Translations under genes and position numbers: made by a program
Shown: in pieces, positions 1-61,800 of the stretch
How positions within the stretch are numbered: the first letter of the stretch is position 1
How the letters are laid out: every line of letters begins with the position of its first letter
Notes under the pieces: generated by a model
What the model was told of the DNA's origin: nothing
Database searches by the model: none
What the model saw: only the letters and a program-made list of their open reading frames with translations
DNA from: an uncultured Microcaldota archaeon
GTDB lineage: Archaea; Micrarchaeota; Micrarchaeia; Burarchaeales; Fermentimicrarchaeaceae
Length of the DNA stretch: 61,800 nt
Assembly (NCBI GenBank): GCA_903884505.1
Contig: CAISET010000033.1
Coordinates: forward strand, 1 to 61,800
Reading direction: 5' to 3'

Positions 1-160
1 AGACAACTTTTTACATTCATTACACTTTCCAATAGAAAAACAGGATGTGGAGAGGTCAGAAATACAGCTGAGGCGTTTCCTCCCGATCCTTCTTGCGAAC
101 GATGAAACGAAAGCGGAAGGAATTGGGTCGGTAACCATTAATAAAGAAGGGTCGGCATAA
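1..160 (+). CDS. C-terminal end of an unidentified protein (5' partial)
   Basis: An open frame entering from the left edge (frame 2) encodes 52 residues and stops with TAA at 158-160. The tail is mixed polar and hydrophobic (it contains RRFLPILLANDETKAEG) and reads like an ordinary protein end. It lies 47 bp upstream of the next gene on the same strand, so it may be the preceding member of the restriction cluster. No family could be recognised from this fragment, and a chance open frame cannot be excluded. Confidence 0.45.
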   Translation, partial: DNFLHSLHFPIEKQDVERSEIQLRRFLPILLANDETKAEGIGSVTINKEGSA

Positions 161-207
161 CGACGTAGTCACGAGGCGGGAAAATGGCACTGTTATGAGG
201 CGAGGTC

Positions 208-942
208 ATGGTTTCGTTTAAACTTGCTGCGATAAAAATTTTGGAAGAAGCCAATGGGTCTCTGCACTACGAAGAGATAACTAAACGAGCTCTCGAGCAG
301 AATCTTGTCGAAACTTCAGGAAAAACCCCTGAAGCCACGATGGCATCTCAAATAGCCACAGACATTAAGAATAAGGGAGACAGGTCCCCGTTTATCCGCG
401 TTAGCCCCGGTTGTTTCGGACTAAGACCTGATTACAAGGCAGCAAAACAAGAAGAACAAGAAAAAATCGAAGAAGAACTTGAAGAGGAAAAAGAGTCTAT
501 CGGTACTCAGTACACCGGAAAGGCCGGCGAGCACCGGGTTGTCAGCGAACTCCTTTTTAGGAATTATAATGCGAGCATTATGAATGTGGACGAAGGACTT
601 GACATCGTTGCAACCAAGGGAGAGAAGCTGTATAACATCCAGGTAAAAACCTCGAATGAGAACAAATTCAATCGGTATACCTACGATATCCGCATAAGCT
701 CTTTCGAGAAGCACAACACCAACAGTACTTACTACCTCTTCGTTCTTCGCGGAAATGATACCCGATTCCTTGTTTTTCCTTACCACGAAATTCAGAAGTA
801 CATAGACCAGAAGATTATCCTCATAATCAACAAGAACACCCGATACCGTGTAAATATCTCAGTCCGGGACAACAAGATATATCTAGGAAACCAGAGCAAC
901 GAAGTATCTTACTATCTCAACAACTGGGATCTGATAAAATGA
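208..942 (+). CDS. HARE-HTH / PD-(D/E)XK restriction-endonuclease-like protein
   Basis: The 244-residue protein has two parts. Residues 1-75 resemble the HARE-HTH winged helix found on many restriction enzymes (LHYEEITKRAL, then an FIRVSPGCFGLR end). After an acidic Glu/Lys linker (about 80-100), residues 105-200 carry a PD-(D/E)XK nuclease core: GEHRVVSELL gives the first acidic residue, DEGLDIVA the aspartate, and IQVKTS the Q-x-K motif. A ribosome site (GAGGCGAGG) sits just before the ATG. It is immediately upstream of the type III Mod-Res pair, so a role in restriction or in controlling it is likely. Substrate and sequence specificity are unknown. Confidence 0.72.
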   Translation: MVSFKLAAIKILEEANGSLHYEEITKRALEQNLVETSGKTPEATMASQIATDIKNKGDRSPFIRVSPGCFGLRPDYKAAKQEEQEKIEEELEEEKESIGTQYTGKAGEHRVVSELLFRNYNASIMNVDEGLDIVATKGEKLYNIQVKTSNENKFNRYTYDIRISSFEKHNTNSTYYLFVLRGNDTRFLVFPYHEIQKYIDQKIILIINKNTRYRVNISVRDNKIYLGNQSNEVSYYLNNWDLIK

Positions 943-992
943 TCTTATGCATGAGCAAATAAAACGAGCATACGAAACGACAGTATAACGTG

Positions 993-2759
993 ATGAATAT
1001 GGCGGATCACAAACCCGAGCAACTTCAGCAAGAAATTGACCGGCTCAAATACGAAATTGAAACGCTCAAACTGAAGAACAAGAAATTGAAGGCGAAGAAA
1101 AAGTATGGACTTGTCTGGGAGGAAGAGAAGGAACCAGAGAAAGTCGTTGTGGATTGCCAGACTAGATTGCCGATTCTCAAGGAAACTCCTAATAAAATAA
1201 TAACGAACGAGTCAGATCCGACAAATATTCTGATCGAAGGGGATAACTACCATGCACTGTCGGTTTTAAGCTATACTCATAAGGAAAAAATTGACGTGAT
1301 TTACATAGATCCACCTTACAATACGGGCAATAAAGAATGGAAGTATAACGATAAATGGATTGACAAGGAAGATATGTACAAACATAGCAAGTGGCTTTCC
1401 TTTATGGAAAAAAGACTAAAATTAGCAAAATGTTTATTGAAAGATAGTGGAGCAATTTTTATTTCGATAGATCATAATGAATTAGCTCAATTAAAGATGT
1501 TGTGTGACGAAATTTTTAAAAAATTTGTTGGCATTCTCATTTGGAGAAAAAAGGAGGGTGGCGGGCAGGCTGATGCCTATTTTGCTACAGAACATGAATA
1601 CATCCTTGTTTATGCCAGGTCGGATAAATTTGAATGGTTAGATGAAGTGATTCCACAAGATGAAAACAATTTTAACAAGGAAGACGATAAAGGTAAGTAT
1701 CGGTCAGTCAAACTCGCTAAGTGGGGGAACACTGCCAGAAAAGAAGATCGTCCAAAAATGTATTTCCCAGTTAAGGCCCCAGATAACAAGAACGTTCATC
1801 CCATTGCTCCAGATGGGGGCGATGGTAGATGGAGAGTCGGTAAAATACGTATGGATGAGTTAATCGATGTAGAATTAATCGAGTGGCAGAAAAAAGACGG
1901 AAAATGGATTCTATATGAAAAAATATATTTCGAAGGTGATGGAGTCAAGAAGATAAAGGAACGAAGTATTTTATACGACATGGCTGGCACTGCTGAAGGC
2001 ACGAAAGAGCTAACAAAACTATTTGGCATTAAAGATCTTTTTCCCAATCCTAAACCGAAGGAACTCATCAAATACTTATTAACATATTCATCAAGAAAAA
2101 ATGCAGTAATCTTAGATTTTTTTGCGGGGTCTGGAACGACCGGTCAAGCAGTTGTAGAATTAAATGTCGAAGATGATGGCGATAGACAATTTATTCTATG
2201 CACCAATAACGAATTAAATGAAAAAACAGAGAGAGAACTTAAAAAAATAGGAATCGAGAAAGGCAGTGCCGATTATGAAAAAGAAGGAATTTGCCAAAAA
2301 GTTTGCTATCCAAGAATAAAAAAGATAATGGCGGGTTACAAGACGTCTGATGACGAAAAAATAGACGGACTAGGCGGCAATTTGCGCCATTTCAGGACCG
2401 CATTCATCGATGTCGACCATGTTACTCGCGTGTCTGACGAACAGAGAATAAAACTCACCTATCACGCAGGTGAAATGATAGCTTTGCGGGAAAACACATT
2501 CGATGAAGTGGAAAAGAACGACTCATGGCAAATATTCACTAGCGGAAAGAGATACACTGCAATTTATTTCAAGGAGGATAAAGAAAAGCTTCACGATTTT
2601 GTTGAGAAACTGTCAAAACATAAAGAAAAGGTGGCGCTTTATATTTTCAGTTGGGGCAAGAATGAGTATAAGAACGAGTTCGCAGAATACAAGAATATCA
2701 AGGTTTTGGATATACCCGAACCTATCATTGAAGTTTATAGAGAGATCAATCGTCTGTGA
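993..2759 (+). CDS. mod: Type III restriction-modification DNA methyltransferase (Mod)
   Basis: An adenine-type DNA methyltransferase of about 588 residues. An N-terminal charged coiled coil (about 1-40) is followed by the catalytic motif DPPYNTG near residue 108 and, about 270 residues later, the AdoMet-binding motif LDFFAGSGTTGQ. That order (DPPY before FxGxG) is the beta class used by type III Mod subunits. The target-recognition region lies between the motifs and is visibly more AT-rich (about 1390-2330) than the flanks, suggesting domain replacement. The GTG at 990 is an alternative start. The gene is followed 15 bp later by the Res subunit, with which it would form the Mod-Res complex. 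Confidence 0.93.
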   Translation: MNMADHKPEQLQQEIDRLKYEIETLKLKNKKLKAKKKYGLVWEEEKEPEKVVVDCQTRLPILKETPNKIITNESDPTNILIEGDNYHALSVLSYTHKEKIDVIYIDPPYNTGNKEWKYNDKWIDKEDMYKHSKWLSFMEKRLKLAKCLLKDSGAIFISIDHNELAQLKMLCDEIFKKFVGILIWRKKEGGGQADAYFATEHEYILVYARSDKFEWLDEVIPQDENNFNKEDDKGKYRSVKLAKWGNTARKEDRPKMYFPVKAPDNKNVHPIAPDGGDGRWRVGKIRMDELIDVELIEWQKKDGKWILYEKIYFEGDGVKKIKERSILYDMAGTAEGTKELTKLFGIKDLFPNPKPKELIKYLLTYSSRKNAVILDFFAGSGTTGQAVVELNVEDDGDRQFILCTNNELNEKTERELKKIGIEKGSADYEKEGICQKVCYPRIKKIMAGYKTSDDEKIDGLGGNLRHFRTAFIDVDHVTRVSDEQRIKLTYHAGEMIALRENTFDEVEKNDSWQIFTSGKRYTAIYFKEDKEKLHDFVEKLSKHKEKVALYIFSWGKNEYKNEFAEYKNIKVLDIPEPIIEVYREINRL

Positions 2760-2774
2760 TTTTCGGTGAAGTCT

Positions 2775-5141
2775 ATGATTTCGCTCAAACCTTTCCAAGA
2801 GACGGCCGTTGCAGGTCTTCGGAAGCAGTTCCTAGAGCTTTGGAAGACAAGTAACCGCAGACTACCCCTCGTCTTCAAGGCTCCGACTGGAAGCGGCAAG
2901 ACCGTTATGGTTGCTCAATTACTCAAGGATTTAGCCGCCGACCCTCAGTTTGATGTCGATAAAGCGTTCCTTTGGTTCAGCTTCAGCGAGGAATCGTATT
3001 TGCAGAGCAAACGCAAGCTCTATGACTATTACGATGGTGCAGGAGAACTCAACCTCTTGGATATGAATGACCTAGACAGGAAGAAGCTCGAGAAAAACAA
3101 CGTTTTCTTCATCAACTGGCAAAAAATCAAAGATTCTACAAAGGACAGCAGGAAACTACGCACGCCTACTGAGAAATGCTCCGGTGATGATGGCTTATTC
3201 GATGAATTCATTAAGAACACGCAAAAGGAAAAACGGGAGCTTGTACTTGTTGTTGATGAAGCCCATAGAGATGCCGATACAGAGCTTGCAGATGAACTGC
3301 TTAATCTAGTAGATCCAAGAGTTATCCTCAAGATAACCGCAACCCCAAAGACAGAACCGTCTGCTTCAGATGTTATGCACCATCGGGCTGGGTTTTACGA
3401 AGTTGACCGGGAAGAAGTAGTTGAAGCAGGGCTTATCAAGGAAAAGATCATCACTCAAACAAAAGAAGACTTGGACGAGGTTGCCAAAAAAGAGATAGAT
3501 CAAGACCTGATGCTGCTTGAATTAAGCTTTGAAAAGAGGGACGAATTGAAAGAGTACTACAAGAAGCTAGGGCCTGCTATTAACCCATTGGTGCTTATTC
3601 AGCTCCCCAACGATGATCAGGCAAGAAAGGAAACGTTGGACAAGTCAAAACTAGATATCGTTAAGGAGTTCTTGCTCAGCAAAAAAGTCCACGAAAAAGA
3701 TATCGCGATATGGCTGTCCGATAAGAAAGAGAACCTTGAAGAAATAGAGAAAAACGACTCCGAAGTTTCATTCTTGATATTCAAACAGGCTGCCGCTACG
3801 GGCTGGGATTGTCCGCGTGCATCCATTCTCGTAATGTTCAGGGAGATAAAAAGCCCGGTTTTCCACACCCAGACGGTGGGCAGGATTCTCCGCATGCCCG
3901 AGGCAAAGCATTACCCAATGCCAGAGCTTAATCTCGGTTATCTTTACACCAACTATGCGCGCAACCAGATTCAGTTGCCGGATAACAAGCTCGGAAAGAA
4001 TAAACCCTATGTGTTCAGGAGCGAGAGAAAGAAGGGCATCGAACCGGTTATCCTTGAATCCACCTTAATGGGGCGTGCCGATTACAACGACTTAGGCGAT
4101 TCGTTTCAGCAAACTTTCTGGAAGGTCGCAGATGACTTCTTCGGCATCACGGATAACCTCGATACTCCTGGCATCAAGAAAAAACTAGTGGCAAAAGGAT
4201 TCAAAATCGATGATGTGGTTGTTACAAACGAGTTAATTGTAAACGCTCAGATTGAGAATTACGACGATTTTGTTCAGCAGATAAAAGAACGGGGTGAAGA
4301 TTTATCCCACGAAGTTTCAAGGACCGATCTTGAGCGCATGTACAATCTGCTTTGTTTCAACATCATAGCAAAACAAGAAGAAGAGAACAAGAAATTCGCG
4401 CCCGAGCGTTCATGGGGTAAACTGAAATCGGCGCTTAACGTATGGGTAGAATCAAAGACAAAAGCCGAACGATTGTTTAACTACAGTTTGATAGTCTTCG
4501 ACCTCCAACGGGCAGACAGCGTTTTAATGAAAATAATCTCTAAAGCGCTCGAAGAGTACCGTCCAATCCGTCAGAACGAAGTAAAACAGAAAGAAGCACG
4601 AACGAAACAGATCAACAAACTAGAAATTCCGAGGCGCGAGCTGTCCTTTACAGACGATTACGGTGAAGTCAAGGCTATCATGGACAAAGGGCTAGAGAAG
4701 AACTCGATGCAACCTTTCTATATGCTAAAAGAATACCGTGGCAAAGAAAATGAAGACAAGTTCCTCGCTTATCTTGAATCGAAAAAACAGGTCGTATGGT
4801 GGTTCAAGAATGGAAATTCGGGCAGTGAATACTTCTCGGTTCCATACTACAACAAAGACACCCACGAAGAAAGGCTGTTCTATCCGGATTGGATTGTGAG
4901 ACTAACCGACGGAAGGGTTCTCATCCTAGATACAAAAGCTGGCTTTACGCTAATGGGAGAGACTAAACTCAAAGCGGAAGCATTGCAAGAATGGATTGCG
5001 GAACATAACAAGCAAAAGAAGGTTTTCGAAGGTGGGATTGTCGCAAATGTTTCCGGGATTTGGAAAGTGAACTCGGAGAAGAAATACGAATTTAATGAAA
5101 TGTATCCTGGTTTCCGTGCATTGGATGAGATGTTCGAATAA
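2775..5141 (+). CDS. res: Type III restriction enzyme helicase-nuclease subunit (Res)
   Basis: A protein of about 788 residues with a superfamily 2 translocase core: Walker A APTGSGKT near residue 40, the DEAH box VVDEAHRD near 160, a motif III-like ITATPK, and motif VI QTVGRILRMP. The C-terminal 130 residues contain a nuclease core of PD-(D/E)XK type (PDWIV, then ILDTKAG). This is the usual Res architecture, although the protein is shorter than many homologues. ATG 2775 has a GGTG ribosome site; GTG 2766 would add three residues. It is co-transcribed with mod. Its stop lies 23 bp from the end of the convergent HAD gene. Confidence 0.93.
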   Translation: MISLKPFQETAVAGLRKQFLELWKTSNRRLPLVFKAPTGSGKTVMVAQLLKDLAADPQFDVDKAFLWFSFSEESYLQSKRKLYDYYDGAGELNLLDMNDLDRKKLEKNNVFFINWQKIKDSTKDSRKLRTPTEKCSGDDGLFDEFIKNTQKEKRELVLVVDEAHRDADTELADELLNLVDPRVILKITATPKTEPSASDVMHHRAGFYEVDREEVVEAGLIKEKIITQTKEDLDEVAKKEIDQDLMLLELSFEKRDELKEYYKKLGPAINPLVLIQLPNDDQARKETLDKSKLDIVKEFLLSKKVHEKDIAIWLSDKKENLEEIEKNDSEVSFLIFKQAAATGWDCPRASILVMFREIKSPVFHTQTVGRILRMPEAKHYPMPELNLGYLYTNYARNQIQLPDNKLGKNKPYVFRSERKKGIEPVILESTLMGRADYNDLGDSFQQTFWKVADDFFGITDNLDTPGIKKKLVAKGFKIDDVVVTNELIVNAQIENYDDFVQQIKERGEDLSHEVSRTDLERMYNLLCFNIIAKQEEENKKFAPERSWGKLKSALNVWVESKTKAERLFNYSLIVFDLQRADSVLMKIISKALEEYRPIRQNEVKQKEARTKQINKLEIPRRELSFTDDYGEVKAIMDKGLEKNSMQPFYMLKEYRGKENEDKFLAYLESKKQVVWWFKNGNSGSEYFSVPYYNKDTHEERLFYPDWIVRLTDGRVLILDTKAGFTLMGETKLKAEALQEWIAEHNKQKKVFEGGIVANVSGIWKVNSEKKYEFNEMYPGFRALDEMFE

Positions 5142-5164
5142 GCTGTTCAATTAACTAAAAACGA

Positions 5165-5875
5165 TTAGTCTTTCTCAATTTCATCAACGACCTTCTTCAC
5201 TTCCTCAAACCTATCGATTCGGTAGTCTGCGACATCTTCCTCAGGCGAATAGTTAAGGCACCCATACCTCGCCAAGCAAGTGGCAATCCCCACCCTTTTA
5301 GCTCCGAGTATGTCCTTCCCAGTGTTATCACCAACGAACAATGCCTCGTCCGGCCTCGCCTTCAGCAATTCCAGCGCACGCTTAAATGGGTTGGAAGAAG
5401 GCTTCTCCTCAAAAGTGTCGTCAAAGGTGACAACGGGGTAAAAGAACAGGTCCAGCCCGGAAAGCACGAGCCGCTGCCACGCCTTGTCCCGCGGCGCATC
5501 GGTCACTATCCCGAGCTTGTAGGAGGATTTCAGGGAGGAAAGGGTCCGGACGACCTTGGGCTGGGGCCTCAAAAGGGAGTATTTCTTCTTGGTGTAGGCG
5601 ATTATGGCCGCCTGCTTCATGTGCTCAAGCTGGTGGGGAGAAAGGGAATACTCAGAAAGGAGATCGTGGAAGGTCCGCTGGTACTCAATTCCCTTGGAAT
5701 CGTAAATGGCGAATATCTTGGAGTATAGCACGGATTCGGATTCGCGGAGGCCGGAATGAATAATGGCCTTGGCAGCGGCACGAGCAGACTCCTTCTTGAA
5801 CTTCATGAAGTCTAGGAGAGTGTTGTCCAGGTCGAAGAGAATGGCTTTTAGCATGGGAACATCACTACGTTTCAT
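5165..5875 (-). CDS. HAD-superfamily hydrolase (phosphatase-like)
   Basis: A 236-residue haloacid-dehalogenase fold. Motif I is LFDLDNTLLDF near residue 15, motif II is the threonine of GIVTDAP, a lysine follows in EEKPSSNPF, and motif IV is FVGDNTGKD. The layout matches subfamily I HAD phosphatases with a helical cap. The start codon overlaps the stop of the upstream EEP gene (ATGA), so translation is probably coupled. The pairing suggests a nucleotide or phosphate-ester function, but the substrate is unknown. Confidence 0.85.
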   Translation of the reverse strand: MKRSDVPMLKAILFDLDNTLLDFMKFKKESARAAAKAIIHSGLRESESVLYSKIFAIYDSKGIEYQRTFHDLLSEYSLSPHQLEHMKQAAIIAYTKKKYSLLRPQPKVVRTLSSLKSSYKLGIVTDAPRDKAWQRLVLSGLDLFFYPVVTFDDTFEEKPSSNPFKRALELLKARPDEALFVGDNTGKDILGAKRVGIATCLARYGCLNYSPEEDVADYRIDRFEEVKKVVDEIEKD

Positions 5876-6633
5876 AGGCTTAACTCGATAACGACAGGAT
5901 TATGGTCGCTCAGTGGGAAGATTTTGGGGTCACTGATTACATTGCAGCTTTCTGCCTTCAGATCCTTTGAAGTAAAGAGATAGTCATTTTGCCACGGCAC
6001 ATTTGAGCGCGCATAACGTAGTGTCTGCACATATTCAGCATTTTTTGAAAAGCAACTTGTAAGACCGAAATCTTCTATCCTGTCGAAGCAGAGCTTGTGC
6101 GCGTGAGTGTAACGAGCTTCCTTTCCATACTTCTCATCCCATTGCACGCTGATATTCAGGTCCCCGCCAAGCAGGACATTTCGGTTCTTTCCCTTGTATT
6201 CGCCTTTCCCCATGAGTATAAACGTCAGATCCGAAAGCATCCGGTGGACGGTAGTTGTAGCGTATCCCTCGTCTAACAATCCGTATAGGCTGAAGGCACT
6301 GAGTACCTTATTTCCTGGCAATTCCACTTCCGCGCCCACCAGCGCACCTGGGTGGCAGTTTCTAAACTCCAGTTCTTTAAGCGGCAAACTTTTTGTCAAA
6401 ACTCCAGACCCCCATTTTTCTTCCTTACCGCTCACCCGTTTTACTGGTTTCCAAATGCATCCTTGAAAGGCGGTGTTCCCTGGAGGTCGTGCTTCCTGGA
6501 CCAAGGCAATGTCGGGGGATATTTCGTTAAACAGGTAATCCCAAGCCTTTTCATGTATTTTTGGATGCTGCCAATAACCCATGTTCCACGTTGCCATTTT
6601 CAGCTTCTGCCCCACATTTTCACCTAGTGTCAT
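5872..6633 (-). CDS. Endonuclease/exonuclease/phosphatase (EEP) fold protein
   Basis: A 253-residue protein with the hallmark EEP motifs: ATWNMG near residue 14 (metal-binding Asn), LVQEAR near 43 (catalytic Glu), GGDLNIS in the middle, and SDHNPVVIEL at the C terminus (Asp-His pair). The family includes AP endonucleases, DNase I and phosphatases, and the motifs do not discriminate among them. A GGTGGA ribosome site precedes the ATG. It lies in a minus-strand operon with the beta-CASP hydrolase upstream and the HAD gene downstream. Confidence 0.85.
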   Translation of the reverse strand: MTLGENVGQKLKMATWNMGYWQHPKIHEKAWDYLFNEISPDIALVQEARPPGNTAFQGCIWKPVKRVSGKEEKWGSGVLTKSLPLKELEFRNCHPGALVGAEVELPGNKVLSAFSLYGLLDEGYATTTVHRMLSDLTFILMGKGEYKGKNRNVLLGGDLNISVQWDEKYGKEARYTHAHKLCFDRIEDFGLTSCFSKNAEYVQTLRYARSNVPWQNDYLFTSKDLKAESCNVISDPKIFPLSDHNPVVIELSL

Positions 6634-6650
6634 CTGGTATTAGTCCACCT

Positions 6651-6917
6651 TTAACCTTTTGTTTCCCCTTCCGTCTTCAACGCTCGGTTCACTACGTCTC
6701 CCATGTGCCAATATTTGTACTCGCCTATGTCATAACAGGTGTATTCCTTTCCCATAAACATCGTCTTGTAACCGTGGTTGTCAATCAGCTCTGAGAGGGC
6801 AGCGTGCAGGACCGGCTCCTTCGCTTGCAGTATGTATTCATGGGGAGAGATGTAGTTCGTCTTCTTCCAGAAAGTGGCATCAATCATTTTCAGCAGCTCA
6901 TCATCGTTGTTCTTCAC
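6651..6917 (-). CDS. Small hypothetical protein
   Basis: An 88-residue, mostly helical soluble protein rich in aromatic residues (it includes KTNYISPHEYI and EYKYWHMGDV). No known domain was recognised. Its start overlaps the stop of the upstream beta-CASP gene by 4 nt (ATGA) and it lies 17 bp before the EEP gene, so it is clearly an operon member. Confidence 0.7.
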   Translation of the reverse strand: MKNNDDELLKMIDATFWKKTNYISPHEYILQAKEPVLHAALSELIDNHGYKTMFMGKEYTCYDIGEYKYWHMGDVVNRALKTEGETKG

Positions 6918-8365
6918 AGCACCATCTTCTTTCCAACTTCCGGAAATGCCACGTTCTCCGCCAGCCCTTTGAACATCTCTGGATGCTCCGTGTGCACAGG
7001 AATCAGGTGTTCAGGCGCGATCTCCTTCGCAATGCGCCGCAGGTCAGGGCCTGGAGCGTGACCAGAGCAGTGGGTCGTTATTCCAGGGTAGAGGCCGAAA
7101 TGCTTGAGCCAGTTGTCAACCTTCTCACGGTCGATAAACATCTCATCGCTAAATGGCTCGACCACGGAGTGGATGTACCTGCTCCCTTCCGGCGGCCGTA
7201 TATCTATGAGTTCGGTCATGTCAAAGAAGTCGCAGCGCAAAACATACTCCGAAGGCGAACCTTGAAGGTCTTTGTAGGTTACCACGTTCTTGTGCTCCAG
7301 GTACTGCAGCTCCCATCCCTTGTAGTCGCCTGCCAAAAGCTCTGGCGGAATGCCTTCCCTACCCAGGAGCCCCCAGCTCTTCCTTGTTAAGAAGATGCGG
7401 ATGCGCTCGTCGTTTGTGGACGGCACGTCTGCCCCGATTTCAGCAAGCTTGTCGAGCAAGTATGCCTGCTTCGTGCTTATCACCAGCTTCCTGTCGTTCT
7501 TTTTTGCAGCGTTGTAGACGGACCAGAGTCTGTCCGTGTCACGCAACGGCCAGTTGACGAGCACAATCTTCTTGCAGTCGCCGACCATATCTGTAATTTG
7601 GGAACACACTTCCTCCTCTTTCATGGTGCCTTCAGAATCTATGCGCGTGCCCTCCATAATGAGCCACTTCGCGCCTTTCGCCCTTTTCACAAAATTCTCG
7701 GTAAGATGGCCCCCGTATCCGTGGAATCGCAGATCACCAGTATAAGCGACCTTGCCAGCGGGCGTGTCAACAATGAATCCGGAAGCACCGTGCAGGGAAT
7801 GGTTAACGGGCACCGGTTCCACCTCAAAATCACCGACCTCGACCTTGCCTTTAAGCTGGCGCAGCACCCGGGGTGTCTCGCGCTCTTCGCCCTTTATGCG
7901 CCTCACCCCGTCTCCCTTCTTGTTCGGCACAAACTCGAAATTCTTCTTGAAAACGGTCAACTCCAGTGGGGTGTTGGCCGCTGTTTCCTGCACGCTTTCC
8001 ATTATCTTCAGCGTAGCTGGCGTGCCGTAGATTGGCAGGTCTGGGCGGAGATGGTGGACATAAGAGGCGTGGTCTGCGTGTGCGTGGCTCAGGAAGACAC
8101 CTTGGCAGTCCAGGGGCTCTTCAGCCAGGCCCATCTGCCCGCGGTAGTCCTGCCTGTAAATGCCCTTAACCTGAGGAAGAAGCCCGAGCTCAAACCAGTC
8201 GCCAAGCCCGTTAAGTGGCCTGGGCTGCATGAATTCATCAAAATACTTGAAAGCGGTCTTGAAGCTCATCCCGAAATCAAAGAGAAGGCGGCACTTGCCG
8301 TCCTCTAGAAGAATCTTGTTCCCGCCAATTTCGTTCACGCCACCGTAGCATGTCAGGGAAACCAT
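6914..8365 (-). CDS. Metallo-beta-lactamase / beta-CASP family hydrolase (RNase J-like)
   Basis: A 483-residue protein starting with CYGGVNEIGGN, typical of RNase J and CPSF-type enzymes. The zinc-binding HAHADH motif is at about residues 94-99, and a further motif, VPVNHSLHG, follows with YTGDLRFHG. The C terminus has an RMMBL-like end (HCSGHAPGPD, then LIPVHTEHPEMF). Members cleave RNA, or occasionally DNA, endo- or exonucleolytically using two zinc ions. It overlaps the 88-residue gene downstream and lies 4 bp after the zinc-finger gene. RNA turnover is the best guess. Confidence 0.85.
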   Translation of the reverse strand: MVSLTCYGGVNEIGGNKILLEDGKCRLLFDFGMSFKTAFKYFDEFMQPRPLNGLGDWFELGLLPQVKGIYRQDYRGQMGLAEEPLDCQGVFLSHAHADHASYVHHLRPDLPIYGTPATLKIMESVQETAANTPLELTVFKKNFEFVPNKKGDGVRRIKGEERETPRVLRQLKGKVEVGDFEVEPVPVNHSLHGASGFIVDTPAGKVAYTGDLRFHGYGGHLTENFVKRAKGAKWLIMEGTRIDSEGTMKEEEVCSQITDMVGDCKKIVLVNWPLRDTDRLWSVYNAAKKNDRKLVISTKQAYLLDKLAEIGADVPSTNDERIRIFLTRKSWGLLGREGIPPELLAGDYKGWELQYLEHKNVVTYKDLQGSPSEYVLRCDFFDMTELIDIRPPEGSRYIHSVVEPFSDEMFIDREKVDNWLKHFGLYPGITTHCSGHAPGPDLRRIAKEIAPEHLIPVHTEHPEMFKGLAENVAFPEVGKKMVL

Positions 8366-8369
8366 AATA

Positions 8370-8744
8370 TCAACCGAAACTCGTGCTTATCTCCTTCCGT
8401 TTTCCACAGTTCGTGCAGCAGGCCTCCAAGAACATGCCTATATTTGTATAACTCGCCCTCAACGAAACTGCCTTTTTTCCTTTCTTGCATTTATGCCCTT
8501 TGACGAATGCCGCCAGGGCTTCAAATTCATCTCCAGTAAATGGAATTCTGCTTTTCGGCTGGTGCACACAGTTTATGCAAACGAGGGTGGGCTTTCCGCC
8601 CGCAGGAGCCAGGAAAAGCTCGAATTTGCCCCCGTCCTCTTCTCTGCATTGGCGATGGCGTTGCATGAACTTTTTAGCCCTTTCAAGCGTTTCAGCAGTA
8701 AGAAGCACTTGGACATCGGTTGGAGGGACAGTTTCCTTTTTCAT
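8370..8744 (-). CDS. Small cysteine-rich (putative zinc-binding) protein
   Basis: A 124-residue protein with four paired-cysteine positions: CINC near residue 58, HKC near 88 and CCTNC near 110. This is consistent with one or two zinc ribbons. No named family was recognised. It is the first gene of the operon leading into the beta-CASP hydrolase. A TATA-like box (TTTATAC) lies about 23 bp upstream of the ATG, with GGTGA between the two. Confidence 0.7.
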   Translation of the reverse strand: MKKETVPPTDVQVLLTAETLERAKKFMQRHRQCREEDGGKFELFLAPAGGKPTLVCINCVHQPKSRIPFTGDEFEALAAFVKGHKCKKGKKAVSLRASYTNIGMFLEACCTNCGKRKEISTSFG

Positions 8745-8759
8745 TGGATCACCGCATCA

Positions 8760-8772
8760 TCGTATAAATCTC
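8760..8772 (-). promoter_or_regulatory. TATA-like promoter of the 8744-5165 operon
   Basis: On the minus strand the sequence GGAGATTTATACGA gives a purine-rich BRE-like stretch and a TATA box, centred about 23 bp from the ATG at 8744. It would drive the zinc-finger, beta-CASP, 88-residue, EEP and HAD genes. Confidence 0.55.
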
Positions 8773-8831
8773 CGTTCCTTCTTCTATATCTTCCTATCAC
8801 AACGCACGCCCCGTCTCCCACAATTAAGCGC

Positions 8832-10103
8832 TCACTCCCACCATGGTTTCTTCCTCTTGGCAATGCCTGGTGTCCAGTCATCCATATTCTTGTTCATCAA
8901 ATCAGGAGCGTCGTCATCCAGCAACGGGCTCCTGCGCCTTGAGGGTTTCCACTCATCCATGTTCTTGTTCATCAGGTCGGAATTGCCCTCTGGGATGAAG
9001 TCCTTCCATTTTTCGTGTTTCCCTTTTGTTTGCCTTGGCTCCTCTCCTCCGGCAGGTGGCGGGCCCTGCTCATCTGGTCCTGAACCGGTGAACTCATCGC
9101 CTCCAGCTTTCCTGCGGGACAACTCGGCAGCCAGCCACGGCTTGATAAGTTTCGCTGCAACGTATGCGATGGCCAAGACAAGGCAGCCGATGAGAACCCC
9201 AAAGACAAGGCTCCTAAACTCATTTATAGCTAAAAATGCGGCCAGAAGTATTGCCACTGACCATATGCTGATGACTTCCCGCTTCTTTTTCACGAGATTG
9301 TCCCATGACTGCACCAACAGCCAGGTGGCGGCCCCAAGAAACAGCCCGGTGAGAATGCCTGCAACGAGCGGATTAACGAATTGAGTGCCAGCAGCTGCGG
9401 GAGGCGGTGTGACGCTAGCCTGCGGAGTCGCCTGCCCTATCACTTCGGGTGTGTTGCTAACCTGAGGGGTTGGCTGTCCTATCACTCCTGGCTGCAAAGG
9501 AGGTACGGGAGTCGCGATAACGCATACGCCTGCATTTCGCATCCCAGACCCGCAGCGAACATCTGAATCTGCCCTCTGACCATCGTCAATGCAGTTTAGG
9601 CCGCTTCCGGCAGGGCACTGCTTGCAAACCTCCCTCTGCAATGTCCTATTCTCCATCCTGCCTTGGGTTGCGTTGTTGTCAAGGAAGAAAAACACAACGC
9701 TGCTTTGGTTTATGTTCAAGGGTTGGGCATAGCCTGCGGTGTAGGTTTCACTGATGGTCTTGAATGAATATGGCCCTATATCAACAGTCTGCTCTTTTCT
9801 GGCACCACCAATGATGTATTGCACCTTTACTTTTATTGGCGCACTTATCTGGCTTACCAGGTCAAAGGAATCGGTGTACTGGTATGTCAGCAGTTGCACC
9901 TCGCGGCCTTTGAGATGGACAAAATTCTCAATATGCACTGGGTCTGGTACGGGCTGATTGTCAATGTATAGGACACTAGTTTGAACCTGGTAGGGTTGGG
10001 ATTCCATGTATTGGCAGGATTGCGCTGATGCCAGGCAGGTTAGGGCCAGGATTAGGAGAACAAGGAGGTTAAACTTCACCAGGTTCGCGTTAAACTTCTT
10101 CAT
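8832..10103 (-). CDS. Secreted/membrane-anchored protein with duplicated cytoplasmic motif
   Basis: The protein has about 423 residues. It begins with a signal peptide (KFNLLVLLILALTCLASA), followed by an extracytoplasmic region of about 190 residues with several cysteines and a Pro/Thr-rich linker. Three hydrophobic segments lie near residues 247-330. The charged C-terminal tail contains the same octapeptide DLMNKNMD twice, each followed by a Trp (DEW, DDW). ATG 10103 has a GGGTGG ribosome site; a GTG nine bases earlier is the alternative. No family was recognised. The repeated tail motif looks like a docking peptide. It is the last gene of the operon that contains the AAA+ ATPase. Confidence 0.75.
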   Translation of the reverse strand: MKKFNANLVKFNLLVLLILALTCLASAQSCQYMESQPYQVQTSVLYIDNQPVPDPVHIENFVHLKGREVQLLTYQYTDSFDLVSQISAPIKVKVQYIIGGARKEQTVDIGPYSFKTISETYTAGYAQPLNINQSSVVFFFLDNNATQGRMENRTLQREVCKQCPAGSGLNCIDDGQRADSDVRCGSGMRNAGVCVIATPVPPLQPGVIGQPTPQVSNTPEVIGQATPQASVTPPPAAAGTQFVNPLVAGILTGLFLGAATWLLVQSWDNLVKKKREVISIWSVAILLAAFLAINEFRSLVFGVLIGCLVLAIAYVAAKLIKPWLAAELSRRKAGGDEFTGSGPDEQGPPPAGGEEPRQTKGKHEKWKDFIPEGNSDLMNKNMDEWKPSRRRSPLLDDDAPDLMNKNMDDWTPGIAKRKKPWWE

Positions 10104-10113
10104 CTTTACCACC

Positions 10114-10314
10114 CTAGGGAGAACTGGGCGGCTTTCTCACCCAGCATTTTGCGATGTATTCCACGCCGCCCCAGGCATGCAAGCCTATGAGTTTTCGGGC
10201 CGCATAGGCTGCCACTTCTTCGTGCTTGGTGCTGCCGCCAATCCGCTCAATATCATTCCATCTGTCCACGCCAATCTTGTCTATTTCGGCTTTCTCACGG
10301 GTTATATTTTCCAT
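10114..10314 (-). CDS. Small hypothetical protein
   Basis: A 66-residue soluble protein (it contains RWNDIERIGGSTKHEEVAAY) preceded by GGTGATG at good spacing to its ATG. It lies 12 bp after the AAA+ gene and 10 bp before the membrane-protein gene on the same strand. No domain was recognised. Confidence 0.6.
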   Translation of the reverse strand: MENITREKAEIDKIGVDRWNDIERIGGSTKHEEVAAYAARKLIGLHAWGGVEYIAKCWVRKPPSSP

Positions 10315-10326
10315 CCCACATCACCT

Positions 10327-11457
10327 TCACGCATAGGCCCCATCCTTCCTTCTCTTGTCTTTGTAGATTTTGATGTCCTCAGCCAACTCCGAGAAAAGCT
10401 CACCAAACGGGCCGAATTCCACATTACACTTCTCATCAAACCACTGCGCCCCAGACGGGTTGTAGGTCTTGAGATTTCCAAGCACGTCTGCCTGCCCTAT
10501 TTCCACAACCGCTCCCTTATCCACGCTCTTCAGGTAGCAGAAATGCGTGGCTCGGTGGCAGAAGTTCTTTATGTCAGCGCAGGAGCAGAATTCGGACTTT
10601 TCCGCAAGCTCAGTAAAGTCAATGCCGGAAAGTGGCTTCTCTTTCAGGTAGTATTCAAAAAGTTGCTTCCGGGAGCTCTGGTCTGGCAGGGGTATGTAAA
10701 CGATATTATCCAGCCTCCCAGGCCGGTAAAAGGCCGGGTCCACGCGCTCAGGGTAGTTGGTCGCGCCTATGAACACGAACTCGTCTTCTGCGCAGTGCCC
10801 ATCCAGCTGGGAGAGGATGTAGTTGGTCATTGACTCGTCCAAGGAGAAGATGACTCTTTTCTTGACTATCAGCTCCAAGTCGTCTAGGAACAGGACTGCC
10901 TTCTTCAGCTTTCTCGCAATGTCGAAGAGCCTGAAAACACTTTCCGAGCTGTCAATCACTGCCTTCGGGTTGTGCACGAATGACACTCCCATGTGATCGG
11001 AAATGCAGCGGGAAAGGAGGGTTTTTCCACAGCCCGGAGGCCCGTAGAGCAAAACGTTCTCCTTTTTTGAAATTCCAAAGCGGCTCCTCAGGCTATCCAG
11101 CCCAGGGGCCTGCGGACATATGTGCGTTGTGAAATGCTTCTTTACGCCCTCATAGCCTACAAAGTCGTTGAGGGAGAGGCGCTTGCCGGTATATTTGGTC
11201 TGCAGGTAGCCAAAGGCGTCTGAGAGAGTGTTCGGCTCGCAGGAGTAGAACGGTTCGAGCTCGCGGAGCATCTCAGGAGAGAAGAAATTGGCCAGCCACT
11301 CGGCTATTCTAAGCTTGTTTGCCACCACGCTCTGGATGGAACTGTAGCGGAATTCCCTGCTAAGGATTGTCTTGAAGTCCTCTGGGCAGTCTCCAAGGTA
11401 CATTTTCTTCTTCCCTTCTACAGTATTCAGGTAAAGTGGCTCAACCATCTCACTCAC
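10327..11457 (-). CDS. AAA+ ATPase (CDC48/PAN/FtsH-like module)
   Basis: A 376-residue protein. The N-terminal half (about 1-130) is unfamiliar. It is followed by one classical AAA module: Walker A GPPGCGKT near residue 139, Walker B AVLFLDDLE, sensor 1 GATNYPERV, and the second region of homology with an arginine finger, FYRPGRLD. The single AAA domain and the PAN/CDC48-like motifs suggest an unfoldase or remodelling role acting on a specific partner. It overlaps the upstream basic protein by 4 nt. The DLMNKNMD-tailed membrane protein in the same operon is a candidate partner. Confidence 0.85.
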   Translation of the reverse strand: MSEMVEPLYLNTVEGKKKMYLGDCPEDFKTILSREFRYSSIQSVVANKLRIAEWLANFFSPEMLRELEPFYSCEPNTLSDAFGYLQTKYTGKRLSLNDFVGYEGVKKHFTTHICPQAPGLDSLRSRFGISKKENVLLYGPPGCGKTLLSRCISDHMGVSFVHNPKAVIDSSESVFRLFDIARKLKKAVLFLDDLELIVKKRVIFSLDESMTNYILSQLDGHCAEDEFVFIGATNYPERVDPAFYRPGRLDNIVYIPLPDQSSRKQLFEYYLKEKPLSGIDFTELAEKSEFCSCADIKNFCHRATHFCYLKSVDKGAVVEIGQADVLGNLKTYNPSGAQWFDEKCNVEFGPFGELFSELAEDIKIYKDKRRKDGAYA

Positions 11458-11735
11458 CTCTTGCGTTTCCTCTTTCTCATCCTCTCCAGCAGGCGCTTCT
11501 TTATCCGCTCCCTCTTCCCTCTGGACATGTCTTCATACCGTTTGCGGGAATAGGCCATGCCCATGCAGGAAACTTTCTCCTTGTTTATGCCGAAGGTGCG
11601 AACCGCCTCTTCGTCCAGGCGCGCCTCGTTTGCCTCCTCCCCCTCCTTGAGCTGCGCTCTCCTTTTCTCGCGTTTCTTGTACTTGCGCACCATCTCCTTG
11701 AGGATTCGAATTTCCCTTTCGGTCAGCCCTGTCAT
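11454..11735 (-). CDS. Highly basic small protein
   Basis: A 93-residue protein rich in Lys and Arg (C terminus RERIKKRLLERMRKRKRKR), helical and highly charged. Nucleic-acid binding or an intrinsically disordered adaptor is plausible. It overlaps the genes on both sides by 4 nt (ATGA), which supports it as a translated operon member. No family was recognised. Confidence 0.65.
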   Translation of the reverse strand: MTGLTEREIRILKEMVRKYKKREKRRAQLKEGEEANEARLDEEAVRTFGINKEKVSCMGMAYSRKRYEDMSRGKRERIKKRLLERMRKRKRKR

Positions 11736-11962
11736 CTCCCTCTCCTCCTGTCCGGGCCAAACTCCACCCCGACAAACTTCTTCGAGGACTTGATGAGCTC
11801 CCTGAAAACTTCCGCGAAGGTCTGCTTGGCTTCATTCATGTCCGTGCCCGTGACCTTAACGTAGCCATATGGCCCGGAAGCCTCGACCACTGCCCCCTTC
11901 GGCCTTGGCGGCTCAAACTCTGGCGGAACGAACTCCTCGTCTGCATTGTTGCGTTTGCGCAT
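11732..11962 (-). CDS. Small hypothetical protein
   Basis: A protein of about 76 residues with an acidic, proline-rich N terminus (EEFVPPEFEPPRPKG) and a C-terminal half that could form a small alpha/beta fold (GYVKVTGTDMNEAKQTFAEV). It is the first gene of the minus-strand operon. ATG 11962 is preceded by GGAGGGG; the upstream TTG (11968) is less likely. A TATA-like box lies near 12000. Confidence 0.65.
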   Translation of the reverse strand: MRKRNNADEEFVPPEFEPPRPKGAVVEASGPYGYVKVTGTDMNEAKQTFAEVFRELIKSSKKFVGVEFGPDRRRGR

Positions 11963-11996
11963 TTGCAATCCCCTCCAGCAACAGTTTCGGCTTCTC

Positions 11997-12067
11997 GGCT
12001 TATTAATCTTCCTTGAAATAGTTAATAAAATATGTTAATAATAGCATAAGAAGTAAAGCTTAAATAC
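11997..12067. promoter_or_regulatory. Divergent promoter region (AAA+ operon / CARF gene)
   Basis: This AT-rich region separates two divergent operons. On the minus strand ATTAATAAG near 11998-12008 is a TATA candidate for the operon starting at 11962. On the plus strand GCTTAAATAC (about 12057-12067) sits about 29 bp before the ATG at 12092, fitting a leaderless transcript. Confidence 0.5.
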
Positions 12068-12091
12068 TCGCTCATCTGTAATGATAGCCAT

Positions 12092-12733
12092 ATGAAAGTG
12101 CACGTGATGACAGTCGGCTTCACTTCCGAGATTTTCACAACCTTCATCAGGCATGGCGCAGACAAGGTTATCGCCATCCGCTCCAAGAACCGCGATCCTC
12201 AGACGGACAAGGCCCTGGACGAGCTCGGGCGCGTGCTGGGAAGGGGGCACGTGGAAGTCATAGTGCCTGAGAATGAAGAGTCATTCGCTTCTCTGGTGAA
12301 GCAGTTCATCCGCGTTCTAAGTTCCATTCCTGACGGGGCTGAAGTGTTTGTCCACATTGGCGGAGGAATGAGGCACCTTGCCGCGGCCCTTCTCTACGCA
12401 ACCATGTTCATCAGCCGCCGCGTGACTATCGTGTCAACTTCCCGCCTTCCGAAAGGGGGCAAGCTAGTCTTTGAGCACGAGACGTTCCCGAACATTCCGC
12501 TTCACTTGAAGTTGAGCGACGCAAAGTTGGAAGTTCTGCGCAGAATTAGCAAGCCGATGAAACTAGTTGAGGTAGTCGGCGAAAAACTTAGTGAGAAGGA
12601 GAAGAGGCGGGAGATGCCGCGGGTTCACCGGCTGCTGAAGTCGCTTGCAGAAGACGGGCTAGTGGAGTATGAGCCCAAGGGCAAGACGTACAGGAAAACG
12701 ATGGCGGGGGAGTTTGCGGTACAACTGAAATAG
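12092..12733 (+). CDS. CARF-domain winged-helix regulator (Csa3-like)
   Basis: A 213-residue protein. Residues 1-125 form a Rossmann-like CARF domain: a first strand MKVHVMTVGFTSE with a ligand-loop feel, and the signature HIGGGMRHLAAA near residue 88, equivalent to the GGxR/T motif of Csa3 and Csm6 sensors. Residues 145-213 form a winged helix (LEVLRRISKPMKLVEVVGEKL, then a recognition helix and wing). The family binds cyclic oligoadenylates or related nucleotides and controls transcription. No CRISPR array or cas gene is visible in the window. A nuclease gene follows 10 bp downstream. Confidence 0.78.
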   Translation: MKVHVMTVGFTSEIFTTFIRHGADKVIAIRSKNRDPQTDKALDELGRVLGRGHVEVIVPENEESFASLVKQFIRVLSSIPDGAEVFVHIGGGMRHLAAALLYATMFISRRVTIVSTSRLPKGGKLVFEHETFPNIPLHLKLSDAKLEVLRRISKPMKLVEVVGEKLSEKEKRREMPRVHRLLKSLAEDGLVEYEPKGKTYRKTMAGEFAVQLK

Positions 12734-12743
12734 GAGTGATTTG

Positions 12744-13289
12744 ATGAAGGTTCACGCCGAGAAGCTAAAATCTGGCTTCGAAGGAAGCATAATAGACCTA
12801 GAAACGGTTGGCGACTTCGATAACCGTTTCTCTGATTCTAGAAGGTACGCTGGGATCAGACCAGTAATCTTCGGTTTCATATGCGCTGACAGGCTTGAGG
12901 TACATTGCGCTAAATGTCCCGCGTCCATTAAAAGACTGAATAAGAAAATAGGATCTCTTATTAATGAACTGGGAAGACCATTTTATGCTTTCAATTCCGA
13001 TTTTGAAAGAGGGGTTCTGTTTTACAGTCTTGATGGGAAGGTCAATTTTGAGAAAGAACTGAACCGTGAAACTTATGAAAAGAAGGCATCGGTGGTTTCG
13101 GGGCTTGAAATAGCCCAATACGGAGATCCTTTCCATGATAATGGGAAGGCGTGTATGGATGCTTGGAGAAGAGGGGAGATAGACAAGGCAATCGCGCACA
13201 ACCGCAGCTGCTTGCTAAAGGAGCGCGATATTTTGTTAAAACGGGGGAGTAGGCCCTCCGAGAGCATGAAATTTGTTAAGGTCGATTAA
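12744..13289 (+). CDS. Predicted DEDD-type 3'-5' exonuclease (RNase H-like fold)
   Basis: A protein of about 181 residues. IIDLETVGDF near residue 17 supplies the D-x-E pair of exonuclease motif I, AFNSDFERG near 80 resembles motif II, and AHNRSCLLKERD near 150 resembles the motif III H-N...D pattern seen in YprB/RNase_H_2-like nucleases. The match is to short motifs only, so the catalytic call is inferred. ATG 12744 has GGAGTGA upstream. Tight linkage to the CARF regulator suggests one transcript and a joint function. Confidence 0.62.
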   Translation: MKVHAEKLKSGFEGSIIDLETVGDFDNRFSDSRRYAGIRPVIFGFICADRLEVHCAKCPASIKRLNKKIGSLINELGRPFYAFNSDFERGVLFYSLDGKVNFEKELNRETYEKKASVVSGLEIAQYGDPFHDNGKACMDAWRRGEIDKAIAHNRSCLLKERDILLKRGSRPSESMKFVKVD

Positions 13290-13369
13290 ATGGTCCACTA
13301 GCATTTATGGCGAATTGCCTTATACAAAAGTATATATTATAATAGTCATCTAATAATTACGGTGGAATA

Positions 13370-13669
13370 ATGCCAAAATGGTCTAAAGACGACATCGAAT
13401 CCGTCCGCAAGCTCCTCACGCACCCAAACTGGGCGATGCTGAAGCTGCTCGCTGACGGCAAGCCTAGAACGAAGAAGGAGATTTACGCCGAGCTCGGGAA
13501 GAAGTTCACCAGGAAGACGCTGATTATCTCCCTCCACACGCTCTCGGTGGAGCTCGGGGCCCTGAAGCCGGTCATCGTCCCGGGGAGGGCGGGGCACGAC
13601 ATGGCTTATACGCTTACTGATGCTACACGTAATTTCGTAGCGACTATAAGAAAACTAGAAAAGAAATGA
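13370..13669 (+). CDS. Winged-helix DNA-binding protein
   Basis: A 99-residue single-domain wHTH. The sequence NWAMLKLLADGKPRTKKEI gives helix 1 and the turn, then a recognition helix and a wing ending in AYTLTD. It is a paralogue of the 114-residue protein at 21950: the two share the N-W-x(3)-K-L-L-x-D-G-K start and the C-terminal LEK helix. A GGTGG ribosome site and an AT-rich TATA region (13328-13340) precede it. It probably controls the adjoining nuclease-like gene. Confidence 0.78.
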   Translation: MPKWSKDDIESVRKLLTHPNWAMLKLLADGKPRTKKEIYAELGKKFTRKTLIISLHTLSVELGALKPVIVPGRAGHDMAYTLTDATRNFVATIRKLEKK

Positions 13670-13687
13670 AAATGCTTGGCGGGTGGA

Positions 13688-14602
13688 ATGATGGATCTTT
13701 ACAAAATCGATGGTGGCAAGGCAAAGTATTTCAAGCCAAAGGAATTGACCGGCCCCAAAGGGGAGAAGGAACTGCAGGGCCTGGTCGAGAAGAATCTCAA
13801 GGAGCTTTTCGGTCTGACGTTCATAGAATCCGAGCTTAAGCTCCAGCGAAAGGAACCTGACACGCTGGCCTTCGATGAGGAAAATGGGCGGGTCGTTGTA
13901 ATCGAATACAAAGCCGATACTGATCCCGGCATGCTAGTCCAGGGGCAGGCCTATTACATGCTGGTTCTCGAGAATAAAGAACTCATCAAGCTCAAAGTGG
14001 AGAAGAAGCTCGGAAAGGGGGTTGATATCGATTGGGGTTCTACCCGGGTATACTTCATTGCCAAGAGATTCGATGATTTTTCAATTCTCCTGGCGTCCAG
14101 CAAGGGTGCGCCCTACGAGCTGTGGGCCTACGACCTGTACGATGGCTTCATCGCATTTAATAAGATCGAAGAGAAAAAATCGCGCATTGCGTATAGCACA
14201 TTGGTTCAGGGGCAGAGTCCAAAAATGGAGAGGCTTAGCAAAGAGATTCAGACATATGACCTCGATTACCATCTAAAGAAAACGAAGGAGGAGCTTCGCA
14301 ACGTGTTCGAGCAGTACCGCAGCGCAATAACGGCCTTCGGCCCTGAAGTCGTTGAGGTTGTCGACCAGAAGACAGGAATCACCTATCGGAACAACAAGGT
14401 CAGCTTCGTGTTTTTTAAGTTCGGCGTAAAATGCTTGGACGTGCAGTTCAAAGAAAAGGGAGGATTTGTGGATCCGAAGGGCCTGTCAAGAGACATAAAA
14501 AGCAACGAATGGGGATATGAACGCTTGGTTAAGGTCGATTCGGCGGTCCACTTCGATGACATAATGTACCTGCTTAGGCAGGCTTACGAAACGACACTTT
14601 GA
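13688..14602 (+). CDS. DUF5655 / NucS-like PD-(D/E)XK protein
   Basis: A protein of about 304 residues. The N-terminal half has the NucS/DUF91-like nuclease core: ESELKLQRKEPDTLAFDEEN followed by VVVIEYKAD, giving the P-D...E-x-K catalytic set near residues 60-80. The C-terminal 120 residues match the DUF5655 pattern (VQFKEKG, then VDSAVHFDDIMYLLRQAYE). Proteins of this layout are common in archaeal and bacterial accessory regions as predicted DNA-binding nucleases. ATG 13688 or 13691 is preferred over an upstream TTG. Confidence 0.75.
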   Translation: MMDLYKIDGGKAKYFKPKELTGPKGEKELQGLVEKNLKELFGLTFIESELKLQRKEPDTLAFDEENGRVVVIEYKADTDPGMLVQGQAYYMLVLENKELIKLKVEKKLGKGVDIDWGSTRVYFIAKRFDDFSILLASSKGAPYELWAYDLYDGFIAFNKIEEKKSRIAYSTLVQGQSPKMERLSKEIQTYDLDYHLKKTKEELRNVFEQYRSAITAFGPEVVEVVDQKTGITYRNNKVSFVFFKFGVKCLDVQFKEKGGFVDPKGLSRDIKSNEWGYERLVKVDSAVHFDDIMYLLRQAYETTL

Positions 14603-14617
14603 AAGGAGGGTGATTTG

Positions 14618-14773
14618 ATGCCAAAGAGTGGGGATTGTGCGAAGTGCGGACAACCGCGCAATTTGTGTAAGCGATGCAAGAAGTGCGGAAAGATGTTCTG
14701 TGATTACTGCTGCGTGGGGAGCGGCGGGTGCCCCAACTGCGGTGCCGCATACCACGATCTCGAACGCTTCTAA
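14618..14773 (+). CDS. Small double zinc-ribbon protein
   Basis: A 51-residue protein with ten cysteines arranged as CAKC, CKRCKKC, CDYCC and CPNC, plus a histidine near the C terminus. It probably binds two or more zinc ions. An unusually good ribosome site (AAAGGAGGGTGATTTG) lies before the ATG. It starts 15 bp after the NucS-like gene, so it belongs to that transcript. Role unknown; such ribbons often bind nucleic acid or protein. Confidence 0.75.
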   Translation: MPKSGDCAKCGQPRNLCKRCKKCGKMFCDYCCVGSGGCPNCGAAYHDLERF

Positions 14774-14805
14774 AAAGGGGAGAAGGAACTGCATTATTTG
14801 CAATA

Positions 14806-14816
14806 AGGCTTATATT
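14806..14816 (+). promoter_or_regulatory. TATA box of the secreted-protein gene
   Basis: AAGGCTTATATTCG contains a TATA box centred near 14811, about 28 bp before GTG 14839. That spacing fits a leaderless transcript starting at this GTG and supports that start over the longer open frame. Confidence 0.5.
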
Positions 14817-14838
14817 CGGCGGAAGCCAAATTTTGGGC

Positions 14839-16680
14839 GTGGGTTGCAAGTTCTCAATCGCCACTTTCATTCTCACAGTCCTATTCCTGGTCAGCACGGG
14901 TTCGCCGCTGGCAAATGCTGCTGCGCCCGCCCCAGGGGGCGGCGTGAGCATAGACAACGTTAGCATCGCAGGGGCGGACGGGGGCGGAGTTGGCATAGTC
15001 CAGGGCCACACCTTCACCATAGAAGTGACGGTTACTAATCACGGGAGCCGCGCGAGGGACGTTTTCGTGAGCGCCGTCCCCCCTCTTTACACCGCCATTA
15101 TCGACACGGACGTCGACTCCCGCCTCACCCAGCTCGAGGCAGGGGAGACGCGGACCTTCACCATACCTATGAAGGTGATGAATTCGCCGCTCAGGGGCTT
15201 CTTCTACACCATGGGCGATGCGAGCAGCGGCGGAACCTACCTCTTCGACCTCTCGACGAGCGGCGCAGATGCCACGCTCTACGTCAAGCCCACGGCGGGG
15301 GGCGCGTTCACGAGCATTGCCCAGTACGCAACTGCCATAGGGTACGGCGGAGCCATTACGGGATTCAGCATGACGCTTGCCAAAACCATGGTGCAGGAAA
15401 ATAAGCCCCTCGCATATGCGATATATTCTGACGCAGGAGGGAGCAGCTACTCGGAAGTGAAGGTGGCGGCGGGCCCGGGCGTCGTCCCCATCCCGATAAC
15501 CTCGGCGAATGAGCAGGCGAGCACCCTCACCCAGGACGTCGCGGGCTATTACATGCCCCTTTTCGGCCCCGTTGGCGAGGGGCTGTCCTTCGCCCTCTTC
15601 TACCGCGGCCTTGAGGAGACAGGGCTGGATTTCGTGAACGCGGAATACGATTATATCCTCTCCCTGATGGACCGCTGGCAGCAGGAGGCTGAAGACTCGG
15701 AAACGCAAATTGTCCTGACGACAATAACCGCGCGCAGCGAGGGGAATAGCATTCGCTACTTCGCCAGGATTAGGAACGCCGGGATGCCGATAACCGATGC
15801 GCTTGTCTGCCCGCAGACTGCCACTGATGAATACGACTGCGTGCGCACGAGGCGGCTCGCGCCTGGGGAGGCTGACATCAACACCTTCACGATCGCTGCC
15901 CCGGACAGCTCCGCGGACATAAGGCCAGTGCTCAGCTACGTTGACAGCAGCTGCAGGGTGCGGAACGTCGTGCTGGGCATAAACACCGCGAACGTCCAGC
16001 TGAGGAAGCACAACCCGAACATTATCGACCAAATCGGGTGCGGCCTGTTCGGATGGCTTGGGTGGAGCTGCACCGAACCCGCGAACATTGAGAGCCCGCC
16101 GGAGAATGCGACAATGCCCGCATTCCTCGCTTCTAGGAGCCCGCCGCCAGACTGCAGCCCCGTGGTGCCGGAGCCGACACCCAGCCCGACACCCGAGCCT
16201 TCCATCAGCATTTCAGCCCCTGATATGGTCCGATGCCGCCAGGAAGGGCTTGGCGACGTTTTCTACTGCTGGTACCCACCGCCGACAGAGTACAAGCCGA
16301 ATGTCCCTCAGATTGGCTATGATGTTGCTGCGGAAACCGACGTCGCAAACCTTATGTATGACCTCGAGTGCAATGACGGCGGCGAAAATTTCACCACAAC
16401 CAGGGATGAGGTAACGACCGGTGATCTGGTTCTGGGAACCGGTACGGTCACGCGCGGAGGCGACACTACAATCTACGCCAGCCTCGAGGACGAGCATGGA
16501 GAATACTATTCGGTTCTTCCGCTCTTGAGGCAAGGGGAGCGCGTGCATTTTGAGATGGACGTGCATGCCGAATCTTTGCCCAAGCATCTGAATTGCACCG
16601 TCGCTTTCCTATCTTCGGGAAACGTTGTGCTCGAGGTGAAAAGGGCGAAAATTGACATCGTCGAGGGTGAAACGGGCTAG
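14839..16680 (+). CDS. Large secreted surface protein with CARDB-like domain
   Basis: The protein has about 613 residues. The signal peptide includes FSIATFILTVLFLVSTG and ends near ANA. The first mature domain (VSIDNVSIAG, then EVTVTNHGSRARD) resembles CARDB/NEW3-type beta-sandwiches. The middle is large and unfamiliar. A Pro/Thr/Ser linker (PEPTPSPTPEP) near residue 455 precedes a cysteine-containing C-terminal domain. No C-terminal membrane segment is visible, so it is probably secreted or surface-attached through partners. TTG 14833 is an alternative start. No enzyme motif was recognised. Confidence 0.72.
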   Translation: MGCKFSIATFILTVLFLVSTGSPLANAAAPAPGGGVSIDNVSIAGADGGGVGIVQGHTFTIEVTVTNHGSRARDVFVSAVPPLYTAIIDTDVDSRLTQLEAGETRTFTIPMKVMNSPLRGFFYTMGDASSGGTYLFDLSTSGADATLYVKPTAGGAFTSIAQYATAIGYGGAITGFSMTLAKTMVQENKPLAYAIYSDAGGSSYSEVKVAAGPGVVPIPITSANEQASTLTQDVAGYYMPLFGPVGEGLSFALFYRGLEETGLDFVNAEYDYILSLMDRWQQEAEDSETQIVLTTITARSEGNSIRYFARIRNAGMPITDALVCPQTATDEYDCVRTRRLAPGEADINTFTIAAPDSSADIRPVLSYVDSSCRVRNVVLGINTANVQLRKHNPNIIDQIGCGLFGWLGWSCTEPANIESPPENATMPAFLASRSPPPDCSPVVPEPTPSPTPEPSISISAPDMVRCRQEGLGDVFYCWYPPPTEYKPNVPQIGYDVAAETDVANLMYDLECNDGGENFTTTRDEVTTGDLVLGTGTVTRGGDTTIYASLEDEHGEYYSVLPLLRQGERVHFEMDVHAESLPKHLNCTVAFLSSGNVVLEVKRAKIDIVEGETG

Positions 16681-16751
16681 TCCTTCTGAGTTTTTCTCTC
16701 GATGTGCTTAAGGAGGACCTTCAGGTAGTAGTTCGGAGCGGTTCCGGCAAG

Positions 16752-17783
16752 TCACTCTAAGCTGATCGGGCGCCGGAGATTGCCAAGCTCCTCCCATTCG
16801 ATTTTCACATAGATGTCCTTGACATCAACGTTGCGGATTGGAAGCTCGCCCATGACAGTTTCCAGTATTATGGCGCTTGAGAAGCCGGTTCCCTCGCCCA
16901 TGAGCTCGGCGGTGGCGCCCTTCTCGCGGTACCATTCGTCTATGCTCGAAAAGTGAATCAGGTTGAACAGGTCCGCGTGGCCACTGAGCTCAAAGCTCAT
17001 CTGATAGCGGTTCGCAAGAGCGGAGTCGTCGTCAAGGAAATAGCGGGCCCTGACGCTGCGGGCGCGTTCTGCGTGATCGGGCAGGAAAGGCTTATTGACA
17101 AAAAGGGCCACAATAAAGCCTCCGACGGGAGCGCGTGTGAAGGCGGTGAATCTGTGGATATAGCCTTTCCTTAGAAGCATGTCCAGGTTGTATCTGGCAG
17201 CAGTGGGCGTCATCTTAAGTATGTGTGCCATGCTCTTGAGGGGGACCCGCGCGTTGCGGTTCAGCTCCTTAAGCAGCTTTTTCTGGGTGGAGGGGAGGTC
17301 TAAGTTGTCCAAAACCTCGCCCCGAAGCGGGAAAAAGCCCAAACGCGGGAGGGCAACCTCCGATTCGTTCCAGGATAGCAGCTTTCCAGGTGGAGTTTGC
17401 AGGGATTTTCGCATGAAATACGCCCAGCGGAAGTAGTCGAATGAGGATTTGGCGACTGCGTATATGAGGAGGTTGAAGTCGCCTTCGCAGATGGCGGCAA
17501 ACTGAGGAATGCTGGATTTTCCAAGGAGGCCCAAAAGCTCTTTGCGACCCATGCTGCGCTCCGTTTTCGCCGCCACCAGGTATTGGTGGCCGAGCCCGAG
17601 CTTTTGGTAGTTGAACTGGGGGATGTAGCGGAGATTGAGGCCCTTTTCGATTTGCCTGAGCTTTTTCAGGGCGGTCGGCTTGGAGCAACCGGACTTCTCT
17701 GCAAGCGAGGTTGCGGTCATGCGGCTATCTGAAGAGAGGATCCGCAAAATGCGGCGGGAGAGCGCGTCCAGCGCTTTGGCCAT
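16752..17783 (-). CDS. Two-domain Lrp/AsnC-like transcription regulator (copy 1)
   Basis: A 343-residue protein with two tandem Lrp-like halves. The first begins LDALSRRILRILSSDSRMTA and continues as an AsnC-type HTH. The second begins TQKKLLKELNRNARVPLKSM with another HTH. Each HTH is followed by a possible ligand-binding alpha/beta segment. It is a paralogue of the protein at 19552-20547: same length, domain order and motifs such as PQFAAICEGDFNLLIYA. A TATA-like CTATTTAAG lies about 27 bp before the ATG (leaderless). It is divergent from the 95-residue gene whose leader is riboswitch-like. Confidence 0.85.
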   Translation of the reverse strand: MAKALDALSRRILRILSSDSRMTATSLAEKSGCSKPTALKKLRQIEKGLNLRYIPQFNYQKLGLGHQYLVAAKTERSMGRKELLGLLGKSSIPQFAAICEGDFNLLIYAVAKSSFDYFRWAYFMRKSLQTPPGKLLSWNESEVALPRLGFFPLRGEVLDNLDLPSTQKKLLKELNRNARVPLKSMAHILKMTPTAARYNLDMLLRKGYIHRFTAFTRAPVGGFIVALFVNKPFLPDHAERARSVRARYFLDDDSALANRYQMSFELSGHADLFNLIHFSSIDEWYREKGATAELMGEGTGFSSAIILETVMGELPIRNVDVKDIYVKIEWEELGNLRRPISLE

Positions 17784-17899
17784 GGCTCATCTTACGCCAT
17801 CAGGACTTAAATAGGTTTTCATTTTGGTAAAGGTTTCCGCCAAATACTTTACTTAAAAGAAACGAATCTATTAATTTAAGACAAAAGCAACCTGTAGCG

Positions 17900-17983
17900 G
17901 TCTTGGTGGGAGCAGCTCATTTTTGTTCCCCACGGCCGGCCCCCCAAGCTGGCGCTCCCACCTGCCACTCCTGAGGTGGTTGG
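17900..17983 (+). promoter_or_regulatory. Riboswitch-like structured 5' leader
   Basis: After a TATA candidate near 17869-17877, the leader contains GGTGGGAGC (17905-17913) and its exact complement GCTCCCACC (17954-17962). CCACCT, overlapping the second arm (17958-17963), is also an exact complement of AGGTGG (17974-17979), which is the ribosome site of the following gene. The two pairings are mutually exclusive: one hides the ribosome site and the other frees it. The pairing is seen directly; a regulatory switch is inferred. Confidence 0.5.
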
Positions 17984-18271
17984 ATGAACGGGATTAACAA
18001 GGCAGCGCTCCGTTTTCACTTCGAGGCAGACACGCCGAGGAAGGAGTGGATGCCCCAGCTCATCCGCGAGCTCAGGAGGTTCGGCTATTCCGAGTGCAAA
18101 ATCGTCGGGGATGCGCTGGAGATCACCGGCTTTGAGGCCGACTGCATGAAAACCGCGGTAAGGGTCGCGTCAATGGCGAGCCTCGCTTATGAAGGGGATG
18201 TCGAGTTCTTCAAGCTGGGATGCGGGGAAATATGCGACTACAGGATAAAGCTGTTTCCGCTCAGGTCTTAG
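17984..18271 (+). CDS. Small protein, paralogue of the 21593 gene
   Basis: A 95-residue alpha/beta protein (it contains RELRRFGYSECKIVGDALE and AVRVASMASLAYEGDVEF). The C-terminal half aligns with the 98-residue protein at 21593-21889 (LE, then T-A-x-R-x-A-x-x-A-x-LA, then the final IKL), so the two are duplicates. No known family was recognised. It is divergent from Lrp-like copy 1 and ends 25 bp before a convergent gene. The AGGTGG ribosome site lies inside the predicted leader switch. Confidence 0.72.
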   Translation: MNGINKAALRFHFEADTPRKEWMPQLIRELRRFGYSECKIVGDALEITGFEADCMKTAVRVASMASLAYEGDVEFFKLGCGEICDYRIKLFPLRS

Positions 18272-18296
18272 TCCATTGCACAAAATTGGAAGGGGC

Positions 18297-19547
18297 TCAC
18301 TCAAAGTCAATCTTCCAGATGGTGGACAGCTTAATTGCGCCTGGTCCTGCCTTCTCCAGGATTTTTGCATCTGCATCTTCTAGTTTTTTTCTCAGCTCGA
18401 CACTCCTCTGCTTTGAGTTTGCATACGCCATCTCGAAATTCCACTTCGTCTGAATAAGTTCGCTTATAGGCCCTACGACGTGGTTCCACAAATTGGATGA
18501 GACATCCGGCGCCCAGCCCTCAACGCCTTTCTCTTTGGCGAGCTCCAGCACGTCCAAGCCGCAGGAGACTCGAGTTCCTGCAATTTTTGAAGAGCCCCCG
18601 GCAACCAGCCGCTTCGCTTCAACTCCGTAAATTGCGTACTGGACTAGGGGATTGAGCACCTCGCTTCCAGTCTTCTCGTCATAATAGGATGGCGGGTCGC
18701 CAGGACATGTAGTCTCGGTCGCTGCAAGCTTTCGCCGTATTGTCCGCTCATCGTCTGCGAAGTATACCCTGTTCTCCGTTGCTTTAGCAATGTACGGTAT
18801 AAGCGTCCTTATGTGAGACGCGTGCGTGTCCAGATCCACCGGCTGTCGAAAGTGTGCTATATCAAAAGACCCGGCCATAAATTCGTCGAATTGGGTTTCT
18901 GAAACTGGGCCGAGCTTTGAATCAACGCCGTATGCTTCAGCAAGATACCTAACATGGGCGGCCTCTATCAGCATATAGAGCCTCGGGGCATCTATGTCCG
19001 CAAGCTTAGTGGAAATTGCTGGCGTAATGGCACGCCCAAAAATTGGGGCTATGCTGCGGAACTTGTACCAGGAGCCGGCGAATGGGTTTTTTTCCGGGAT
19101 GATAGACGGCTCCTCGTCCAGCAGCCGTTCTGCAATCTCCCAATGGCGCGGGTCGTTCCAGAAAGTGTCTGTAAGAAACACCGTACCCTTGACGTGCAGG
19201 TATTCCATCATTGCGCTGTGGAACCACTGCTTGCGCAACGCACCTATCTGGAGCTTCCGGGAAGCTTCCTCGAGCGATCTTCCGTTCCGTACATTCAGGA
19301 TGCCAAATCGGCCGGCAGCGTAGGGCAGAAAGGAGGCATCCTGGTGACAGTTCTGCATGTCTTTTGCGATGAGAAACGCGGCGACCTGGTCAACCGGCTC
19401 CTGGTAGTGGGAATTCGCGGCACCATACGTCATTCTCCTAAATGCGGGGCACCCTTCACCAGCGCAAGCAATACGAGAGTCGTGCAGAAGGCCTGACTTC
19501 AGGTTTGCAAGCCCGGTCGGCCCACATTCGGTTCCCAAGGCACCCAT
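18297..19547 (-). CDS. Conserved-looking hypothetical protein, 416 aa
   Basis: A 416-residue soluble protein. Nine cysteines are scattered through it, concentrated at the N terminus (CGPTG, CAGEGC). The middle contains VFLTDTFWNDPRHWEIAERL and the C terminus a charged helix (VELRKKLEDADAKILEK). No catalytic motif or known family was recognised. It starts 4 bp after the stop of Lrp-like copy 2, so it is probably the regulator's co-transcribed partner. It may be an enzyme acting on a small molecule sensed by the regulator, but that is speculation. Confidence 0.75.
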   Translation of the reverse strand: MGALGTECGPTGLANLKSGLLHDSRIACAGEGCPAFRRMTYGAANSHYQEPVDQVAAFLIAKDMQNCHQDASFLPYAAGRFGILNVRNGRSLEEASRKLQIGALRKQWFHSAMMEYLHVKGTVFLTDTFWNDPRHWEIAERLLDEEPSIIPEKNPFAGSWYKFRSIAPIFGRAITPAISTKLADIDAPRLYMLIEAAHVRYLAEAYGVDSKLGPVSETQFDEFMAGSFDIAHFRQPVDLDTHASHIRTLIPYIAKATENRVYFADDERTIRRKLAATETTCPGDPPSYYDEKTGSEVLNPLVQYAIYGVEAKRLVAGGSSKIAGTRVSCGLDVLELAKEKGVEGWAPDVSSNLWNHVVGPISELIQTKWNFEMAYANSKQRSVELRKKLEDADAKILEKAGPGAIKLSTIWKIDFE

Positions 19548-19551
19548 TCAA

Positions 19552-20547
19552 TCAGCCCCTGCCCTGTCTCCAGTCCGTGTCATCGTATGCAATATCCGGG
19601 TTCATGCTGCGGAAAGGGGGCAGGCCGAATATGATCTCCGTCATGACGGCGCTTTCCATGCTCAACGTCCCTCCGTAGATACGCTCGAGTTCGGCAAGGC
19701 TGCCATAGCCCGCACTCAGGTCATCAAAACATGCAATCTGGAAAGCGTCATATGCCCCATCTGATTCCATAACTACTGGGTAAAGGTTGATTGGGCGGAA
19801 CGGCTCCCCCTCCTTCACCAGTTTCCTCGCATTCTCAGCCATCTCTTGGTGCCTTTTCCCGTAAACGTAAGTCAGAAAGCTGGCGATGAAATGGTAGCGG
19901 GGCGGCTTCTGCAGAATTGCGCTGAAGCGCCGTATCAGGCCTGAATTGGCCATCTTCTTGAAATGGTACTGCACCGTGCTCAGCTCGAGATTCGTGCTTT
20001 TTGCGATCTTTGTCAGCGGAGCCCGGGAATCATCATTAAGCGCGGCGAGGATTGCAGGCTGAGGCTCTGGCAACGGCAGGCTGCGAAGCAATTCCTTGCG
20101 GAGAGGGAATACACCTTGACGCTCGAGCAGGACATGCGACGGTTTCCAGGAAATCAGCTCCTCCTCCAACGCCGCACGGACCGAATACTGCCAGCGCATG
20201 GATTCCACATGGGACACGCTTGCGGCGTAAATCACGAGGTTGAAACTGCCTTCGCATACAGCGGCAAACTGGGGTACGCGCGAACGGCTCAAAAGCGCCT
20301 GGATTTTCTCAGTGTCGGGGCGATGCCTCAGTTTCACCGCGATTATTGAACGAAACGGCATGGCGATCAGGGACGGGTCGAGCTCGATTATATACCTCAG
20401 GCCTACCTTCCGCTCCAGCTTGTTGAGGCGTGCGCGGACCGTAACCTCACTAATTCCCGTCTTCGAGGCAAGCTCCTTGTTGGCGATACGGCTGTCCATG
20501 CACAGATGCCTGAGCAGCTTTCGGTCGATATCGTCGAGCTTCTCCAT
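19552..20547 (-). CDS. Two-domain Lrp/AsnC-like transcription regulator (copy 2)
   Basis: A protein of about 331 residues. HTH 1 is LDDIDRKLLRHLCMDSRIAN and HTH 2 is PAILAALNDDSRAPLTKIAK. It shares the phrase PQFAAVCEGSFNLVIYA with copy 1 at 16752. Each half pairs an AsnC-type HTH with an alpha/beta domain. A TATA-like CTTATATAC (about 20568-20578 on the minus strand) lies about 25 bp before the ATG, so the transcript is near-leaderless. Downstream in the operon is the 416-residue protein; divergent is an operon of five small genes. Confidence 0.85.
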   Translation of the reverse strand: MEKLDDIDRKLLRHLCMDSRIANKELASKTGISEVTVRARLNKLERKVGLRYIIELDPSLIAMPFRSIIAVKLRHRPDTEKIQALLSRSRVPQFAAVCEGSFNLVIYAASVSHVESMRWQYSVRAALEEELISWKPSHVLLERQGVFPLRKELLRSLPLPEPQPAILAALNDDSRAPLTKIAKSTNLELSTVQYHFKKMANSGLIRRFSAILQKPPRYHFIASFLTYVYGKRHQEMAENARKLVKEGEPFRPINLYPVVMESDGAYDAFQIACFDDLSAGYGSLAELERIYGGTLSMESAVMTEIIFGLPPFRSMNPDIAYDDTDWRQGRG

Positions 20548-20565
20548 CAAAAAGGTGTTGCGAAG

Positions 20566-20642
20566 CCAGAGTATATAAGCTTAACAGCCTCAGACTTATA
20601 GAATTTGGTGTAATTCAACTAAAAAGCAAAAGTATTTAAATA
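20566..20642. promoter_or_regulatory. Divergent promoters (Lrp copy 2 / small-gene operon)
   Basis: Two TATA-like boxes face away from each other: the minus-strand CTTATATAC near 20570 for the regulator, and AAAAGTATTTAAATAG (20627-20642) for the plus-strand operon. The plus-strand leader to ATG 20721 is about 60 nt and ends in a GAGGTGATGG ribosome site. The arrangement parallels the one upstream of Lrp copy 1. Confidence 0.5.
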
Positions 20643-20720
20643 GCGGCTGCGTAATAGTAGCAGTTTCCCATCCAAGAGTTTTGACGGCCATACGGCACCC
20701 CCTAGAAACGAGGTGATGGT

Positions 20721-20957
20721 ATGGCATACAGTTTGTCGGAAGGATTCGGTGCGGAGATAGCCATTGCTACTCTCTGCCTTGCCAAGCCCTACGTTAGGGC
20801 AACTGCTGTTCAAAGGTGCGCTTATTCTGTATTATGCCTGGAGAGCCAGTCGAATACCTCCCGCTGGCTCCCGGGCTCCCCTCCCAAAATCACGCCCCCT
20901 ATAGGCAGGAAGAGGCCTAGGCCGCATGCGCCGCAGCCGTCGGGTGATGCAGCATGA
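20721..20957 (+). CDS. Small hypothetical protein
   Basis: A 78-residue protein with a hydrophobic N-terminal half and a Pro/Arg-rich tail. A good ribosome site (GAGGTGATGG) precedes it, and its stop overlaps the start of the next gene (ATGA). Composition is not convincing by itself, so the translational coupling is the main support. No family was recognised. Confidence 0.5.
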   Translation: MAYSLSEGFGAEIAIATLCLAKPYVRATAVQRCAYSVLCLESQSNTSRWLPGSPPKITPPIGRKRPRPHAPQPSGDAA

Positions 20958-21262
20958 AATACGACGCGACAGGGAAGACCGAGGAAGAGGTAACCAAGGA
21001 GGCAGTCCGGCTTTCGGACGCCTACGAGACCGTCGAGGTCGAGCGGAAGGACGGGAAAATCATGATATTTTGCAAGGGAAAGGTGGGGCAGAAGACCCGG
21101 TTTAAGATCGGCAGGTGTCGTATCTGCAGGTACGTTGGCCGGGTGCAGCGGATGGACTCTGGATACCAGCTCTGCAAGACGTGCTGGTTCGCGGTCACAA
21201 ACGAGCTCTGGAAAGTGGTTAAGGCGAGGGACGCGAAGCCGCGCAATGGGGTCGCGGGCTGA
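20954..21262 (+). CDS. Zinc-ribbon protein
   Basis: A 102-residue protein. Residues 1-50 form a small alpha/beta segment (AYETVEVERKDGKIMIFCKG). Residues 52-80 form a ribbon with CRIC and CKTC, ending in a helix with conserved aromatics (CWFAVTNELW). Probably a nucleic-acid or protein-binding zinc ribbon. Second gene of the five-gene small-protein operon. Confidence 0.68.
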   Translation: MKYDATGKTEEEVTKEAVRLSDAYETVEVERKDGKIMIFCKGKVGQKTRFKIGRCRICRYVGRVQRMDSGYQLCKTCWFAVTNELWKVVKARDAKPRNGVAG

Positions 21263-21273
21263 GGGGTGGTAAG

Positions 21274-21414
21274 ATGTTCTGGGCTAAGACGGTAGGGAAT
21301 TACACCATAACGGTGGAGATAAACGATAGGCATCTGTTCGCCTTCGACGTGAGGGAGTGGCCTGAAGATGTCGCCCTGGCGGGGCCGATAGACTTCGAGA
21401 AGCTGGGGCTCTGA
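21274..21414 (+). CDS. Small acidic hypothetical protein
   Basis: A 46-residue protein with a beta-rich start (NYTITVEINDRHLFAFDV) and an acidic tail. GAGGGGTGGTAAG precedes the ATG, and the gene fits between neighbours with 11 and 9 bp gaps. Unrecognised. Confidence 0.55.
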   Translation: MFWAKTVGNYTITVEINDRHLFAFDVREWPEDVALAGPIDFEKLGL

Positions 21415-21423
21415 GGTGTGAGC

Positions 21424-21588
21424 ATGGGGGACAACGACCTGAGGCAAAATGTGAGCCATCTATTCTTCTATGCTGGCTTTTTGGGAATGGCCGGTTTTCT
21501 CATTATGGGCGTAAGCTACTCTCTCTTCCTTTGCGCATGGTCGCTTACGTTTGCCGGGTTCGCGCTAAATGCGATATCGCTTAGGTGA
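21424..21588 (+). CDS. Small two-helix membrane protein
   Basis: A 54-residue protein with two predicted membrane helices (about 13-31 and 33-51) and a charged start (MGDNDLRQ). A GAGGTGTGAGC ribosome site precedes it. Its stop lies 4 bp before the next gene in the same operon. Unrecognised. Confidence 0.55.
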   Translation: MGDNDLRQNVSHLFFYAGFLGMAGFLIMGVSYSLFLCAWSLTFAGFALNAISLR

Positions 21589-21592
21589 AAAA

Positions 21593-21889
21593 ATGCGGTA
21601 TGAAAAACGGCATAAGCTATCATTCCGCATCTCCGGCCAAGGGCGGGCGCCGAAACTGACTAGTATGCGAAGGCTTACTTTCATGCTCAGAGCGTCCGGC
21701 TGCACGGGTTGTAGGGCGAACGGAAGCACCCTCGAGGTTTTCAGCGCCACGAACCGTGCGGATACCGCGCTCAGGATCGCAGGTCTGGCGGATCTAGCGT
21801 TCATGAAGGACGTCCAGTACAGACAGACCGGGCGTACTCCCGAACGCAGCGAATACCTGATCAAGCTACTCGCGGCCCGCAGGCACTGA
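21593..21889 (+). CDS. Small protein, paralogue of the 17984 gene
   Basis: A 98-residue protein with a basic N terminus (MRYEKRHKLSFRI). The second half (TLEVFSATNRADTALRIAGL) aligns with the 95-residue protein at 17984. ATG 21593 is preceded by TAGGTGAAAAA. Last gene of the small-protein operon divergent from Lrp-like copy 2, mirroring the relationship of its paralogue to Lrp-like copy 1. Confidence 0.7.
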   Translation: MRYEKRHKLSFRISGQGRAPKLTSMRRLTFMLRASGCTGCRANGSTLEVFSATNRADTALRIAGLADLAFMKDVQYRQTGRTPERSEYLIKLLAARRH

Positions 21890-21916
21890 TTATACTCTTT
21901 TCATAATAATTACGAA

Positions 21917-21927
21917 ATATTTAAATA
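21917..21927 (+). promoter_or_regulatory. TATA box of the wHTH gene
   Basis: ACGAAATATTTAAATACCC gives a BRE-like purine stretch and a TATA box centred about 27 bp before the ATG at 21950, indicating a leaderless transcript. Confidence 0.6.
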
Positions 21928-21949
21928 CCCTACCTCTGTAAGTTATGCC

Positions 21950-22294
21950 ATGGGAAGGCGACCTAGCGGGGGGGCTGCGATGGCTTGGCAGCGGATACAG
22001 ATAATGACCGCCCCGAGGAACTGGGTGATTATCAAACTTCTAAGTGACGGGAAGGCAAGGAGGCCGAGTGACATGGTCCGCGAGCTAAAAGGGGAATACA
22101 AGCAGGCGAACCTCTACACCGCCGCGTGGAAGCTCGCGGCTGCAAGGGTCATCACCCCCACGCACGTGGCAAAAGAGAGCGGGGGCTTCGTGGTAGGCTA
22201 CAGGCTCAACCCGAAGCTGAAGGGGGTTGTGGCGTCGCTCGAGAAGGCTGAGAAGAATGCTGCGAGAAGGCTGAGAAGAGTATTGCGAAGGTGA
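21950..22294 (+). CDS. Winged-helix DNA-binding protein (paralogue of 13370)
   Basis: A 114-residue wHTH. NWVIIKLLSDGKARRPSDM corresponds residue by residue to the start of the 99-residue protein at 13370, and the wing and C-terminal LEK helix also align. The tail is basic (RRLRRVLRR). It is leaderless by TATA spacing. It lies just upstream of the KaiC-like gene, whose promoter has an inverted repeat it might bind. Confidence 0.78.
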   Translation: MGRRPSGGAAMAWQRIQIMTAPRNWVIIKLLSDGKARRPSDMVRELKGEYKQANLYTAAWKLAAARVITPTHVAKESGGFVVGYRLNPKLKGVVASLEKAEKNAARRLRRVLRR

Positions 22295-22318
22295 GAGGCA
22301 GATGATACGCGAAAAAGG

Positions 22319-22368
22319 GTTTATATACCTTTGAACCATAGTTCCTGTCGCTGTAATGCGTTCAAAGG
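22319..22368 (+). promoter_or_regulatory. KaiC-gene promoter with 9-bp inverted repeat
   Basis: The TATA box TTTATATA (22319-22327) is followed directly by CCTTTGAAC (22328-22336) and its exact complement GTTCAAAGG (22360-22368), which runs into the ribosome site AAAGGAGGAGGG. Arm spacing is 32 bp, about three helical turns, so a dimeric repressor operator is likely. If transcription starts upstream of arm 1, a ribosome-site hairpin is possible instead. Confidence 0.5.
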
Positions 22369-22383
22369 AGGAGGGTGTGTGAG

Positions 22384-23100
22384 ATGGAATCTGAAAGGGC
22401 AAAGACTGGAATTCCAGGGTTCGACGAGCTTGTTGAAGGTGGATTCCCTTCGGGCTCGGCAGTGCTTGTTTCCGGAGCTGCAGGTACGGGCAAGAGCATT
22501 TTCGCTATACAATTCCTCGTCGCAGGAGCGAGGGCGGGCGAGAAAGGGCTTTACATTACCTTCGAGGAGAGGGAAAAAGACATCAAAGACCAGGCAAAAC
22601 TGTTTGGATGGGACCTAGACAGTTTCATGCGAGACAGAAAGCTGAAGATTGTCTCAATCAAATATCCATACCTAAGAAAGAGCGCAAAGGACATGATAGA
22701 GCTTTCAGAAAGGGCAAATACGACGCTTGATCGCATTGGGAAAGAATTGGAGGAATTTAGGCCGGCTCGGGTTGTCATAGACTCTGTTGCCACGCTAAGC
22801 ACCGCCCTGCCTCCAGATATCGGCACTGAGCGGACGAGGGATGTTATAACCGCACTCCTCACCCTCCTAAAAGATGCCGGCACGACAAGCATTTTGACCT
22901 CTGAACTCGCCACAGAGAGTGCATGGTTCAGCAGGGATGAAATCTCCGAGTTCCTCGCGGATGGGATTGTCCTCCTGAAGAGCGTGTCAATGGGAAATAG
23001 CGTTAATCGGACGCTAGAGGTACGAAAGATGAGGCGGACTGCGATTAACGGGGAAACGCATTCTTACGACATCACAAAAAAGGGCGTATCCGTAAAATGA
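22384..23100 (+). CDS. KaiC/RadA-like ATPase
   Basis: A 238-residue single-domain RecA-fold ATPase. The start ERAKTGIPGFDELVEGGFP is the canonical KaiC-family entry, then Walker A SGAAGTGKSIF near residue 33, then Walker B ARVVIDSVATL near 125, and the ending EVRKMRRTAIN matches the family's basic strand. Archaeal single-domain KaiC proteins act as regulatory or signalling ATPases. The neighbouring V4R and UbiA genes are convergent. ATG 22384 is preferred over GTG 22375 because of the GGAGGAGGG site. Confidence 0.88.
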   Translation: MESERAKTGIPGFDELVEGGFPSGSAVLVSGAAGTGKSIFAIQFLVAGARAGEKGLYITFEEREKDIKDQAKLFGWDLDSFMRDRKLKIVSIKYPYLRKSAKDMIELSERANTTLDRIGKELEEFRPARVVIDSVATLSTALPPDIGTERTRDVITALLTLLKDAGTTSILTSELATESAWFSRDEISEFLADGIVLLKSVSMGNSVNRTLEVRKMRRTAINGETHSYDITKKGVSVK

Positions 23101-23123
23101 TTTAGCAATGAAAGGGCGCAGAA

Positions 23124-24239
23124 CTAGCTTATATGCAGGGCAAGATACCCCGCGGATACAGCTTTATTTATTGTTCTGAGTTCAATTCTTTCGTTCGTGA
23201 GCCCAGAGATGACGCCAGAGAGCATGCCCCTAAACATCACGAAGTCCGTACTGTCGGCCAGTTCGGTCCAAGGGAAGTTGGCCACTGACAGCTCGTACCC
23301 CGCATCGTTTGCAACAGCCAAGATATCCCCGAATCCGAGCGCGGGAAATACGTCCATGATGAATTTGCATGGTTCTTGCCTTCCTGCTTTTTTTGCCAAA
23401 GCTTTTCCAAAGTCGAAACTGATGTCCCATAGAAGCTCCAGCCCGTCGGAGACATTTTTCAGCTCGTTTTCAAGGAAGTACATGAAACTTGCTTCACAAA
23501 GGAAGAACCGCTCCGTGTTGTATGTTATCAGCCCATGTTTGTATTCGAAGAATTTGGAGTCTATAAGACTCCTGAGGGAGCATGCCGCCCATCGCGTTGG
23601 CCTGATCTTGTTCAGCTCCCGATACCTTACGTCAACGTCCAAATTCACCATGCGCTCACATTGCATGGGCGCATAGCCCTTCTGAATCAGGGTCTTACGG
23701 GGGGCGACTATCACCTCGCATTCATCATCGCCTCTCCCTTGGCATCTAGGCTGGACTCCCTCCACGCTCGGGTCTTGTACAGCATAAGCCCAAATGCCGG
23801 CGATTCCCCCTGTTTCCATGAGGTATCCTCCCCCACTCTTTGAACAAATTAGCGTATCCTTCATTTTTAACTCAAAAATTCTGCCGCGGTAGTCCATTTT
23901 TTCATTCATCTCTTGGGCAAAGCTGATTGATTCCATATACTTGATTAATAGATGCGCCGCATTCCTGAACTCCTGTTCCGATGCCTTGTTGATGGTGAAT
24001 ATATCGGAATTTTTGGCGTATGACCAACCGAATTTTTTGCCAATCCGGTAAAGATCGACCGGTCGCAGTTTCTTCTCGAGCTGAATGCCAACAGAACTAG
24101 GGAATGCTATCTCCCTAAGGTAGGCGTCCCCTTCGCCCATTTTTTCGCAGATGAAGCCGGGGTTGCCTATCAGCTCCCTGCGCGGCAGGACGATCATCCG
24201 TATGTACCACGAGATGATGCTGTCTTTCAAATCTGCCAT
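23124..24239 (-). CDS. Tandem V4R-like (4-vinyl-reductase-domain) sensor protein
   Basis: A protein of about 371 residues that appears to contain two V4R-like halves. The first has LYRIGKKFGW and the cysteine ending CQGRGDDECEV. The second has LLWDISFDFGKALAKKAG, ALGFGDILAV and the closing GMLSGVISGL. V4R domains bind small hydrophobic or tetrapyrrole-like ligands and often act as sensors. ATG 24239 lies 13 bases inside the end of the UbiA gene, so the two are co-translated. No output domain is visible. Confidence 0.6.
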   Translation of the reverse strand: MADLKDSIISWYIRMIVLPRRELIGNPGFICEKMGEGDAYLREIAFPSSVGIQLEKKLRPVDLYRIGKKFGWSYAKNSDIFTINKASEQEFRNAAHLLIKYMESISFAQEMNEKMDYRGRIFELKMKDTLICSKSGGGYLMETGGIAGIWAYAVQDPSVEGVQPRCQGRGDDECEVIVAPRKTLIQKGYAPMQCERMVNLDVDVRYRELNKIRPTRWAACSLRSLIDSKFFEYKHGLITYNTERFFLCEASFMYFLENELKNVSDGLELLWDISFDFGKALAKKAGRQEPCKFIMDVFPALGFGDILAVANDAGYELSVANFPWTELADSTDFVMFRGMLSGVISGLTNERIELRTINKAVSAGYLALHIS

Positions 24240-25066
24240 GCGGCCCACCACAGCAGAAGGGCGAGTAGGATCGTGAAGAATTCGCCATCCACAAAGACTC
24301 CATAGTACCACCAGGGGCGTTTATCCCCAGCTGCAAGGACGAACGTGGCGGTGTAAATCAAAAAGGGCAGCAGGATAATGGCTCGAATAGTGGACGACAG
24401 CAGGAGAACCCAAACGATAAGCAGGGGGATGAATATAAGAAGGCACGCCTCCTTCGTTTTCGCTATGCCCAGCTTTAGCGGAAGGGAGTTTATACCCTGA
24501 TACTTATCACCTCTCGCATCCTTTATGTCGAAGATTATCACATTGATCAGGAATTGGAGGCTAAAGAAGATGTAGAGGCAAACTAGCACTATATTGAGGT
24601 TTGTGAAGTAAGCTGCTACGAGCAGCGCGCTGCAGCCCCAAGCCATCGCAACTAGTACATTCTTCAAAAAGAGGAATTTTTTCAGCCTCGCAATGGAATA
24701 TAAGAGGGCGATTAGAAGAGGCATGAGCGCGATTGCTAGGGTGTAAATGTTTCGTTGGTACGCTAAAAATAGGCAGGCGGCGTAAAGCGGGCCCGCAAGG
24801 TACAAGAGTACTTTCCCAAATCTCTTGCTAAACTGGGCTCTGTCATACACGTTGATAATGTCTTCGTCCATATCCGTGAGCCTGTTTAGGTTGTATATCA
24901 AAAAAGAACCAGCGAAGGGAATGAGCGGAAGATACCAGACGAGCGGGTAATTGGATATAAACATTGTTGATATAGCGACGATGGCAGCACCAAGTGCGAG
25001 ATAGATACTAGAGTAAACTAGTATTCGCGCTAGCATTAAGCTGCCGGCCCTTACTTCTCTCAACAT
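24227..25066 (-). CDS. UbiA-family prenyltransferase
   Basis: An integral membrane protein of about 279 residues and 7-9 helices. The first Asp-rich motif is NLNRLTDMDED near residue 67 and the second is DIKDARGDKYQG near 183, both needed for Mg-diphosphate binding in UbiA enzymes. The aromatic or lipid acceptor is unknown. The start at 25066 is chosen because a TATA box (25097-25110) lies about 37 bp upstream; a longer frame to 25219 has an unconvincing N terminus. It overlaps the V4R gene. Confidence 0.85.
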   Translation of the reverse strand: MLREVRAGSLMLARILVYSSIYLALGAAIVAISTMFISNYPLVWYLPLIPFAGSFLIYNLNRLTDMDEDIINVYDRAQFSKRFGKVLLYLAGPLYAACLFLAYQRNIYTLAIALMPLLIALLYSIARLKKFLFLKNVLVAMAWGCSALLVAAYFTNLNIVLVCLYIFFSLQFLINVIIFDIKDARGDKYQGINSLPLKLGIAKTKEACLLIFIPLLIVWVLLLSSTIRAIILLPFLIYTATFVLAAGDKRPWWYYGVFVDGEFFTILLALLLWWAAWQI

Positions 25067-25096
25067 ATGGTCGCCTACGTATATGTAATTCTGGGG

Positions 25097-25110
25097 GGTA
25101 TAAATATCCC
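25097..25110 (-). promoter_or_regulatory. TATA box of the UbiA-V4R operon
   Basis: On the minus strand GGGATATTTATACC forms a good TATA box about 25 bp before a start site that would fall just ahead of ATG 25066. The rest of the interval to 25329 shows no gene or clear structure. Confidence 0.55.
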
Positions 25111-25329
25111 ACACCCCGAGGGTGGGGGTTTTCACGAGGTAAATTGTGCCAGCCCCGGTTTGCGTTGGCGCTGCCTGAACGGAGTGCTTTGACTGCGATT
25201 CTCGGATGTAGTGCTCCACCGTTTCTGCCGTGACCGCACCGACGCTGCGGACGAATTTGCCCTTAAGTACTGACCTGCAGCATCACGTCTGGGCAAGAAT
25301 CCTGCTGAACGGGAGCGGCTGAAAATTCT

Positions 25330-25464
25330 TCATCCCCGCCCCTCGTTTCCCGGTGGCGGCTCCAATTCCACCCACGCCTCGCCCTTGTAGTGGTATGCGA
25401 ACCACTTCCTGCAGTGCGGGCATTCCACTTCCACGTCGTCCTCGTGCGTGAATCCAACGTCCAT
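25330..25464 (-). CDS. Small zinc-ribbon-like protein
   Basis: A 44-residue protein with one C-x2-C pair (CPHCRKWFAYHY) followed by histidine, and an acidic start (THEDDVEVE). A GGTGATG ribosome site lies before the ATG. One of several tiny cysteine-pair proteins in this part of the window. Function unknown. Confidence 0.6.
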   Translation of the reverse strand: MDVGFTHEDDVEVECPHCRKWFAYHYKGEAWVELEPPPGNEGRG

Positions 25465-25518
25465 AACATCACCAAAAACTAAAGTAGAGGTTCATCGCAC
25501 GCGCTCCCCTTCTACAAA

Positions 25519-25773
25519 CTATGCCGTGAGTTCTCGTTTTGCCTCCTCTGCGCTTCGAATCACGTCGTTGAGTTTCTTCATCGCTTCATCCTTCAGTCTG
25601 CTCGGGACCCCAACGTCCTCGAATTGCGCGTCCACCCACTTTTTCAGGTTGGCGAGAACAAGCTCCGCATCTTCCGCATCTCCAACTACGGAACTTGCTT
25701 CAATGCACTTGTTCTCAAACCTGTGGTCCGGGTTCTGCCGCAACTCCCGGTAGCTCACTTGCGTGATTTTCAT
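25519..25773 (-). CDS. Small helical hypothetical protein
   Basis: An 84-residue, mostly helical and acidic protein (SYRELRQNPDHRFENKC at the start; AMKKLNDVIRSAEEAKREL at the end). GAGGCGATGGG precedes the ATG. Same strand and probably same operon as the flanking small genes. Unrecognised. Confidence 0.6.
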   Translation of the reverse strand: MKITQVSYRELRQNPDHRFENKCIEASSVVGDAEDAELVLANLKKWVDAQFEDVGVPSRLKDEAMKKLNDVIRSAEEAKRELTA

Positions 25774-25807
25774 CCCATCGCCTCAATGAAAAAGGGCGGG
25801 CGAAAAC

Positions 25808-26023
25808 TCACGCCAGAACTTTGTTTCCCTTGCGCGGGTAGAGGAAGACCTTCCCGTCCTTCACCGGCCTGTTGAGCCGTATGGCGATGTACGGGCCGAA
25901 CTTCCCGTCGTTCTTCCACGCGCTCCCCACAAACTCCCGTTCACTGCTCTTCACGTTGAAGTCAGGGGTCTTCTTTTCGTTTTCCATTTTCTCATCTCCG
26001 GCGCTCTGCGCCTTCGCATTCAC
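25808..26023 (-). CDS. Small hypothetical protein with beta-rich core
   Basis: Up to 71 residues. The core FVGSAWKNDGKFGPYIAIRL looks like a small beta domain of a type common on plasmids. Two starts are possible: GTG 26023, overlapping the upstream stop, or ATG 25987 with a strong GGAGATGAGAAA site (59 residues). The same leader motif precedes the genes at 58270 and 59575. Confidence 0.62.
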   Translation of the reverse strand: MNAKAQSAGDEKMENEKKTPDFNVKSSEREFVGSAWKNDGKFGPYIAIRLNRPVKDGKVFLYPRKGNKVLA

Positions 26024-26157
26024 TCATCATAACTGTCTTCTCCGTCCCGGTCGTCACCCTCGGCATCCTGTTGTCGGTGGCACTCGGTGCAATAAACTAC
26101 GCGCTCGTCCTCTGTCTTGAAAGGGGAGTTGCATCCCTCGCACTCCTTCTTGAACAT
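26020..26157 (-). CDS. Small zinc-ribbon protein
   Basis: A 45-residue protein with CEGC and CTEC spaced as in a zinc ribbon, and a long acidic tail. The ATG at 26157 lies 11 bases inside the 3' end of the upstream DUF6876-like gene and has a GAGGCGACC site. Its stop overlaps the next gene's GTG start. Function unknown. Confidence 0.6.
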   Translation of the reverse strand: MFKKECEGCNSPFKTEDERVVYCTECHRQQDAEGDDRDGEDSYDE

Positions 26158-26167
26158 GGCGGTCGCC

Positions 26168-26548
26168 TCAATACTCCGAAGGCAGCAGAAGCACTCCGTC
26201 AATCACGTAGAGCGCGAGCTCATCAAGGGGGAAATCTGTGTAGCGGAGTTTCTGCTCAATCAGAACCGGCTGGCCCGAGTCCTCGCGCATGGTTAGAGCT
26301 GCCTTCTTGTCCGGCGAAACCTCCAGCTTCCAGAGCTGGAACGGCACCGCCGCTTGGTCCTCTCCCTGGTAGGATGCAACCGCATCAACGAGCCACCCCG
26401 CCCCGTGCATCTCAAGAAAATGGGTGCCATCCGTCAGCTTCAGCTTGCCCGCCCAGTGCCGGTAATAGTGCTCTGTGCCCGTGAATTGGTCAAGATCTGC
26501 CTCGAACTTCTGCTTCTGGTTTTCCGCTTCCCCGATTTTCCCAACCAT
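26168..26548 (-). CDS. DUF6876-like protein
   Basis: A 126-residue protein whose centre reads YYRHWAGKLKLTDGTHFLEM and GAGWLVDAVASYQ, the characteristic pattern of DUF6876, a family found mainly on plasmids, phages and other mobile elements. Its biochemical role is unknown. It heads a minus-strand string of small genes. The start codon touches a nested inverted repeat. Confidence 0.75.
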   Translation of the reverse strand: MVGKIGEAENQKQKFEADLDQFTGTEHYYRHWAGKLKLTDGTHFLEMHGAGWLVDAVASYQGEDQAAVPFQLWKLEVSPDKKAALTMREDSGQPVLIEQKLRYTDFPLDELALYVIDGVLLLPSEY

Positions 26549-26587
26549 GTAAAACGCTCCAGTCTCCGGAGGAGACCCGATTTTACA
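26548..26587 (-). promoter_or_regulatory. Nested inverted repeat at the DUF6876-gene start
   Basis: TGTAAAA (26548-26554) pairs with TTTTACA (26581-26587), enclosing a second perfect hairpin: GTCTCC (26562-26567), a 3-nt loop, and GGAGAC (26571-26576). It covers the ribosome-site region and first base of the downstream gene, so an operator or translation-controlling leader hairpin is likely. Confidence 0.45.
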
Positions 26588-26624
26588 TTCACGTTTTCGT
26601 CGATAATCCGCGCTGGGGGAGCGG

Positions 26625-26733
26625 CGGCTCTTATTCGTTTAGCGAGCTTGCGAGCGGCCGCCGCCCGCCCAATACCCGCCCTGCAGGCTGCGGGACTGGC
26701 TGCTGGCTGCGGCGGAAAACGATTAAGAAGCCG
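26625..26733. ncRNA. Covarying hairpin element, copy 1
   Basis: The outer arms CGGC/GCCG (26625-26628 with 26730-26733), the invariant CTTA/TAAG helix (26630-26633 with 26724-26727) and the inner arms CGTTT/AAACG (26636-26640 with 26717-26721) form one long stem. The GC-rich loop of about 75 nt contains further hairpins. The layout matches copies at 27818 and 31325, with different arm sequences. RNA versus DNA function and strand are unknown. The rest of 26588-26941 shows no gene. Confidence 0.45.
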
Positions 26734-26941
26734 TTCGCCCTGCGAAAGCTCCCCCGCGCACATATTGCCGGCCGGCATCAGAGGCCGGGGGTCGGAGGGG
26801 AGGCGCTTCTGCTAGTACACAGGGACTATGCGCCTGGGGAACCAAGGGGGAACTGCCTCGGTTCCCGAATCTGTTGTCCCTTCTGTGCGCAGCGCAGCCG
26901 TTGTGATTTAAAGTGAAAGGGGCCAATACAACTAGGAAGTC

Positions 26942-27514
26942 ATGTGTGATTTTGTGGAACTATACCAACTTCTATTTGGTTTCGTGCTCATGGTGCTTGG
27001 CGTCGCAGCCGACCAGTACACTACGCTTTATGGATTGAGAAGAAAACGGGACGAGCTAGGTTTAGACAAGGCGCTGGAGCAAGAATGGAATTTTATCGCG
27101 AGAAATGCGTATAGGCGTCATGGGCTCAGATGGGGCGCATTCTTCTATAAAGAATTGATGTGCGGCCTACTAGGACTGCTAGTCATAGTATTACTAAGTC
27201 CACCATGGGTCAAGGGGTGGAGTGTTTTCTTTCTGGCATTTTGTCCTTTCGGAATTACAGTAAACAATATACTCAGTATACTTTTCCCATCCGACAAATT
27301 CTGGACCAGTTTGGTTACCAAGGCAATTATTTTGTCAGTTATAGCTGTTCCTGTTTTCTACATTTTTCAAGAACTCGGTTTTTCATTTTTTGAGAGCACC
27401 GCACCATTTGCCATGCCCGTTGTTGTAGTCTGCGCCATGATGTTCTACAAGTTTTTTTCAAAACCCTTCCTGAGGGTCATTTCCAAGATAAAAATTATTT
27501 TCCATCTTCGGTGA
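26942..27514 (+). CDS. Polytopic membrane protein
   Basis: A 190-residue protein with about five hydrophobic segments (around 8-25, 75-90, 98-115, 125-145 and 155-170) and a charged loop at 34-60 (RRKRDELGLDKALEQEW). The gene is more AT-rich than its neighbours, suggesting recent acquisition. No family was recognised. The ATG lies directly after a short AT-rich spacer, with no strong ribosome site. Confidence 0.65.
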   Translation: MCDFVELYQLLFGFVLMVLGVAADQYTTLYGLRRKRDELGLDKALEQEWNFIARNAYRRHGLRWGAFFYKELMCGLLGLLVIVLLSPPWVKGWSVFFLAFCPFGITVNNILSILFPSDKFWTSLVTKAIILSVIAVPVFYIFQELGFSFFESTAPFAMPVVVVCAMMFYKFFSKPFLRVISKIKIIFHLR

Positions 27515-27646
27515 GCTGCTCAGACCAGACAAAAGGGAGCCAGAATCCTGATTCCCCGCGTCGCCGATTTCACAGGCGCGCCGGCGACATCATAGGCCAG
27601 ATAAATGGGGCGCAATGAAAGGGTGAAAAGAAAATGGACGGGAAGC

Positions 27647-27766
27647 TCAGATTCTTCCCGCATACGTGCGCCTGCACTCGCGGCAATAGCGCGGGTTCGA
27701 CCAGTATTCGGCGTCCCACGGCTCGATGAGCCTGCCGCACCAGTCGCACGGTTTCGCTTCCGGCAT
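27647..27766 (-). CDS. Tiny zinc-ribbon protein
   Basis: A 39-residue protein with CDWCGRLIEPWD and YCRECRR, a compact four-cysteine ribbon. GAGGACTGGTGAAT precedes the ATG. It lies 52 bp from one arm of hairpin element copy 2. Function unknown; probably binds zinc. Confidence 0.65.
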   Translation of the reverse strand: MPEAKPCDWCGRLIEPWDAEYWSNPRYCRECRRTYAGRI

Positions 27767-27817
27767 ATTCACCAGTCCTCCGCAACCCCGAAAGGCTGCA
27801 ACGCGGAAAGTGCTGAT

Positions 27818-28101
27818 GCCCCTCTTATTCCCTTCCGAGCCGCCCGTTCTGCCGGCGAGGGCACGGCGATATTCGCGGAGGTTCGGGAACCGAGGATGTT
27901 GCCGAGCGAGGGCGAGGCAACAGACAGTAGCCGGAGGCTACTGGATACGGCGAGGAGGAGCCCCTGCTGGCTGGCGACGACGAAGCCAACCGGGGTTCTG
28001 AGCCGAAGGGATTAAGAACGGGGCTGAGGCTAGCAACCGCAGCCGAAGGGGAAGGAGGACTGCCCAACCGGAAGCCGTGCGAAGGCGGCGGCTCAGCCCC
28101 G
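27818..28101. ncRNA. Covarying hairpin element, copy 2, with adjoining structured region
   Basis: Arms GCCCC/GGGGC (27818-27822 with 28020-28024), invariant CTTA/TAAG (27824-27827 with 28013-28016) and CCCTTC/GAAGGG (27830-27835 with 28005-28010) enclose about 170 nt with perfect hairpins such as CAGTAGCC/GGCTACTG (27925-27943) and GTTGCC/GGCAAC (27898-27921). CGGGGCTGAG (28019-28028) can instead pair with CTCAGCCCCG (28092-28101), giving an alternative fold. No convincing coding frame exists in 27767-28167. Confidence 0.5.
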
Positions 28102-28167
28102 ATGGTCCCTCGCACGCCCGCGCTTGAAAGGGAGGGAGTGCTGGAAACCTGGGACTTGACTGCGGCC

Positions 28168-28956
28168 CTATCTGCGCAAGAACCAGTTGAGAGGCTCGGT
28201 TGTAAAGAAGATTATGCGCGCCAGCACGTCAGTGGCAAAGTCGATTGCTGCGGCTGCGGCTAACTTCACCCTGCCAACCGGCCCGGGTGCCAGTTCGTCA
28301 CGGAGGCGCTCAACAACAACGCCCTTGGACCGCAGAAGACCGGCGATTCCCCACACATGCAGCGCCCCAGTGTACATGGCTACGGTCTCGTGGCCCTCTT
28401 TTTCCGCCAAAGCCACTGCTCCGTCGGCCATCTTCCTGTTCCGGAAATCCACCGAGAACATGACGACGAGGAAGAAGTGGAGTGCAAGGATTGTGATGAA
28501 GGCGGAGAGGTAGGCGGCAGGGGGAAGCAGCCTGCCAATGGCGAAATAAACTATGTAGGGCAGGTAGTTGATTGGGAAATAGTGGTCAATGATTTCCTCG
28601 ATTCTCGCGTCAATGCCGCGATGGACAGGTATCCCGAGCTCTTTGCCGATGGCGTCCAGGCTCTTCATGTCGCTTCCCAGTGCAGGGATTAGCGGGCCGA
28701 GGATTGGGATGCGCTTGGCTAATTTTCCCAGTTCGACGAAGACAATCAGCCAGATGAACGAGGCAGTTATGAACAGCGGGTCCTTGGCAAAATACACGAC
28801 TAGGTGCAATGGGTCGGAAATAACGGACTTCAAATCGAAAATGGAACGCCCCACGCTTTCCCGGTAGATGGCCTGCAGGCCCCTGCCCTCGAATTGCTGC
28901 TTTGAGAGTGGGAGGACGTGCATGCCACCTTTCAGGAAGACGGTGTGTAGCTTCAC
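28168..28956 (-). CDS. TraB/PrgY-like membrane protein
   Basis: A 262-residue protein with membrane segments near residues 62-75 and 130-170. The motif RNRKMADGAVALAEKEG followed by MYTGALHVWGIAGLL is the R/M and G-x2-H signature of the TraB/PrgY (Tiki-related) family, whose bacterial member blunts pheromone signalling in conjugation. Metal-dependent peptidase activity is proposed for relatives. A GTG start with TATA-like CTATTTAAC about 28 bp upstream suggests a leaderless transcript. Confidence 0.72.
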   Translation of the reverse strand: MKLHTVFLKGGMHVLPLSKQQFEGRGLQAIYRESVGRSIFDLKSVISDPLHLVVYFAKDPLFITASFIWLIVFVELGKLAKRIPILGPLIPALGSDMKSLDAIGKELGIPVHRGIDARIEEIIDHYFPINYLPYIVYFAIGRLLPPAAYLSAFITILALHFFLVVMFSVDFRNRKMADGAVALAEKEGHETVAMYTGALHVWGIAGLLRSKGVVVERLRDELAPGPVGRVKLAAAAAIDFATDVLARIIFFTTEPLNWFLRR

Positions 28957-29060
28957 AAACTAGTTTTGGCTGGACGGCGTTAAATAGGTTGCGAAAACTC
29001 CTGCTCAACAGGAACCCACGCCAACCCACCTATAAATAGTTCTGAATCGAAATAATTGCG

Positions 29061-29918
29061 GTGTGGGATATGCGGCCTGACGTTGGCGAGGTTGGCGCTG
29101 AGCTGCGCAGGCTCGCGGAGGACGCGGAGAGGAGGCCAGCGGTGCTCAGGCTGGCAGAGGTGCTGTTGCCCGTCGCGGCAGGGCTTAGGAGGGCGGGGGC
29201 GGTTGCAGGGTGGGAGTGGGCGCCAGCCACCGTGGACAGGCTCGGCTTCGAAAGGGTGGGCGACCTCGTGTCAGTGGACCGTGCCTACCTAGACGGATAT
29301 CTGGCGCTCAGAAGAGGCATCATTGCAAACCCGCTGGAACATTTGGACATTGCCGAGAGGGCCGGGCTGGCCGATTTCGTGCGCGGGCTTGGAACAGGCG
29401 CAGGAAAGGAGAAAGCCATACGCAACATGAGGTCGTACCTGCAGAGGGTGGGCACTGAACTGCGCGCGCTTGAGAAGGCTGCGTGCTCGGCCGGGGATGC
29501 TGCCAAAAGGGATGCGCTGAAAAAGGAGGTGGAGGAGCTGGCTGCGACAGGCTCCGTGTACGACCCGGCCAGGACCGCGATAAACATAGCCAGCTACGGG
29601 CTTTTCCTCGGCTACCCGGAGTGCTGCGTGAGGCGCTACGTGATTGGCGTGAACGAGCACATGAGGCTGTGGGGAGAGCTGGGCAGGGAGGCGTACATGA
29701 GGCTGCCTGCGAGCAGGTTCCCGGAGATTATGAAAGGCTATGGCATGCCAGCGGTCCCCTGGGCCGCGTGCTCGCCCGAGTGCAAACCATCGCTCGAGTA
29801 TTCAAAAGGGGCGGTTGCGCTTCTCAAGAAATATGGGCTGATGCAAGGGCCTGAGGCGGGTGCCGAGTGGCTGGAGGAGAAGCGGCTCAGGAAGATGGGG
29901 CTGTGGGACTTGCCCTAG
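29061..29918 (+). CDS. DUF483-family protein
   Basis: A protein of about 285 residues. The C-terminal half has the DUF483 signature: GYPECCVRRY near residue 193, then PWAACSPECKPS near 240, with conserved cysteine pairs. The N-terminal half is helical and Ala/Arg-rich. The family is mostly archaeal and uncharacterised; the cysteines suggest metal binding. A TATA box (CCTATAAATAG, about 29030-29040) lies 26 bp before GTG 29061; ATG 29070 is the alternative. Confidence 0.75.
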   Translation: MWDMRPDVGEVGAELRRLAEDAERRPAVLRLAEVLLPVAAGLRRAGAVAGWEWAPATVDRLGFERVGDLVSVDRAYLDGYLALRRGIIANPLEHLDIAERAGLADFVRGLGTGAGKEKAIRNMRSYLQRVGTELRALEKAACSAGDAAKRDALKKEVEELAATGSVYDPARTAINIASYGLFLGYPECCVRRYVIGVNEHMRLWGELGREAYMRLPASRFPEIMKGYGMPAVPWAACSPECKPSLEYSKGAVALLKKYGLMQGPEAGAEWLEEKRLRKMGLWDLP

Positions 29919-30005
29919 CTCGCACGAAGCGACGAATCAGCTGGCTTCATCAATAAATACTAGAAGCGCCCTAATTGTTTCTGCGGATAAAGCGGAGACG
30001 ATTTT

Positions 30006-30962
30006 ATGGAAAAGAAGCCGACCGAGCATTTCGTGAGGAACCTTAAGCTGGACACGCGGCTGAGTGGCGCGCTGTTCGCGGTCGCAAGCATAAGGGATGG
30101 TGGGGTTTCAAAGAATGGCAAGAGGTATTTCAGCATACGGATGGGGGATAAGACGGGATACCGCAGCGGCACCATCTGGCTGCACGAGGGAAGCGCACAG
30201 CAGGAGGCCGCCGAGGTCTCGAAGCTGGAGCTGATAAAGCTGGGCGACGTGGTGCGCGTCAGGTGCCTGTACGAGAAATTCAACAATGGCTGGTTCAAGA
30301 TTGATTTTGCCATGGGGCACCAGATAGACATCGTGCCTGCCGGGGGATACGATCCTGCGGATTTCCTGGCCGTGAGCCCCTACGACACCAAGACGCAGCT
30401 CAAGCTGCTGAACGATGCAATAGCCAAGATGCAGAGCGAGCCGCTCAGGACACTGTGCAAAAGCTTCCTAGAAGATGGAAAGTTCATTGAGCAATTGGCG
30501 AAGGCGCCTGGGGCGCAGACGCAGCATCACGCCTACCAGGGCGGGCTTCTCGACCACATACTGGAGGTCATGCAGCTGTGCGAAACCTGCTGCACCTTCC
30601 ACAAGGACCTTGATCGCGACCTGCTCATCACTGGCGCGTTCCTCCATGACATCGGAAAGATGCGCGTGTACGAATACAAGGAATCCGCCATTGTCATAAA
30701 GGATGTGGATAGCCTCATCGGGCATCTGACCCTGAGCCACACAATGGTGGGAGAGAAGATAAGAGTGCTTCGCGAGAAGGGGGTTGACTTCCAGGAAGAC
30801 CTGGAAATGCTGCTGGCGCACCTAATACTCAGCCACCACGGGGAAGAGGGCGGCTCGGCAGTGCGCCCGAAAACTCCCGAGGCCGTGGCGCTGCACCACG
30901 CAGACAACTTCGACTCCCAGGTGGCCAAGGAGATTGGCAGGATGCCGGACGCCGGGCAATAG
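30006..30962 (+). CDS. YhaM-like OB-fold/HD-domain 3'-5' exoribonuclease
   Basis: A 318-residue protein. Residues 15-105 form an OB fold (FAVASIRDGGVSKNGKRYFSI). Residues 165-300 form an HD phosphohydrolase domain: HHAYQGGLLDHILEV, then FLHDIGKMRVYEY, then HLILSHHGE. That order is the YhaM layout, a metal-dependent exonuclease acting on RNA or single-stranded DNA. A GGAGACG site lies before the ATG and a TATA-like AATAAATAC near 29951. Confidence 0.85.
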   Translation: MEKKPTEHFVRNLKLDTRLSGALFAVASIRDGGVSKNGKRYFSIRMGDKTGYRSGTIWLHEGSAQQEAAEVSKLELIKLGDVVRVRCLYEKFNNGWFKIDFAMGHQIDIVPAGGYDPADFLAVSPYDTKTQLKLLNDAIAKMQSEPLRTLCKSFLEDGKFIEQLAKAPGAQTQHHAYQGGLLDHILEVMQLCETCCTFHKDLDRDLLITGAFLHDIGKMRVYEYKESAIVIKDVDSLIGHLTLSHTMVGEKIRVLREKGVDFQEDLEMLLAHLILSHHGEEGGSAVRPKTPEAVALHHADNFDSQVAKEIGRMPDAGQ

Positions 30963-31030
30963 CGTCGCGTCGACGACACGCGACCCATCCCTTCACAGCG
31001 CGTGCTTCACAGCCGCGCCGTCGACATCAC

Positions 31031-31054
31031 AATAAAAAAAGGGGGGCGTCCCCC
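31031..31054 (-). terminator. Intrinsic-type terminator
   Basis: In the minus-strand direction GGGG-ACG-CCCC is followed by a run of T (GGGGACGCCCCCCTTTTTTT) directly after the stop of the 31055 gene. A separate hairpin GTCGCGT/ACGCGAC near 30964-30984 follows the stop of the plus-strand YhaM-like gene. Confidence 0.6.
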
Positions 31055-31225
31055 TCACTCCCAGTAGGGCGGCATCCCGTCCAGACGCGGCATGCGCATG
31101 ATGTCGCGCAGGCAGTCGTTGCAGAAGCCGCGCGTGTCCAGCGAGATGATGTCGTCCGCGGAATAGCGCGCGCGCCCGCAGAGCGAGCAGACGTCCCCTG
31201 GCTCGTGCGTTCCGTCCTCTTTCAC
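31055..31225 (-). CDS. Small zinc-ribbon protein
   Basis: About 56 residues with CSLCGRARYS and FCNDCLRD, a four-cysteine ribbon, then a basic/proline tail. GTG 31225 with GGAG upstream is the likely start; the open frame continues into hairpin element copy 3, which is unlikely to be coding. A strong terminator follows its stop. Confidence 0.6.
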   Translation of the reverse strand: MKEDGTHEPGDVCSLCGRARYSADDIISLDTRGFCNDCLRDIMRMPRLDGMPPYWE

Positions 31226-31279
31226 AGCAACCAACTCCGCAAGGCCGAATGGCTTGCGAGCCCGCTGACTGAGGACCAA

Positions 31280-31401
31280 CATCGCCGAAGGCGATGTGGC
31301 GCATTTGCCCGCAGGCAAATAGCGACCCCTCTTATGCGCTTCCCGAAGGGCGCGAAGCGTGGCGCCGCCCCTGCTGGCGCCAAAGCGCTTAAGAATGGGG
31401 T
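31280..31401. ncRNA. Covarying hairpin element, copy 3, with flanking hairpins
   Basis: The main stem is ACCCC/GGGGT (31325-31329 with 31397-31401), invariant CTTA/TAAG (31331-31334 with 31390-31393) and GCGCTT/AAGCGC (31336-31341 with 31383-31388). The loop has TGGCGCC/GGCGCCA. Two perfect hairpins adjoin it: CATCGCC-GAA-GGCGATG (31280-31296) and ATTTGCC-CGCA-GGCAAAT (31303-31320). It lies upstream of the zinc-ribbon gene on the minus strand. Confidence 0.5.
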
Positions 31402-31532
31402 TCCGAGATTACAGGAGCAAGCCTGAGGCCGCACGTGAGTTGGTTTGAAAGAGAGGACGGACGAGTGGGCGTGCGTGCGAGCAGTGCTCAACCTTTTAAA
31501 TGAATGCCGCGAGAACGAAATAGGTGGTTCGG

Positions 31533-31895
31533 ATGAAGAAATTAATAGTGGCATTTGTCTTGGTTGGCGCGTTATTCTTGCAAGGTTGTTTGGGGTCCAT
31601 TTTTGGATATGCACCTGAATCTAAGGTGACACAACTTGCAATCTCATCTTGGTCGGCTTGCAGAGATTCGTGCACTCACAATACGCAGTTGGACCGAAGA
31701 ATTTGTAGCCTCGAGATTCGTTCGTGCACCGCAGACTGCGTACAAGGTCAATTTAGAAATGAGAGTACCTGCGCGAATATCTGTGCGTCTGCTTTTCCGA
31801 ACTGCGCTGATGTTTCGCTGGCTGAACAACAGTGTTTTGACCAGTGCGATATCGTGTACTCGTCTTACTTCAACACGAGCAGTCTTAGACCATAG
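31533..31895 (+). CDS. Cysteine-rich putative lipoprotein
   Basis: About 120 residues. The signal sequence MKKLIVAFVLVGALFLQGC ends in a lipobox-like LQGC. The mature part has about ten cysteines in C-x3-C pairs (CRDSC, CTADC, CANIC, CFDQC), which would form disulfides outside the cell. A TATA-like CTTTTAAATG precedes it by about 30 bp; GTG 31524 is an alternative, leaderless start. No family was recognised. The stretch 31896-32093 has no evident gene. Confidence 0.65.
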   Translation: MKKLIVAFVLVGALFLQGCLGSIFGYAPESKVTQLAISSWSACRDSCTHNTQLDRRICSLEIRSCTADCVQGQFRNESTCANICASAFPNCADVSLAEQQCFDQCDIVYSSYFNTSSLRP

Positions 31896-32093
31896 TGATG
31901 CGGAAGGCCAAGGAGGCTTTAGGTTTTCGACTTGAAGTGGGAAAGCATATCTAACTTTCAAAGGGCGAAACTGACGGACGAATAACAGAGGAGGCGACTT
32001 GCTGTGCCTGGGCGGGTGCGAAATGGAAAGGACGTTAACGAAGACATAAATTCTACTACGCACAATATATTGGTGAGAGATTGGTGAGAACCT

Positions 32094-32639
32094 ATGAAAC
32101 GGATGGGCGGATTCGGATTAAAGGGCATGGACAACGAAAAAGTGAAGGAAGCCTTGCATGAAATCCTTGACAGAATAGAGCTTGCAATGGAGAATGGCTA
32201 CTACGTGGAAGCGATAACACTCGAACACCAGCTCATAGAATACATGCTTGGGGCTCGCCTCATTGTGATACGCTTCCGTACCCTTAGCGCGCTAAAATTC
32301 CACGAAAACCCGGATGTAAGCATTATACTAGAAAAGGGCGTGGAATACAACTATGCCCGCCTCAATGACCTATGCTTCTTCTTCGGGGCATATGACAAAG
32401 AAATACACGAATGGCTAAAACGGTTCAACACGGAAAGGGTTAATGCAGTGCACAAATTCATCAAAAGGCCCAGGGAATACGCGGAACTGAAGAGAAGTGC
32501 AGAAATGGGGAGGGATATTGTATACGAATTCCTAACTCCGAAACGGGACCTGAAACTGCTTCTAAGTGAACAGGCCCCGATAACCTCACCTGTGGCTCAT
32601 CGCGGTCTTCTCGATAGGCTTCTACGGGGCTTCCGATAG
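32094..32639 (+). CDS. Helical protein with HEPN-like R-x4-H motif
   Basis: A 181-residue, strongly helical protein. Residues 40-60 (VEAITLEHQLIEYML) and the motif FNTERVNAVHKFI near residue 120 give the R-x4-H arrangement used by HEPN ribonucleases, within a helix pattern like DUF4145-type HEPN proteins. The motif is short, so assignment is tentative. It is convergent with the secretion operon, separated from it by a repeat-rich 280 bp. Confidence 0.5.
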   Translation: MKRMGGFGLKGMDNEKVKEALHEILDRIELAMENGYYVEAITLEHQLIEYMLGARLIVIRFRTLSALKFHENPDVSIILEKGVEYNYARLNDLCFFFGAYDKEIHEWLKRFNTERVNAVHKFIKRPREYAELKRSAEMGRDIVYEFLTPKRDLKLLLSEQAPITSPVAHRGLLDRLLRGFR

Positions 32640-32646
32640 GAAGCGA

Positions 32647-32894
32647 GCACGCCCCGAACCTTCCCTAACGGCACCCAGTGAGGGGCGTGCGAGTGTCTCA
32701 CAGCGGCACAGCAGCTCATCACATCCGCACGTCATGTCACACCCCCTCGCTCATTTCACAGGCACCCCTCGCACGCTATAGCACACGTCATAGCACGCCT
32801 TCCCCCACGTCATAGCACGCGCAGCTCACAGCGCTTCCCCACTCCCTTAGGCGTGGAAGCGCTACCGTCGAAAAGCTGTGTTTTCCCATCGACG
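32647..32894. repeat. Hairpin and direct-repeat cluster between convergent genes (possible transfer origin)
   Basis: Three perfect or near-perfect hairpins occur: GCACGCCCC/GGGGCGTGC (32647-32690), AGCGCTTCC/GGAAGCGCT (32830-32863) and CGTCGA/TCGACG (32866-32894) with a nested AAAA/TTTT. The 15-mer CACGTCATAGCACGC occurs at 32784-32798 and 32806-32820, with a degenerate copy at 32728-32740. No coding frame is convincing. The cluster sits at the end of the secretion operon, beside the coupling-protein-like gene. Confidence 0.45.
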
Positions 32895-32918
32895 TGTGCT
32901 GCCCTATGTGCTCTGACG

Positions 32919-35900
32919 TTAAAGTGCGGTCAGTCGTCCTGACCTTCTTTCCTCGCTCGTACCTGTGAGAATATGGACTTGCTCATTAGTTGCACGCTTA
33001 TACTTTTCAACCGCTTTCGCGATCTTTTCCTGGGCATGTCTCGAGCCCGACTCCCAGATGGCCTTGACTACGCGACCTTTCGCTTCTTCCTCTCTTTTCC
33101 TTACAACGAGCTTACAGAGGTTCGTAAGGAGCTTGTCCTCATTGTTCTTTCCTGTCTCAAACTCATAAAGGATGACCTCGTTACCCTTCACCTTTACGCA
33201 ATCGAACTCGCTATCACCGATTTTTATGCCAAGCGCCCTGTACGTTTCATTATCTGGGATGCGCTCAAACCGGTCGCCATCCTCGCAATCAGACAACGAC
33301 TCTTTGAAGTTCTGCACCGCCTTAATGTGCACAAAGCTTTCTGAACCATCTGCCTGTGGGCATCCGCTTTGGGCTTCTCTCCCAAAGGTTTTCCTGTAGA
33401 CGCTAAGTTTCGCTACTTCATAGTAGTAGCTGTTGTCGGGCGATCCCTGCCAATCCCGGATCAGACCCCTTTCTTTGAGTAAGGCCACATACCTGTTGCA
33501 ATCTCTGCCGAATCTGGGTACTCTCTTCAGTTGAGTCGGCTTGGCATACCCTAATCCTATATGCTCAAAAATGGCAAGGCACCCTGCGTTTGCCTTAAGC
33601 CATGCTATATCTACACTGTCAGGGTCTACCGGAGGCCCGACTTTCGGTTCTCCTACTTTGGGCTTTAAGTGGCCAGACATGGCCGTTCCCGCATCCGTGC
33701 ATTCGAACACAGTTACTTGCACGCCATCTTTCATGAAACTCTTCTTTGAAACGAAACCCTCGCGAACCAGCGCATTCATGAGCTTCAGCGGGTCGTTCTT
33801 TAGCTTGATTTGCGCGAGTTCGCTTTCTGAAATGATTTTGCGTTCAAGAACCAGCCTGAAGAGTTCCTTCCTCTCATCCTCGTAATCCGCCTTGTTGTCT
33901 TCGTTGACCATCTCGCCGAGTTCCTCGCAGTAGCCGTTTTCTTCCAAATATGACTGAACCCTCTTCTTCACGTCCTCTTCAGTCGGGGCTTCGACATGCT
34001 CTTCAGATACGTAAAACATGAATGGCGTAACATTAGTCCTCCGCCCATCCTTTTGTATCTCCAGCAGCTTGCAAACGCACTCGCGCGTATTAAGCTCTAA
34101 GAGCTTTGAGCTCACGGCTCCCGCGAGCTCCTTTTTCGCGTCCGCGCTCATGCCGAGGGAAAGGCAGGACTCCTTAGTGCTCTTCGCGTCCTGCTTGAAG
34201 ATGAACCGGTTTTGCGCGTGGCGCACGACATTTTCATCGATGCGGTCCAGGAAGTGGGTGCTGAATAGGAGGCCCACGCCCTTCTTCCTGAACGGCGGCA
34301 ACCGGCTCTCGAGGAAACGGGCGAACCCGGGCTCGTCCCAGGGGCCTGACTTGCACCTCAGTATCTCCTGCGCCTCATCGAAAATGAGGAGAAGCCTGCA
34401 CTCATCGTTTCCCCACTCGTCATAGACGGCGTCCGCGTAGCTGAGCGCCTGCGCAAACACGAAGGAGTAGAAGAGCGGTCTGTCCTCGAACGGTATTGCG
34501 CCTGTGCAGCAGACGCCGCCATGCTCGAACAGTGACTCGATCTTCACCCCGTGCTTGGATGAGAACTTGTTCAGCTTTGCGAGCTGCCTCAGCCCCTCCA
34601 GTGCGGAGGTCGGGATGCTTACATACTTGTCCAGCTTGCCCTCTGCGGAAAAGCGGCGCTGGATGGCTGCCTCAGACGCGCCTATAATCTTGCTGATGGA
34701 AGGCGCGGGGTCTTCCGCGTAAATCTCCGGAAGTATGCTTGAAAGGGCTTGCTTGAGCGGGCCGAGGTAGGGACCCGGCTCTAATGCTTTCGGGAGCCAG
34801 TTGCACAGGTCCCGTGCGAAGTAGTAGGGGTTCACTTTGTCAGGGCAGCGGACCGGGTTCATCGGCACGTCGCAGCTCTTGAAGTCGATAACCCCCATCT
34901 CAGGGTTTTCCATGGCGATTGCGAGAAGGTCTCTGCTCGGTCCGAACGCTATCACCTTTGTTCCGCTTTGCGCGGCGTGCTTTGCGATCTTGACCACGAG
35001 GGAGGTCTTTCCGCTGCCCGCCTGCCCGGAAACTACGGTGTGCGCGGTAAGGCTGCCCTTCAGCTTCCACCTGACTTCGCGGCCGCTTACCTTAAGGCCT
35101 TTCAGCACCTCGTGCCCGAGCAGCACCCCATCTTGAGAATCGAGATCGCCAGGGGGAAGGGGCTCGAAGCCCACTACACGCATTCGCTTGGCGAACTCCG
35201 GGGCGAAGAACATGAAGCGTGAGGCTCTCTCCCCTGAGAGGAGCTCGCCACCTGGGAGGGGGATTCCGCGCTCCAACCGCTCATCATAGTGAATGGGGAA
35301 CTCCCGGTTGGGGAACTTTGCGAGAAGATGGGCCTTGAGCTCGCCCGCGTCCTCGCCCAGCCCTATTAGGCTGACCTCGTAAACTGCATCGTTCGTGCTT
35401 ATGCACTTGTTCGCCATCGTGCATATCTCAGAAGCAACCTTGGTCACGTCGCTGTCCGCAACGACCATCTGGAAGTCCTGCTGTGAGGTGCCGCCACTGC
35501 CACCGCTGCGGATGCCCGTGGACTGCTGCACGATTTTGCTGAGCTTTTTCTCGTAGCTCTGGCCCAGCTCGCGCATGGCCTGCATACGGGCAGGTGAAAA
35601 GGAAACTATTAGCTTGCACCTCTTCCTGGTCAGTGGGCTGAAGATGTCCGCAAGGATGCTCGATTCCTCCTCCTTCCGCGCATACCTTATCGCGCCGACG
35701 CTTCCCGCGTTCGGGTCGGTAACGATGGACTCCCGCTCGGTCGGGAAAGCTACGAAGCGCCAGAACGTGTCCGTGTTCGCGGATGTCCAGTCCGCGCCGA
35801 GCGCCGGCATCTCGGTGTGTTCGAGCTCCACGCCCGGAAATGATTCGAAAGCGGATTCAACAAGCTTAGAGCTCAGCCCGTTTGTTATTATGTAGGCGCG

Positions 35901-36077
35901 CTCCTTCTCGAAATCGTATACTAGCGAAAATCCGCGGCCGTTCAGCTTCCTGACCATCTGGTCGTAGCGCAGGGATGATTCAGGAATAGACTTAAGCAGC
36001 CAGGCATTGCAGTCGGCGTACGTGGCACTGCCAAGCCAGTGCCTGCCGATTCTCACCGCCTTGTCGCGTTCAGCCAT
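32919..36077 (-). CDS. HerA/VirD4-like secretion ATPase with C-terminal nuclease-like domain
   Basis: About 1052 residues. The N-terminal 330 residues are unfamiliar. A HerA/FtsK-type motor follows: Walker A SGQAGSGKTS near residue 352, Walker B LLLIFDEAQEIL, and a STHFLDR sensor. Winged-helix-like segments follow (AQIKLKNDPLKLMNALVREG). The last 110 residues contain SEFDCVKVKGNEVILYEFET, which resembles a PD-(D/E)XK core. It probably acts as coupling protein or DNA pump of the transfer system. ATG 36077 overlaps the previous stop (TAATG). Confidence 0.78.
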   Translation of the reverse strand: MAERDKAVRIGRHWLGSATYADCNAWLLKSIPESSLRYDQMVRKLNGRGFSLVYDFEKERAYIITNGLSSKLVESAFESFPGVELEHTEMPALGADWTSANTDTFWRFVAFPTERESIVTDPNAGSVGAIRYARKEEESSILADIFSPLTRKRCKLIVSFSPARMQAMRELGQSYEKKLSKIVQQSTGIRSGGSGGTSQQDFQMVVADSDVTKVASEICTMANKCISTNDAVYEVSLIGLGEDAGELKAHLLAKFPNREFPIHYDERLERGIPLPGGELLSGERASRFMFFAPEFAKRMRVVGFEPLPPGDLDSQDGVLLGHEVLKGLKVSGREVRWKLKGSLTAHTVVSGQAGSGKTSLVVKIAKHAAQSGTKVIAFGPSRDLLAIAMENPEMGVIDFKSCDVPMNPVRCPDKVNPYYFARDLCNWLPKALEPGPYLGPLKQALSSILPEIYAEDPAPSISKIIGASEAAIQRRFSAEGKLDKYVSIPTSALEGLRQLAKLNKFSSKHGVKIESLFEHGGVCCTGAIPFEDRPLFYSFVFAQALSYADAVYDEWGNDECRLLLIFDEAQEILRCKSGPWDEPGFARFLESRLPPFRKKGVGLLFSTHFLDRIDENVVRHAQNRFIFKQDAKSTKESCLSLGMSADAKKELAGAVSSKLLELNTRECVCKLLEIQKDGRRTNVTPFMFYVSEEHVEAPTEEDVKKRVQSYLEENGYCEELGEMVNEDNKADYEDERKELFRLVLERKIISESELAQIKLKNDPLKLMNALVREGFVSKKSFMKDGVQVTVFECTDAGTAMSGHLKPKVGEPKVGPPVDPDSVDIAWLKANAGCLAIFEHIGLGYAKPTQLKRVPRFGRDCNRYVALLKERGLIRDWQGSPDNSYYYEVAKLSVYRKTFGREAQSGCPQADGSESFVHIKAVQNFKESLSDCEDGDRFERIPDNETYRALGIKIGDSEFDCVKVKGNEVILYEFETGKNNEDKLLTNLCKLVVRKREEEAKGRVVKAIWESGSRHAQEKIAKAVEKYKRATNEQVHILTGTSEERRSGRLTAL

Positions 36078-36421
36078 TATATCACGTATAAGAATCTCAG
36101 GGACAGAATCGCCAGGAAGATGAAGATGAGCGGGGGGAGAGTGTACCACTGGAACGACCTTATGCCCCTGTAGAAAAGGAGGTAGGTGGAGACCGCGGCA
36201 AATGTGAGCGCCAGAAAAGCGGTTGCGTAGAAGAGGTTGCCTCTTGCAAAGGCGAGCTCCAGCCCGGAAAAGCGGCCAGAGGATGCCAGCACGTATGCGA
36301 GCGCCTGCACTGCAGCCGTGATGTCCAGCGAAAAGACGAAGACTGTCGGGAAGAATGTAGCTGGGGAGAATGGATTCTCGGCCTTTTCTCCACCCATGCC
36401 TTCAAACGTCATGCTCTCCAT
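36077..36421 (-). CDS. Small secretion-locus membrane protein
   Basis: About 114 residues with three predicted membrane helices (around 20-45, 55-80 and 92-114). GGGGTGA precedes ATG 36421, and the gene is coupled to VirB4 upstream and to the HerA-like gene downstream. Position suggests a structural part of the channel. No homologue was recognised. Confidence 0.68.
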   Translation of the reverse strand: MESMTFEGMGGEKAENPFSPATFFPTVFVFSLDITAAVQALAYVLASSGRFSGLELAFARGNLFYATAFLALTFAAVSTYLLFYRGIRSFQWYTLPPLIFIFLAILSLRFLYVI

Positions 36422-36426
36422 TAGCG

Positions 36427-39099
36427 TCACCCCTTCTTGGCAAGGTCCTCCGGATGGGTTGTGAACATCTTGTACTCCTCCTCATCCACTATGTTCTTCA
36501 GGGGGATGAGGGTGTTGTTGATGAAGAGCAGGCCGCTCCCCGGCTCTGAGGTCAGGAGGAAGTTCTTCGCCGTTTCGTTGAGCTTGAACGTGCTCGCAAT
36601 GTCATCAATTATCGCGGGCTTCATCCTCAGCAGGAACTGCCATGAGGTGTTGGCCATCACCGCCCTGCCGGCCTTGCTCTGCAGCAGGTCGTAGACGTCC
36701 TGAGTCGCGAGGATAAGCCCGAGGTTGTGGTGCCTGCAGGTCTTCACAATGTTGAGCACGTAGCCTTCCTCCCCTTCGGTCTGCAGGAGCTTCCATGCCT
36801 CATCAATTACGAGGAACTTCTTCCGCAGGTCCTTCTTCATCTTGTTGTAGACGTATTCTAGGACAACGAACATCAGCATCCTGCGCACGTCCCTTGGGAG
36901 GGCACCGACCTTGAAGACCACGAACCTGTTGTCGAGGTTCTCCATGTGCGTCTGCTTGTTGATGAAGGAGTATGAGCCTTTCACAAATCTCCTAAGGCTC
37001 GTGGCAACCGTGGTGGCGGCCTCTGCGCGCTTCCCCGTGCTCTTCTTCCTCTCCATTTCCATGTGCTCGTAGAGGTCGGAGAGCAGGGGGGGTTCCTTCT
37101 TCCAGGTCTTCGGGTCCTTAGTGATGCCAGCCTTTGCATAAACTGTCTCAAATGCCTCATCGAGCAGGTCGCGCACCTCATCGCTCATGTCCGTAATGAA
37201 GAAGCGCATTAGGCTGTGGAGGAAGAAGTACTTCTCCTCCAGCGACTCCTCGCGGATGTCGAACGGATTGATAAATGCTTTTGAGGTTTCGCTGAATTCT
37301 ACGGTGGCACCGCCCAGCGCCTTTGACAGCGCGTTGTATTCGCCCTCATCACTCGGGTCCAGCACGAGCACGTCTATCCCCTGCTGAAGCCCTCTCTTGA
37401 GCAGCGTTTTGACGGCGAACGATTTCCCGCCGCCGCTCATGCCTAGGAGCAGGCCGTTGGCGTTCGCGAAGCTCCTCGAGAAGAGGTCACATATTACTGG
37501 CATGCCATCGAGCTGGTTCTTCCCGAACATTATCCCGGTTGGCTGGGGCTCGAAGAACGCGCTGACGAATGGGAAGCATGCGGCGGCTGAAGAGGAGGTC
37601 ATATTCCTCTTCGCAGAGAGATGGTCCACGGCCAGGGGCACAACGGACTTGAAAGCCAGGTCCATCTTGTTGTAGGTTGGCATGGGCTTGAGCCTGACTT
37701 CGTTAATTTTGGAGACTATGGTATCTGTCAGCAGGTTGAGCTTCTCCAGCGAGTCTGCCTCCACTAGGCAGTAGATTGAGCAGTTAAAGGCCCTCTCCGA
37801 GCCGCGCGTCAGCATATCTATGAGCTCCTGCGTGGACTGGCACTGCACGTTTTGGGAGTATGCAACTAGCTTGCCCGAGGCCTGGTCGGTCGCTATGTCC
37901 AACGTCTGCTTCTCGAGCATCTTGTTGTAATAGGAGATGGTTTCTGAGAAGTTCGTGGGTTGGATGTGCATGGAAAGGTGGAAAACGCCCTTTGCGGTTA
38001 TCAGCGGCTCAAGGAAGCCCGGAGCAACAACATCAGGATAGCCGGTCACCGCGAGCACCCGGTAGTACTTGTCATTGACCTGCAGGTGGTCCCTAGCCGT
38101 GTTTATGTATGAAGGGGAGAGGAGAAGGTCGAGCACTGATTCCGGCCGTTTGTAGTCAATAGGGAGCTTCTCCGCACTCGCGATCCTCTCTATCTCCTCG
38201 CCTGTTTCCTTCCATTTCTCGCGCCAGCCCTCGGCAACTGTGAGGGGGGTCAGGTATTCTGAGCTGAGCTCTGAGAGCGGCGAGAAGTATGTGGAATAGA
38301 GGCCGATGAGCTCGTCATCGCTGAGCCTTTTTGGCATGAGGCCGACGCTCCTCAGCTTTTCCATGCAGACGTTAATGCGCTGCTCGAGCTGGGTTGCCAT
38401 GCCCTTGGCGTCCCTCGCGCTCGCCGTCGCTGACTCCTTGCAAAGCGAAACCGCCACATAGAATGTGCGGTAGATGGTCTTCTCCTGCGCGATGTGGTTC
38501 CTGAAGAACCTTTCGAAATGCTCTACCACGTGCTGCAGCGCCTGGCTTTTCGTCTCCTTGACCTTGGCGCGCGTATTCGCGAAGAACGAGTCCAGGTCGA
38601 GATGGTTTGTCTTCACAAGAATCTGGATTGGGACGAGGTCGGCGCTCGAAGAGCCTGAGAGCGAGTCCAGGAAATTCTTGAACGCCACGAAGATTGAGAC
38701 CTGCTGCTTCTCGTCGAGCATGGCGAAATTGACGGGCTGGACGCGCATCACCGCCTTTATGTCGCCGTTCTTCATGTGGACGACGCCATCCCGGATGTCC
38801 GATATGTCCATGAACTCCCGAGCCTTGCCATCGAAGAAGCCGGCATTCTTTGGCGCCCTTCGGAAGGCGAGCTCGGTGTTCACCCAGCTCCTTAGATCGA
38901 GGAACATGAAGGCGAACGCGGCGATGCCGGCGAGCAGGGAGATTAGTAGCCTCAGCAAGATTGGGATGAAGTCGAACTGGAGGTTGAAGAAGGCGATGCC
39001 GAGCACAGCGATCGCCGCGTACATTATCTGCCTCCTGTTTAGCCCCCAGATTACCGTAGGCTCGTACTCGACGATTGCTTGCGGTATGTGGACATTCAT
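36427..39099 (-). CDS. virB4: VirB4-like secretion ATPase with VirB3-like N terminus
   Basis: An 890-residue protein. Residues 1-85 contain two membrane helices in a PrgI/VirB3-like arrangement (IMYAAIAVLGIAFF; then FRRAP). The rest is VirB4: Walker A LLLGMSGGGKSF near 553, Walker B KFLVIDEAWKLL near 775, and the C-terminal ATQDVYDLL. VirB3-VirB4 fusions are known in several T4SSs. It powers pilus assembly or substrate translocation at the inner face of the membrane. A GGTGATG ribosome site lies before the ATG. Confidence 0.92.
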   Translation of the reverse strand: MNVHIPQAIVEYEPTVIWGLNRRQIMYAAIAVLGIAFFNLQFDFIPILLRLLISLLAGIAAFAFMFLDLRSWVNTELAFRRAPKNAGFFDGKAREFMDISDIRDGVVHMKNGDIKAVMRVQPVNFAMLDEKQQVSIFVAFKNFLDSLSGSSSADLVPIQILVKTNHLDLDSFFANTRAKVKETKSQALQHVVEHFERFFRNHIAQEKTIYRTFYVAVSLCKESATASARDAKGMATQLEQRINVCMEKLRSVGLMPKRLSDDELIGLYSTYFSPLSELSSEYLTPLTVAEGWREKWKETGEEIERIASAEKLPIDYKRPESVLDLLLSPSYINTARDHLQVNDKYYRVLAVTGYPDVVAPGFLEPLITAKGVFHLSMHIQPTNFSETISYYNKMLEKQTLDIATDQASGKLVAYSQNVQCQSTQELIDMLTRGSERAFNCSIYCLVEADSLEKLNLLTDTIVSKINEVRLKPMPTYNKMDLAFKSVVPLAVDHLSAKRNMTSSSAAACFPFVSAFFEPQPTGIMFGKNQLDGMPVICDLFSRSFANANGLLLGMSGGGKSFAVKTLLKRGLQQGIDVLVLDPSDEGEYNALSKALGGATVEFSETSKAFINPFDIREESLEEKYFFLHSLMRFFITDMSDEVRDLLDEAFETVYAKAGITKDPKTWKKEPPLLSDLYEHMEMERKKSTGKRAEAATTVATSLRRFVKGSYSFINKQTHMENLDNRFVVFKVGALPRDVRRMLMFVVLEYVYNKMKKDLRKKFLVIDEAWKLLQTEGEEGYVLNIVKTCRHHNLGLILATQDVYDLLQSKAGRAVMANTSWQFLLRMKPAIIDDIASTFKLNETAKNFLLTSEPGSGLLFINNTLIPLKNIVDEEEYKMFTTHPEDLAKKG

Positions 39100-39107
39100 A
39101 GCATCAC

Positions 39108-40052
39108 CTATTCATGAACGGCTGGCGCGGACGACTTTGAAGAATCCATTTTGCCCGCAGAACTGGCCACACCTGCCGCTTTAGTTATTACCGGCATTAT
39201 TACGGAAATGATGGGAGCGTTTAGGACTATGAGCGCGCCTCCGAGTGCAAGGAGGGGCACAACAATCAGAGCCACAAGGCTGGCTAGAAATAGCATCAGC
39301 CTCAGAGTGACTTCAGCCGCCATATCTGCGATTGGAGCTGCCGTTATTTGATCGCTTGCTATGCTCATAACCGCCAGTATTATCGCAAACAGGATCTGCA
39401 GGCACATGGCAAACAGGAATATTTTGATGAGAGTGCTGCCTATGGACTTGGTCGGCCCAAAGAAATACATGAAGATCGCAACGGGAAAGAGTACCGCGCC
39501 TAGGAAGATGAAAGCTATGCGGAAAATGAGGACAAGAGCTGCCGCAACCGCGACAATGGCGGCGACGATTAGTAGCACAAGATGGGCGGGAACGATGCCA
39601 TCACCGGGAAATACGAGGCTTTGTATCACGAAAGACCCGGCAATGGCTTGCGCAACGTTAAGAAGGAGTTCATATATCTGCTTTGAAAGGACCACGAATA
39701 TGGCGCCTATAATGGTGTTCTGTATTGTCGAACGGGCCGATGTCTGGGTGGAAACGGCGCGGCTGGTCATTATCTGCAGTCCGTTAAATGTGAATATTAC
39801 TAGGTAGAGCGGCATGAGGAGCAGGAGCATCTGTGAGTGAAGGGTGACGATTCCTTGAGAGGCGAATGGGTTGGGGTTCATTGCGATCAACCCGCCGGCT
39901 ATAAGTAAGACTGCATCGAGAAATGCGATTATTGCCAGACTGATGGCATTCAGCAAAGCATTTACGATGTCCCCTGGGAGATTGTTCCAGTCCGTTGCTG
40001 CGGCAAAGCAGGGAAACAGGAGTATGAAAAGCAATAGCAACCTAATTTTCAT
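39108..40052 (-). CDS. VirB6/TrbL-like polytopic channel protein
   Basis: A 314-residue protein with a signal-like start (KIRLLLLFILLFPCFAAA) followed by about seven long hydrophobic segments and a short polar tail with SSAGKMDSSKSS. Size, topology and place next to VirB4 fit the VirB6/TrbL/CedA-type channel of DNA-transfer systems. GGAGGGGATCTC precedes the ATG. It overlaps the end of the preceding gene by 11 bp. Confidence 0.8.
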   Translation of the reverse strand: MKIRLLLLFILLFPCFAAATDWNNLPGDIVNALLNAISLAIIAFLDAVLLIAGGLIAMNPNPFASQGIVTLHSQMLLLLMPLYLVIFTFNGLQIMTSRAVSTQTSARSTIQNTIIGAIFVVLSKQIYELLLNVAQAIAGSFVIQSLVFPGDGIVPAHLVLLIVAAIVAVAAALVLIFRIAFIFLGAVLFPVAIFMYFFGPTKSIGSTLIKIFLFAMCLQILFAIILAVMSIASDQITAAPIADMAAEVTLRLMLFLASLVALIVVPLLALGGALIVLNAPIISVIMPVITKAAGVASSAGKMDSSKSSAPAVHE

Positions 40053-41595
40053 GAGATCCCCTCCCCATCAGGTACAGGCCGAACCCGGTTGCAGCCAGCA
40101 GCAGAATTGGTGGAGCGTATGCGAGCGAATCGGAAATGAGGGTTCCGCTATAGACTGTGATTGAGGTTATTTCTGAGGCAGGCGAGTATTCCCCATCGTA
40201 CTCGAACGAGGCGCGCAAGATGGAGTAATTGCGGTTTGGGTTTATCGTGAACAGGGCTGAGCCGTTGGGATCTGTTATTGCCGTAAGGTTGTCTGTTGCG
40301 TATTGCAGATGAATCGTCTTGCCGGATATGGGAGCATCGTTCCGTGCGAAATGGACTGTTACATTGATGGGTTTGTTTTCCTCGACGACGCGCGGGAGCT
40401 CAAATGCCAGCTTCCCGTTCAACGGGCAGGTGATGTTTGTCGCATTCGGGCCGTAGCCCAGCTCAAAAAGGTCGGAGAAAGAAACTAGGGCGTGGGAGCC
40501 ATTAAGGGCCTCCTTATAGTAGAGATGGCTGAACGTGAAGTTTAGGCTGGAACCGTTGGAACTGTAGTTGCTTGCGTACGTGAGTTGAGGGAATAGGGAT
40601 GCATTATTCACCACCACCGGCTCAATCACTTTGACCGGCGGCAATGCGGTGGTGAAGTCGTATCGCGAGCTATCAACCCGCACGCTGGCGGTGTTGAATG
40701 AAACGAGCATTTTGCGGAAAGGGCTGGATATGTTGGAGCGCACCATGCCGGCCGCAGCATCGTTGCCGTCGTCTGGGCAGAAGTACATCTCGATGGATGA
40801 GTTGGCACTGAATGAGTAGACATCGCGCAGCAGCGAGTCGCTCAATGTCACATTCTCATCGTCAATCTCTGTCCTGGCGTAGACACAATCGGTCTGATAT
40901 TTTATACAGCTGTCGTTCTCCTCTTCGCAGCAGTAGGTATTTGGCTCGTATATGTCCCTCTTCACCTGGATGCGGAGCGCCAATATGGATGTGGTGTTGA
41001 GGGCGCGAGTTGTGTTGCTCACATTGTAGGTGGCCATGCTGCCGTTTCCGATGTGCATGCCGTTTGCATATATCGGAATGTCTTCGGACTTGCTTAGAAC
41101 TGTGTAGACAGTCCCGCAGTCCGGGTCACTGCCGCCGCAGGTCGTGCCCCTGTTCGAGGCGTTTGCGGGCACTTCGAAATGGTAGCTGTAAGCGGACTGC
41201 ACGGAGCCGTTTGGCAGTACCCAGTGCTTCGGGATTTCTGGCTCAATCAGGGATGGCATCACCGTGACCTCCCGTATCCATGCGTCCTTGATGTATGTCT
41301 TGCTCTCAACCGTGGTGCCGTCAGGGGGGCACGGAATCCGGAGGTTGGCGTTGTAGCGATACACGTTTTCGAAAAGTGAATCGTTGTTCGAAAATGTGAT
41401 TACCATCGCCTCATGGAATTTCTGCTCGTCCGTGAATGTAGAGTTGCTGAGGATCCATGCTATGGGTGGGTAAGTGCGGTCTACGGTAGTTGCCCCGCCG
41501 AAAATCGGGTCGTAGCATGCCGCATAGGTCAGACTGCCGAAGAGGAGAAGTGTAGCGGCTGCGCGCATGCGCGTGACCATCCCAACACATCCCAT
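40042..41595 (-). CDS. Secreted, membrane-anchored secretion-locus protein
   Basis: About 517 residues: a signal peptide (AAATLLLFGSLTYAACYD), a long beta-rich, Asn/Thr-rich ectodomain with many N-glycosylation sequons, cysteine pairs (CCEEENDSC) and an Ig-like region near the end (KPINVTVHFARN), then one C-terminal helix (PPILLLAATGFGLYLMG). It could be a surface adhesin or envelope component of the transfer apparatus. It begins right after the pilin stop. No family was recognised. Confidence 0.72.
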   Translation of the reverse strand: MGCVGMVTRMRAAATLLLFGSLTYAACYDPIFGGATTVDRTYPPIAWILSNSTFTDEQKFHEAMVITFSNNDSLFENVYRYNANLRIPCPPDGTTVESKTYIKDAWIREVTVMPSLIEPEIPKHWVLPNGSVQSAYSYHFEVPANASNRGTTCGGSDPDCGTVYTVLSKSEDIPIYANGMHIGNGSMATYNVSNTTRALNTTSILALRIQVKRDIYEPNTYCCEEENDSCIKYQTDCVYARTEIDDENVTLSDSLLRDVYSFSANSSIEMYFCPDDGNDAAAGMVRSNISSPFRKMLVSFNTASVRVDSSRYDFTTALPPVKVIEPVVVNNASLFPQLTYASNYSSNGSSLNFTFSHLYYKEALNGSHALVSFSDLFELGYGPNATNITCPLNGKLAFELPRVVEENKPINVTVHFARNDAPISGKTIHLQYATDNLTAITDPNGSALFTINPNRNYSILRASFEYDGEYSPASEITSITVYSGTLISDSLAYAPPILLLAATGFGLYLMGRGSHEN

Positions 41596-41596
41596 T

Positions 41597-41926
41597 TCAG
41601 ACCCACGGGCAGTCTGTCACGGGATTTACGCCTGCGAAAAGCTTGCCGACCACATATGCCGCCATTATGACGACGATTATTCCGAGTATCACGTACTCCA
41701 GCATCGTCTTCGCCTCCCTGTGCTTTGCAGGATCGCTTGAGGATGTCATGAAGGCAACCCCGGAGTAGGAGAGCATCACCATTGCCACCGCGCCTGCAAT
41801 TTGTCGCAGGAGCGTGACGACTCCACATATGGCGGTTATTCCTGCATTTGGGTCCGCAGCTGCAGCGATGTTGAGCGCCGCGAAGAGCACCAGCATCACG
41901 GTGCAGACCAGTTTCATGTTTCTCAT
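41597..41926 (-). CDS. VirB2/TrbC-like conjugative pilin
   Basis: A 109-residue protein. The signal peptide (KLVCTVMLVLFAALNIAAA) ends near ADPNAG, leaving a short mature protein with two membrane helices (RQIAGAVAMVMLSYSGVAF and YVILGIIVVIMAAYVVG) joined by a small polar loop. This is the VirB2/TrbC/CedA1 pilin layout. A strong GGAGGAGA site precedes it. It is the first gene of the secretion operon, with the promoter and operator-like repeat directly upstream. Confidence 0.85.
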   Translation of the reverse strand: MRNMKLVCTVMLVLFAALNIAAAADPNAGITAICGVVTLLRQIAGAVAMVMLSYSGVAFMTSSSDPAKHREAKTMLEYVILGIIVVIMAAYVVGKLFAGVNPVTDCPWV

Positions 41927-41939
41927 TGAAATCTCCTCC

Positions 41940-42000
41940 GCTTATGATTTATTCTTATTTCATAAGCATTATGTTTTTAATGTAATAGATTTATATAAGT
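41940..42000. promoter_or_regulatory. Bidirectional promoter with 8-bp inverted repeat
   Basis: The sequence TTTATATAAGTATATG (about 41989-42004) gives TATA boxes on both strands for the divergent secretion and pilus operons. GCTTATGA (41940-41947) and TCATAAGC (41960-41967) are exact complements, lying at about the start of the secretion transcript and just ahead of its ribosome site. An operator for the adjacent AbrB-like regulator is a natural guess. Confidence 0.55.
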
Positions 42001-42020
42001 ATATGCTCAAAATAGTCCAC

Positions 42021-42164
42021 ATGGGAAAGTGCGTTTTGAAATTCGTCGCAAAAGTTTCGAAGTCAGGCAAGAGCTACTATGTTCGGATTCCCCTCTCTAG
42101 CGTCGAGAGCCACAGCCTCGCAGGGAAGTATGTTGACGTTGAGATAGGGACGCTGGACGAGTGA
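42021..42164 (+). CDS. AbrB/SpoVT-like small DNA-binding protein
   Basis: A 47-residue protein. KFVAKVSKSGKSYYVRIPLS followed by AGKYVDVEIG is the swapped-hairpin AbrB/MazE DNA-binding pattern. The TATA box lies about 27 bp upstream of ATG 42021, so it is leaderless; longer frames upstream are not convincing. It is the first gene of the pilus operon and sits at the shared promoter, so it probably regulates both operons. Confidence 0.7.
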   Translation: MGKCVLKFVAKVSKSGKSYYVRIPLSSVESHSLAGKYVDVEIGTLDE

Positions 42165-42168
42165 GGCC

Positions 42169-44349
42169 ATGATGAAGGTATCGTGGAAGCAGGAGTCGTG
42201 CAATCCCGGCGCCTGCGGATGGTGCACGAGGGTGTGCGCCAAAGGTGCCATTTCAATTAGCGGAGGCGAATGCCATTACTGCGTGCAGTGCGACCCACAG
42301 TACGCCGAGTGCCTGAGGGCGTGCGCACGCGGCGCGCTTTGGGCGGACAAGGAAGGGACGATCAGGGTCGATGCGGACAAATGCGACGGCTGCGGGGCCT
42401 GCGAACGGAGCTGCCATTACAATGGCATTAAGGTGAAGGGCTCAGGGGGCGCGAGGAAAGCGGTGAAATGCGACCCCTGCAAGTCACTCGGGATTGAAAA
42501 GCCTGTTTGCGTGGGATTCTGCCCCCGCAGCGCTCTCACGCTTTTTGAGGCCGGCGAACCAAGACCGCTGGCGGGCGAAAGGGCGTCTGAATTCCAGGAG
42601 CAGGTAGAGCAGCACAGCATCGAATTCGTTGGAGATGGGAAGAGGATACCTGCGATAGCCAGCGGTCCGCATGCGGGGCAGCAGGAGTTGGGGCACGGCG
42701 TTTCATTCAAGGTGCTGCAGCTTCCCAACGGAAAAAGCTTTAAGGTCCTCCAGGAGTACGGGCGCGTGACGATAGGCGAGCTGCAGGGAGTTGGAAAGTG
42801 CTACGTGGTCTCGTTTCCGAAGCTCTTCGCCTTCGATTGGCATCTTGCGGCCCAGGTCAAGGGGCTTGTGATAAAGAGGCTCTCGTCTTCGTCCCTTGCG
42901 GCGCTCGCAGCGCCGGCGAGGTATTTCGATGCCAGCCCGAGGAAGGCAAGGCTTGCCGAAGTGAAGAGGATTGCGCTTGAGTTTTGCAACAGGGTCGCGC
43001 CAGCGCTCGAACCCGAGAGGAAGGATGCGATAGCTGAGATTGTGGCTGTGGACATAGCGGGCTTCGGGCCCATAGAGTTCCTGTGGGCGCAGGACAAGGA
43101 CAATCTGGAAGAGATAGAGGTCAACCATCCGCTTGAAGAGATAAGGGTGTATCACAAGAAGCATGGGCGGTGCCTGACGAACCTTGCGTTCCGCGGGGAG
43201 AAGGCGTTCAGGAAGACTGTGAACAAGATACTGTGGGATATTGGAAAGACGCTGGACGCTTCGCATTCTTCGGTCGACGCGCAGCTCCCTGATGGCTCAC
43301 GGCTGCACGCCCAAGTTTCGCCTTCCGCCCTCTCCGGAGCCATGCTGAGCGTGAGGATGCAGGCGCGCGAGCCTTGGACAATTACAAAACTGATCAGCAA
43401 CGGGACGCTTTCTGCGGAGATGGCCGCATACATCTGGATGGCCATAGAGATGAGGAAGGCGCAGATTGTCATCGCAGGGCCACCGGCGGCCGGCAAGAGC
43501 ACGCTGCTGTCCGCGCTGCTCGCGTTCCAGCCGAAGGGCGAGAAGGTCATTTCTATTGAGGAGGAGATTAGCGAGCTGCGCTTTTACAAGAACTTCACCG
43601 ACTGGCTGCCCCTCAGCGGAGTCGTGAAGTCGCGGAAGGAGGATGCGGGAAGGGCAGGAAGGGAAACGACGAACGTCCAGACCTGCATCGACCAGGTGAA
43701 GAACTCCCTGCGCTCAAGGCCGGACAGGATAGTGCTGGGCGAGCTGAGGGCTGAGGAGGCGCAGGAGTTGTTCGCCGGCGCAAACCTCGGGATACCGTTC
43801 CTTACTACTCTCCATGCGAACGAGTTCGGGACTGCGATAATAAAGAGGCTGAGGAGCCCGCCGATGAACGTGCCGGTGGACACGGTGTCGATGCTGGACA
43901 TTGTAGTGACGCTCTCCACGGATGCGGAGAAGAAGAGGAGGGTGATGCAACTCAGCGAGATCTGCTGGAAGAGCAGGGGGAATATGCCGCCGGAGGTAAG
44001 CAATTCGCTGGAGAGAGGGAAGCTCGAAGGGCTGCTCGGCAAGGTGTGGGAGGAAGGGGGCGAGGCGGCCTATGTTAATAATCTCTGGAGCTTCGACCCG
44101 GGCACGAAGGAATTTGAGAAAAACCTTGAGTCGAGAGCCAGAATCATCTCCGAGTTTGCGCGGCATTTCGCCATGGGTGAGAAGGAGGCGAGGGACGAGC
44201 TCAGGCGTAGGGCTGACGTGCTGGAAGCGCTGGCAAAGGGAGGAACCGTTAGTTTTGAGGCCGTCGGGAATGCGCTCCACGAGTACAGCACGACACCACA
44301 GGATAAGCGCAGGCTTTTTATCGCCCGCGCAGGCAGGGTGTGGAAATGA
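42169..44349 (+). CDS. Ferredoxin-domain fused VirB11/CpaF-type secretion ATPase
   Basis: A 726-residue protein. Residues 1-130 hold about 20 cysteines: CNPGACGWCTRVC and CHYCVQC, then the classical CDGCGACERSC and, after it, CDPC and CVGFCP. These are the spacings of several [4Fe-4S] clusters, as in HycB/NapF-like ferredoxins. After a linker region, residues 250-726 form a GspE/VirB11 hexameric ATPase: Walker A GPPAAGKST near 440, an acidic VISIEEE, PDRIVLGELRAEEA (Walker B), and TTLHANE (His box). The ATPase should power pilus assembly, and the iron-sulfur part may make it redox-responsive. Confidence 0.88.
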   Translation: MMKVSWKQESCNPGACGWCTRVCAKGAISISGGECHYCVQCDPQYAECLRACARGALWADKEGTIRVDADKCDGCGACERSCHYNGIKVKGSGGARKAVKCDPCKSLGIEKPVCVGFCPRSALTLFEAGEPRPLAGERASEFQEQVEQHSIEFVGDGKRIPAIASGPHAGQQELGHGVSFKVLQLPNGKSFKVLQEYGRVTIGELQGVGKCYVVSFPKLFAFDWHLAAQVKGLVIKRLSSSSLAALAAPARYFDASPRKARLAEVKRIALEFCNRVAPALEPERKDAIAEIVAVDIAGFGPIEFLWAQDKDNLEEIEVNHPLEEIRVYHKKHGRCLTNLAFRGEKAFRKTVNKILWDIGKTLDASHSSVDAQLPDGSRLHAQVSPSALSGAMLSVRMQAREPWTITKLISNGTLSAEMAAYIWMAIEMRKAQIVIAGPPAAGKSTLLSALLAFQPKGEKVISIEEEISELRFYKNFTDWLPLSGVVKSRKEDAGRAGRETTNVQTCIDQVKNSLRSRPDRIVLGELRAEEAQELFAGANLGIPFLTTLHANEFGTAIIKRLRSPPMNVPVDTVSMLDIVVTLSTDAEKKRRVMQLSEICWKSRGNMPPEVSNSLERGKLEGLLGKVWEEGGEAAYVNNLWSFDPGTKEFEKNLESRARIISEFARHFAMGEKEARDELRRRADVLEALAKGGTVSFEAVGNALHEYSTTPQDKRRLFIARAGRVWK

Positions 44350-45206
44350 GGTTGGAGGAGCAGCTCGCAAGGGTTTGGTTGCGCGCATTCACGGCCATAG
44401 GACTAGACCCAAGAAGGTTCATCAGGTGCGATGCTGGGACGCGGGAAAAGGTTGCCTATGCGGGACTTGATCTGACGCCCTCGGAGTATGCAGCCCTCGC
44501 ATTTGGTAATGGTATTAGCGCGCTCGTGCTGCTCATGGCCATAGGGCTCGCGCTTGCAGTTAGCTTCCAGTTCCCGCTCACCTACGCCGCGGTGCTTTCG
44601 GTTGCTGCCTTTGCCTTTGCAGTTGTTGCATCTGCACAGTATGTGGAGTTCCTGGCGGCAAGCAGGGCGAGGGACGTGGATTTGAACATACTCACCTCGG
44701 CGAGGCATATGCTCGCTGCGTTGAAAAGTGGCGTGCCCCTCTATGATGCGGCGGCGGCCGTTGCTAAGAACGACTACGGGGCGGTTTCGGAGCTCTTCAG
44801 CGAGGCACTCGTGAGGATTAGGGAGGGAGATGATGTTGATGCGGCATTCAGGAGCGTTGCCGCACGCACCCAGTCCGTATCGTTCAAGAGGTTTAGTGCA
44901 GCCATCGGCTACGCCATGGGCCACGGCACGAAGCTGGAGTTGGTGCTAGAGGATTTCGCGCGGCAAATGGAAGCCAGGCAGAGGCATGAGGTTTCGATGT
45001 TCTCGGCGGAGGCAACTAAACTCGGGTTGCTGTCCGTCACGCTGACGGGCATACTACCGGGGATGTTGGTGTTCATCATATCGCAGGCGCAGATAATCGG
45101 CAACATGAGGATAGGGATTGCGCTCCTGCTGCCAATCTATGCCGCATTCCTTCTCGTAAAGTATTTCCTGCTTAACAGGTTGATGAAGGCCACGCCCGGT
45201 GTGTAG
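44346..45206 (+). CDS. TadB/GspF-like pilus platform protein 1
   Basis: About 286 residues. An N-terminal cytoplasmic stretch and two membrane helices (about 55-98) are followed by the T2SSF helical domain (LNILTSARHMLAALKSGVPL) and two C-terminal helices. It is the inner-membrane platform that pairs with the secretion ATPase. Its start overlaps the ATPase stop (ATGA). A paralogue follows immediately, as in Tad and archaeal pilus loci. Confidence 0.85.
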   Translation: MRLEEQLARVWLRAFTAIGLDPRRFIRCDAGTREKVAYAGLDLTPSEYAALAFGNGISALVLLMAIGLALAVSFQFPLTYAAVLSVAAFAFAVVASAQYVEFLAASRARDVDLNILTSARHMLAALKSGVPLYDAAAAVAKNDYGAVSELFSEALVRIREGDDVDAAFRSVAARTQSVSFKRFSAAIGYAMGHGTKLELVLEDFARQMEARQRHEVSMFSAEATKLGLLSVTLTGILPGMLVFIISQAQIIGNMRIGIALLLPIYAAFLLVKYFLLNRLMKATPGV

Positions 45207-46163
45207 ATGGAGATGAGGACGCTGGTGGCAGAGGTCGCGCGGAAGGCGAGGCTTCCCGAGTGGAGGATGTTCGCACTTATGGCTGCTGCCAACGCCAGGC
45301 CTCTCGATGTACTCGGTAATGGGATAGGCGCACGGGAATGGACCACGCTGATGGTCACTGGGACGCTGACCAGCTTCATCGCGCTTCTCGTCCCCACATA
45401 TGTGGTAACGAATTCGCCGGAACTCGCGCTGCTGTTCGCCACTATAACCGCGCTACTCCTCGGCTACGCACTATTCATGTTGCCGTCCCTGCTTGCCGCG
45501 CGGAGAAGCGAGGAGATGGAGAGGGCCCTGCCGGGATTCCTCTCAGCCCTCGTGTCGGTTTATTCCACAACGAGGAATATGCGCACTGCGCTGATTGAGA
45601 CCGCGGATGCCGACCACGGGGCAGTTTCGAGAGAGTTAAGGCAGGCAGTGACGCACTATGAGCTCACCGGGGATGAGGGCGAGGCGTTCAGGAGGCTGAC
45701 GAACGGCGTGCAGAAGAAGAACGTGAAGGCTGCTTTCGAACTCGTATCCGCATCGCTGGCGACCGGAATAGACGTTTCGGATTCCCTAAACCTGCTTGCG
45801 AAGGGCGTATCCGCTTCGTTGGAGGCGCAGGACGACAAGAACGCGAAGACCGGGATAATGACCTGGTCAATGGTTTCTGCTTCGGCGTTCTTCTTCCCGT
45901 TCATAGCTGCCATTGGGTATGATGCGCTGCTCATGCTTGAGAAGCTGAATGGCGCTCCGCTCTACGCGGATTCGGAAAAGGGCTTGCTGCTCTTTACGCT
46001 TGCTGCCTATGCGCTGCTGAGCGTGGCGCAGGACGCGATGTTCATCGGGAGCGTGCGCAGCAACTCGATTGCGCGGGGAATGGCTGCATACTTCCCCCTT
46101 CTGGCTTTCATCGCGATGCTCGTGATGGCCGTTGTCGTAAGAATGGGTGGGGTACTGCTGTGA
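45207..46163 (+). CDS. TadC/GspF-like pilus platform protein 2
   Basis: A 318-residue protein. Helices lie near 48-92, the T2SSF domain follows (MERALPGFLSALVSVYSTTR), and three hydrophobic segments lie near 210-318. It begins immediately after the stop of platform protein 1. The two probably form a heteromeric platform for the VirB11/CpaF-like ATPase. Confidence 0.85.
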   Translation: MEMRTLVAEVARKARLPEWRMFALMAAANARPLDVLGNGIGAREWTTLMVTGTLTSFIALLVPTYVVTNSPELALLFATITALLLGYALFMLPSLLAARRSEEMERALPGFLSALVSVYSTTRNMRTALIETADADHGAVSRELRQAVTHYELTGDEGEAFRRLTNGVQKKNVKAAFELVSASLATGIDVSDSLNLLAKGVSASLEAQDDKNAKTGIMTWSMVSASAFFFPFIAAIGYDALLMLEKLNGAPLYADSEKGLLLFTLAAYALLSVAQDAMFIGSVRSNSIARGMAAYFPLLAFIAMLVMAVVVRMGGVLL

Positions 46164-46172
46164 GGTGATGGG

Positions 46173-46460
46173 ATGGTGCTGGAAGATGTTGCATTTGATG
46201 CTCGGGCAGTCTTTGGCGTCGCGGCACTCGCGCTTGCCGCGCTGATAATGTTCTGGCTCTACCACAACAGGGAGAAGGCGAAACTTGTGCTGGCCAATAA
46301 CGAGCTGAGGAAGCAGATAACGATTCTACAGACGGAGGAGGCTGAGTTCCGTGAGAAGGATTACAGGCCACTTGTTGCGGAGAAGGAGAAGCTGAAGACT
46401 AAGGTTGGGGAACTCGAGGACGACGCGATAGAGCTGAAGAAGGGTGGAAAGCGTGCTTGA
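46173..46460 (+). CDS. Membrane-anchored coiled-coil protein
   Basis: A 95-residue protein with one membrane helix (about 12-29) and a long charged coiled coil (KLVLANNELRKQITILQTEE). The topology resembles small bitopic assembly factors. Its last 17 bases overlap the primase gene. No family was recognised. Confidence 0.7.
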   Translation: MVLEDVAFDARAVFGVAALALAALIMFWLYHNREKAKLVLANNELRKQITILQTEEAEFREKDYRPLVAEKEKLKTKVGELEDDAIELKKGGKRA

Positions 46461-48051
46461 ACCAAAAAAGGCCACGCAACGGGCATACTTCAGCATGATT
46501 GAGACAGCGTGCTCACTGAAAAAGCCCGTGATAATAGATACGGACTCATTGCAGGCGAAGAAGGAAAAAAGGGATACATGGGTGGGAAATGACTCGACTT
46601 ACGTTTTGGCGGAGAAGAAGAGGAATGCGAATGCTGTCGGGAGGATGAGGATTTCGCATGACTATTCACCTAACGTCATAGAGATTTGGGGCGACGTGGA
46701 CGCAAATAAGAAGATGAAAACTAGGCAGGAGGTATGCGCTCACTTCAAGGAACTGCATGAAGCGACAATGAGATGGATTGATGCACACCTAAAGATGGGG
46801 ATTCCAGAGGACTGTGTTTATGTCGTATCGTCTGGCTTCGGGTTTCACACGCACGTATTTATCGAAGGAATAGGGAGCTTTGAAGAATACCAGGATGTGG
46901 TGCAGGCGCTCTTCGAAAAATCGGGGCTTCCGAACTCGAAAGGTTTGGGAGAGCGAATGAGCGACAAGGTTGTTTATGGGATAGACCTGAACAGGATTAA
47001 AGCCTCGAACACGAAGCTGAGGGACGTCGGGGGAGCAAACGAGAAGTATGAGGATGGGACGGTGCACTATGCCTCGGCTCTCACCGTGAAGGAATTTAGG
47101 GACCTGAAAGCTTATCCTTACGTTTCGAACCCGGCGGATGTTCGCTACCCAAATCTCACAGTTTGGAAAATGCCTCGTGGGTGGACTGCCAATAACGTTG
47201 TGGGCGCGACACGACCTTCTTCGCAGCCTGTGAGTGGGAAGTTAGCTGACTATCCATGCCTACGTGCCATACTGAATGCGCGCGAAACGAGCAATGAAGC
47301 CCGTCTCTGGCTCGTCATGGCGCTCAAGAATAAGCTCAAGATGGGTGAGGGGGAGTGCACGCAGCTCCTCTGCTCGAATGCGAAGTGGGAGGACTTGGTA
47401 ACGGATTCGAAAGGCTCGATGGGGACGCCGTACCACGTGCACAAGATATACTCGAAGAAGAACGCTGATGGGCGGGATGCGTACGGCAAGCCTCCGAAGA
47501 AGGCGAACCTTGTGGCGGAGGGGTATTGCAAACCAGGCGTGTGCGGTAGGTGCAAGCTCTACAAAAGGGCTGAAGAGGAGGGTGAGAGGTACGCGATTGC
47601 AGAGAGCGGGCACGAAACGAAGGAGGGGAACGGCAAGGAGAGAAGGCTGATTGAAATTCTTGAAGGGAATGGGAAGGACGGAAAGGTTGAGATAGACCCT
47701 GTGCTCCTGCCGACCGATGAGCTCGAGCTGTTCCCACCCTGCATCCGCCATGTGCTGAAGAGCGTGCCGGAGAAGGCGGCAGCGGCGAGGCAGGTGCCAA
47801 TGATAGTCACGCAGTTCTGCGTGAACGCGGGCCTGCCCGACGAAATGGTACATAGGCTCCTGAAGCCGCGCTCGAATTATGATGAAACGCTAACACAGCA
47901 GAAGATAAACAAGACTCGGGCTGAGAGGCTCAGCTGCTACTCCTGCGAAAAGCTTGCGACCATGCACCTCTGTTGGAGGAACGCGATATGCAAGACGCTG
48001 GAGACGCCGAACCCGGTGGGGTATTACAGAAAGGTGAGACGCTATGTGTAA
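46444..48051 (+). CDS. Archaeo-eukaryotic primase with PriL-like iron-sulfur C terminus
   Basis: A 535-residue protein. The AEP core has the metal-binding GDVDAN near residue 82, the S-x-G-x-G-x-H motif SSGFGFHTHVFI near 130, and VVYGIDLNRIKASN. The C-terminal 115 residues read like the PriL iron-sulfur domain (PPCIRHVLKSVP, then LSCYSCEKLATMHLC and C). A C-rich insert (CKPGVCGRCKLY) lies near 360. Such PriS-PriL fusions occur on archaeal plasmids. Placement inside a pilus operon suggests it primes transferred strands, although it could serve general replication. Confidence 0.82.
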   Translation: MESVLEPKKATQRAYFSMIETACSLKKPVIIDTDSLQAKKEKRDTWVGNDSTYVLAEKKRNANAVGRMRISHDYSPNVIEIWGDVDANKKMKTRQEVCAHFKELHEATMRWIDAHLKMGIPEDCVYVVSSGFGFHTHVFIEGIGSFEEYQDVVQALFEKSGLPNSKGLGERMSDKVVYGIDLNRIKASNTKLRDVGGANEKYEDGTVHYASALTVKEFRDLKAYPYVSNPADVRYPNLTVWKMPRGWTANNVVGATRPSSQPVSGKLADYPCLRAILNARETSNEARLWLVMALKNKLKMGEGECTQLLCSNAKWEDLVTDSKGSMGTPYHVHKIYSKKNADGRDAYGKPPKKANLVAEGYCKPGVCGRCKLYKRAEEEGERYAIAESGHETKEGNGKERRLIEILEGNGKDGKVEIDPVLLPTDELELFPPCIRHVLKSVPEKAAAARQVPMIVTQFCVNAGLPDEMVHRLLKPRSNYDETLTQQKINKTRAERLSCYSCEKLATMHLCWRNAICKTLETPNPVGYYRKVRRYV

Positions 48052-48063
48052 CGAGGTGGTCGG

Positions 48064-48318
48064 ATGAAGATGAGTGGAACTAGGAAAGGGCAGAGCGCCA
48101 TTGAGGTGATGCTCCTATTGGCGCTGGTGCTGCTCGTGGTAGCGGGAGTGTACTCGCTGGTTACCGGCACGAAGAGCGTCACGCAGGGCAACGTGACAAT
48201 GAACGGGACAAACATGACCGTGCAGCAGGCACTGAACAGCAGCCTGAACGACCTGAGGAATGTGTCCACGATGCCGGAGAAGAATGTGGTGCGGATTGGG
48301 GATGAAGAGGCATGCTGA
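48064..48318 (+). CDS. Class III signal-peptide prepilin 1
   Basis: An 84-residue protein. RKG precedes QSAIEVMLLLALVLLVVAG, with Q at +1 and E at +5 after the cleavage glycine, the canonical archaeal type IV prepilin motif cut by EppA/PibD-type peptidase. The short mature part is Asn/Thr-rich. GAGGTGGTC precedes the ATG, and its stop overlaps the next start. Confidence 0.82.
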   Translation: MKMSGTRKGQSAIEVMLLLALVLLVVAGVYSLVTGTKSVTQGNVTMNGTNMTVQQALNSSLNDLRNVSTMPEKNVVRIGDEEAC

Positions 48319-48725
48319 AAGGGCAGGTAAGCCTTGAGTACATGCTGATCCTCTCAATCGGGCTGCTGCTCTTCGTCTTCAGCATAGTGGCGCTGACGAA
48401 GGGGATTTCCCTAGTGAAGCCGATGGTCTCCAGCGCAGAGCTCGCCAGCTTTGATGACGCGCTCTTCATGGGTGCCGATTCGATGACGCCGGGCGCGCAG
48501 AGGGTTGTACAGGTGGATATACCTGCAGGCACGGGGTTCTCGCGTGTGAACTACTCCGCTGGCTGGAGCACCTATATGGTGGCAGCGGGGGGGCTCAACA
48601 TCACAAGGATGGTGCCGTACAACGTGACGCTCGTCCCCGTAAACCTGACGGCATATGCGGGAACGCAGACGCTCAGGATATATTCGGCGCATGAGGGTGA
48701 GGTAATTGTTGAGAGGCTCTCGTAA
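48312..48725 (+). CDS. Class III signal-peptide prepilin 2
   Basis: A 137-residue protein. MLKG is followed by QVSLEYMLILSIGLLLFVF, an exact Q-x-S-x-E motif. The mature head domain of about 100 residues is beta-rich with Asn-Thr sequons. Probably a structural or major pilin of the archaeal pilus encoded here. Confidence 0.85.
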   Translation: MLKGQVSLEYMLILSIGLLLFVFSIVALTKGISLVKPMVSSAELASFDDALFMGADSMTPGAQRVVQVDIPAGTGFSRVNYSAGWSTYMVAAGGLNITRMVPYNVTLVPVNLTAYAGTQTLRIYSAHEGEVIVERLS

Positions 48726-49128
48726 AGGGATTGTATCGATGCAGTTCCTCTTCATCGCCCTAATCTGGATGCTGGTGACCGCGGCGCTCCTGTTCCTTGC
48801 CGTCGGGCTGAAGCAGACGGAAGGGAAGAGCGCAGTGAAGGTGGAAGGGCTTATGATCGCGTACAGGCTTGAGAGGGCAGTGGATTCCTTCAGCAGGAAC
48901 CTGTGTTATGATGCAGGATGCGAGTCAAGGGTGGTGCTTCCGGGAACCATCAGGACTCGGGACTCCGCAGCGGAGGTAAACTACAGCGTCGCGCTTTCAG
49001 CCAACAGCATTGTTGTCTCACCGGAAGGCTTTGAAAACATCACGATTTACACGCCGAAGGGCATTGGGGGATTTAACGTGACAGTGGAGGAGACGAACGA
49101 CAGCAAAATCGTAATTCTGAGGGGATGA
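48709..49128 (+). CDS. Prepilin-like protein 3 (non-canonical signal)
   Basis: About 139 residues. RGSRKG precedes IVSMQFLFIALIWML: the hydrophobic helix and KG site are kept, but +1 is Ile and +5 is Gln instead of Glu. A TTG start with GAGGT upstream is required to retain the signal. Minor pseudopilins at the tip of related machines can lack Glu5, so a tip role is possible. Confidence 0.68.
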   Translation: MRGSRKGIVSMQFLFIALIWMLVTAALLFLAVGLKQTEGKSAVKVEGLMIAYRLERAVDSFSRNLCYDAGCESRVVLPGTIRTRDSAAEVNYSVALSANSIVVSPEGFENITIYTPKGIGGFNVTVEETNDSKIVILRG

Positions 49129-49484
49129 GCATGTTTGTTCCGGGAGAGGAGATCTACGCGCTTTTCGCGGTTTTCGTAGCACTGACGCTGATGCTCATAA
49201 GCGCGGTTTCGACCACCCGCAGCGTGGAAGGCGCGGGCATAGGAATGAGGATGGACTCGTTGGCCGACAGCTTTGCGGACTCGCTCGTGAAGAGATGCGT
49301 CCTGCAGGATGGAGGCTTCGACCTTGGGCGCCTCGGGAACATGACACTGGAAAATGGCAACCGGGTGGAGGTTGCAGGGCGGGATTACGGCGGGATTCCT
49401 CCTGGCAATGTGAGTATTTATGTTTCGAAAAGGCTTGTGTTCGTGGACGGAGAGCCGACCGTCCTGGTGGTGAGGATGTGGTAA
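49125..49484 (+). CDS. Pilin-like protein 4
   Basis: A 119-residue protein with an N-terminal helix (IYALFAVFVALTLMLISAV) and a small beta-rich head. A PGEE site replaces the usual KGQ. Coupled by overlap (ATGA) to the gene before. Likely a minor component of the same pilus. Confidence 0.62.
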   Translation: MSMFVPGEEIYALFAVFVALTLMLISAVSTTRSVEGAGIGMRMDSLADSFADSLVKRCVLQDGGFDLGRLGNMTLENGNRVEVAGRDYGGIPPGNVSIYVSKRLVFVDGEPTVLVVRMW

Positions 49485-50929
49485 AGAAAATGGGACAGGT
49501 GTCGGTTGAGTTCTACCTACTACTCGCACTGGTGCTGCTCCTACTCGTTGCCGTGGCAGATAATGCGTCAAAGTTCCTCGGCGCGCAGAAGACGGCTTCT
49601 GCTACTATGGAGGAAAAGGTGGGGCAGGGGATTGGCGGTCTTATTGGCTATTACGAGAATGAAAGCTACAATACGTCGTCCGCGAACGGGACGGATGCTG
49701 GGATGGTCAGGCTGACGTGGGGGGCGGGCTCGGCGTATTCCGTGAATGAAAGCGGAGTGCTGCAACTGACCGCGTGGAACGACTACCCGGGTGTTATGAA
49801 CGTCAGCAAGCTCAGAATTAGAATCTATGACCCGGCAGGGATGCAGCTGGAGAGCGCCGGCGGAGAGGCGGATGACATCTCTTTCCCGCTCGCTTATTCA
49901 CTCACTGCGACATTCATGCCGAATGCCACGGGCAATTACACTGCGATAGGAGAAGCGCTAGATCTGGCTGGCCAGCTGTATTACAACAATGAGACGGGCG
50001 GATATTCGAATACCTCCATGCGTTTCGAAGTCTTCGACCCTGCTTCGCCACCCGGCCCTCCGAACTACACCAACCCGAACTTTACTCTGACGGCAACAAG
50101 GAGCGGCGAACAACTTACCTATTCGTCATTTGCTGCGACCCCAACTACGCTATATTCCGTAGCCGGGTGCCAGGACGGCGCTACGATATGCTCCAGTTCC
50201 ATTCGAACTCCGATGTGCAGCACTGGGTCATGCGTGAACGGGCAGATCAACGGCGGCTGGTGTCAGCGTGTTAACGGAGGCCCGTATGTCGGCTGCGTTG
50301 CATTCATCGCCTATTCGGGCAATTGCAATATGTGGGGCCACCAGGCTGGCGCAACGGCGAGGTACATCTCGTCTAATGCGTCATCCTCGTTCAATCTGAC
50401 AATAACAGTAACTAACTCGACCGGCCAGTCCACCGCAGGCACGCTGACAGTCCCAGGCCAGACGGTCGTGCTGAGCGAGGTAAAGGGGAATGCGACACTG
50501 CTCGGCTCCCCGAGCGGCACTAGCTCATACGATCCATCATCAACGAGCGTGCTGGTCGCGCCATACGGCACCTCAAATTGGGTGCTCCGTGACAGGGACA
50601 AGTTCGAGGATTATAAGTTTGCTGAATCGGCGTACTCCACGTTTGCAAGCTTCAACAACGGCAAAAGCTTCAATGGCATGGGGGGAGGCGAGGGCGACAT
50701 CATATTCCAGCAGTGCAGTAACCTCAATAGCAAGTACAACACGCTCCTTTCATCAACAGGCGCGTCCTGCTCAATTTCAGGCAGCGACGTATACTGCCCC
50801 GCCTCATCCTTCGGATATCCTGTCGTGAAGGTGGTCCTCCGTTCCGACTTCTTGGGTGGGGGCATACCCGAATCCAACCCGGAGTATGTAACCTCAAACA
50901 ACGTGACTTTCATGGTCTATACGAATTAG
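49478..50929 (+). CDS. Large class III prepilin / pilus adhesin
   Basis: About 483 residues. KKMG precedes QVSVEFYLLLALVLLLLVA, a canonical class III signal. The head is very large for a pilin (over 430 residues), Ser/Thr/Asn-rich with several cysteines (CQDGATICSS, CSTGSC), suggesting a surface-exposed adhesin on the pilus. GTG 49478 or ATG 49490 may start it. Confidence 0.78.
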   Translation: MVKKMGQVSVEFYLLLALVLLLLVAVADNASKFLGAQKTASATMEEKVGQGIGGLIGYYENESYNTSSANGTDAGMVRLTWGAGSAYSVNESGVLQLTAWNDYPGVMNVSKLRIRIYDPAGMQLESAGGEADDISFPLAYSLTATFMPNATGNYTAIGEALDLAGQLYYNNETGGYSNTSMRFEVFDPASPPGPPNYTNPNFTLTATRSGEQLTYSSFAATPTTLYSVAGCQDGATICSSSIRTPMCSTGSCVNGQINGGWCQRVNGGPYVGCVAFIAYSGNCNMWGHQAGATARYISSNASSSFNLTITVTNSTGQSTAGTLTVPGQTVVLSEVKGNATLLGSPSGTSSYDPSSTSVLVAPYGTSNWVLRDRDKFEDYKFAESAYSTFASFNNGKSFNGMGGGEGDIIFQQCSNLNSKYNTLLSSTGASCSISGSDVYCPASSFGYPVVKVVLRSDFLGGGIPESNPEYVTSNNVTFMVYTN

Positions 50930-50938
50930 GTGCTTTAC

Positions 50939-51367
50939 ATGCGAAAGGGACAGTGGCTAGCATTCGATGCGACGCTCGCGCTCTGCGCCGCGCTTGTACT
51001 GTCTGTAGTGCTCATGCATAATGCCGCATCGCATCCGAGCACGGGGGGAGACTTGGCACTGGAGCGAGCGGGCTACGACCTGGTGAATGCATTTTATATG
51101 GACCCGGCGCTCGGGCAAAGGGTCGCGGCTGCGCTGAAGGTGCGCGGCTATATGAACGAAACTGAGATGGGAGACGTCAACGCGACGCTGGGGCGGTATG
51201 CGCAGCAGCTCGGCGTTAAGCGCGTGGAGATGCAGGTAGGTGGTGGGCAGGCGGTGGTTGCAGGAGCATCAATGCTTCCCGCAACTGAAAAGGCGACATT
51301 CTATGCAACCATCACGCTCAATGGGGGCGCTGAGAATAGGCTTGTGAGGCTGGCATTATGGAAATGA
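50939..51367 (+). CDS. Prepilin-like protein 6 (non-canonical signal)
   Basis: About 142 residues. MRKG precedes QWLAFDATLALCAALVLSV; Gln+1 is kept but Glu5 is replaced by Phe. The mature head is alpha/beta. It overlaps the next gene. Probably a minor pseudopilin. Confidence 0.68.
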   Translation: MRKGQWLAFDATLALCAALVLSVVLMHNAASHPSTGGDLALERAGYDLVNAFYMDPALGQRVAAALKVRGYMNETEMGDVNATLGRYAQQLGVKRVEMQVGGGQAVVAGASMLPATEKATFYATITLNGGAENRLVRLALWK

Positions 51368-51705
51368 AAAAAGGCTTCTTCGGGATGCTGGTCATAGTGA
51401 TAGTGATTGTGGGGATTATGACGTTCAACTACGCGCAGACGAAGAGTGCGGTCAACGATGCGAATGCGGATGCCGTTGCGCATGAGATCCGCGCGGACAG
51501 GATTGCCGTGCTCAGGAACGTCATCCTCCAGAGCCATAGGAACGTAACGCAGCAGAACGAGCTCGCATGGGGGATTTTCGTGCAGGGCGAGCTGGCGCCC
51601 TCCTACGGGCTCGATGCGTATATCGATTACTCGAAAGCGCCGGCGAAAGTGGTTATTTTGGATGAGCGGGAGGGGATGAGGTCGGAGTTCTACCTCGTGA
51701 ATTGA
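51364..51705 (+). CDS. Pilin-like protein 7
   Basis: About 113 residues. MKKG precedes FFGMLVIVIVIVGIMTFNY: a class III-like helix with Phe at +1 and no Glu5. The ATG at 51364 overlaps the previous stop (ATGA); ATG 51358 is an alternative. Last gene of the pilin run. Confidence 0.65.
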   Translation: MKKGFFGMLVIVIVIVGIMTFNYAQTKSAVNDANADAVAHEIRADRIAVLRNVILQSHRNVTQQNELAWGIFVQGELAPSYGLDAYIDYSKAPAKVVILDEREGMRSEFYLVN

Positions 51706-51767
51706 AACTGGAACGCAGGCTTGCCGACACTTAAATATGGGGCGAAGAAAAAGAGAGATGAGAGATC

Positions 51768-52811
51768 ATGGCAAATGAGACGGAGGTTGTACTGGCTGCG
51801 ATTGTCTTCTTGGGCATCGTTTTGGTAGCCGTCGCCGTGGTGTCCTTCTTCCTGGGAAGGAGGAGCGCTCCCTCGCTTGAAAAACAGACTGGGGAATACA
51901 AACAGAAGCTGATTAGGGAAGCCCTCAATGAAGCTGAGGACGGGATAAGGGTTGAACGGGGAAAGGTCGAAGAAGAGACGCGGAAGCGCGAGCTGGACAG
52001 GAGGGACTGGCTTCGCGTGCAGGAGCTTAGGATGAAGGCGACGGAGTCAGCGATGTCAAGGAGCAGCCCGCTCATCGCAGGAATGGACGCACTGACCATG
52101 AAGCTCGAAGAACTTAAGAACAAAGTGGTAGGCAAGGGAGAGCTGCGAACCCTGGCGGCTGACGAGCATGAGGAAGTGATGCTCAACCTCTTCGGCAAGG
52201 CGAAGGAGGAGGTCATTATCGTTTCGCCGTGGGTGAAGGCCAACAAGCTCAGCGTGCTCGACCCCTCTTTCGATGCGCTGCTCCAGAAAGGGGTGATGGT
52301 GAGGATAGGCTTTAGCATGGCACCGTGGACTGTGAAGGAGTCGGACCCGGAGGCGTTCTTCTTTCTCTTTGACAAGGCGAGCAAGTATGAGAACTTCAGG
52401 GTTTACGGGCTGGCGGACACGCACGAGAAGGTCCTCATAGTGGATGACTCGGACGCCATCATAACGTCTTACAACTGGCTGTCTAGGTATGGGTCGAAGA
52501 AAGAGAGGGGGGTGCACTTCACTAACCCGATGCTGGTGCAGAACGAGAAGGCGAGATGCATGACGGAGTTTGTTGATTCGCGGCTGATGAGGTCTTACAC
52601 TGGGATTCCGGAGAAGGTTGAGAACTACGGGAGCCACTGCGTGCTTAGGCTGAAGGGGTGCCCGCTTCCGATACTTGTGGCGGGTTTGCCCTTGGAGAGG
52701 ATGGCGTGGCTACAGCAGAGGATAGATGAGAAGGCCCAGCTCGAGGTGTTGTGCGGGAGCCCGACGAACAACAACCTGCTGTTCCTTGCGGCACGCAAGA
52801 TAGGAGGATGA
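51768..52811 (+). CDS. Membrane-anchored PLD-like (HKD) protein
   Basis: A 347-residue protein. One N-terminal helix (VLAAIVFLGIVLVAVAVV), then a coiled coil of about 60 residues, then a phospholipase-D-like domain with a single H-x-K-x4-D motif (HEKVLIVDD near residue 220) and SYNWLSRYGSKKERG after it. Single-HKD proteins normally dimerise to act as nucleases or phosphodiesterases. TATA-like CTTAAATATGG lies about 35 bp upstream. Confidence 0.75.
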   Translation: MANETEVVLAAIVFLGIVLVAVAVVSFFLGRRSAPSLEKQTGEYKQKLIREALNEAEDGIRVERGKVEEETRKRELDRRDWLRVQELRMKATESAMSRSSPLIAGMDALTMKLEELKNKVVGKGELRTLAADEHEEVMLNLFGKAKEEVIIVSPWVKANKLSVLDPSFDALLQKGVMVRIGFSMAPWTVKESDPEAFFFLFDKASKYENFRVYGLADTHEKVLIVDDSDAIITSYNWLSRYGSKKERGVHFTNPMLVQNEKARCMTEFVDSRLMRSYTGIPEKVENYGSHCVLRLKGCPLPILVAGLPLERMAWLQQRIDEKAQLEVLCGSPTNNNLLFLAARKIGG

Positions 52812-52815
52812 CAAA

Positions 52816-53526
52816 ATGAGAATAAAAAATGTTGAACGCTTACGTCGTAATTGCAATGTTGGCTTAGAACAACTCGAAAGGGAATTGGAGAATCAATCGT
52901 TTGATCAGACAACAATCGATGAAGTACAAGCTCATTTCAAATCGATACCTGAAGACCTCCGTTCAGCTTTGGATTATGTTGCACATGATATCTGCGATTA
53001 TATCGGAGTAGCGCCGAAACGCATGCTATATTTCCCTTATGTTTATCCTAAGAAGGATATTGACCAGAAGGAGGAGTTCGCTGAAAAGATGAACCGAGAT
53101 TTCGGTCTGTTAAAAATGAAAAATGGAGCACTTTATAGCATTCTTGAAGGGACGCTGGACAAGAACTGGATAAAAGAGCTTTGGGAATATATAAATCCGG
53201 TGAAGCATGAAAACTTACACCCGATTTCTAAGAGATATACTAAACTGGGCCCTAATATTACTATTGGAGGCACTTTCACACAAAATCCTGGTGGAAAAAT
53301 TATCATAAATGATGGGAAGGGGAACGAACGAGTTATTACTGAAGCTTTTAAGTTTTCACCTGATGACGCAATCCCCGAGAAAGTGAGAGACGTATTCACC
53401 CAGGAAGAGAAGTTGTCAAAATCGGATGCATCGAACCTTTGCTGTAAAATGAGAGTATGGTTACAGGAAGAAAGTGAGCTGCTTAAAATGATTTACCTCC
53501 AGATAGGTCAAACGATGGAAAGCTAA
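52816..53526 (+). CDS. Hypothetical protein, AT-rich accessory gene
   Basis: A 236-residue protein. IPEDLRSALDYVAHDICDYI near residue 45 and a C-terminal helical region are the only notable features. Base composition is more AT-rich than the preceding genes, suggesting later acquisition. No family was recognised. It follows the PLD-like gene by 4 bp, and a joint role such as defence is possible but unsupported. Confidence 0.62.
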   Translation: MRIKNVERLRRNCNVGLEQLERELENQSFDQTTIDEVQAHFKSIPEDLRSALDYVAHDICDYIGVAPKRMLYFPYVYPKKDIDQKEEFAEKMNRDFGLLKMKNGALYSILEGTLDKNWIKELWEYINPVKHENLHPISKRYTKLGPNITIGGTFTQNPGGKIIINDGKGNERVITEAFKFSPDDAIPEKVRDVFTQEEKLSKSDASNLCCKMRVWLQEESELLKMIYLQIGQTMES

Positions 53527-53909
53527 AATTCTTCCATTTTTTCTAAAAGAGTATTGGACAATCAGTTACGATGCGCAGCGCTCCGACGTAATTTTGAAGA
53601 CTTTGGCATTTCTGCGCTCAGGGGGTGGCCGGTTGCTGAGAAAAGGGGTATCTGCAGCGGGGTTTGTTCCGACCCTTCTTGGAGCTCTTCAAATTGTTGC
53701 GGCCCATGTTTTGCCGCTTTGCGGTGTTTTGCGCCCATTCCAAATTCTTGAAACGTTTTTGGAAGCTCCGTCGAAGTGGCTTTCTTTAGGGTTTTTTGCC
53801 CAAGAAAGCACGGGGCCTTAACCAGAAAGGGGGTTTTTCCAAGGGTATGGAAATTGTGTGTTTGTGGAATTTCTGGTGCATTTCATAGAAATGGAAAACG
53901 GCACATCTC
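53527..53909. other. Intergenic stretch without a convincing gene
   Basis: Open frames here are short, lack ribosome sites or promoter spacing, and have unlikely composition. A repeated flavour of GTTTTTT and GGGTTTTTTGCCC runs near 53750-53840 could be a transcription stop. It may be a decayed sequence. Confidence 0.4.
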
Positions 53910-53981
53910 AATATACTATTGTCAATATACCTTAGATAGTGACAAAGATATACATAGGTTTAAATATACTATTGTCAATAT
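53910..53981 (+). repeat. Operator-like repeats at the AbiE promoter
   Basis: The 19-mer AATATACTATTGTCAATAT occurs twice without mismatch (53910-53928 and 53963-53981), with an inverted degenerate copy between (53936-53953, GTGACAAAGATATAC side). The second copy overlaps the TATA box TTTAAATA, so a repressor bound here would block transcription. AbiEi antitoxins autoregulate through such repeats. Confidence 0.6.
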
Positions 53982-53991
53982 TTTACACTTG

Positions 53992-54810
53992 ATGACAAAG
54001 GTGTATGCGGCGAAAGGGGACTATACGACGGAACTGCTGCGATATGTGCAGACGCACCCATTATTCACCATAGAAGAAGTACGACGCGAATTTGATTACG
54101 CGCCTGCGACCGCGCGGGCCTATCTGAGCAGGCTTGCGCGGAACTACCTTATCCACAGGCTGGCTAGGGGCTATTATGCAACCGGCAAAGCGGTGGGGGG
54201 CTTGGACGCAATACCTCCCTTGGTGTGGGAGGTAAATAACGCCGTCCGGAATGAACTTCCTTTTGCTGATGTGGTGATCTGGAGCACGGAAAGCGTTACG
54301 CAATTCTCACCGGACGTTATGACAACGAAATTGATTGTTATAGAAGGTGATGAGGATGCGCTTAAAAACGCACGTTCGATTCTACTCACAAGCAAAAAAG
54401 GCGGATTTAGCTTTATTAGAGAAGAGGAGACGGCACCTCTAGGGGAAGTGATGTTTTTCAGCCAAGCCCAGCCTGTTTTGCTGGTAAGAAGGGGGGAGAG
54501 ATATGGAACGCGGACGGTCACAAAAGGTGACGTACGCTTAACAACCGCAACCATTGAGAAGATGGTGGTTGACGTTTACGTGCTCAGCCTCAAGAAAGGT
54601 TTTCCAATGTCGCTTAGATTCCCACTGCCACGCGGGCACCTAAAATATTGTGTGGAGACTAACCTGCACCAACTCAACCTCAGGCGCCTGCATCGTTATG
54701 CGGTCCGCCGCGGGCTTGGAAAGGAGATAGGGGAGTTGCTGCTCGAAGCGGCGCGTGAGCGGAACGATAAGGAAATTGAGAAATTTGCAGTGCATATCTG
54801 GAGGGATTGA
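53992..54810 (+). CDS. AbiEi-family antitoxin / transcription regulator
   Basis: A 272-residue protein. An N-terminal wHTH (FTIEEVRREFDYAPATARAY, then YLIHRLARGYYA) and a C-terminal domain of AbiEi type (ending in the FAVHIWRD region). The antitoxin represses its own operon through the repeats at 53910-53981. ATG 53992 lies 29 bp after the TATA centre (leaderless). The toxin gene follows at once. Confidence 0.75.
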   Translation: MTKVYAAKGDYTTELLRYVQTHPLFTIEEVRREFDYAPATARAYLSRLARNYLIHRLARGYYATGKAVGGLDAIPPLVWEVNNAVRNELPFADVVIWSTESVTQFSPDVMTTKLIVIEGDEDALKNARSILLTSKKGGFSFIREEETAPLGEVMFFSQAQPVLLVRRGERYGTRTVTKGDVRLTTATIEKMVVDVYVLSLKKGFPMSLRFPLPRGHLKYCVETNLHQLNLRRLHRYAVRRGLGKEIGELLLEAARERNDKEIEKFAVHIWRD

Positions 54811-54829
54811 TACGGAAGATTGGAAAAAA

Positions 54830-56020
54830 ATGCTAATCGGACGAAGCGAGATATTCGGAGGTCGGACACAGAAGAGATATCCCGACCCTGGGCTCGTCCA
54901 GAAATCTGCGTTCGTTCTCGAGTACCTCGCGCAGCTGCGGAGCGTCGGGCTTGAACCGCTGTTTAAGGGCGGTTCAGCTGTCCAGTTATTACTACGCGGG
55001 AACGTGCGGCGCCTCAGCATAGATCTTGATTTAGCGCACGCGGAACTGGATGAAATCGAAGCCGCATTGTACAAGGTTGCGGGGAAATTTGACAGCAGAT
55101 ACTTTGTCGCAAAGAACATACCAGATAGAAAACCGATGCCGGGTGGAAGAGTGGCGCGATATGAAGTCTCAATCCCTTCGCCGGTTAAGGCAGCGGTGTC
55201 TTCGATCTTGCTCGAGGTTTTCCCGATTGTGCCAAAGTACCAAATTGAAACGCGGGCGATCGCTACTTCGTATTACGACTCTGACGTGATGGTACGGATA
55301 CCAACTCACCAGTCAATGCTCGGCGATAAGCTGGGCGCGCTCGCATCCCCTAGCATAGGCGTCCCATTTCCGGACCCTGAGATGACGGCGAGCTCGGATC
55401 TGCCTGCTAGCATGCTGAGATTGTACAAACATTTCTATGACACGACACAGTTATTTGCCGCATGCGAGAACTCTTTTGGGGACGCGCTCCAGGGGTTCGA
55501 GTGTAGTATTGAGGCGCAAAACAAGTACAGGGGCAAGAGCTACAGCTTTGATGAATGCATGGACGACCTCACTGACACGTTGAAGGTATTTCTAATCGGC
55601 GGAGCACAACGCGACAATGTGCCCGACGCCGCTGTGCGAAGGAAGAGCGCAGCACTTGACGATGGCTTGAATCTTCTTAACAATTATCTACCTTCTGAAG
55701 TGAGAGGAAGATTGCGGCCGTCTTGGAGGCAGGAAAACGCGGCAGCAGCACTTTTCTGCACGAAAATTATGGTCCTGAAGCACAGCAAAGAACTGCGCTC
55801 GGCAGCGGAAAAGGCGTTGTACGGCAAGCTCGAGGCGGCAGTCGAAAAGTGGGGAAAGGACGAGACGACCCTCCGAAAGATGATTGAGGAACTCAAGGAG
55901 GAGGCGGACCCGTGGATAGCGCCGGAAGGGCTTTTTCTGACTGCACCGAAGGGTCTCGTTTACTGGTATGGGTACAAGAAGCCGTTTGAATTTATGGAGA
56001 AGCTTGAGGCGTTTGAGTGA
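54830..56020 (+). CDS. AbiEii-family nucleotidyltransferase toxin
   Basis: About 396 residues. The nucleotidyltransferase core is FKGGSAVQLLLRGNVRRLSI followed by DLDLA near residue 60: the GGS motif and the D-x-D metal pair of AbiEii (DUF1814). These toxins block growth, probably by adding nucleotides to tRNA or other targets. The C-terminal half is helical. ATG 54830 is chosen, 19 bp after the antitoxin stop; a longer frame is possible. Confidence 0.8.
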   Translation: MLIGRSEIFGGRTQKRYPDPGLVQKSAFVLEYLAQLRSVGLEPLFKGGSAVQLLLRGNVRRLSIDLDLAHAELDEIEAALYKVAGKFDSRYFVAKNIPDRKPMPGGRVARYEVSIPSPVKAAVSSILLEVFPIVPKYQIETRAIATSYYDSDVMVRIPTHQSMLGDKLGALASPSIGVPFPDPEMTASSDLPASMLRLYKHFYDTTQLFAACENSFGDALQGFECSIEAQNKYRGKSYSFDECMDDLTDTLKVFLIGGAQRDNVPDAAVRRKSAALDDGLNLLNNYLPSEVRGRLRPSWRQENAAAALFCTKIMVLKHSKELRSAAEKALYGKLEAAVEKWGKDETTLRKMIEELKEEADPWIAPEGLFLTAPKGLVYWYGYKKPFEFMEKLEAFE

Positions 56021-56033
56021 AGGTGGTTGGTTG

Positions 56034-56702
56034 GTGCATGGCACGCTTGTGTTTTCGATTTTGGCCGTCCTTTGCCTAGTCGCGCCTAACGCCTCCGCCT
56101 GGAACTGCGTGACGCATACCTACATCTGCGAGCTAGCGGGCCTGGGGAACCTAGACTGCTGCTATGCGGACGCACACCAGACTCCGAGCTTCACCAGGCA
56201 CCACTGCGCGAATGATAGCGAGAATTGCGCAGCCCGGGTGTCAGCGCGCGAGTACCTGGCCATGGGAAGGCCGGAGATAGCCGCGCACTTGTTCGCTGAT
56301 TCGATGTCATTGCCGCACTGGTACTCTTTCACTGATGCGGACTATTCCAGGTGCCATGAGTCCTTTGAGACCGCAGTGGGAAGGCAGGTGCAGTTGGGAG
56401 GCAACGGGACCTGGCCTGTGACTGCCGTAAACTGCCACACTAGGGATGGAGGCGTTGTCAACCTGAGTGTGGACGATGCGTATCTCCGGGAGATTGCGGT
56501 GTACGTGGCCAACGAGATGGGAAATGCTACGACCACGCCGACTCCTGTCAGTCAGATGACCACGCTTACCCCAACGCCCTTTCAAGGCGAAACTGCGACC
56601 CCTATCGTGACGGCTACGCCAGGACCTGCTGGACCAACAGGATGCCCTGGTGCCTTCGTTTTAAGCCTTCTGTTGGGTGCTGGCCTCCTGCTAGTTAGGT
56701 GA
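56034..56702 (+). CDS. Secreted zinc-dependent PLC / S1-P1-nuclease-like enzyme
   Basis: About 222 residues. The signal peptide ends at NASA, leaving a mature N-terminal Trp (WNCVTHTYICELAG), as in bacterial phospholipase C and S1/P1 nucleases, where Trp1 binds zinc. His/Asp residues follow (DAHQTP, HLFADSMSLPHWY). A Thr/Pro linker (TATPIVTATPGPAGP) leads to GCPGAFVLSLLLGAGLLLV, a sorting-type C-terminal helix. GTG 56034 has an AAGGTGG site. Substrate may be phospholipid or nucleic acid. Confidence 0.68.
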   Translation: MHGTLVFSILAVLCLVAPNASAWNCVTHTYICELAGLGNLDCCYADAHQTPSFTRHHCANDSENCAARVSAREYLAMGRPEIAAHLFADSMSLPHWYSFTDADYSRCHESFETAVGRQVQLGGNGTWPVTAVNCHTRDGGVVNLSVDDAYLREIAVYVANEMGNATTTPTPVSQMTTLTPTPFQGETATPIVTATPGPAGPTGCPGAFVLSLLLGAGLLLVR

Positions 56703-56737
56703 ATGAAAGAAGTGCGTTGTTTGAGGCGCTAGAGCCC

Positions 56738-57083
56738 GTAATGCGTATTACGCGAGGGGTTAGGAGGGTGGTGCGGAGGGAACCTTAGGGGTCATACATA
56801 TTACAGATTGTTGCGGAAGCGTTTACTTGGCCATGTTCTTTTTTTGAGAGTAGTAGTAGTTAGTAGTAGTATAGTTATAACGTAATGTAATATGTATTAC
56901 GTATAGTAAATAAATAATGTAATACGCGTTACAAGATGTAAACTGAGGATGCTATACGTATTACAACACGGGAAGCGCGCGGGCCAGCTACCTGGCAAAT
57001 TTTTTGATTCTACTGACTACTGTTCAAGTAAACTAAGTCCTTACAACATGTCGCATATATTACTAAATTGTAATATGTATTAC
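56738..57083. repeat. Array of 14-bp palindromes, consensus GTAATAYGTATTAC
   Basis: Copies at 56738-56751, 56791-56804 (degenerate), 56887-56900, 56919-56932, 56951-56964 and 57070-57083, plus a weak half at 57050-57063. The three central copies are exactly 32 bp apart. They lie in an AT-rich 416-bp gap between convergent genes, with a run of T/A and AGT repeats at 56841-56872. Because no promoter is needed here, a replication origin or partition centromere is more likely than an operator. Confidence 0.7.
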
Positions 57084-57119
57084 AGGAATCTCGGGACACT
57101 GCCACTTGCAAAATTAGTT

Positions 57120-57638
57120 CTACTGGGCAAACTTTTGCAGTGCCACTACTACATCAGTTATCTCCGCGTCTGCCAGGTTCCTCTTATTTGAGATGACGTC
57201 GCGCGCGTCAGTCTTCACGGCATCATCAAACCTGTTCTTTATCTCCTTGACGCGGCGTATGTACTTGATGGCCTCTCCCTTGGCCTTGAGCTTCTTAACC
57301 TCGTCATTGATTGCCCGGGCCTCGTTCCTGATTTTCTCGTACCTCCCATCCAGCACGGAGCCCATCATCTCAATAAGGTCATCCTCAGGCGACCCCTTGG
57401 TCCCGGGCACGCTGCACAGGCCTCCCCTGAGGACTATAACATCCGCCCCGGCGGACTTCAGCATCTGTGCCAGCCGCATAAGGTCTTCGACTTCGTCATC
57501 CCCTGCCTTCACCGCATAAACAGAGTTCTGCACCCTGGTTATCCCAGTCTTCGAAACACTCCTGAAGAACGCAACGCGGTCTGTGCCCTTCGACCTCTCC
57601 AGGTCGAATATTAAGAAATACCACTGTTTCTCTGCCAT
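57120..57638 (-). CDS. Cas2-fold / ChrB-N- or PaaX-like protein
   Basis: About 172 residues. YFLIFDLERSKGTDRVAFFR then TGITRVQNSVYAVKAG then GADVIVLRGG is the beta-alpha-beta pattern of ferredoxin-like ChrB-N/PaaX-C/Cas2-type domains, followed by a helical tail (IRNEARAINDEVKKLKAKG). Nuclease activity is uncertain. The ATG at 57638 overlaps the stop of the HTH gene, so it is in the replication operon, whose 3' end faces the palindrome array. Confidence 0.58.
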   Translation of the reverse strand: MAEKQWYFLIFDLERSKGTDRVAFFRSVSKTGITRVQNSVYAVKAGDDEVEDLMRLAQMLKSAGADVIVLRGGLCSVPGTKGSPEDDLIEMMGSVLDGRYEKIRNEARAINDEVKKLKAKGEAIKYIRRVKEIKNRFDDAVKTDARDVISNKRNLADAEITDVVVALQKFAQ

Positions 57639-58084
57639 CAGCGCCACCTCTTCAGCTTCTCCAGGTCTTTCATTTCATCCTTCATATCAACAGTCGCCCT
57701 GATCAGGCCAAGTACGTGGGGCGCCAGTGTATCCGGCACGCGGTAGAAAATGGGGTAGGACTTTACTTCCATCTCCCCCCTCCCTTCACAGAACACACAC
57801 TTCCCTTCTTTTCCGTCTATTCCGTGGCCGTCACCGTGGCAGAACGAACATTTCTTTATGTCGATTGTCGCCTCCACGTATCCTGCCCTGTGCATCTCCT
57901 TCAGCGCACGGCTCACCCATGCACGGCTCAGCTCCAGTTTCTTCGCAATCTGGGCAGGATAGCACGAGCCGTTCAAAAAGAGAAATTTAAGGATATGGTA
58001 GCGTACATCGCCTTCAGTAAAAACTGCTAGGGGCGCAGCTACCGGAACTTCCTTCTGGAGTTCAACAACAGCCGTCCCCTGCAT
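57638..58084 (-). CDS. HTH protein with DnaJ-type zinc-finger insert
   Basis: A 148-residue protein. Residues 25-75 form a winged-helix HTH (HILKFLFLNGSCYPAQIAKK, then ELSRAWVSRALKEMHRAG). Residues 78-105 carry CSFCHGDGHG and CVFCEGRGEM, a DnaJ-like C-x2-C-x-G-x-G zinc site. A helical tail follows. It could be the regulator or partition protein that binds the palindrome array at 56738-57083; that is inference. GGGTGTGAG precedes the ATG. Confidence 0.72.
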   Translation of the reverse strand: MQGTAVVELQKEVPVAAPLAVFTEGDVRYHILKFLFLNGSCYPAQIAKKLELSRAWVSRALKEMHRAGYVEATIDIKKCSFCHGDGHGIDGKEGKCVFCEGRGEMEVKSYPIFYRVPDTLAPHVLGLIRATVDMKDEMKDLEKLKRWR

Positions 58085-58087
58085 TTC

Positions 58088-58270
58088 TCACACCCATTCT
58101 ATCTTGCCAATCACTGTCTTCGGCACTGGCTCCTTCGGCTTTTCCGGAGAAGCGCACTCTATGTGCGTTATCACCTTTCCGTCAACGCACGCGAATGAAA
58201 CGTCGAGGTCGAGCGCGCTGCCAGATACCGCATCGCTTACTTCCTCATATGTGAATTCTCCATTTTCCAT
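58088..58270 (-). CDS. Small acidic hypothetical protein
   Basis: About 60 residues (MENGEFTYEEVSDAVSG start; KTVIGKIEWV end). The ATG at 58270 has GGAGATGAGAAAG upstream, the same leader type seen before the genes at 25987 and 59575; longer starts up to 58324 are possible. It lies 3 bp before the HTH gene in the replication operon. Unrecognised. Confidence 0.58.
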   Translation of the reverse strand: MENGEFTYEEVSDAVSGSALDLDVSFACVDGKVITHIECASPEKPKEPVPKTVIGKIEWV

Positions 58271-58369
58271 CTTTCTCATCTCCGCCCATAAGGGCATGGC
58301 GCGGAACCCTTCATCGGCGATCAACTTCAGGCCCCGCGCCGTTTCCCTTCAGCTTAATCTTAACAAACA

Positions 58370-59575
58370 TTACGTCCTCCCCAACAATTTGTTGAGCGAA
58401 ATCGCCAGCCTGTACCTGTTCGTCCTCCCTTCCTTCGAGCCTGTGAGCACCGGGTAGTCTATCCCGGGCTTCTTCCTCGCCTCGTCCTGCCCGAGCAGCC
58501 CGCCGATGCGCACCCTCACAATCTTGACGTTCTGGTGCAGGCCCCTTGCGACGCCCTCGGCCGTGCATGCCGGGTTCTCGGCGATGAACTGGATTATCTC
58601 CTTCTCAAGGTCCGTGAGCACTTCGTAGGGCGTGCCCTTCAGGGCAGGAATCACCTGCCTTGGCGCTCCGCCGGCAACTTCTACTGCTTTGCCTGGGAGC
58701 TCTGCCTCTTTGGGCGCGGGCTCAGCCGGCGCCCCCTCCGCAAACGCGCTTATTTGTATCGTGCCGATGTCGCTGGCGTCCACGGTGAGCTTGCCAACCT
58801 CCATGCTCTTGAGAAGCGCCTGCCTGCAGATCTCGTTCACCTGCCTCGCGATCCCGCTGCTCTTCGCGTGTACCGTAAGCACTGCATCCTTGCTGAACGG
58901 GTTGGTCCGCCCCTTTGCGATGACGCGGATGCGGGTGTCAACGAGCGCATGAGTTTCGTCCAGCGTGAGCGGCCTCAGGTTTATCGTCGTCATGCTCCTG
59001 TCTATTATGGACTCGGGGATGTTCTTCTGCGCCCTCTCGGGCAGTCCCGCCATCACGAGCGCGCCGCCGGTCTCGTCCGTTATCCTCTTCAGCTCGTTCA
59101 GGCCCTCCCGCGTCATCTGTCCCGAGGCCGTCTCGACCTCGTCGACGAGGAAAAGCTTCCTCTTTCCCTTCTCCACGGCGTTCAGGAACTCCGGCACGTC
59201 GTGGATGGTGAGCGGGAGGCCGGGCCCGGGGCTGAGAAATGTGAAGAGCTTGTGCAGCGGCGACTCGCGCCACTCGTACATGAAGCGCACCCTGTTGACT
59301 ATCTCCTCCCTTGTCGGAGGCCCCCTGAACCTGACAACGAGCGCGCCCCCCTGCCTGATCATCTCCTGCTCAAGCCAGTTCAGAAGCGTGCTCTTCCCAT
59401 ATCCATACCTGCCGGAAATGAAGGTGTAGGCATTGTGCTCCTGGCCGAGCGAGGTGAGAAGGCGGTCCTTTATTTCGCCGAAGCCCACGATGCACTCCTC
59501 GGGCAGCTGCGTTCCTGCTGGGTAAAACGGTATGTCGCGCCAGCCCATTTGCTTCAGCCAATCTTCCCTTTTCAT
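58370..59575 (-). CDS. Orc1/Cdc6-like AAA+ ATPase (replication initiator candidate)
   Basis: About 401 residues. Walker A SGRYGYGKSTLL near residue 55, Walker B KRKLFLVDEVET near 142, and sensor and lid motifs follow (VNEICRQALLKSMEVGKLT). A Pro/Ala/Glu linker precedes a C-terminal wHTH (DLEKEIIQFIAENPACTAEG, then TNRYRLAISL). This is the Orc1/Cdc6 plan, although ExeA-like AAA_16 proteins are similar. It heads a minus-strand operon, and the upstream region contains iterons. Confidence 0.8.
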   Translation of the reverse strand: MKREDWLKQMGWRDIPFYPAGTQLPEECIVGFGEIKDRLLTSLGQEHNAYTFISGRYGYGKSTLLNWLEQEMIRQGGALVVRFRGPPTREEIVNRVRFMYEWRESPLHKLFTFLSPGPGLPLTIHDVPEFLNAVEKGKRKLFLVDEVETASGQMTREGLNELKRITDETGGALVMAGLPERAQKNIPESIIDRSMTTINLRPLTLDETHALVDTRIRVIAKGRTNPFSKDAVLTVHAKSSGIARQVNEICRQALLKSMEVGKLTVDASDIGTIQISAFAEGAPAEPAPKEAELPGKAVEVAGGAPRQVIPALKGTPYEVLTDLEKEIIQFIAENPACTAEGVARGLHQNVKIVRVRIGGLLGQDEARKKPGIDYPVLTGSKEGRTNRYRLAISLNKLLGRT

Positions 59576-59606
59576 CTTCCTCATCTCCGACGTTGCTCAT
59601 GGTTCG

Positions 59607-59896
59607 TATACCGAAGTGTGTCAGTTGTTGCGCCTGCTGGTATATAAAGGTTGCGCTTTACGACGGAGAACGTATACCAACGCACTATACCAAGATTGGG
59701 GTTCCGGCAGCCGGCTGTTCGCGCCCATCGGCGGAAGGGACGCATACCAGGGCAGGATACCCGCGGGCCGCTGCCAAAAGGCTGCGGACTTCGGGCTTCC
59801 CCCCGGGCGGTCCTGCACATATACCAAGGTTCCGGCTGCTTCCTTCTGCTTTGAGGCGTGGGGATGCATACCAGAGCTGTATACCCAACAGGTATA
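59607..59896. repeat. ATACC iterons, candidate replication origin
   Basis: Ten copies of (T/C/G)ATACC occur in 290 bp: eight on the plus strand (59607, 59673, 59686, 59743, 59756, 59820, 59867, 59880) and two on the minus strand (59639, 59891), several in the context CGTATACCAA or GCATACCAG. They lie between the divergent Orc1/Cdc6-like gene and the 59973 gene and end in an AT-rich stretch (TATTATAATAG). The region also holds both promoters. Confidence 0.55.
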
Positions 59897-59922
59897 TTAT
59901 AATAGTGTTATCCACCCGAAAG

Positions 59923-59964
59923 GCTTAAATAGGGGTTAGATGGATAACTCCCACGTCGTAGGAG
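59923..59964 (+). promoter_or_regulatory. TATA box and ribosome site of the 59973 gene
   Basis: GGCTTAAATAGG (59921-59932) is a TATA box. A strong GGAGG (59960-59964) lies 8 bp before ATG 59973, which decides that start over the ATG at 59940, located too close to the TATA box. Confidence 0.6.
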
Positions 59965-59972
59965 GCTTTCAA

Positions 59973-60425
59973 ATGGCAGAGTACGCGGTTTGGTTCAATG
60001 GGAAAGGAAAGCTCCCCGGGCTCCTCTCCACCGTCGAAAAAGAGTACAACAAGCAGATAGCCGGGCTCCGCAGGGAGGCTGCCAGCTTCGCAAAGAAGAA
60101 GGTGCGCTTCTGGTGGTACTGGTACAAGTGCACTGGCAAGGGGAAGTGGGCGTACGTCTGCCCGGTTTCCAGCGACCCCAGGCTGCCCCTGGAGCGCGAA
60201 ATGGTGAAGCTGGAGGCGAAGAAGGCACGGCGCCTGGAAGCCATAAAGGGGGGCGTGCTGGCCGAGCTGGGGCCCCACCTGGTCGTGGACGCCGCGAAGC
60301 TCGAGCTCCCCCGGGAGGAGCATGTCGCCATATACGACATCCTGAGGGCGATGAAAGAGATAAAAGCCCGGGAGGCGAAAGAGGAGGAGAAGGAGTGGGA
60401 GACACCAGAAGTGGTTAAGGACTGA
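59973..60425 (+). CDS. Charged helical hypothetical protein
   Basis: A 150-residue protein with a basic, aromatic N-terminal half (KKKVRFWWYWYKCTGKGKW) and a Glu/Lys-rich helical C terminus (MKEIKAREAKEEEKEWE). No domain was recognised. It is translationally coupled to the following gene (TGATG). Confidence 0.68.
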   Translation: MAEYAVWFNGKGKLPGLLSTVEKEYNKQIAGLRREAASFAKKKVRFWWYWYKCTGKGKWAYVCPVSSDPRLPLEREMVKLEAKKARRLEAIKGGVLAELGPHLVVDAAKLELPREEHVAIYDILRAMKEIKAREAKEEEKEWETPEVVKD

Positions 60426-61800
60426 TGAAGATGGAGCAATGGTATATTCAGCGCGCGACTCTTGAGGGGCCTTTTACAACACTTCGAGTAATCCAAGCAA
60501 TCCGCGAACAGGCGGTCATACCGTCCATCCCGATGCAAATGAGTGCTGGCGCATCTAAACAGTTCCGCCTTGATGAAGTTCCCATCTTTGCCGCAGTCTA
60601 TTGGGAAACTGGAGCTAAAGGTGCTTCTTTGGCAAATGCACAAGTCGGCTCTCGGCTTCAGGCATTCGATGCCCTCATCAATGAGGCGGGCCGAGTCCTG
60701 AAAAGACTCAACGATTTGTCAGCTATGGCAGTCACCTATGGTTTCGTGAAAGAGGGAGCCTCGCAACGAGACCGCAGGCAACTTGATGGGATTGAGCGTG
60801 CATTTGATGGAAAGGTAAGCATATACCAAGAACCCTACGATTCATACCTCATATGGGCAGGGGAAGCCGAGGATATCCTTAAATGTGCACTTGGTTGTGA
60901 TTCGTATCATTCAGAGTTCGTCCGTGTCAGGCAAAAAGTTGAAGAAAACTTTGAAAAGGAACCGAACATCCCTAACATAATCAGCAATGTACAGTCCCAG
61001 CAGCATACTTTAGAACGAGCCAAAGGCGAGTTTCAACGTCACTATGCGGAAAGAGTTAAGGCGTACGCCCTGAGCAATGGCAAGGATGCCGCCCAAAAAA
61101 TGCCTGCAAGTGAATTGATGCCAGCTGGCCTTAAGCAAAGTGAGAAGCAAAAAGAGCTACATAATACAGTTTCCACTACTACCTCAAGCCCAAGCGGCGC
61201 CGATGCCAAAATGCTGCTGGATTTGTTCGGGGAACGCATGGGGGAGCTTCTCACATTGAAAGAAAAGCTTATTTATACTCACCCCATCGCCCAACCCGCC
61301 AAGTTTGATCTATTGTCTAGTTGGGCGAAGCGAACGGAGAATCTTGTGATTATGATATACGGCCCCGATTCACCCGAACTAAAGAGGTTCAGGGTATTAT
61401 GCAGCAATGCCAGCAATTATTTTGATGAACGAGCATGCACGGGATTCTATAACATGTTCATGGATGGCAAACAAGAGTTACAATTAAGGGTAGGGAAGGC
61501 GGGAAAGGGAGAGCCAGCATTCCTCTTTGATGTCAAATTACTGGAGTCGATGCCGCGCGAAGTACGTGCAGCACTCGAAGAAGCAAATAAATGCTATTTC
61601 GGAGGTTCATACGCGGGAACCCAAGTGATGATGAGGGTCGCGCTCGAACGCGGTGTAACGATAAAGTTTAAGCGTTGCGGAAAAGAGAAGATGCTAGTTA
61701 ATGAAAATGGGGGTGATATCGGCCTCAGTAGGAAGATGAATCTTCTATGTGAGTGTGGCATGGACAATGTCGAAGTGAAAAAAGTTGATAATGCGAAGCT
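60425..61800 (+). CDS. Large protein with DUF4145-like (HEPN-type) C-terminal region, 3' partial
   Basis: An open frame of 458 codons runs off the right edge with no stop. The ATG at 60425 overlaps the previous stop. The first 380 residues are unfamiliar and helical. Near residue 380, PREVRAALEEANKCYFGGSY and VMMRVALERG match the DUF4145 pattern (E-A-x2-C-Y then R-x-A-L-E), part of the HEPN-related group. Base composition is less GC-rich than the pilus genes. Probably an accessory or defence gene. Confidence 0.7.
   Translation, partial: MKMEQWYIQRATLEGPFTTLRVIQAIREQAVIPSIPMQMSAGASKQFRLDEVPIFAAVYWETGAKGASLANAQVGSRLQAFDALINEAGRVLKRLNDLSAMAVTYGFVKEGASQRDRRQLDGIERAFDGKVSIYQEPYDSYLIWAGEAEDILKCALGCDSYHSEFVRVRQKVEENFEKEPNIPNIISNVQSQQHTLERAKGEFQRHYAERVKAYALSNGKDAAQKMPASELMPAGLKQSEKQKELHNTVSTTTSSPSGADAKMLLDLFGERMGELLTLKEKLIYTHPIAQPAKFDLLSSWAKRTENLVIMIYGPDSPELKRFRVLCSNASNYFDERACTGFYNMFMDGKQELQLRVGKAGKGEPAFLFDVKLLESMPREVRAALEEANKCYFGGSYAGTQVMMRVALERGVTIKFKRCGKEKMLVNENGGDIGLSRKMNLLCECGMDNVEVKKVDNAK

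Follow-up and report, generated by a model that had tools for sequence, protein, structure and literature searches.

A predicted type IV filament motor with a fused four-cluster ferredoxin-like domain in a Micrarchaeon

The window, i.e., the whole stretch of DNA that was analyzed, is contig C33 at its full length of 61,800 nt and is part of a 1.5-Mb genome. The ORF at positions 42169-44349 (+) starts with ATG and encodes 726 amino acids in a single frame, with both domains in one protein. From sequence and fold matches and a structure model built without cofactors, the protein is predicted to consist of a four-[4Fe-4S] ferredoxin domain (residues 1-128, 42169-42552), a flexible linker (residues ~129-178, 42553-42702), and a complete ATPase of the archaeal GspE/FlaI/TadA type with its N-terminal domain and RecA-like core (42703-44346), all on the plus strand. 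The full-length model had a pLDDT of 85.6 with the ferredoxin domain well ordered. Residues 130-175 were mostly of low confidence, with pLDDT < 50 at 130-148 and 161-175, and the linker was only 21-30% identical among paralogues.

The ATPase gene is the first in a type IV filament operon, followed by two platform genes and then several prepilin-like genes. Relatives, and the paralogous C36 operon of the same genome, likewise have homologues of the platform and prepilin genes beside the ATPase. Platform protein 1 (44340-45206, +; ArlJ/TadC-like, Pfam T2SSF) stands next to the ATPase in relatives, too, and platform protein 2 (45207-46163, +; ArlJ/UpsF-like by weak NCBIfam matches) is conserved in them. 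Three small prepilin-like proteins are encoded at 48064-49128 (+; genes at 48064, 48312, and 48706). Of these, 48064 and 48312 have class III signal peptides, with Pfam Class_IIIsignal scores under the cut-off; related operons contain homologues of 48312 and 48706. A large prepilin-like protein and two small membrane-anchored pilin-like proteins (49295-51705, +) have counterparts in the C36 operon (L039). The class III signal of the large protein was located at ORF residue 67, and its real start is probably inside the ORF.

Several other genes of the window were noted. Within the operon, the gene at 46444-48051 (+) encodes 535 aa whose C-terminal region resembles PriL, the large subunit of DNA primase, and no counterpart was found in related operons or in the C36 operon. 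The upstream ORF at 41814-42164 was rejected as a part of the system, having no Pfam match and no copy at related loci. Right after the operon lies a PLD-like gene with an N-terminal transmembrane segment, MkoB/DrmC-like by defence models (51768-52811, +). A type III restriction-modification pair (990-5141, +; MTase_III and REase_III matches) and an AbiEii-type nucleotidyltransferase of a toxin family (54755-56020, +) are also present.

The ATPase part matched Pfam T2SSE at residues 333-563 with 71 bits against a cut-off of 24.9, and Walker A (GPPAAGKS), the acidic box (EEE), Walker B (PDRIVLGE), and the His box (TLH) were conserved across the alignment. In Foldseek, the archaeal GspE 2oap was matched with E = 7e-34, along with FlaI 4ii7 and TadA/CpaF 8rkd. 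The domain, the four catalytic motifs, and the linkage to platform and prepilin genes thus place the protein in the T2SSE family (GspE/FlaI/TadA). The best NCBIfam models, namely, FlaI, TadA, and VirB11, all scored under their cut-offs, so the ATPase is a relative of these proteins and no equivalog. For the archaellum motor FlaI (NF058587), 164.5 bits were obtained against a curated cut-off of 550 bits, which by that model marks a relative rather than an archaellum motor; for VirB11 (TIGR02788), 74 bits against 249.95 bits. The initial annotation had read a VirB11/CpaF/GspE ATPase with these four motifs; the motifs were confirmed and the VirB11 label was dropped, with archaeal GspE, FlaI, and TadA being closest. 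Its view of the protein as a pilus motor agreed with the homologues and fold matches, and sequence and model together indicate that the 726-aa protein is very probably a type IV filament assembly motor.

A conjugation-like T4SS module occupies 32919-41926 (-) of the window and comprises a large, CedB/TraD-like ATPase whose matches were weak (32919), VirB4/TraC with a PrgI start (36427), a VirB6-like protein with multiple transmembrane segments (39108), and a VirB2/TrbC pilin (41597), all on the minus strand. The module is possibly an integrated conjugative element in a Micrarchaeon. DNA transfer had been offered initially as an alternative to pilus extension. The T4SS genes are divergent from the ATPase gene, no VirB4 or VirB2 counterparts were found in the homologous operons of relatives or of the same genome, and the conserved T4SS linkage (VirB4 and others) expected of a conjugative component was not observed. 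A DNA-transfer role is therefore unsupported, and a DNA-transfer motor was rejected on grounds of synteny.

In the N-terminal 130 residues, 17 cysteines were counted (positions 11, 16, 19, 23, 35, 38, 41, 48, 52, 72, 75, 78, 82, 101, 104, 114, and 118). The region is cysteine-rich as first described, with fewer than the about 20 cysteines given at that time, and the described motifs C72-x2-C75-x2-C78-x3-C82, C101-x2-C104, and C114-x3-C118P were all found. In an alignment of seven full-length fusions, 16 of the 17 cysteines were invariant, C35 being the variable one, and formed motif I (C-x4-C-x2-C-x3-C), motif II (C-x2-C-x6-C-x3-C), motif III (C-x2-C-x2-C-x3-C), and motif IV (C-x2-C-x9-C-x3-C). 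At sequence level, this four-motif pattern is that of four-cluster ferredoxins, and the 16 cysteines, four motifs, and paired ligands assign the domain to the DmsB/NrfC/HycB-type group. Fer4_6 was matched over the Pfam cut-off at residues 65-86. Modelled alone, the domain had a pLDDT of 80 and matched the folds of the WOR5 small subunit, HycB, and NrfC/PsrB (E between 3e-7 and 6e-6), in accord with the four-cluster electron-transfer subunits retrieved by the profile search. The DmsB equivalog TIGR02951 scored 41.1 bits against a curated cut-off of 214.1 bits, so the domain is not a DMSO reductase subunit.

The same genome encodes three fusions (C33, C36, and C29), three ferredoxin-less T2SSE ATPases (C15, C27, and C32), and an additional PIN/T2SSE-type protein (C16). 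With the ferredoxin on three motors and missing from three in one genome, the domain is specific to certain filaments. The third fusion (L210:8641-10422, G000:C29) belongs to a different operon type with DUF192, ATPase, and platform protein genes. When the best few candidates per genome were scored, 42 genomes from three phylum-level groups of DPANN showed fusions: Micrarchaeota (11 of 301 genomes), the phylum holding the Diapherotrites MAG L059 (21 of 87), and a third phylum (10 of 19). At the thresholds used in the profile search, none was found in 156 genomes of Aenigmatarchaeota, in 197 of the phylum that includes an Archaeoglobales MAG, or in 200 of the one that includes a Bathyarchaeota MAG; as best few candidates were scored per genome, these absences are statements of lower sensitivity. 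Mobile or viral spread was also considered and rejected, with no relative among IMG/VR viral contigs.

The co-occurrence of the two domains among homologues, proposed initially as a check, was thus seen in independent genomes. Because they carry the same fusion, and three paralogues occur here, an artificial joining of two proteins by a sequencing, start, or assembly error was excluded. Homologues with the cysteines lost and the rest conserved, which had been named as counterevidence, do occur in the Burarchaeum type, but there the entire domain is missing. By sequence comparison, this loss indicates a domain that is dispensable in that lineage rather than one that is false in the C33 protein. 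A hidden separate ferredoxin 5' of the Burarchaeum-type ATPases was rejected, as the frames upstream contained none (one of the three loci is at a contig end).

In four-cluster ferredoxins, the ligands are paired between motifs: set a comprises the first three cysteines of motif I and the fourth of motif IV (I1-3+IV4), set b II1-3+III4, set c III1-3+II4, and set d IV1-3+I4. Each ligand set was present as 4/4 or 0/4 in 31 of 31 aligned domains. Exactly set a was missing in L058, L059, L172, L176, and L183, and sets a and c in L220, L221, and L223. In the tree, L183 is separated from the other proteins that lost set a, and these share a supported node with the four-cluster L062, which implies two or more independent losses of the set. 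As IV4 is ~95 residues from I1-3, their joint loss is informative, more so than that of set c, which a single contiguous deletion could explain. In L148 and L152, 12 cysteines remain and motif III is absent, which fits the loss of c in an alignment-dependent manner; L240, lacking IV2, is a partial exception, and L239 has an altered motif II spacing. The two-cluster remnant ferredoxins of L220-L223 (Iainarchaeota; G387/G386/G385/G383) carry two extra conserved cysteines, '[YF]ECVxGVLCA', between motifs II and III. Cysteines vanishing by complete ligand sets are what real clusters predict, and this supports the binding of [4Fe-4S] clusters by the domain. Together with the homologues and fold matches, it bears out the initial reading of an Fe-S domain, and the protein is almost certainly a cluster-binding fusion of ferredoxin domain and ATPase, as judged from sequence and model.

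In the ATPase tree, the fusions fell into two subfamilies: clade A, with the window protein, C36, and the Fermentimicrarchaeum group, and with Burarchaeum-type members without the domain nested inside; and the larger clade B, mixed with ferredoxin-less proteins. In the ferredoxin tree, all sampled fusions were apart from 19 external four-cluster ferredoxins (support 95/84), with clade A as one group (100/97) among B. The motif II spacing was x6 in A and most of B, mostly x4 or shorter in the third phylum, and x4 in the external ferredoxins (26 cases, x6 in none). One ferredoxin origin with later spread among paralogous ATPases and repeated loss would be the simplest reading, which is tentative because the external ferredoxins were sampled by similarity.

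In four pairs of usable distance within the Fermentimicrarchaeum group, the dN/dS of the ferredoxin domain was 0.03-0.08, similar to that of the ATPase. A single, very closely related pair that differs by few changes gave 0.21, and comparisons with the window protein, being saturated, were left out. These ratios indicate a domain under purifying selection. They are far under 1 and speak against an evolutionary passenger, fused once and decaying without function, which the frequent loss of whole domains and clusters might suggest. The 16 cysteines were also retained in clade A at 37-50% identity, and cysteines go as complete ligand sets and not piecemeal, which makes a passenger very improbable.

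Among functions, the likeliest is a gating of pilus assembly by redox or Fe-S status, with chances just short of even. Pilus extension that depends on redox state or electron supply, as proposed initially, is plausible. Clusters would be inserted in the cytoplasm and receive electrons from low-potential cellular carriers of the ferredoxin type, a pyruvate:ferredoxin-type oxidoreductase (POR) being encoded in the same genome. Their oxidation state or presence would alter the seating of the domain on the hexameric ATPase or a partner, and filament assembly would thereby be switched by redox, oxygen, or iron status. Against gating, no conserved redox partner gene was seen beside the fusions, and the cluster number varies from 4 to 2, with frequent loss of the whole domain. 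Clade B neighbours were DUF192, platform proteins, and PAC2. A DUF362 gene (L051:14499-15398) was observed a few kb past the fusion ATPase in Ca. Fermentimicrarchaeum limneticum.

The main rival is a structural role by analogy to ABCE1, the ribosome-splitting ABC ATPase with an N-terminal Fe-S domain. A rigid Fe-S-stabilized arm would dock on a platform or membrane partner and be moved by ATP hydrolysis, indifferent to redox state. The flexible tether, the absence of neighbouring redox genes, the persistence of reduced versions with 2-3 clusters, and the presence of ABCE1, a precedent for such an ATPase, among weak fold matches all fit such an arm. The four-cluster layout is, however, that of electron-transfer subunits, four clusters are expensive for a scaffold, and many close homologues manage without the domain. 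A structural or mechanical arm is less likely than not.

The electron-transfer folds of WOR5, HycB, and NrfC would also suit a conduit that carries electrons from ferredoxin in the cytoplasm by way of the motor base to an acceptor in the membrane or outside the cell, or to a docked partner enzyme, and the presence of POR makes a ferredoxin-dependent metabolism likely. The operons examined contained no electron acceptor gene, the loss of one or two clusters is tolerated, and conduction by the filament is hypothetical. The variable cluster number and frequent whole-domain loss mean that no fixed electron path is essential, which argues against an obligatory electron wire, and a conduit is improbable. 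Overall, an archaeal Tad/archaellum-like pilus motor with a tethered four-cluster domain, switched by redox or Fe-S status, has about an even chance of being the full explanation.

Partner proteins and nucleotides are known regulators of secretion and pilus motors. No description of an Fe-S domain on such a motor was found in the full-text literature, most subscription papers being outside this scope; the main text of a census of archaeal type IV pili mentions neither ferredoxin nor Fe-S (PMC4858521). A link between redox state and filaments in DPANN archaea was not found described before. If the clusters gate the motor, redox state and surface filaments of these archaea would be coupled directly at the biochemical level. 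It is conceivable, if somewhat doubtful, that redox-switched type IV filament motors form a class extending across several DPANN groups, with assembly dependent on electron status; surface attachment of small, often host-dependent archaea would then possibly be coupled to fermentative redox balance. The gating idea is testable on one purified protein, and the natural series of four-, three-, and two-cluster and cluster-less homologues is a ready structure-function set.

Compared with known systems, archaeal GspE (2OAP), FlaI/ArlI, and TadA/CpaF share the N-terminal domain, the RecA core fold, and all catalytic motifs, and are encoded in operons with T2SSF platform proteins and prepilins, as here. 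They have no ferredoxin domain, and the solved ones are ~21-24% identical to this ATPase. ABCE1, a weak fold match, likewise joins an N-terminal 4Fe-4S domain by a tether to a P-loop ATPase, but it carries two clusters on an ABC-type ATPase and serves an unrelated process. The WOR5 small subunit, HycB, NrfC/PsrB, and DmsB have the same four motifs and ligand pairing as the fused domain, whose loops are shorter and whose motif II is mostly C-x2-C-x6-C instead of x4; those proteins are separate subunits of redox enzymes, whereas this domain forms part of a motor protein.
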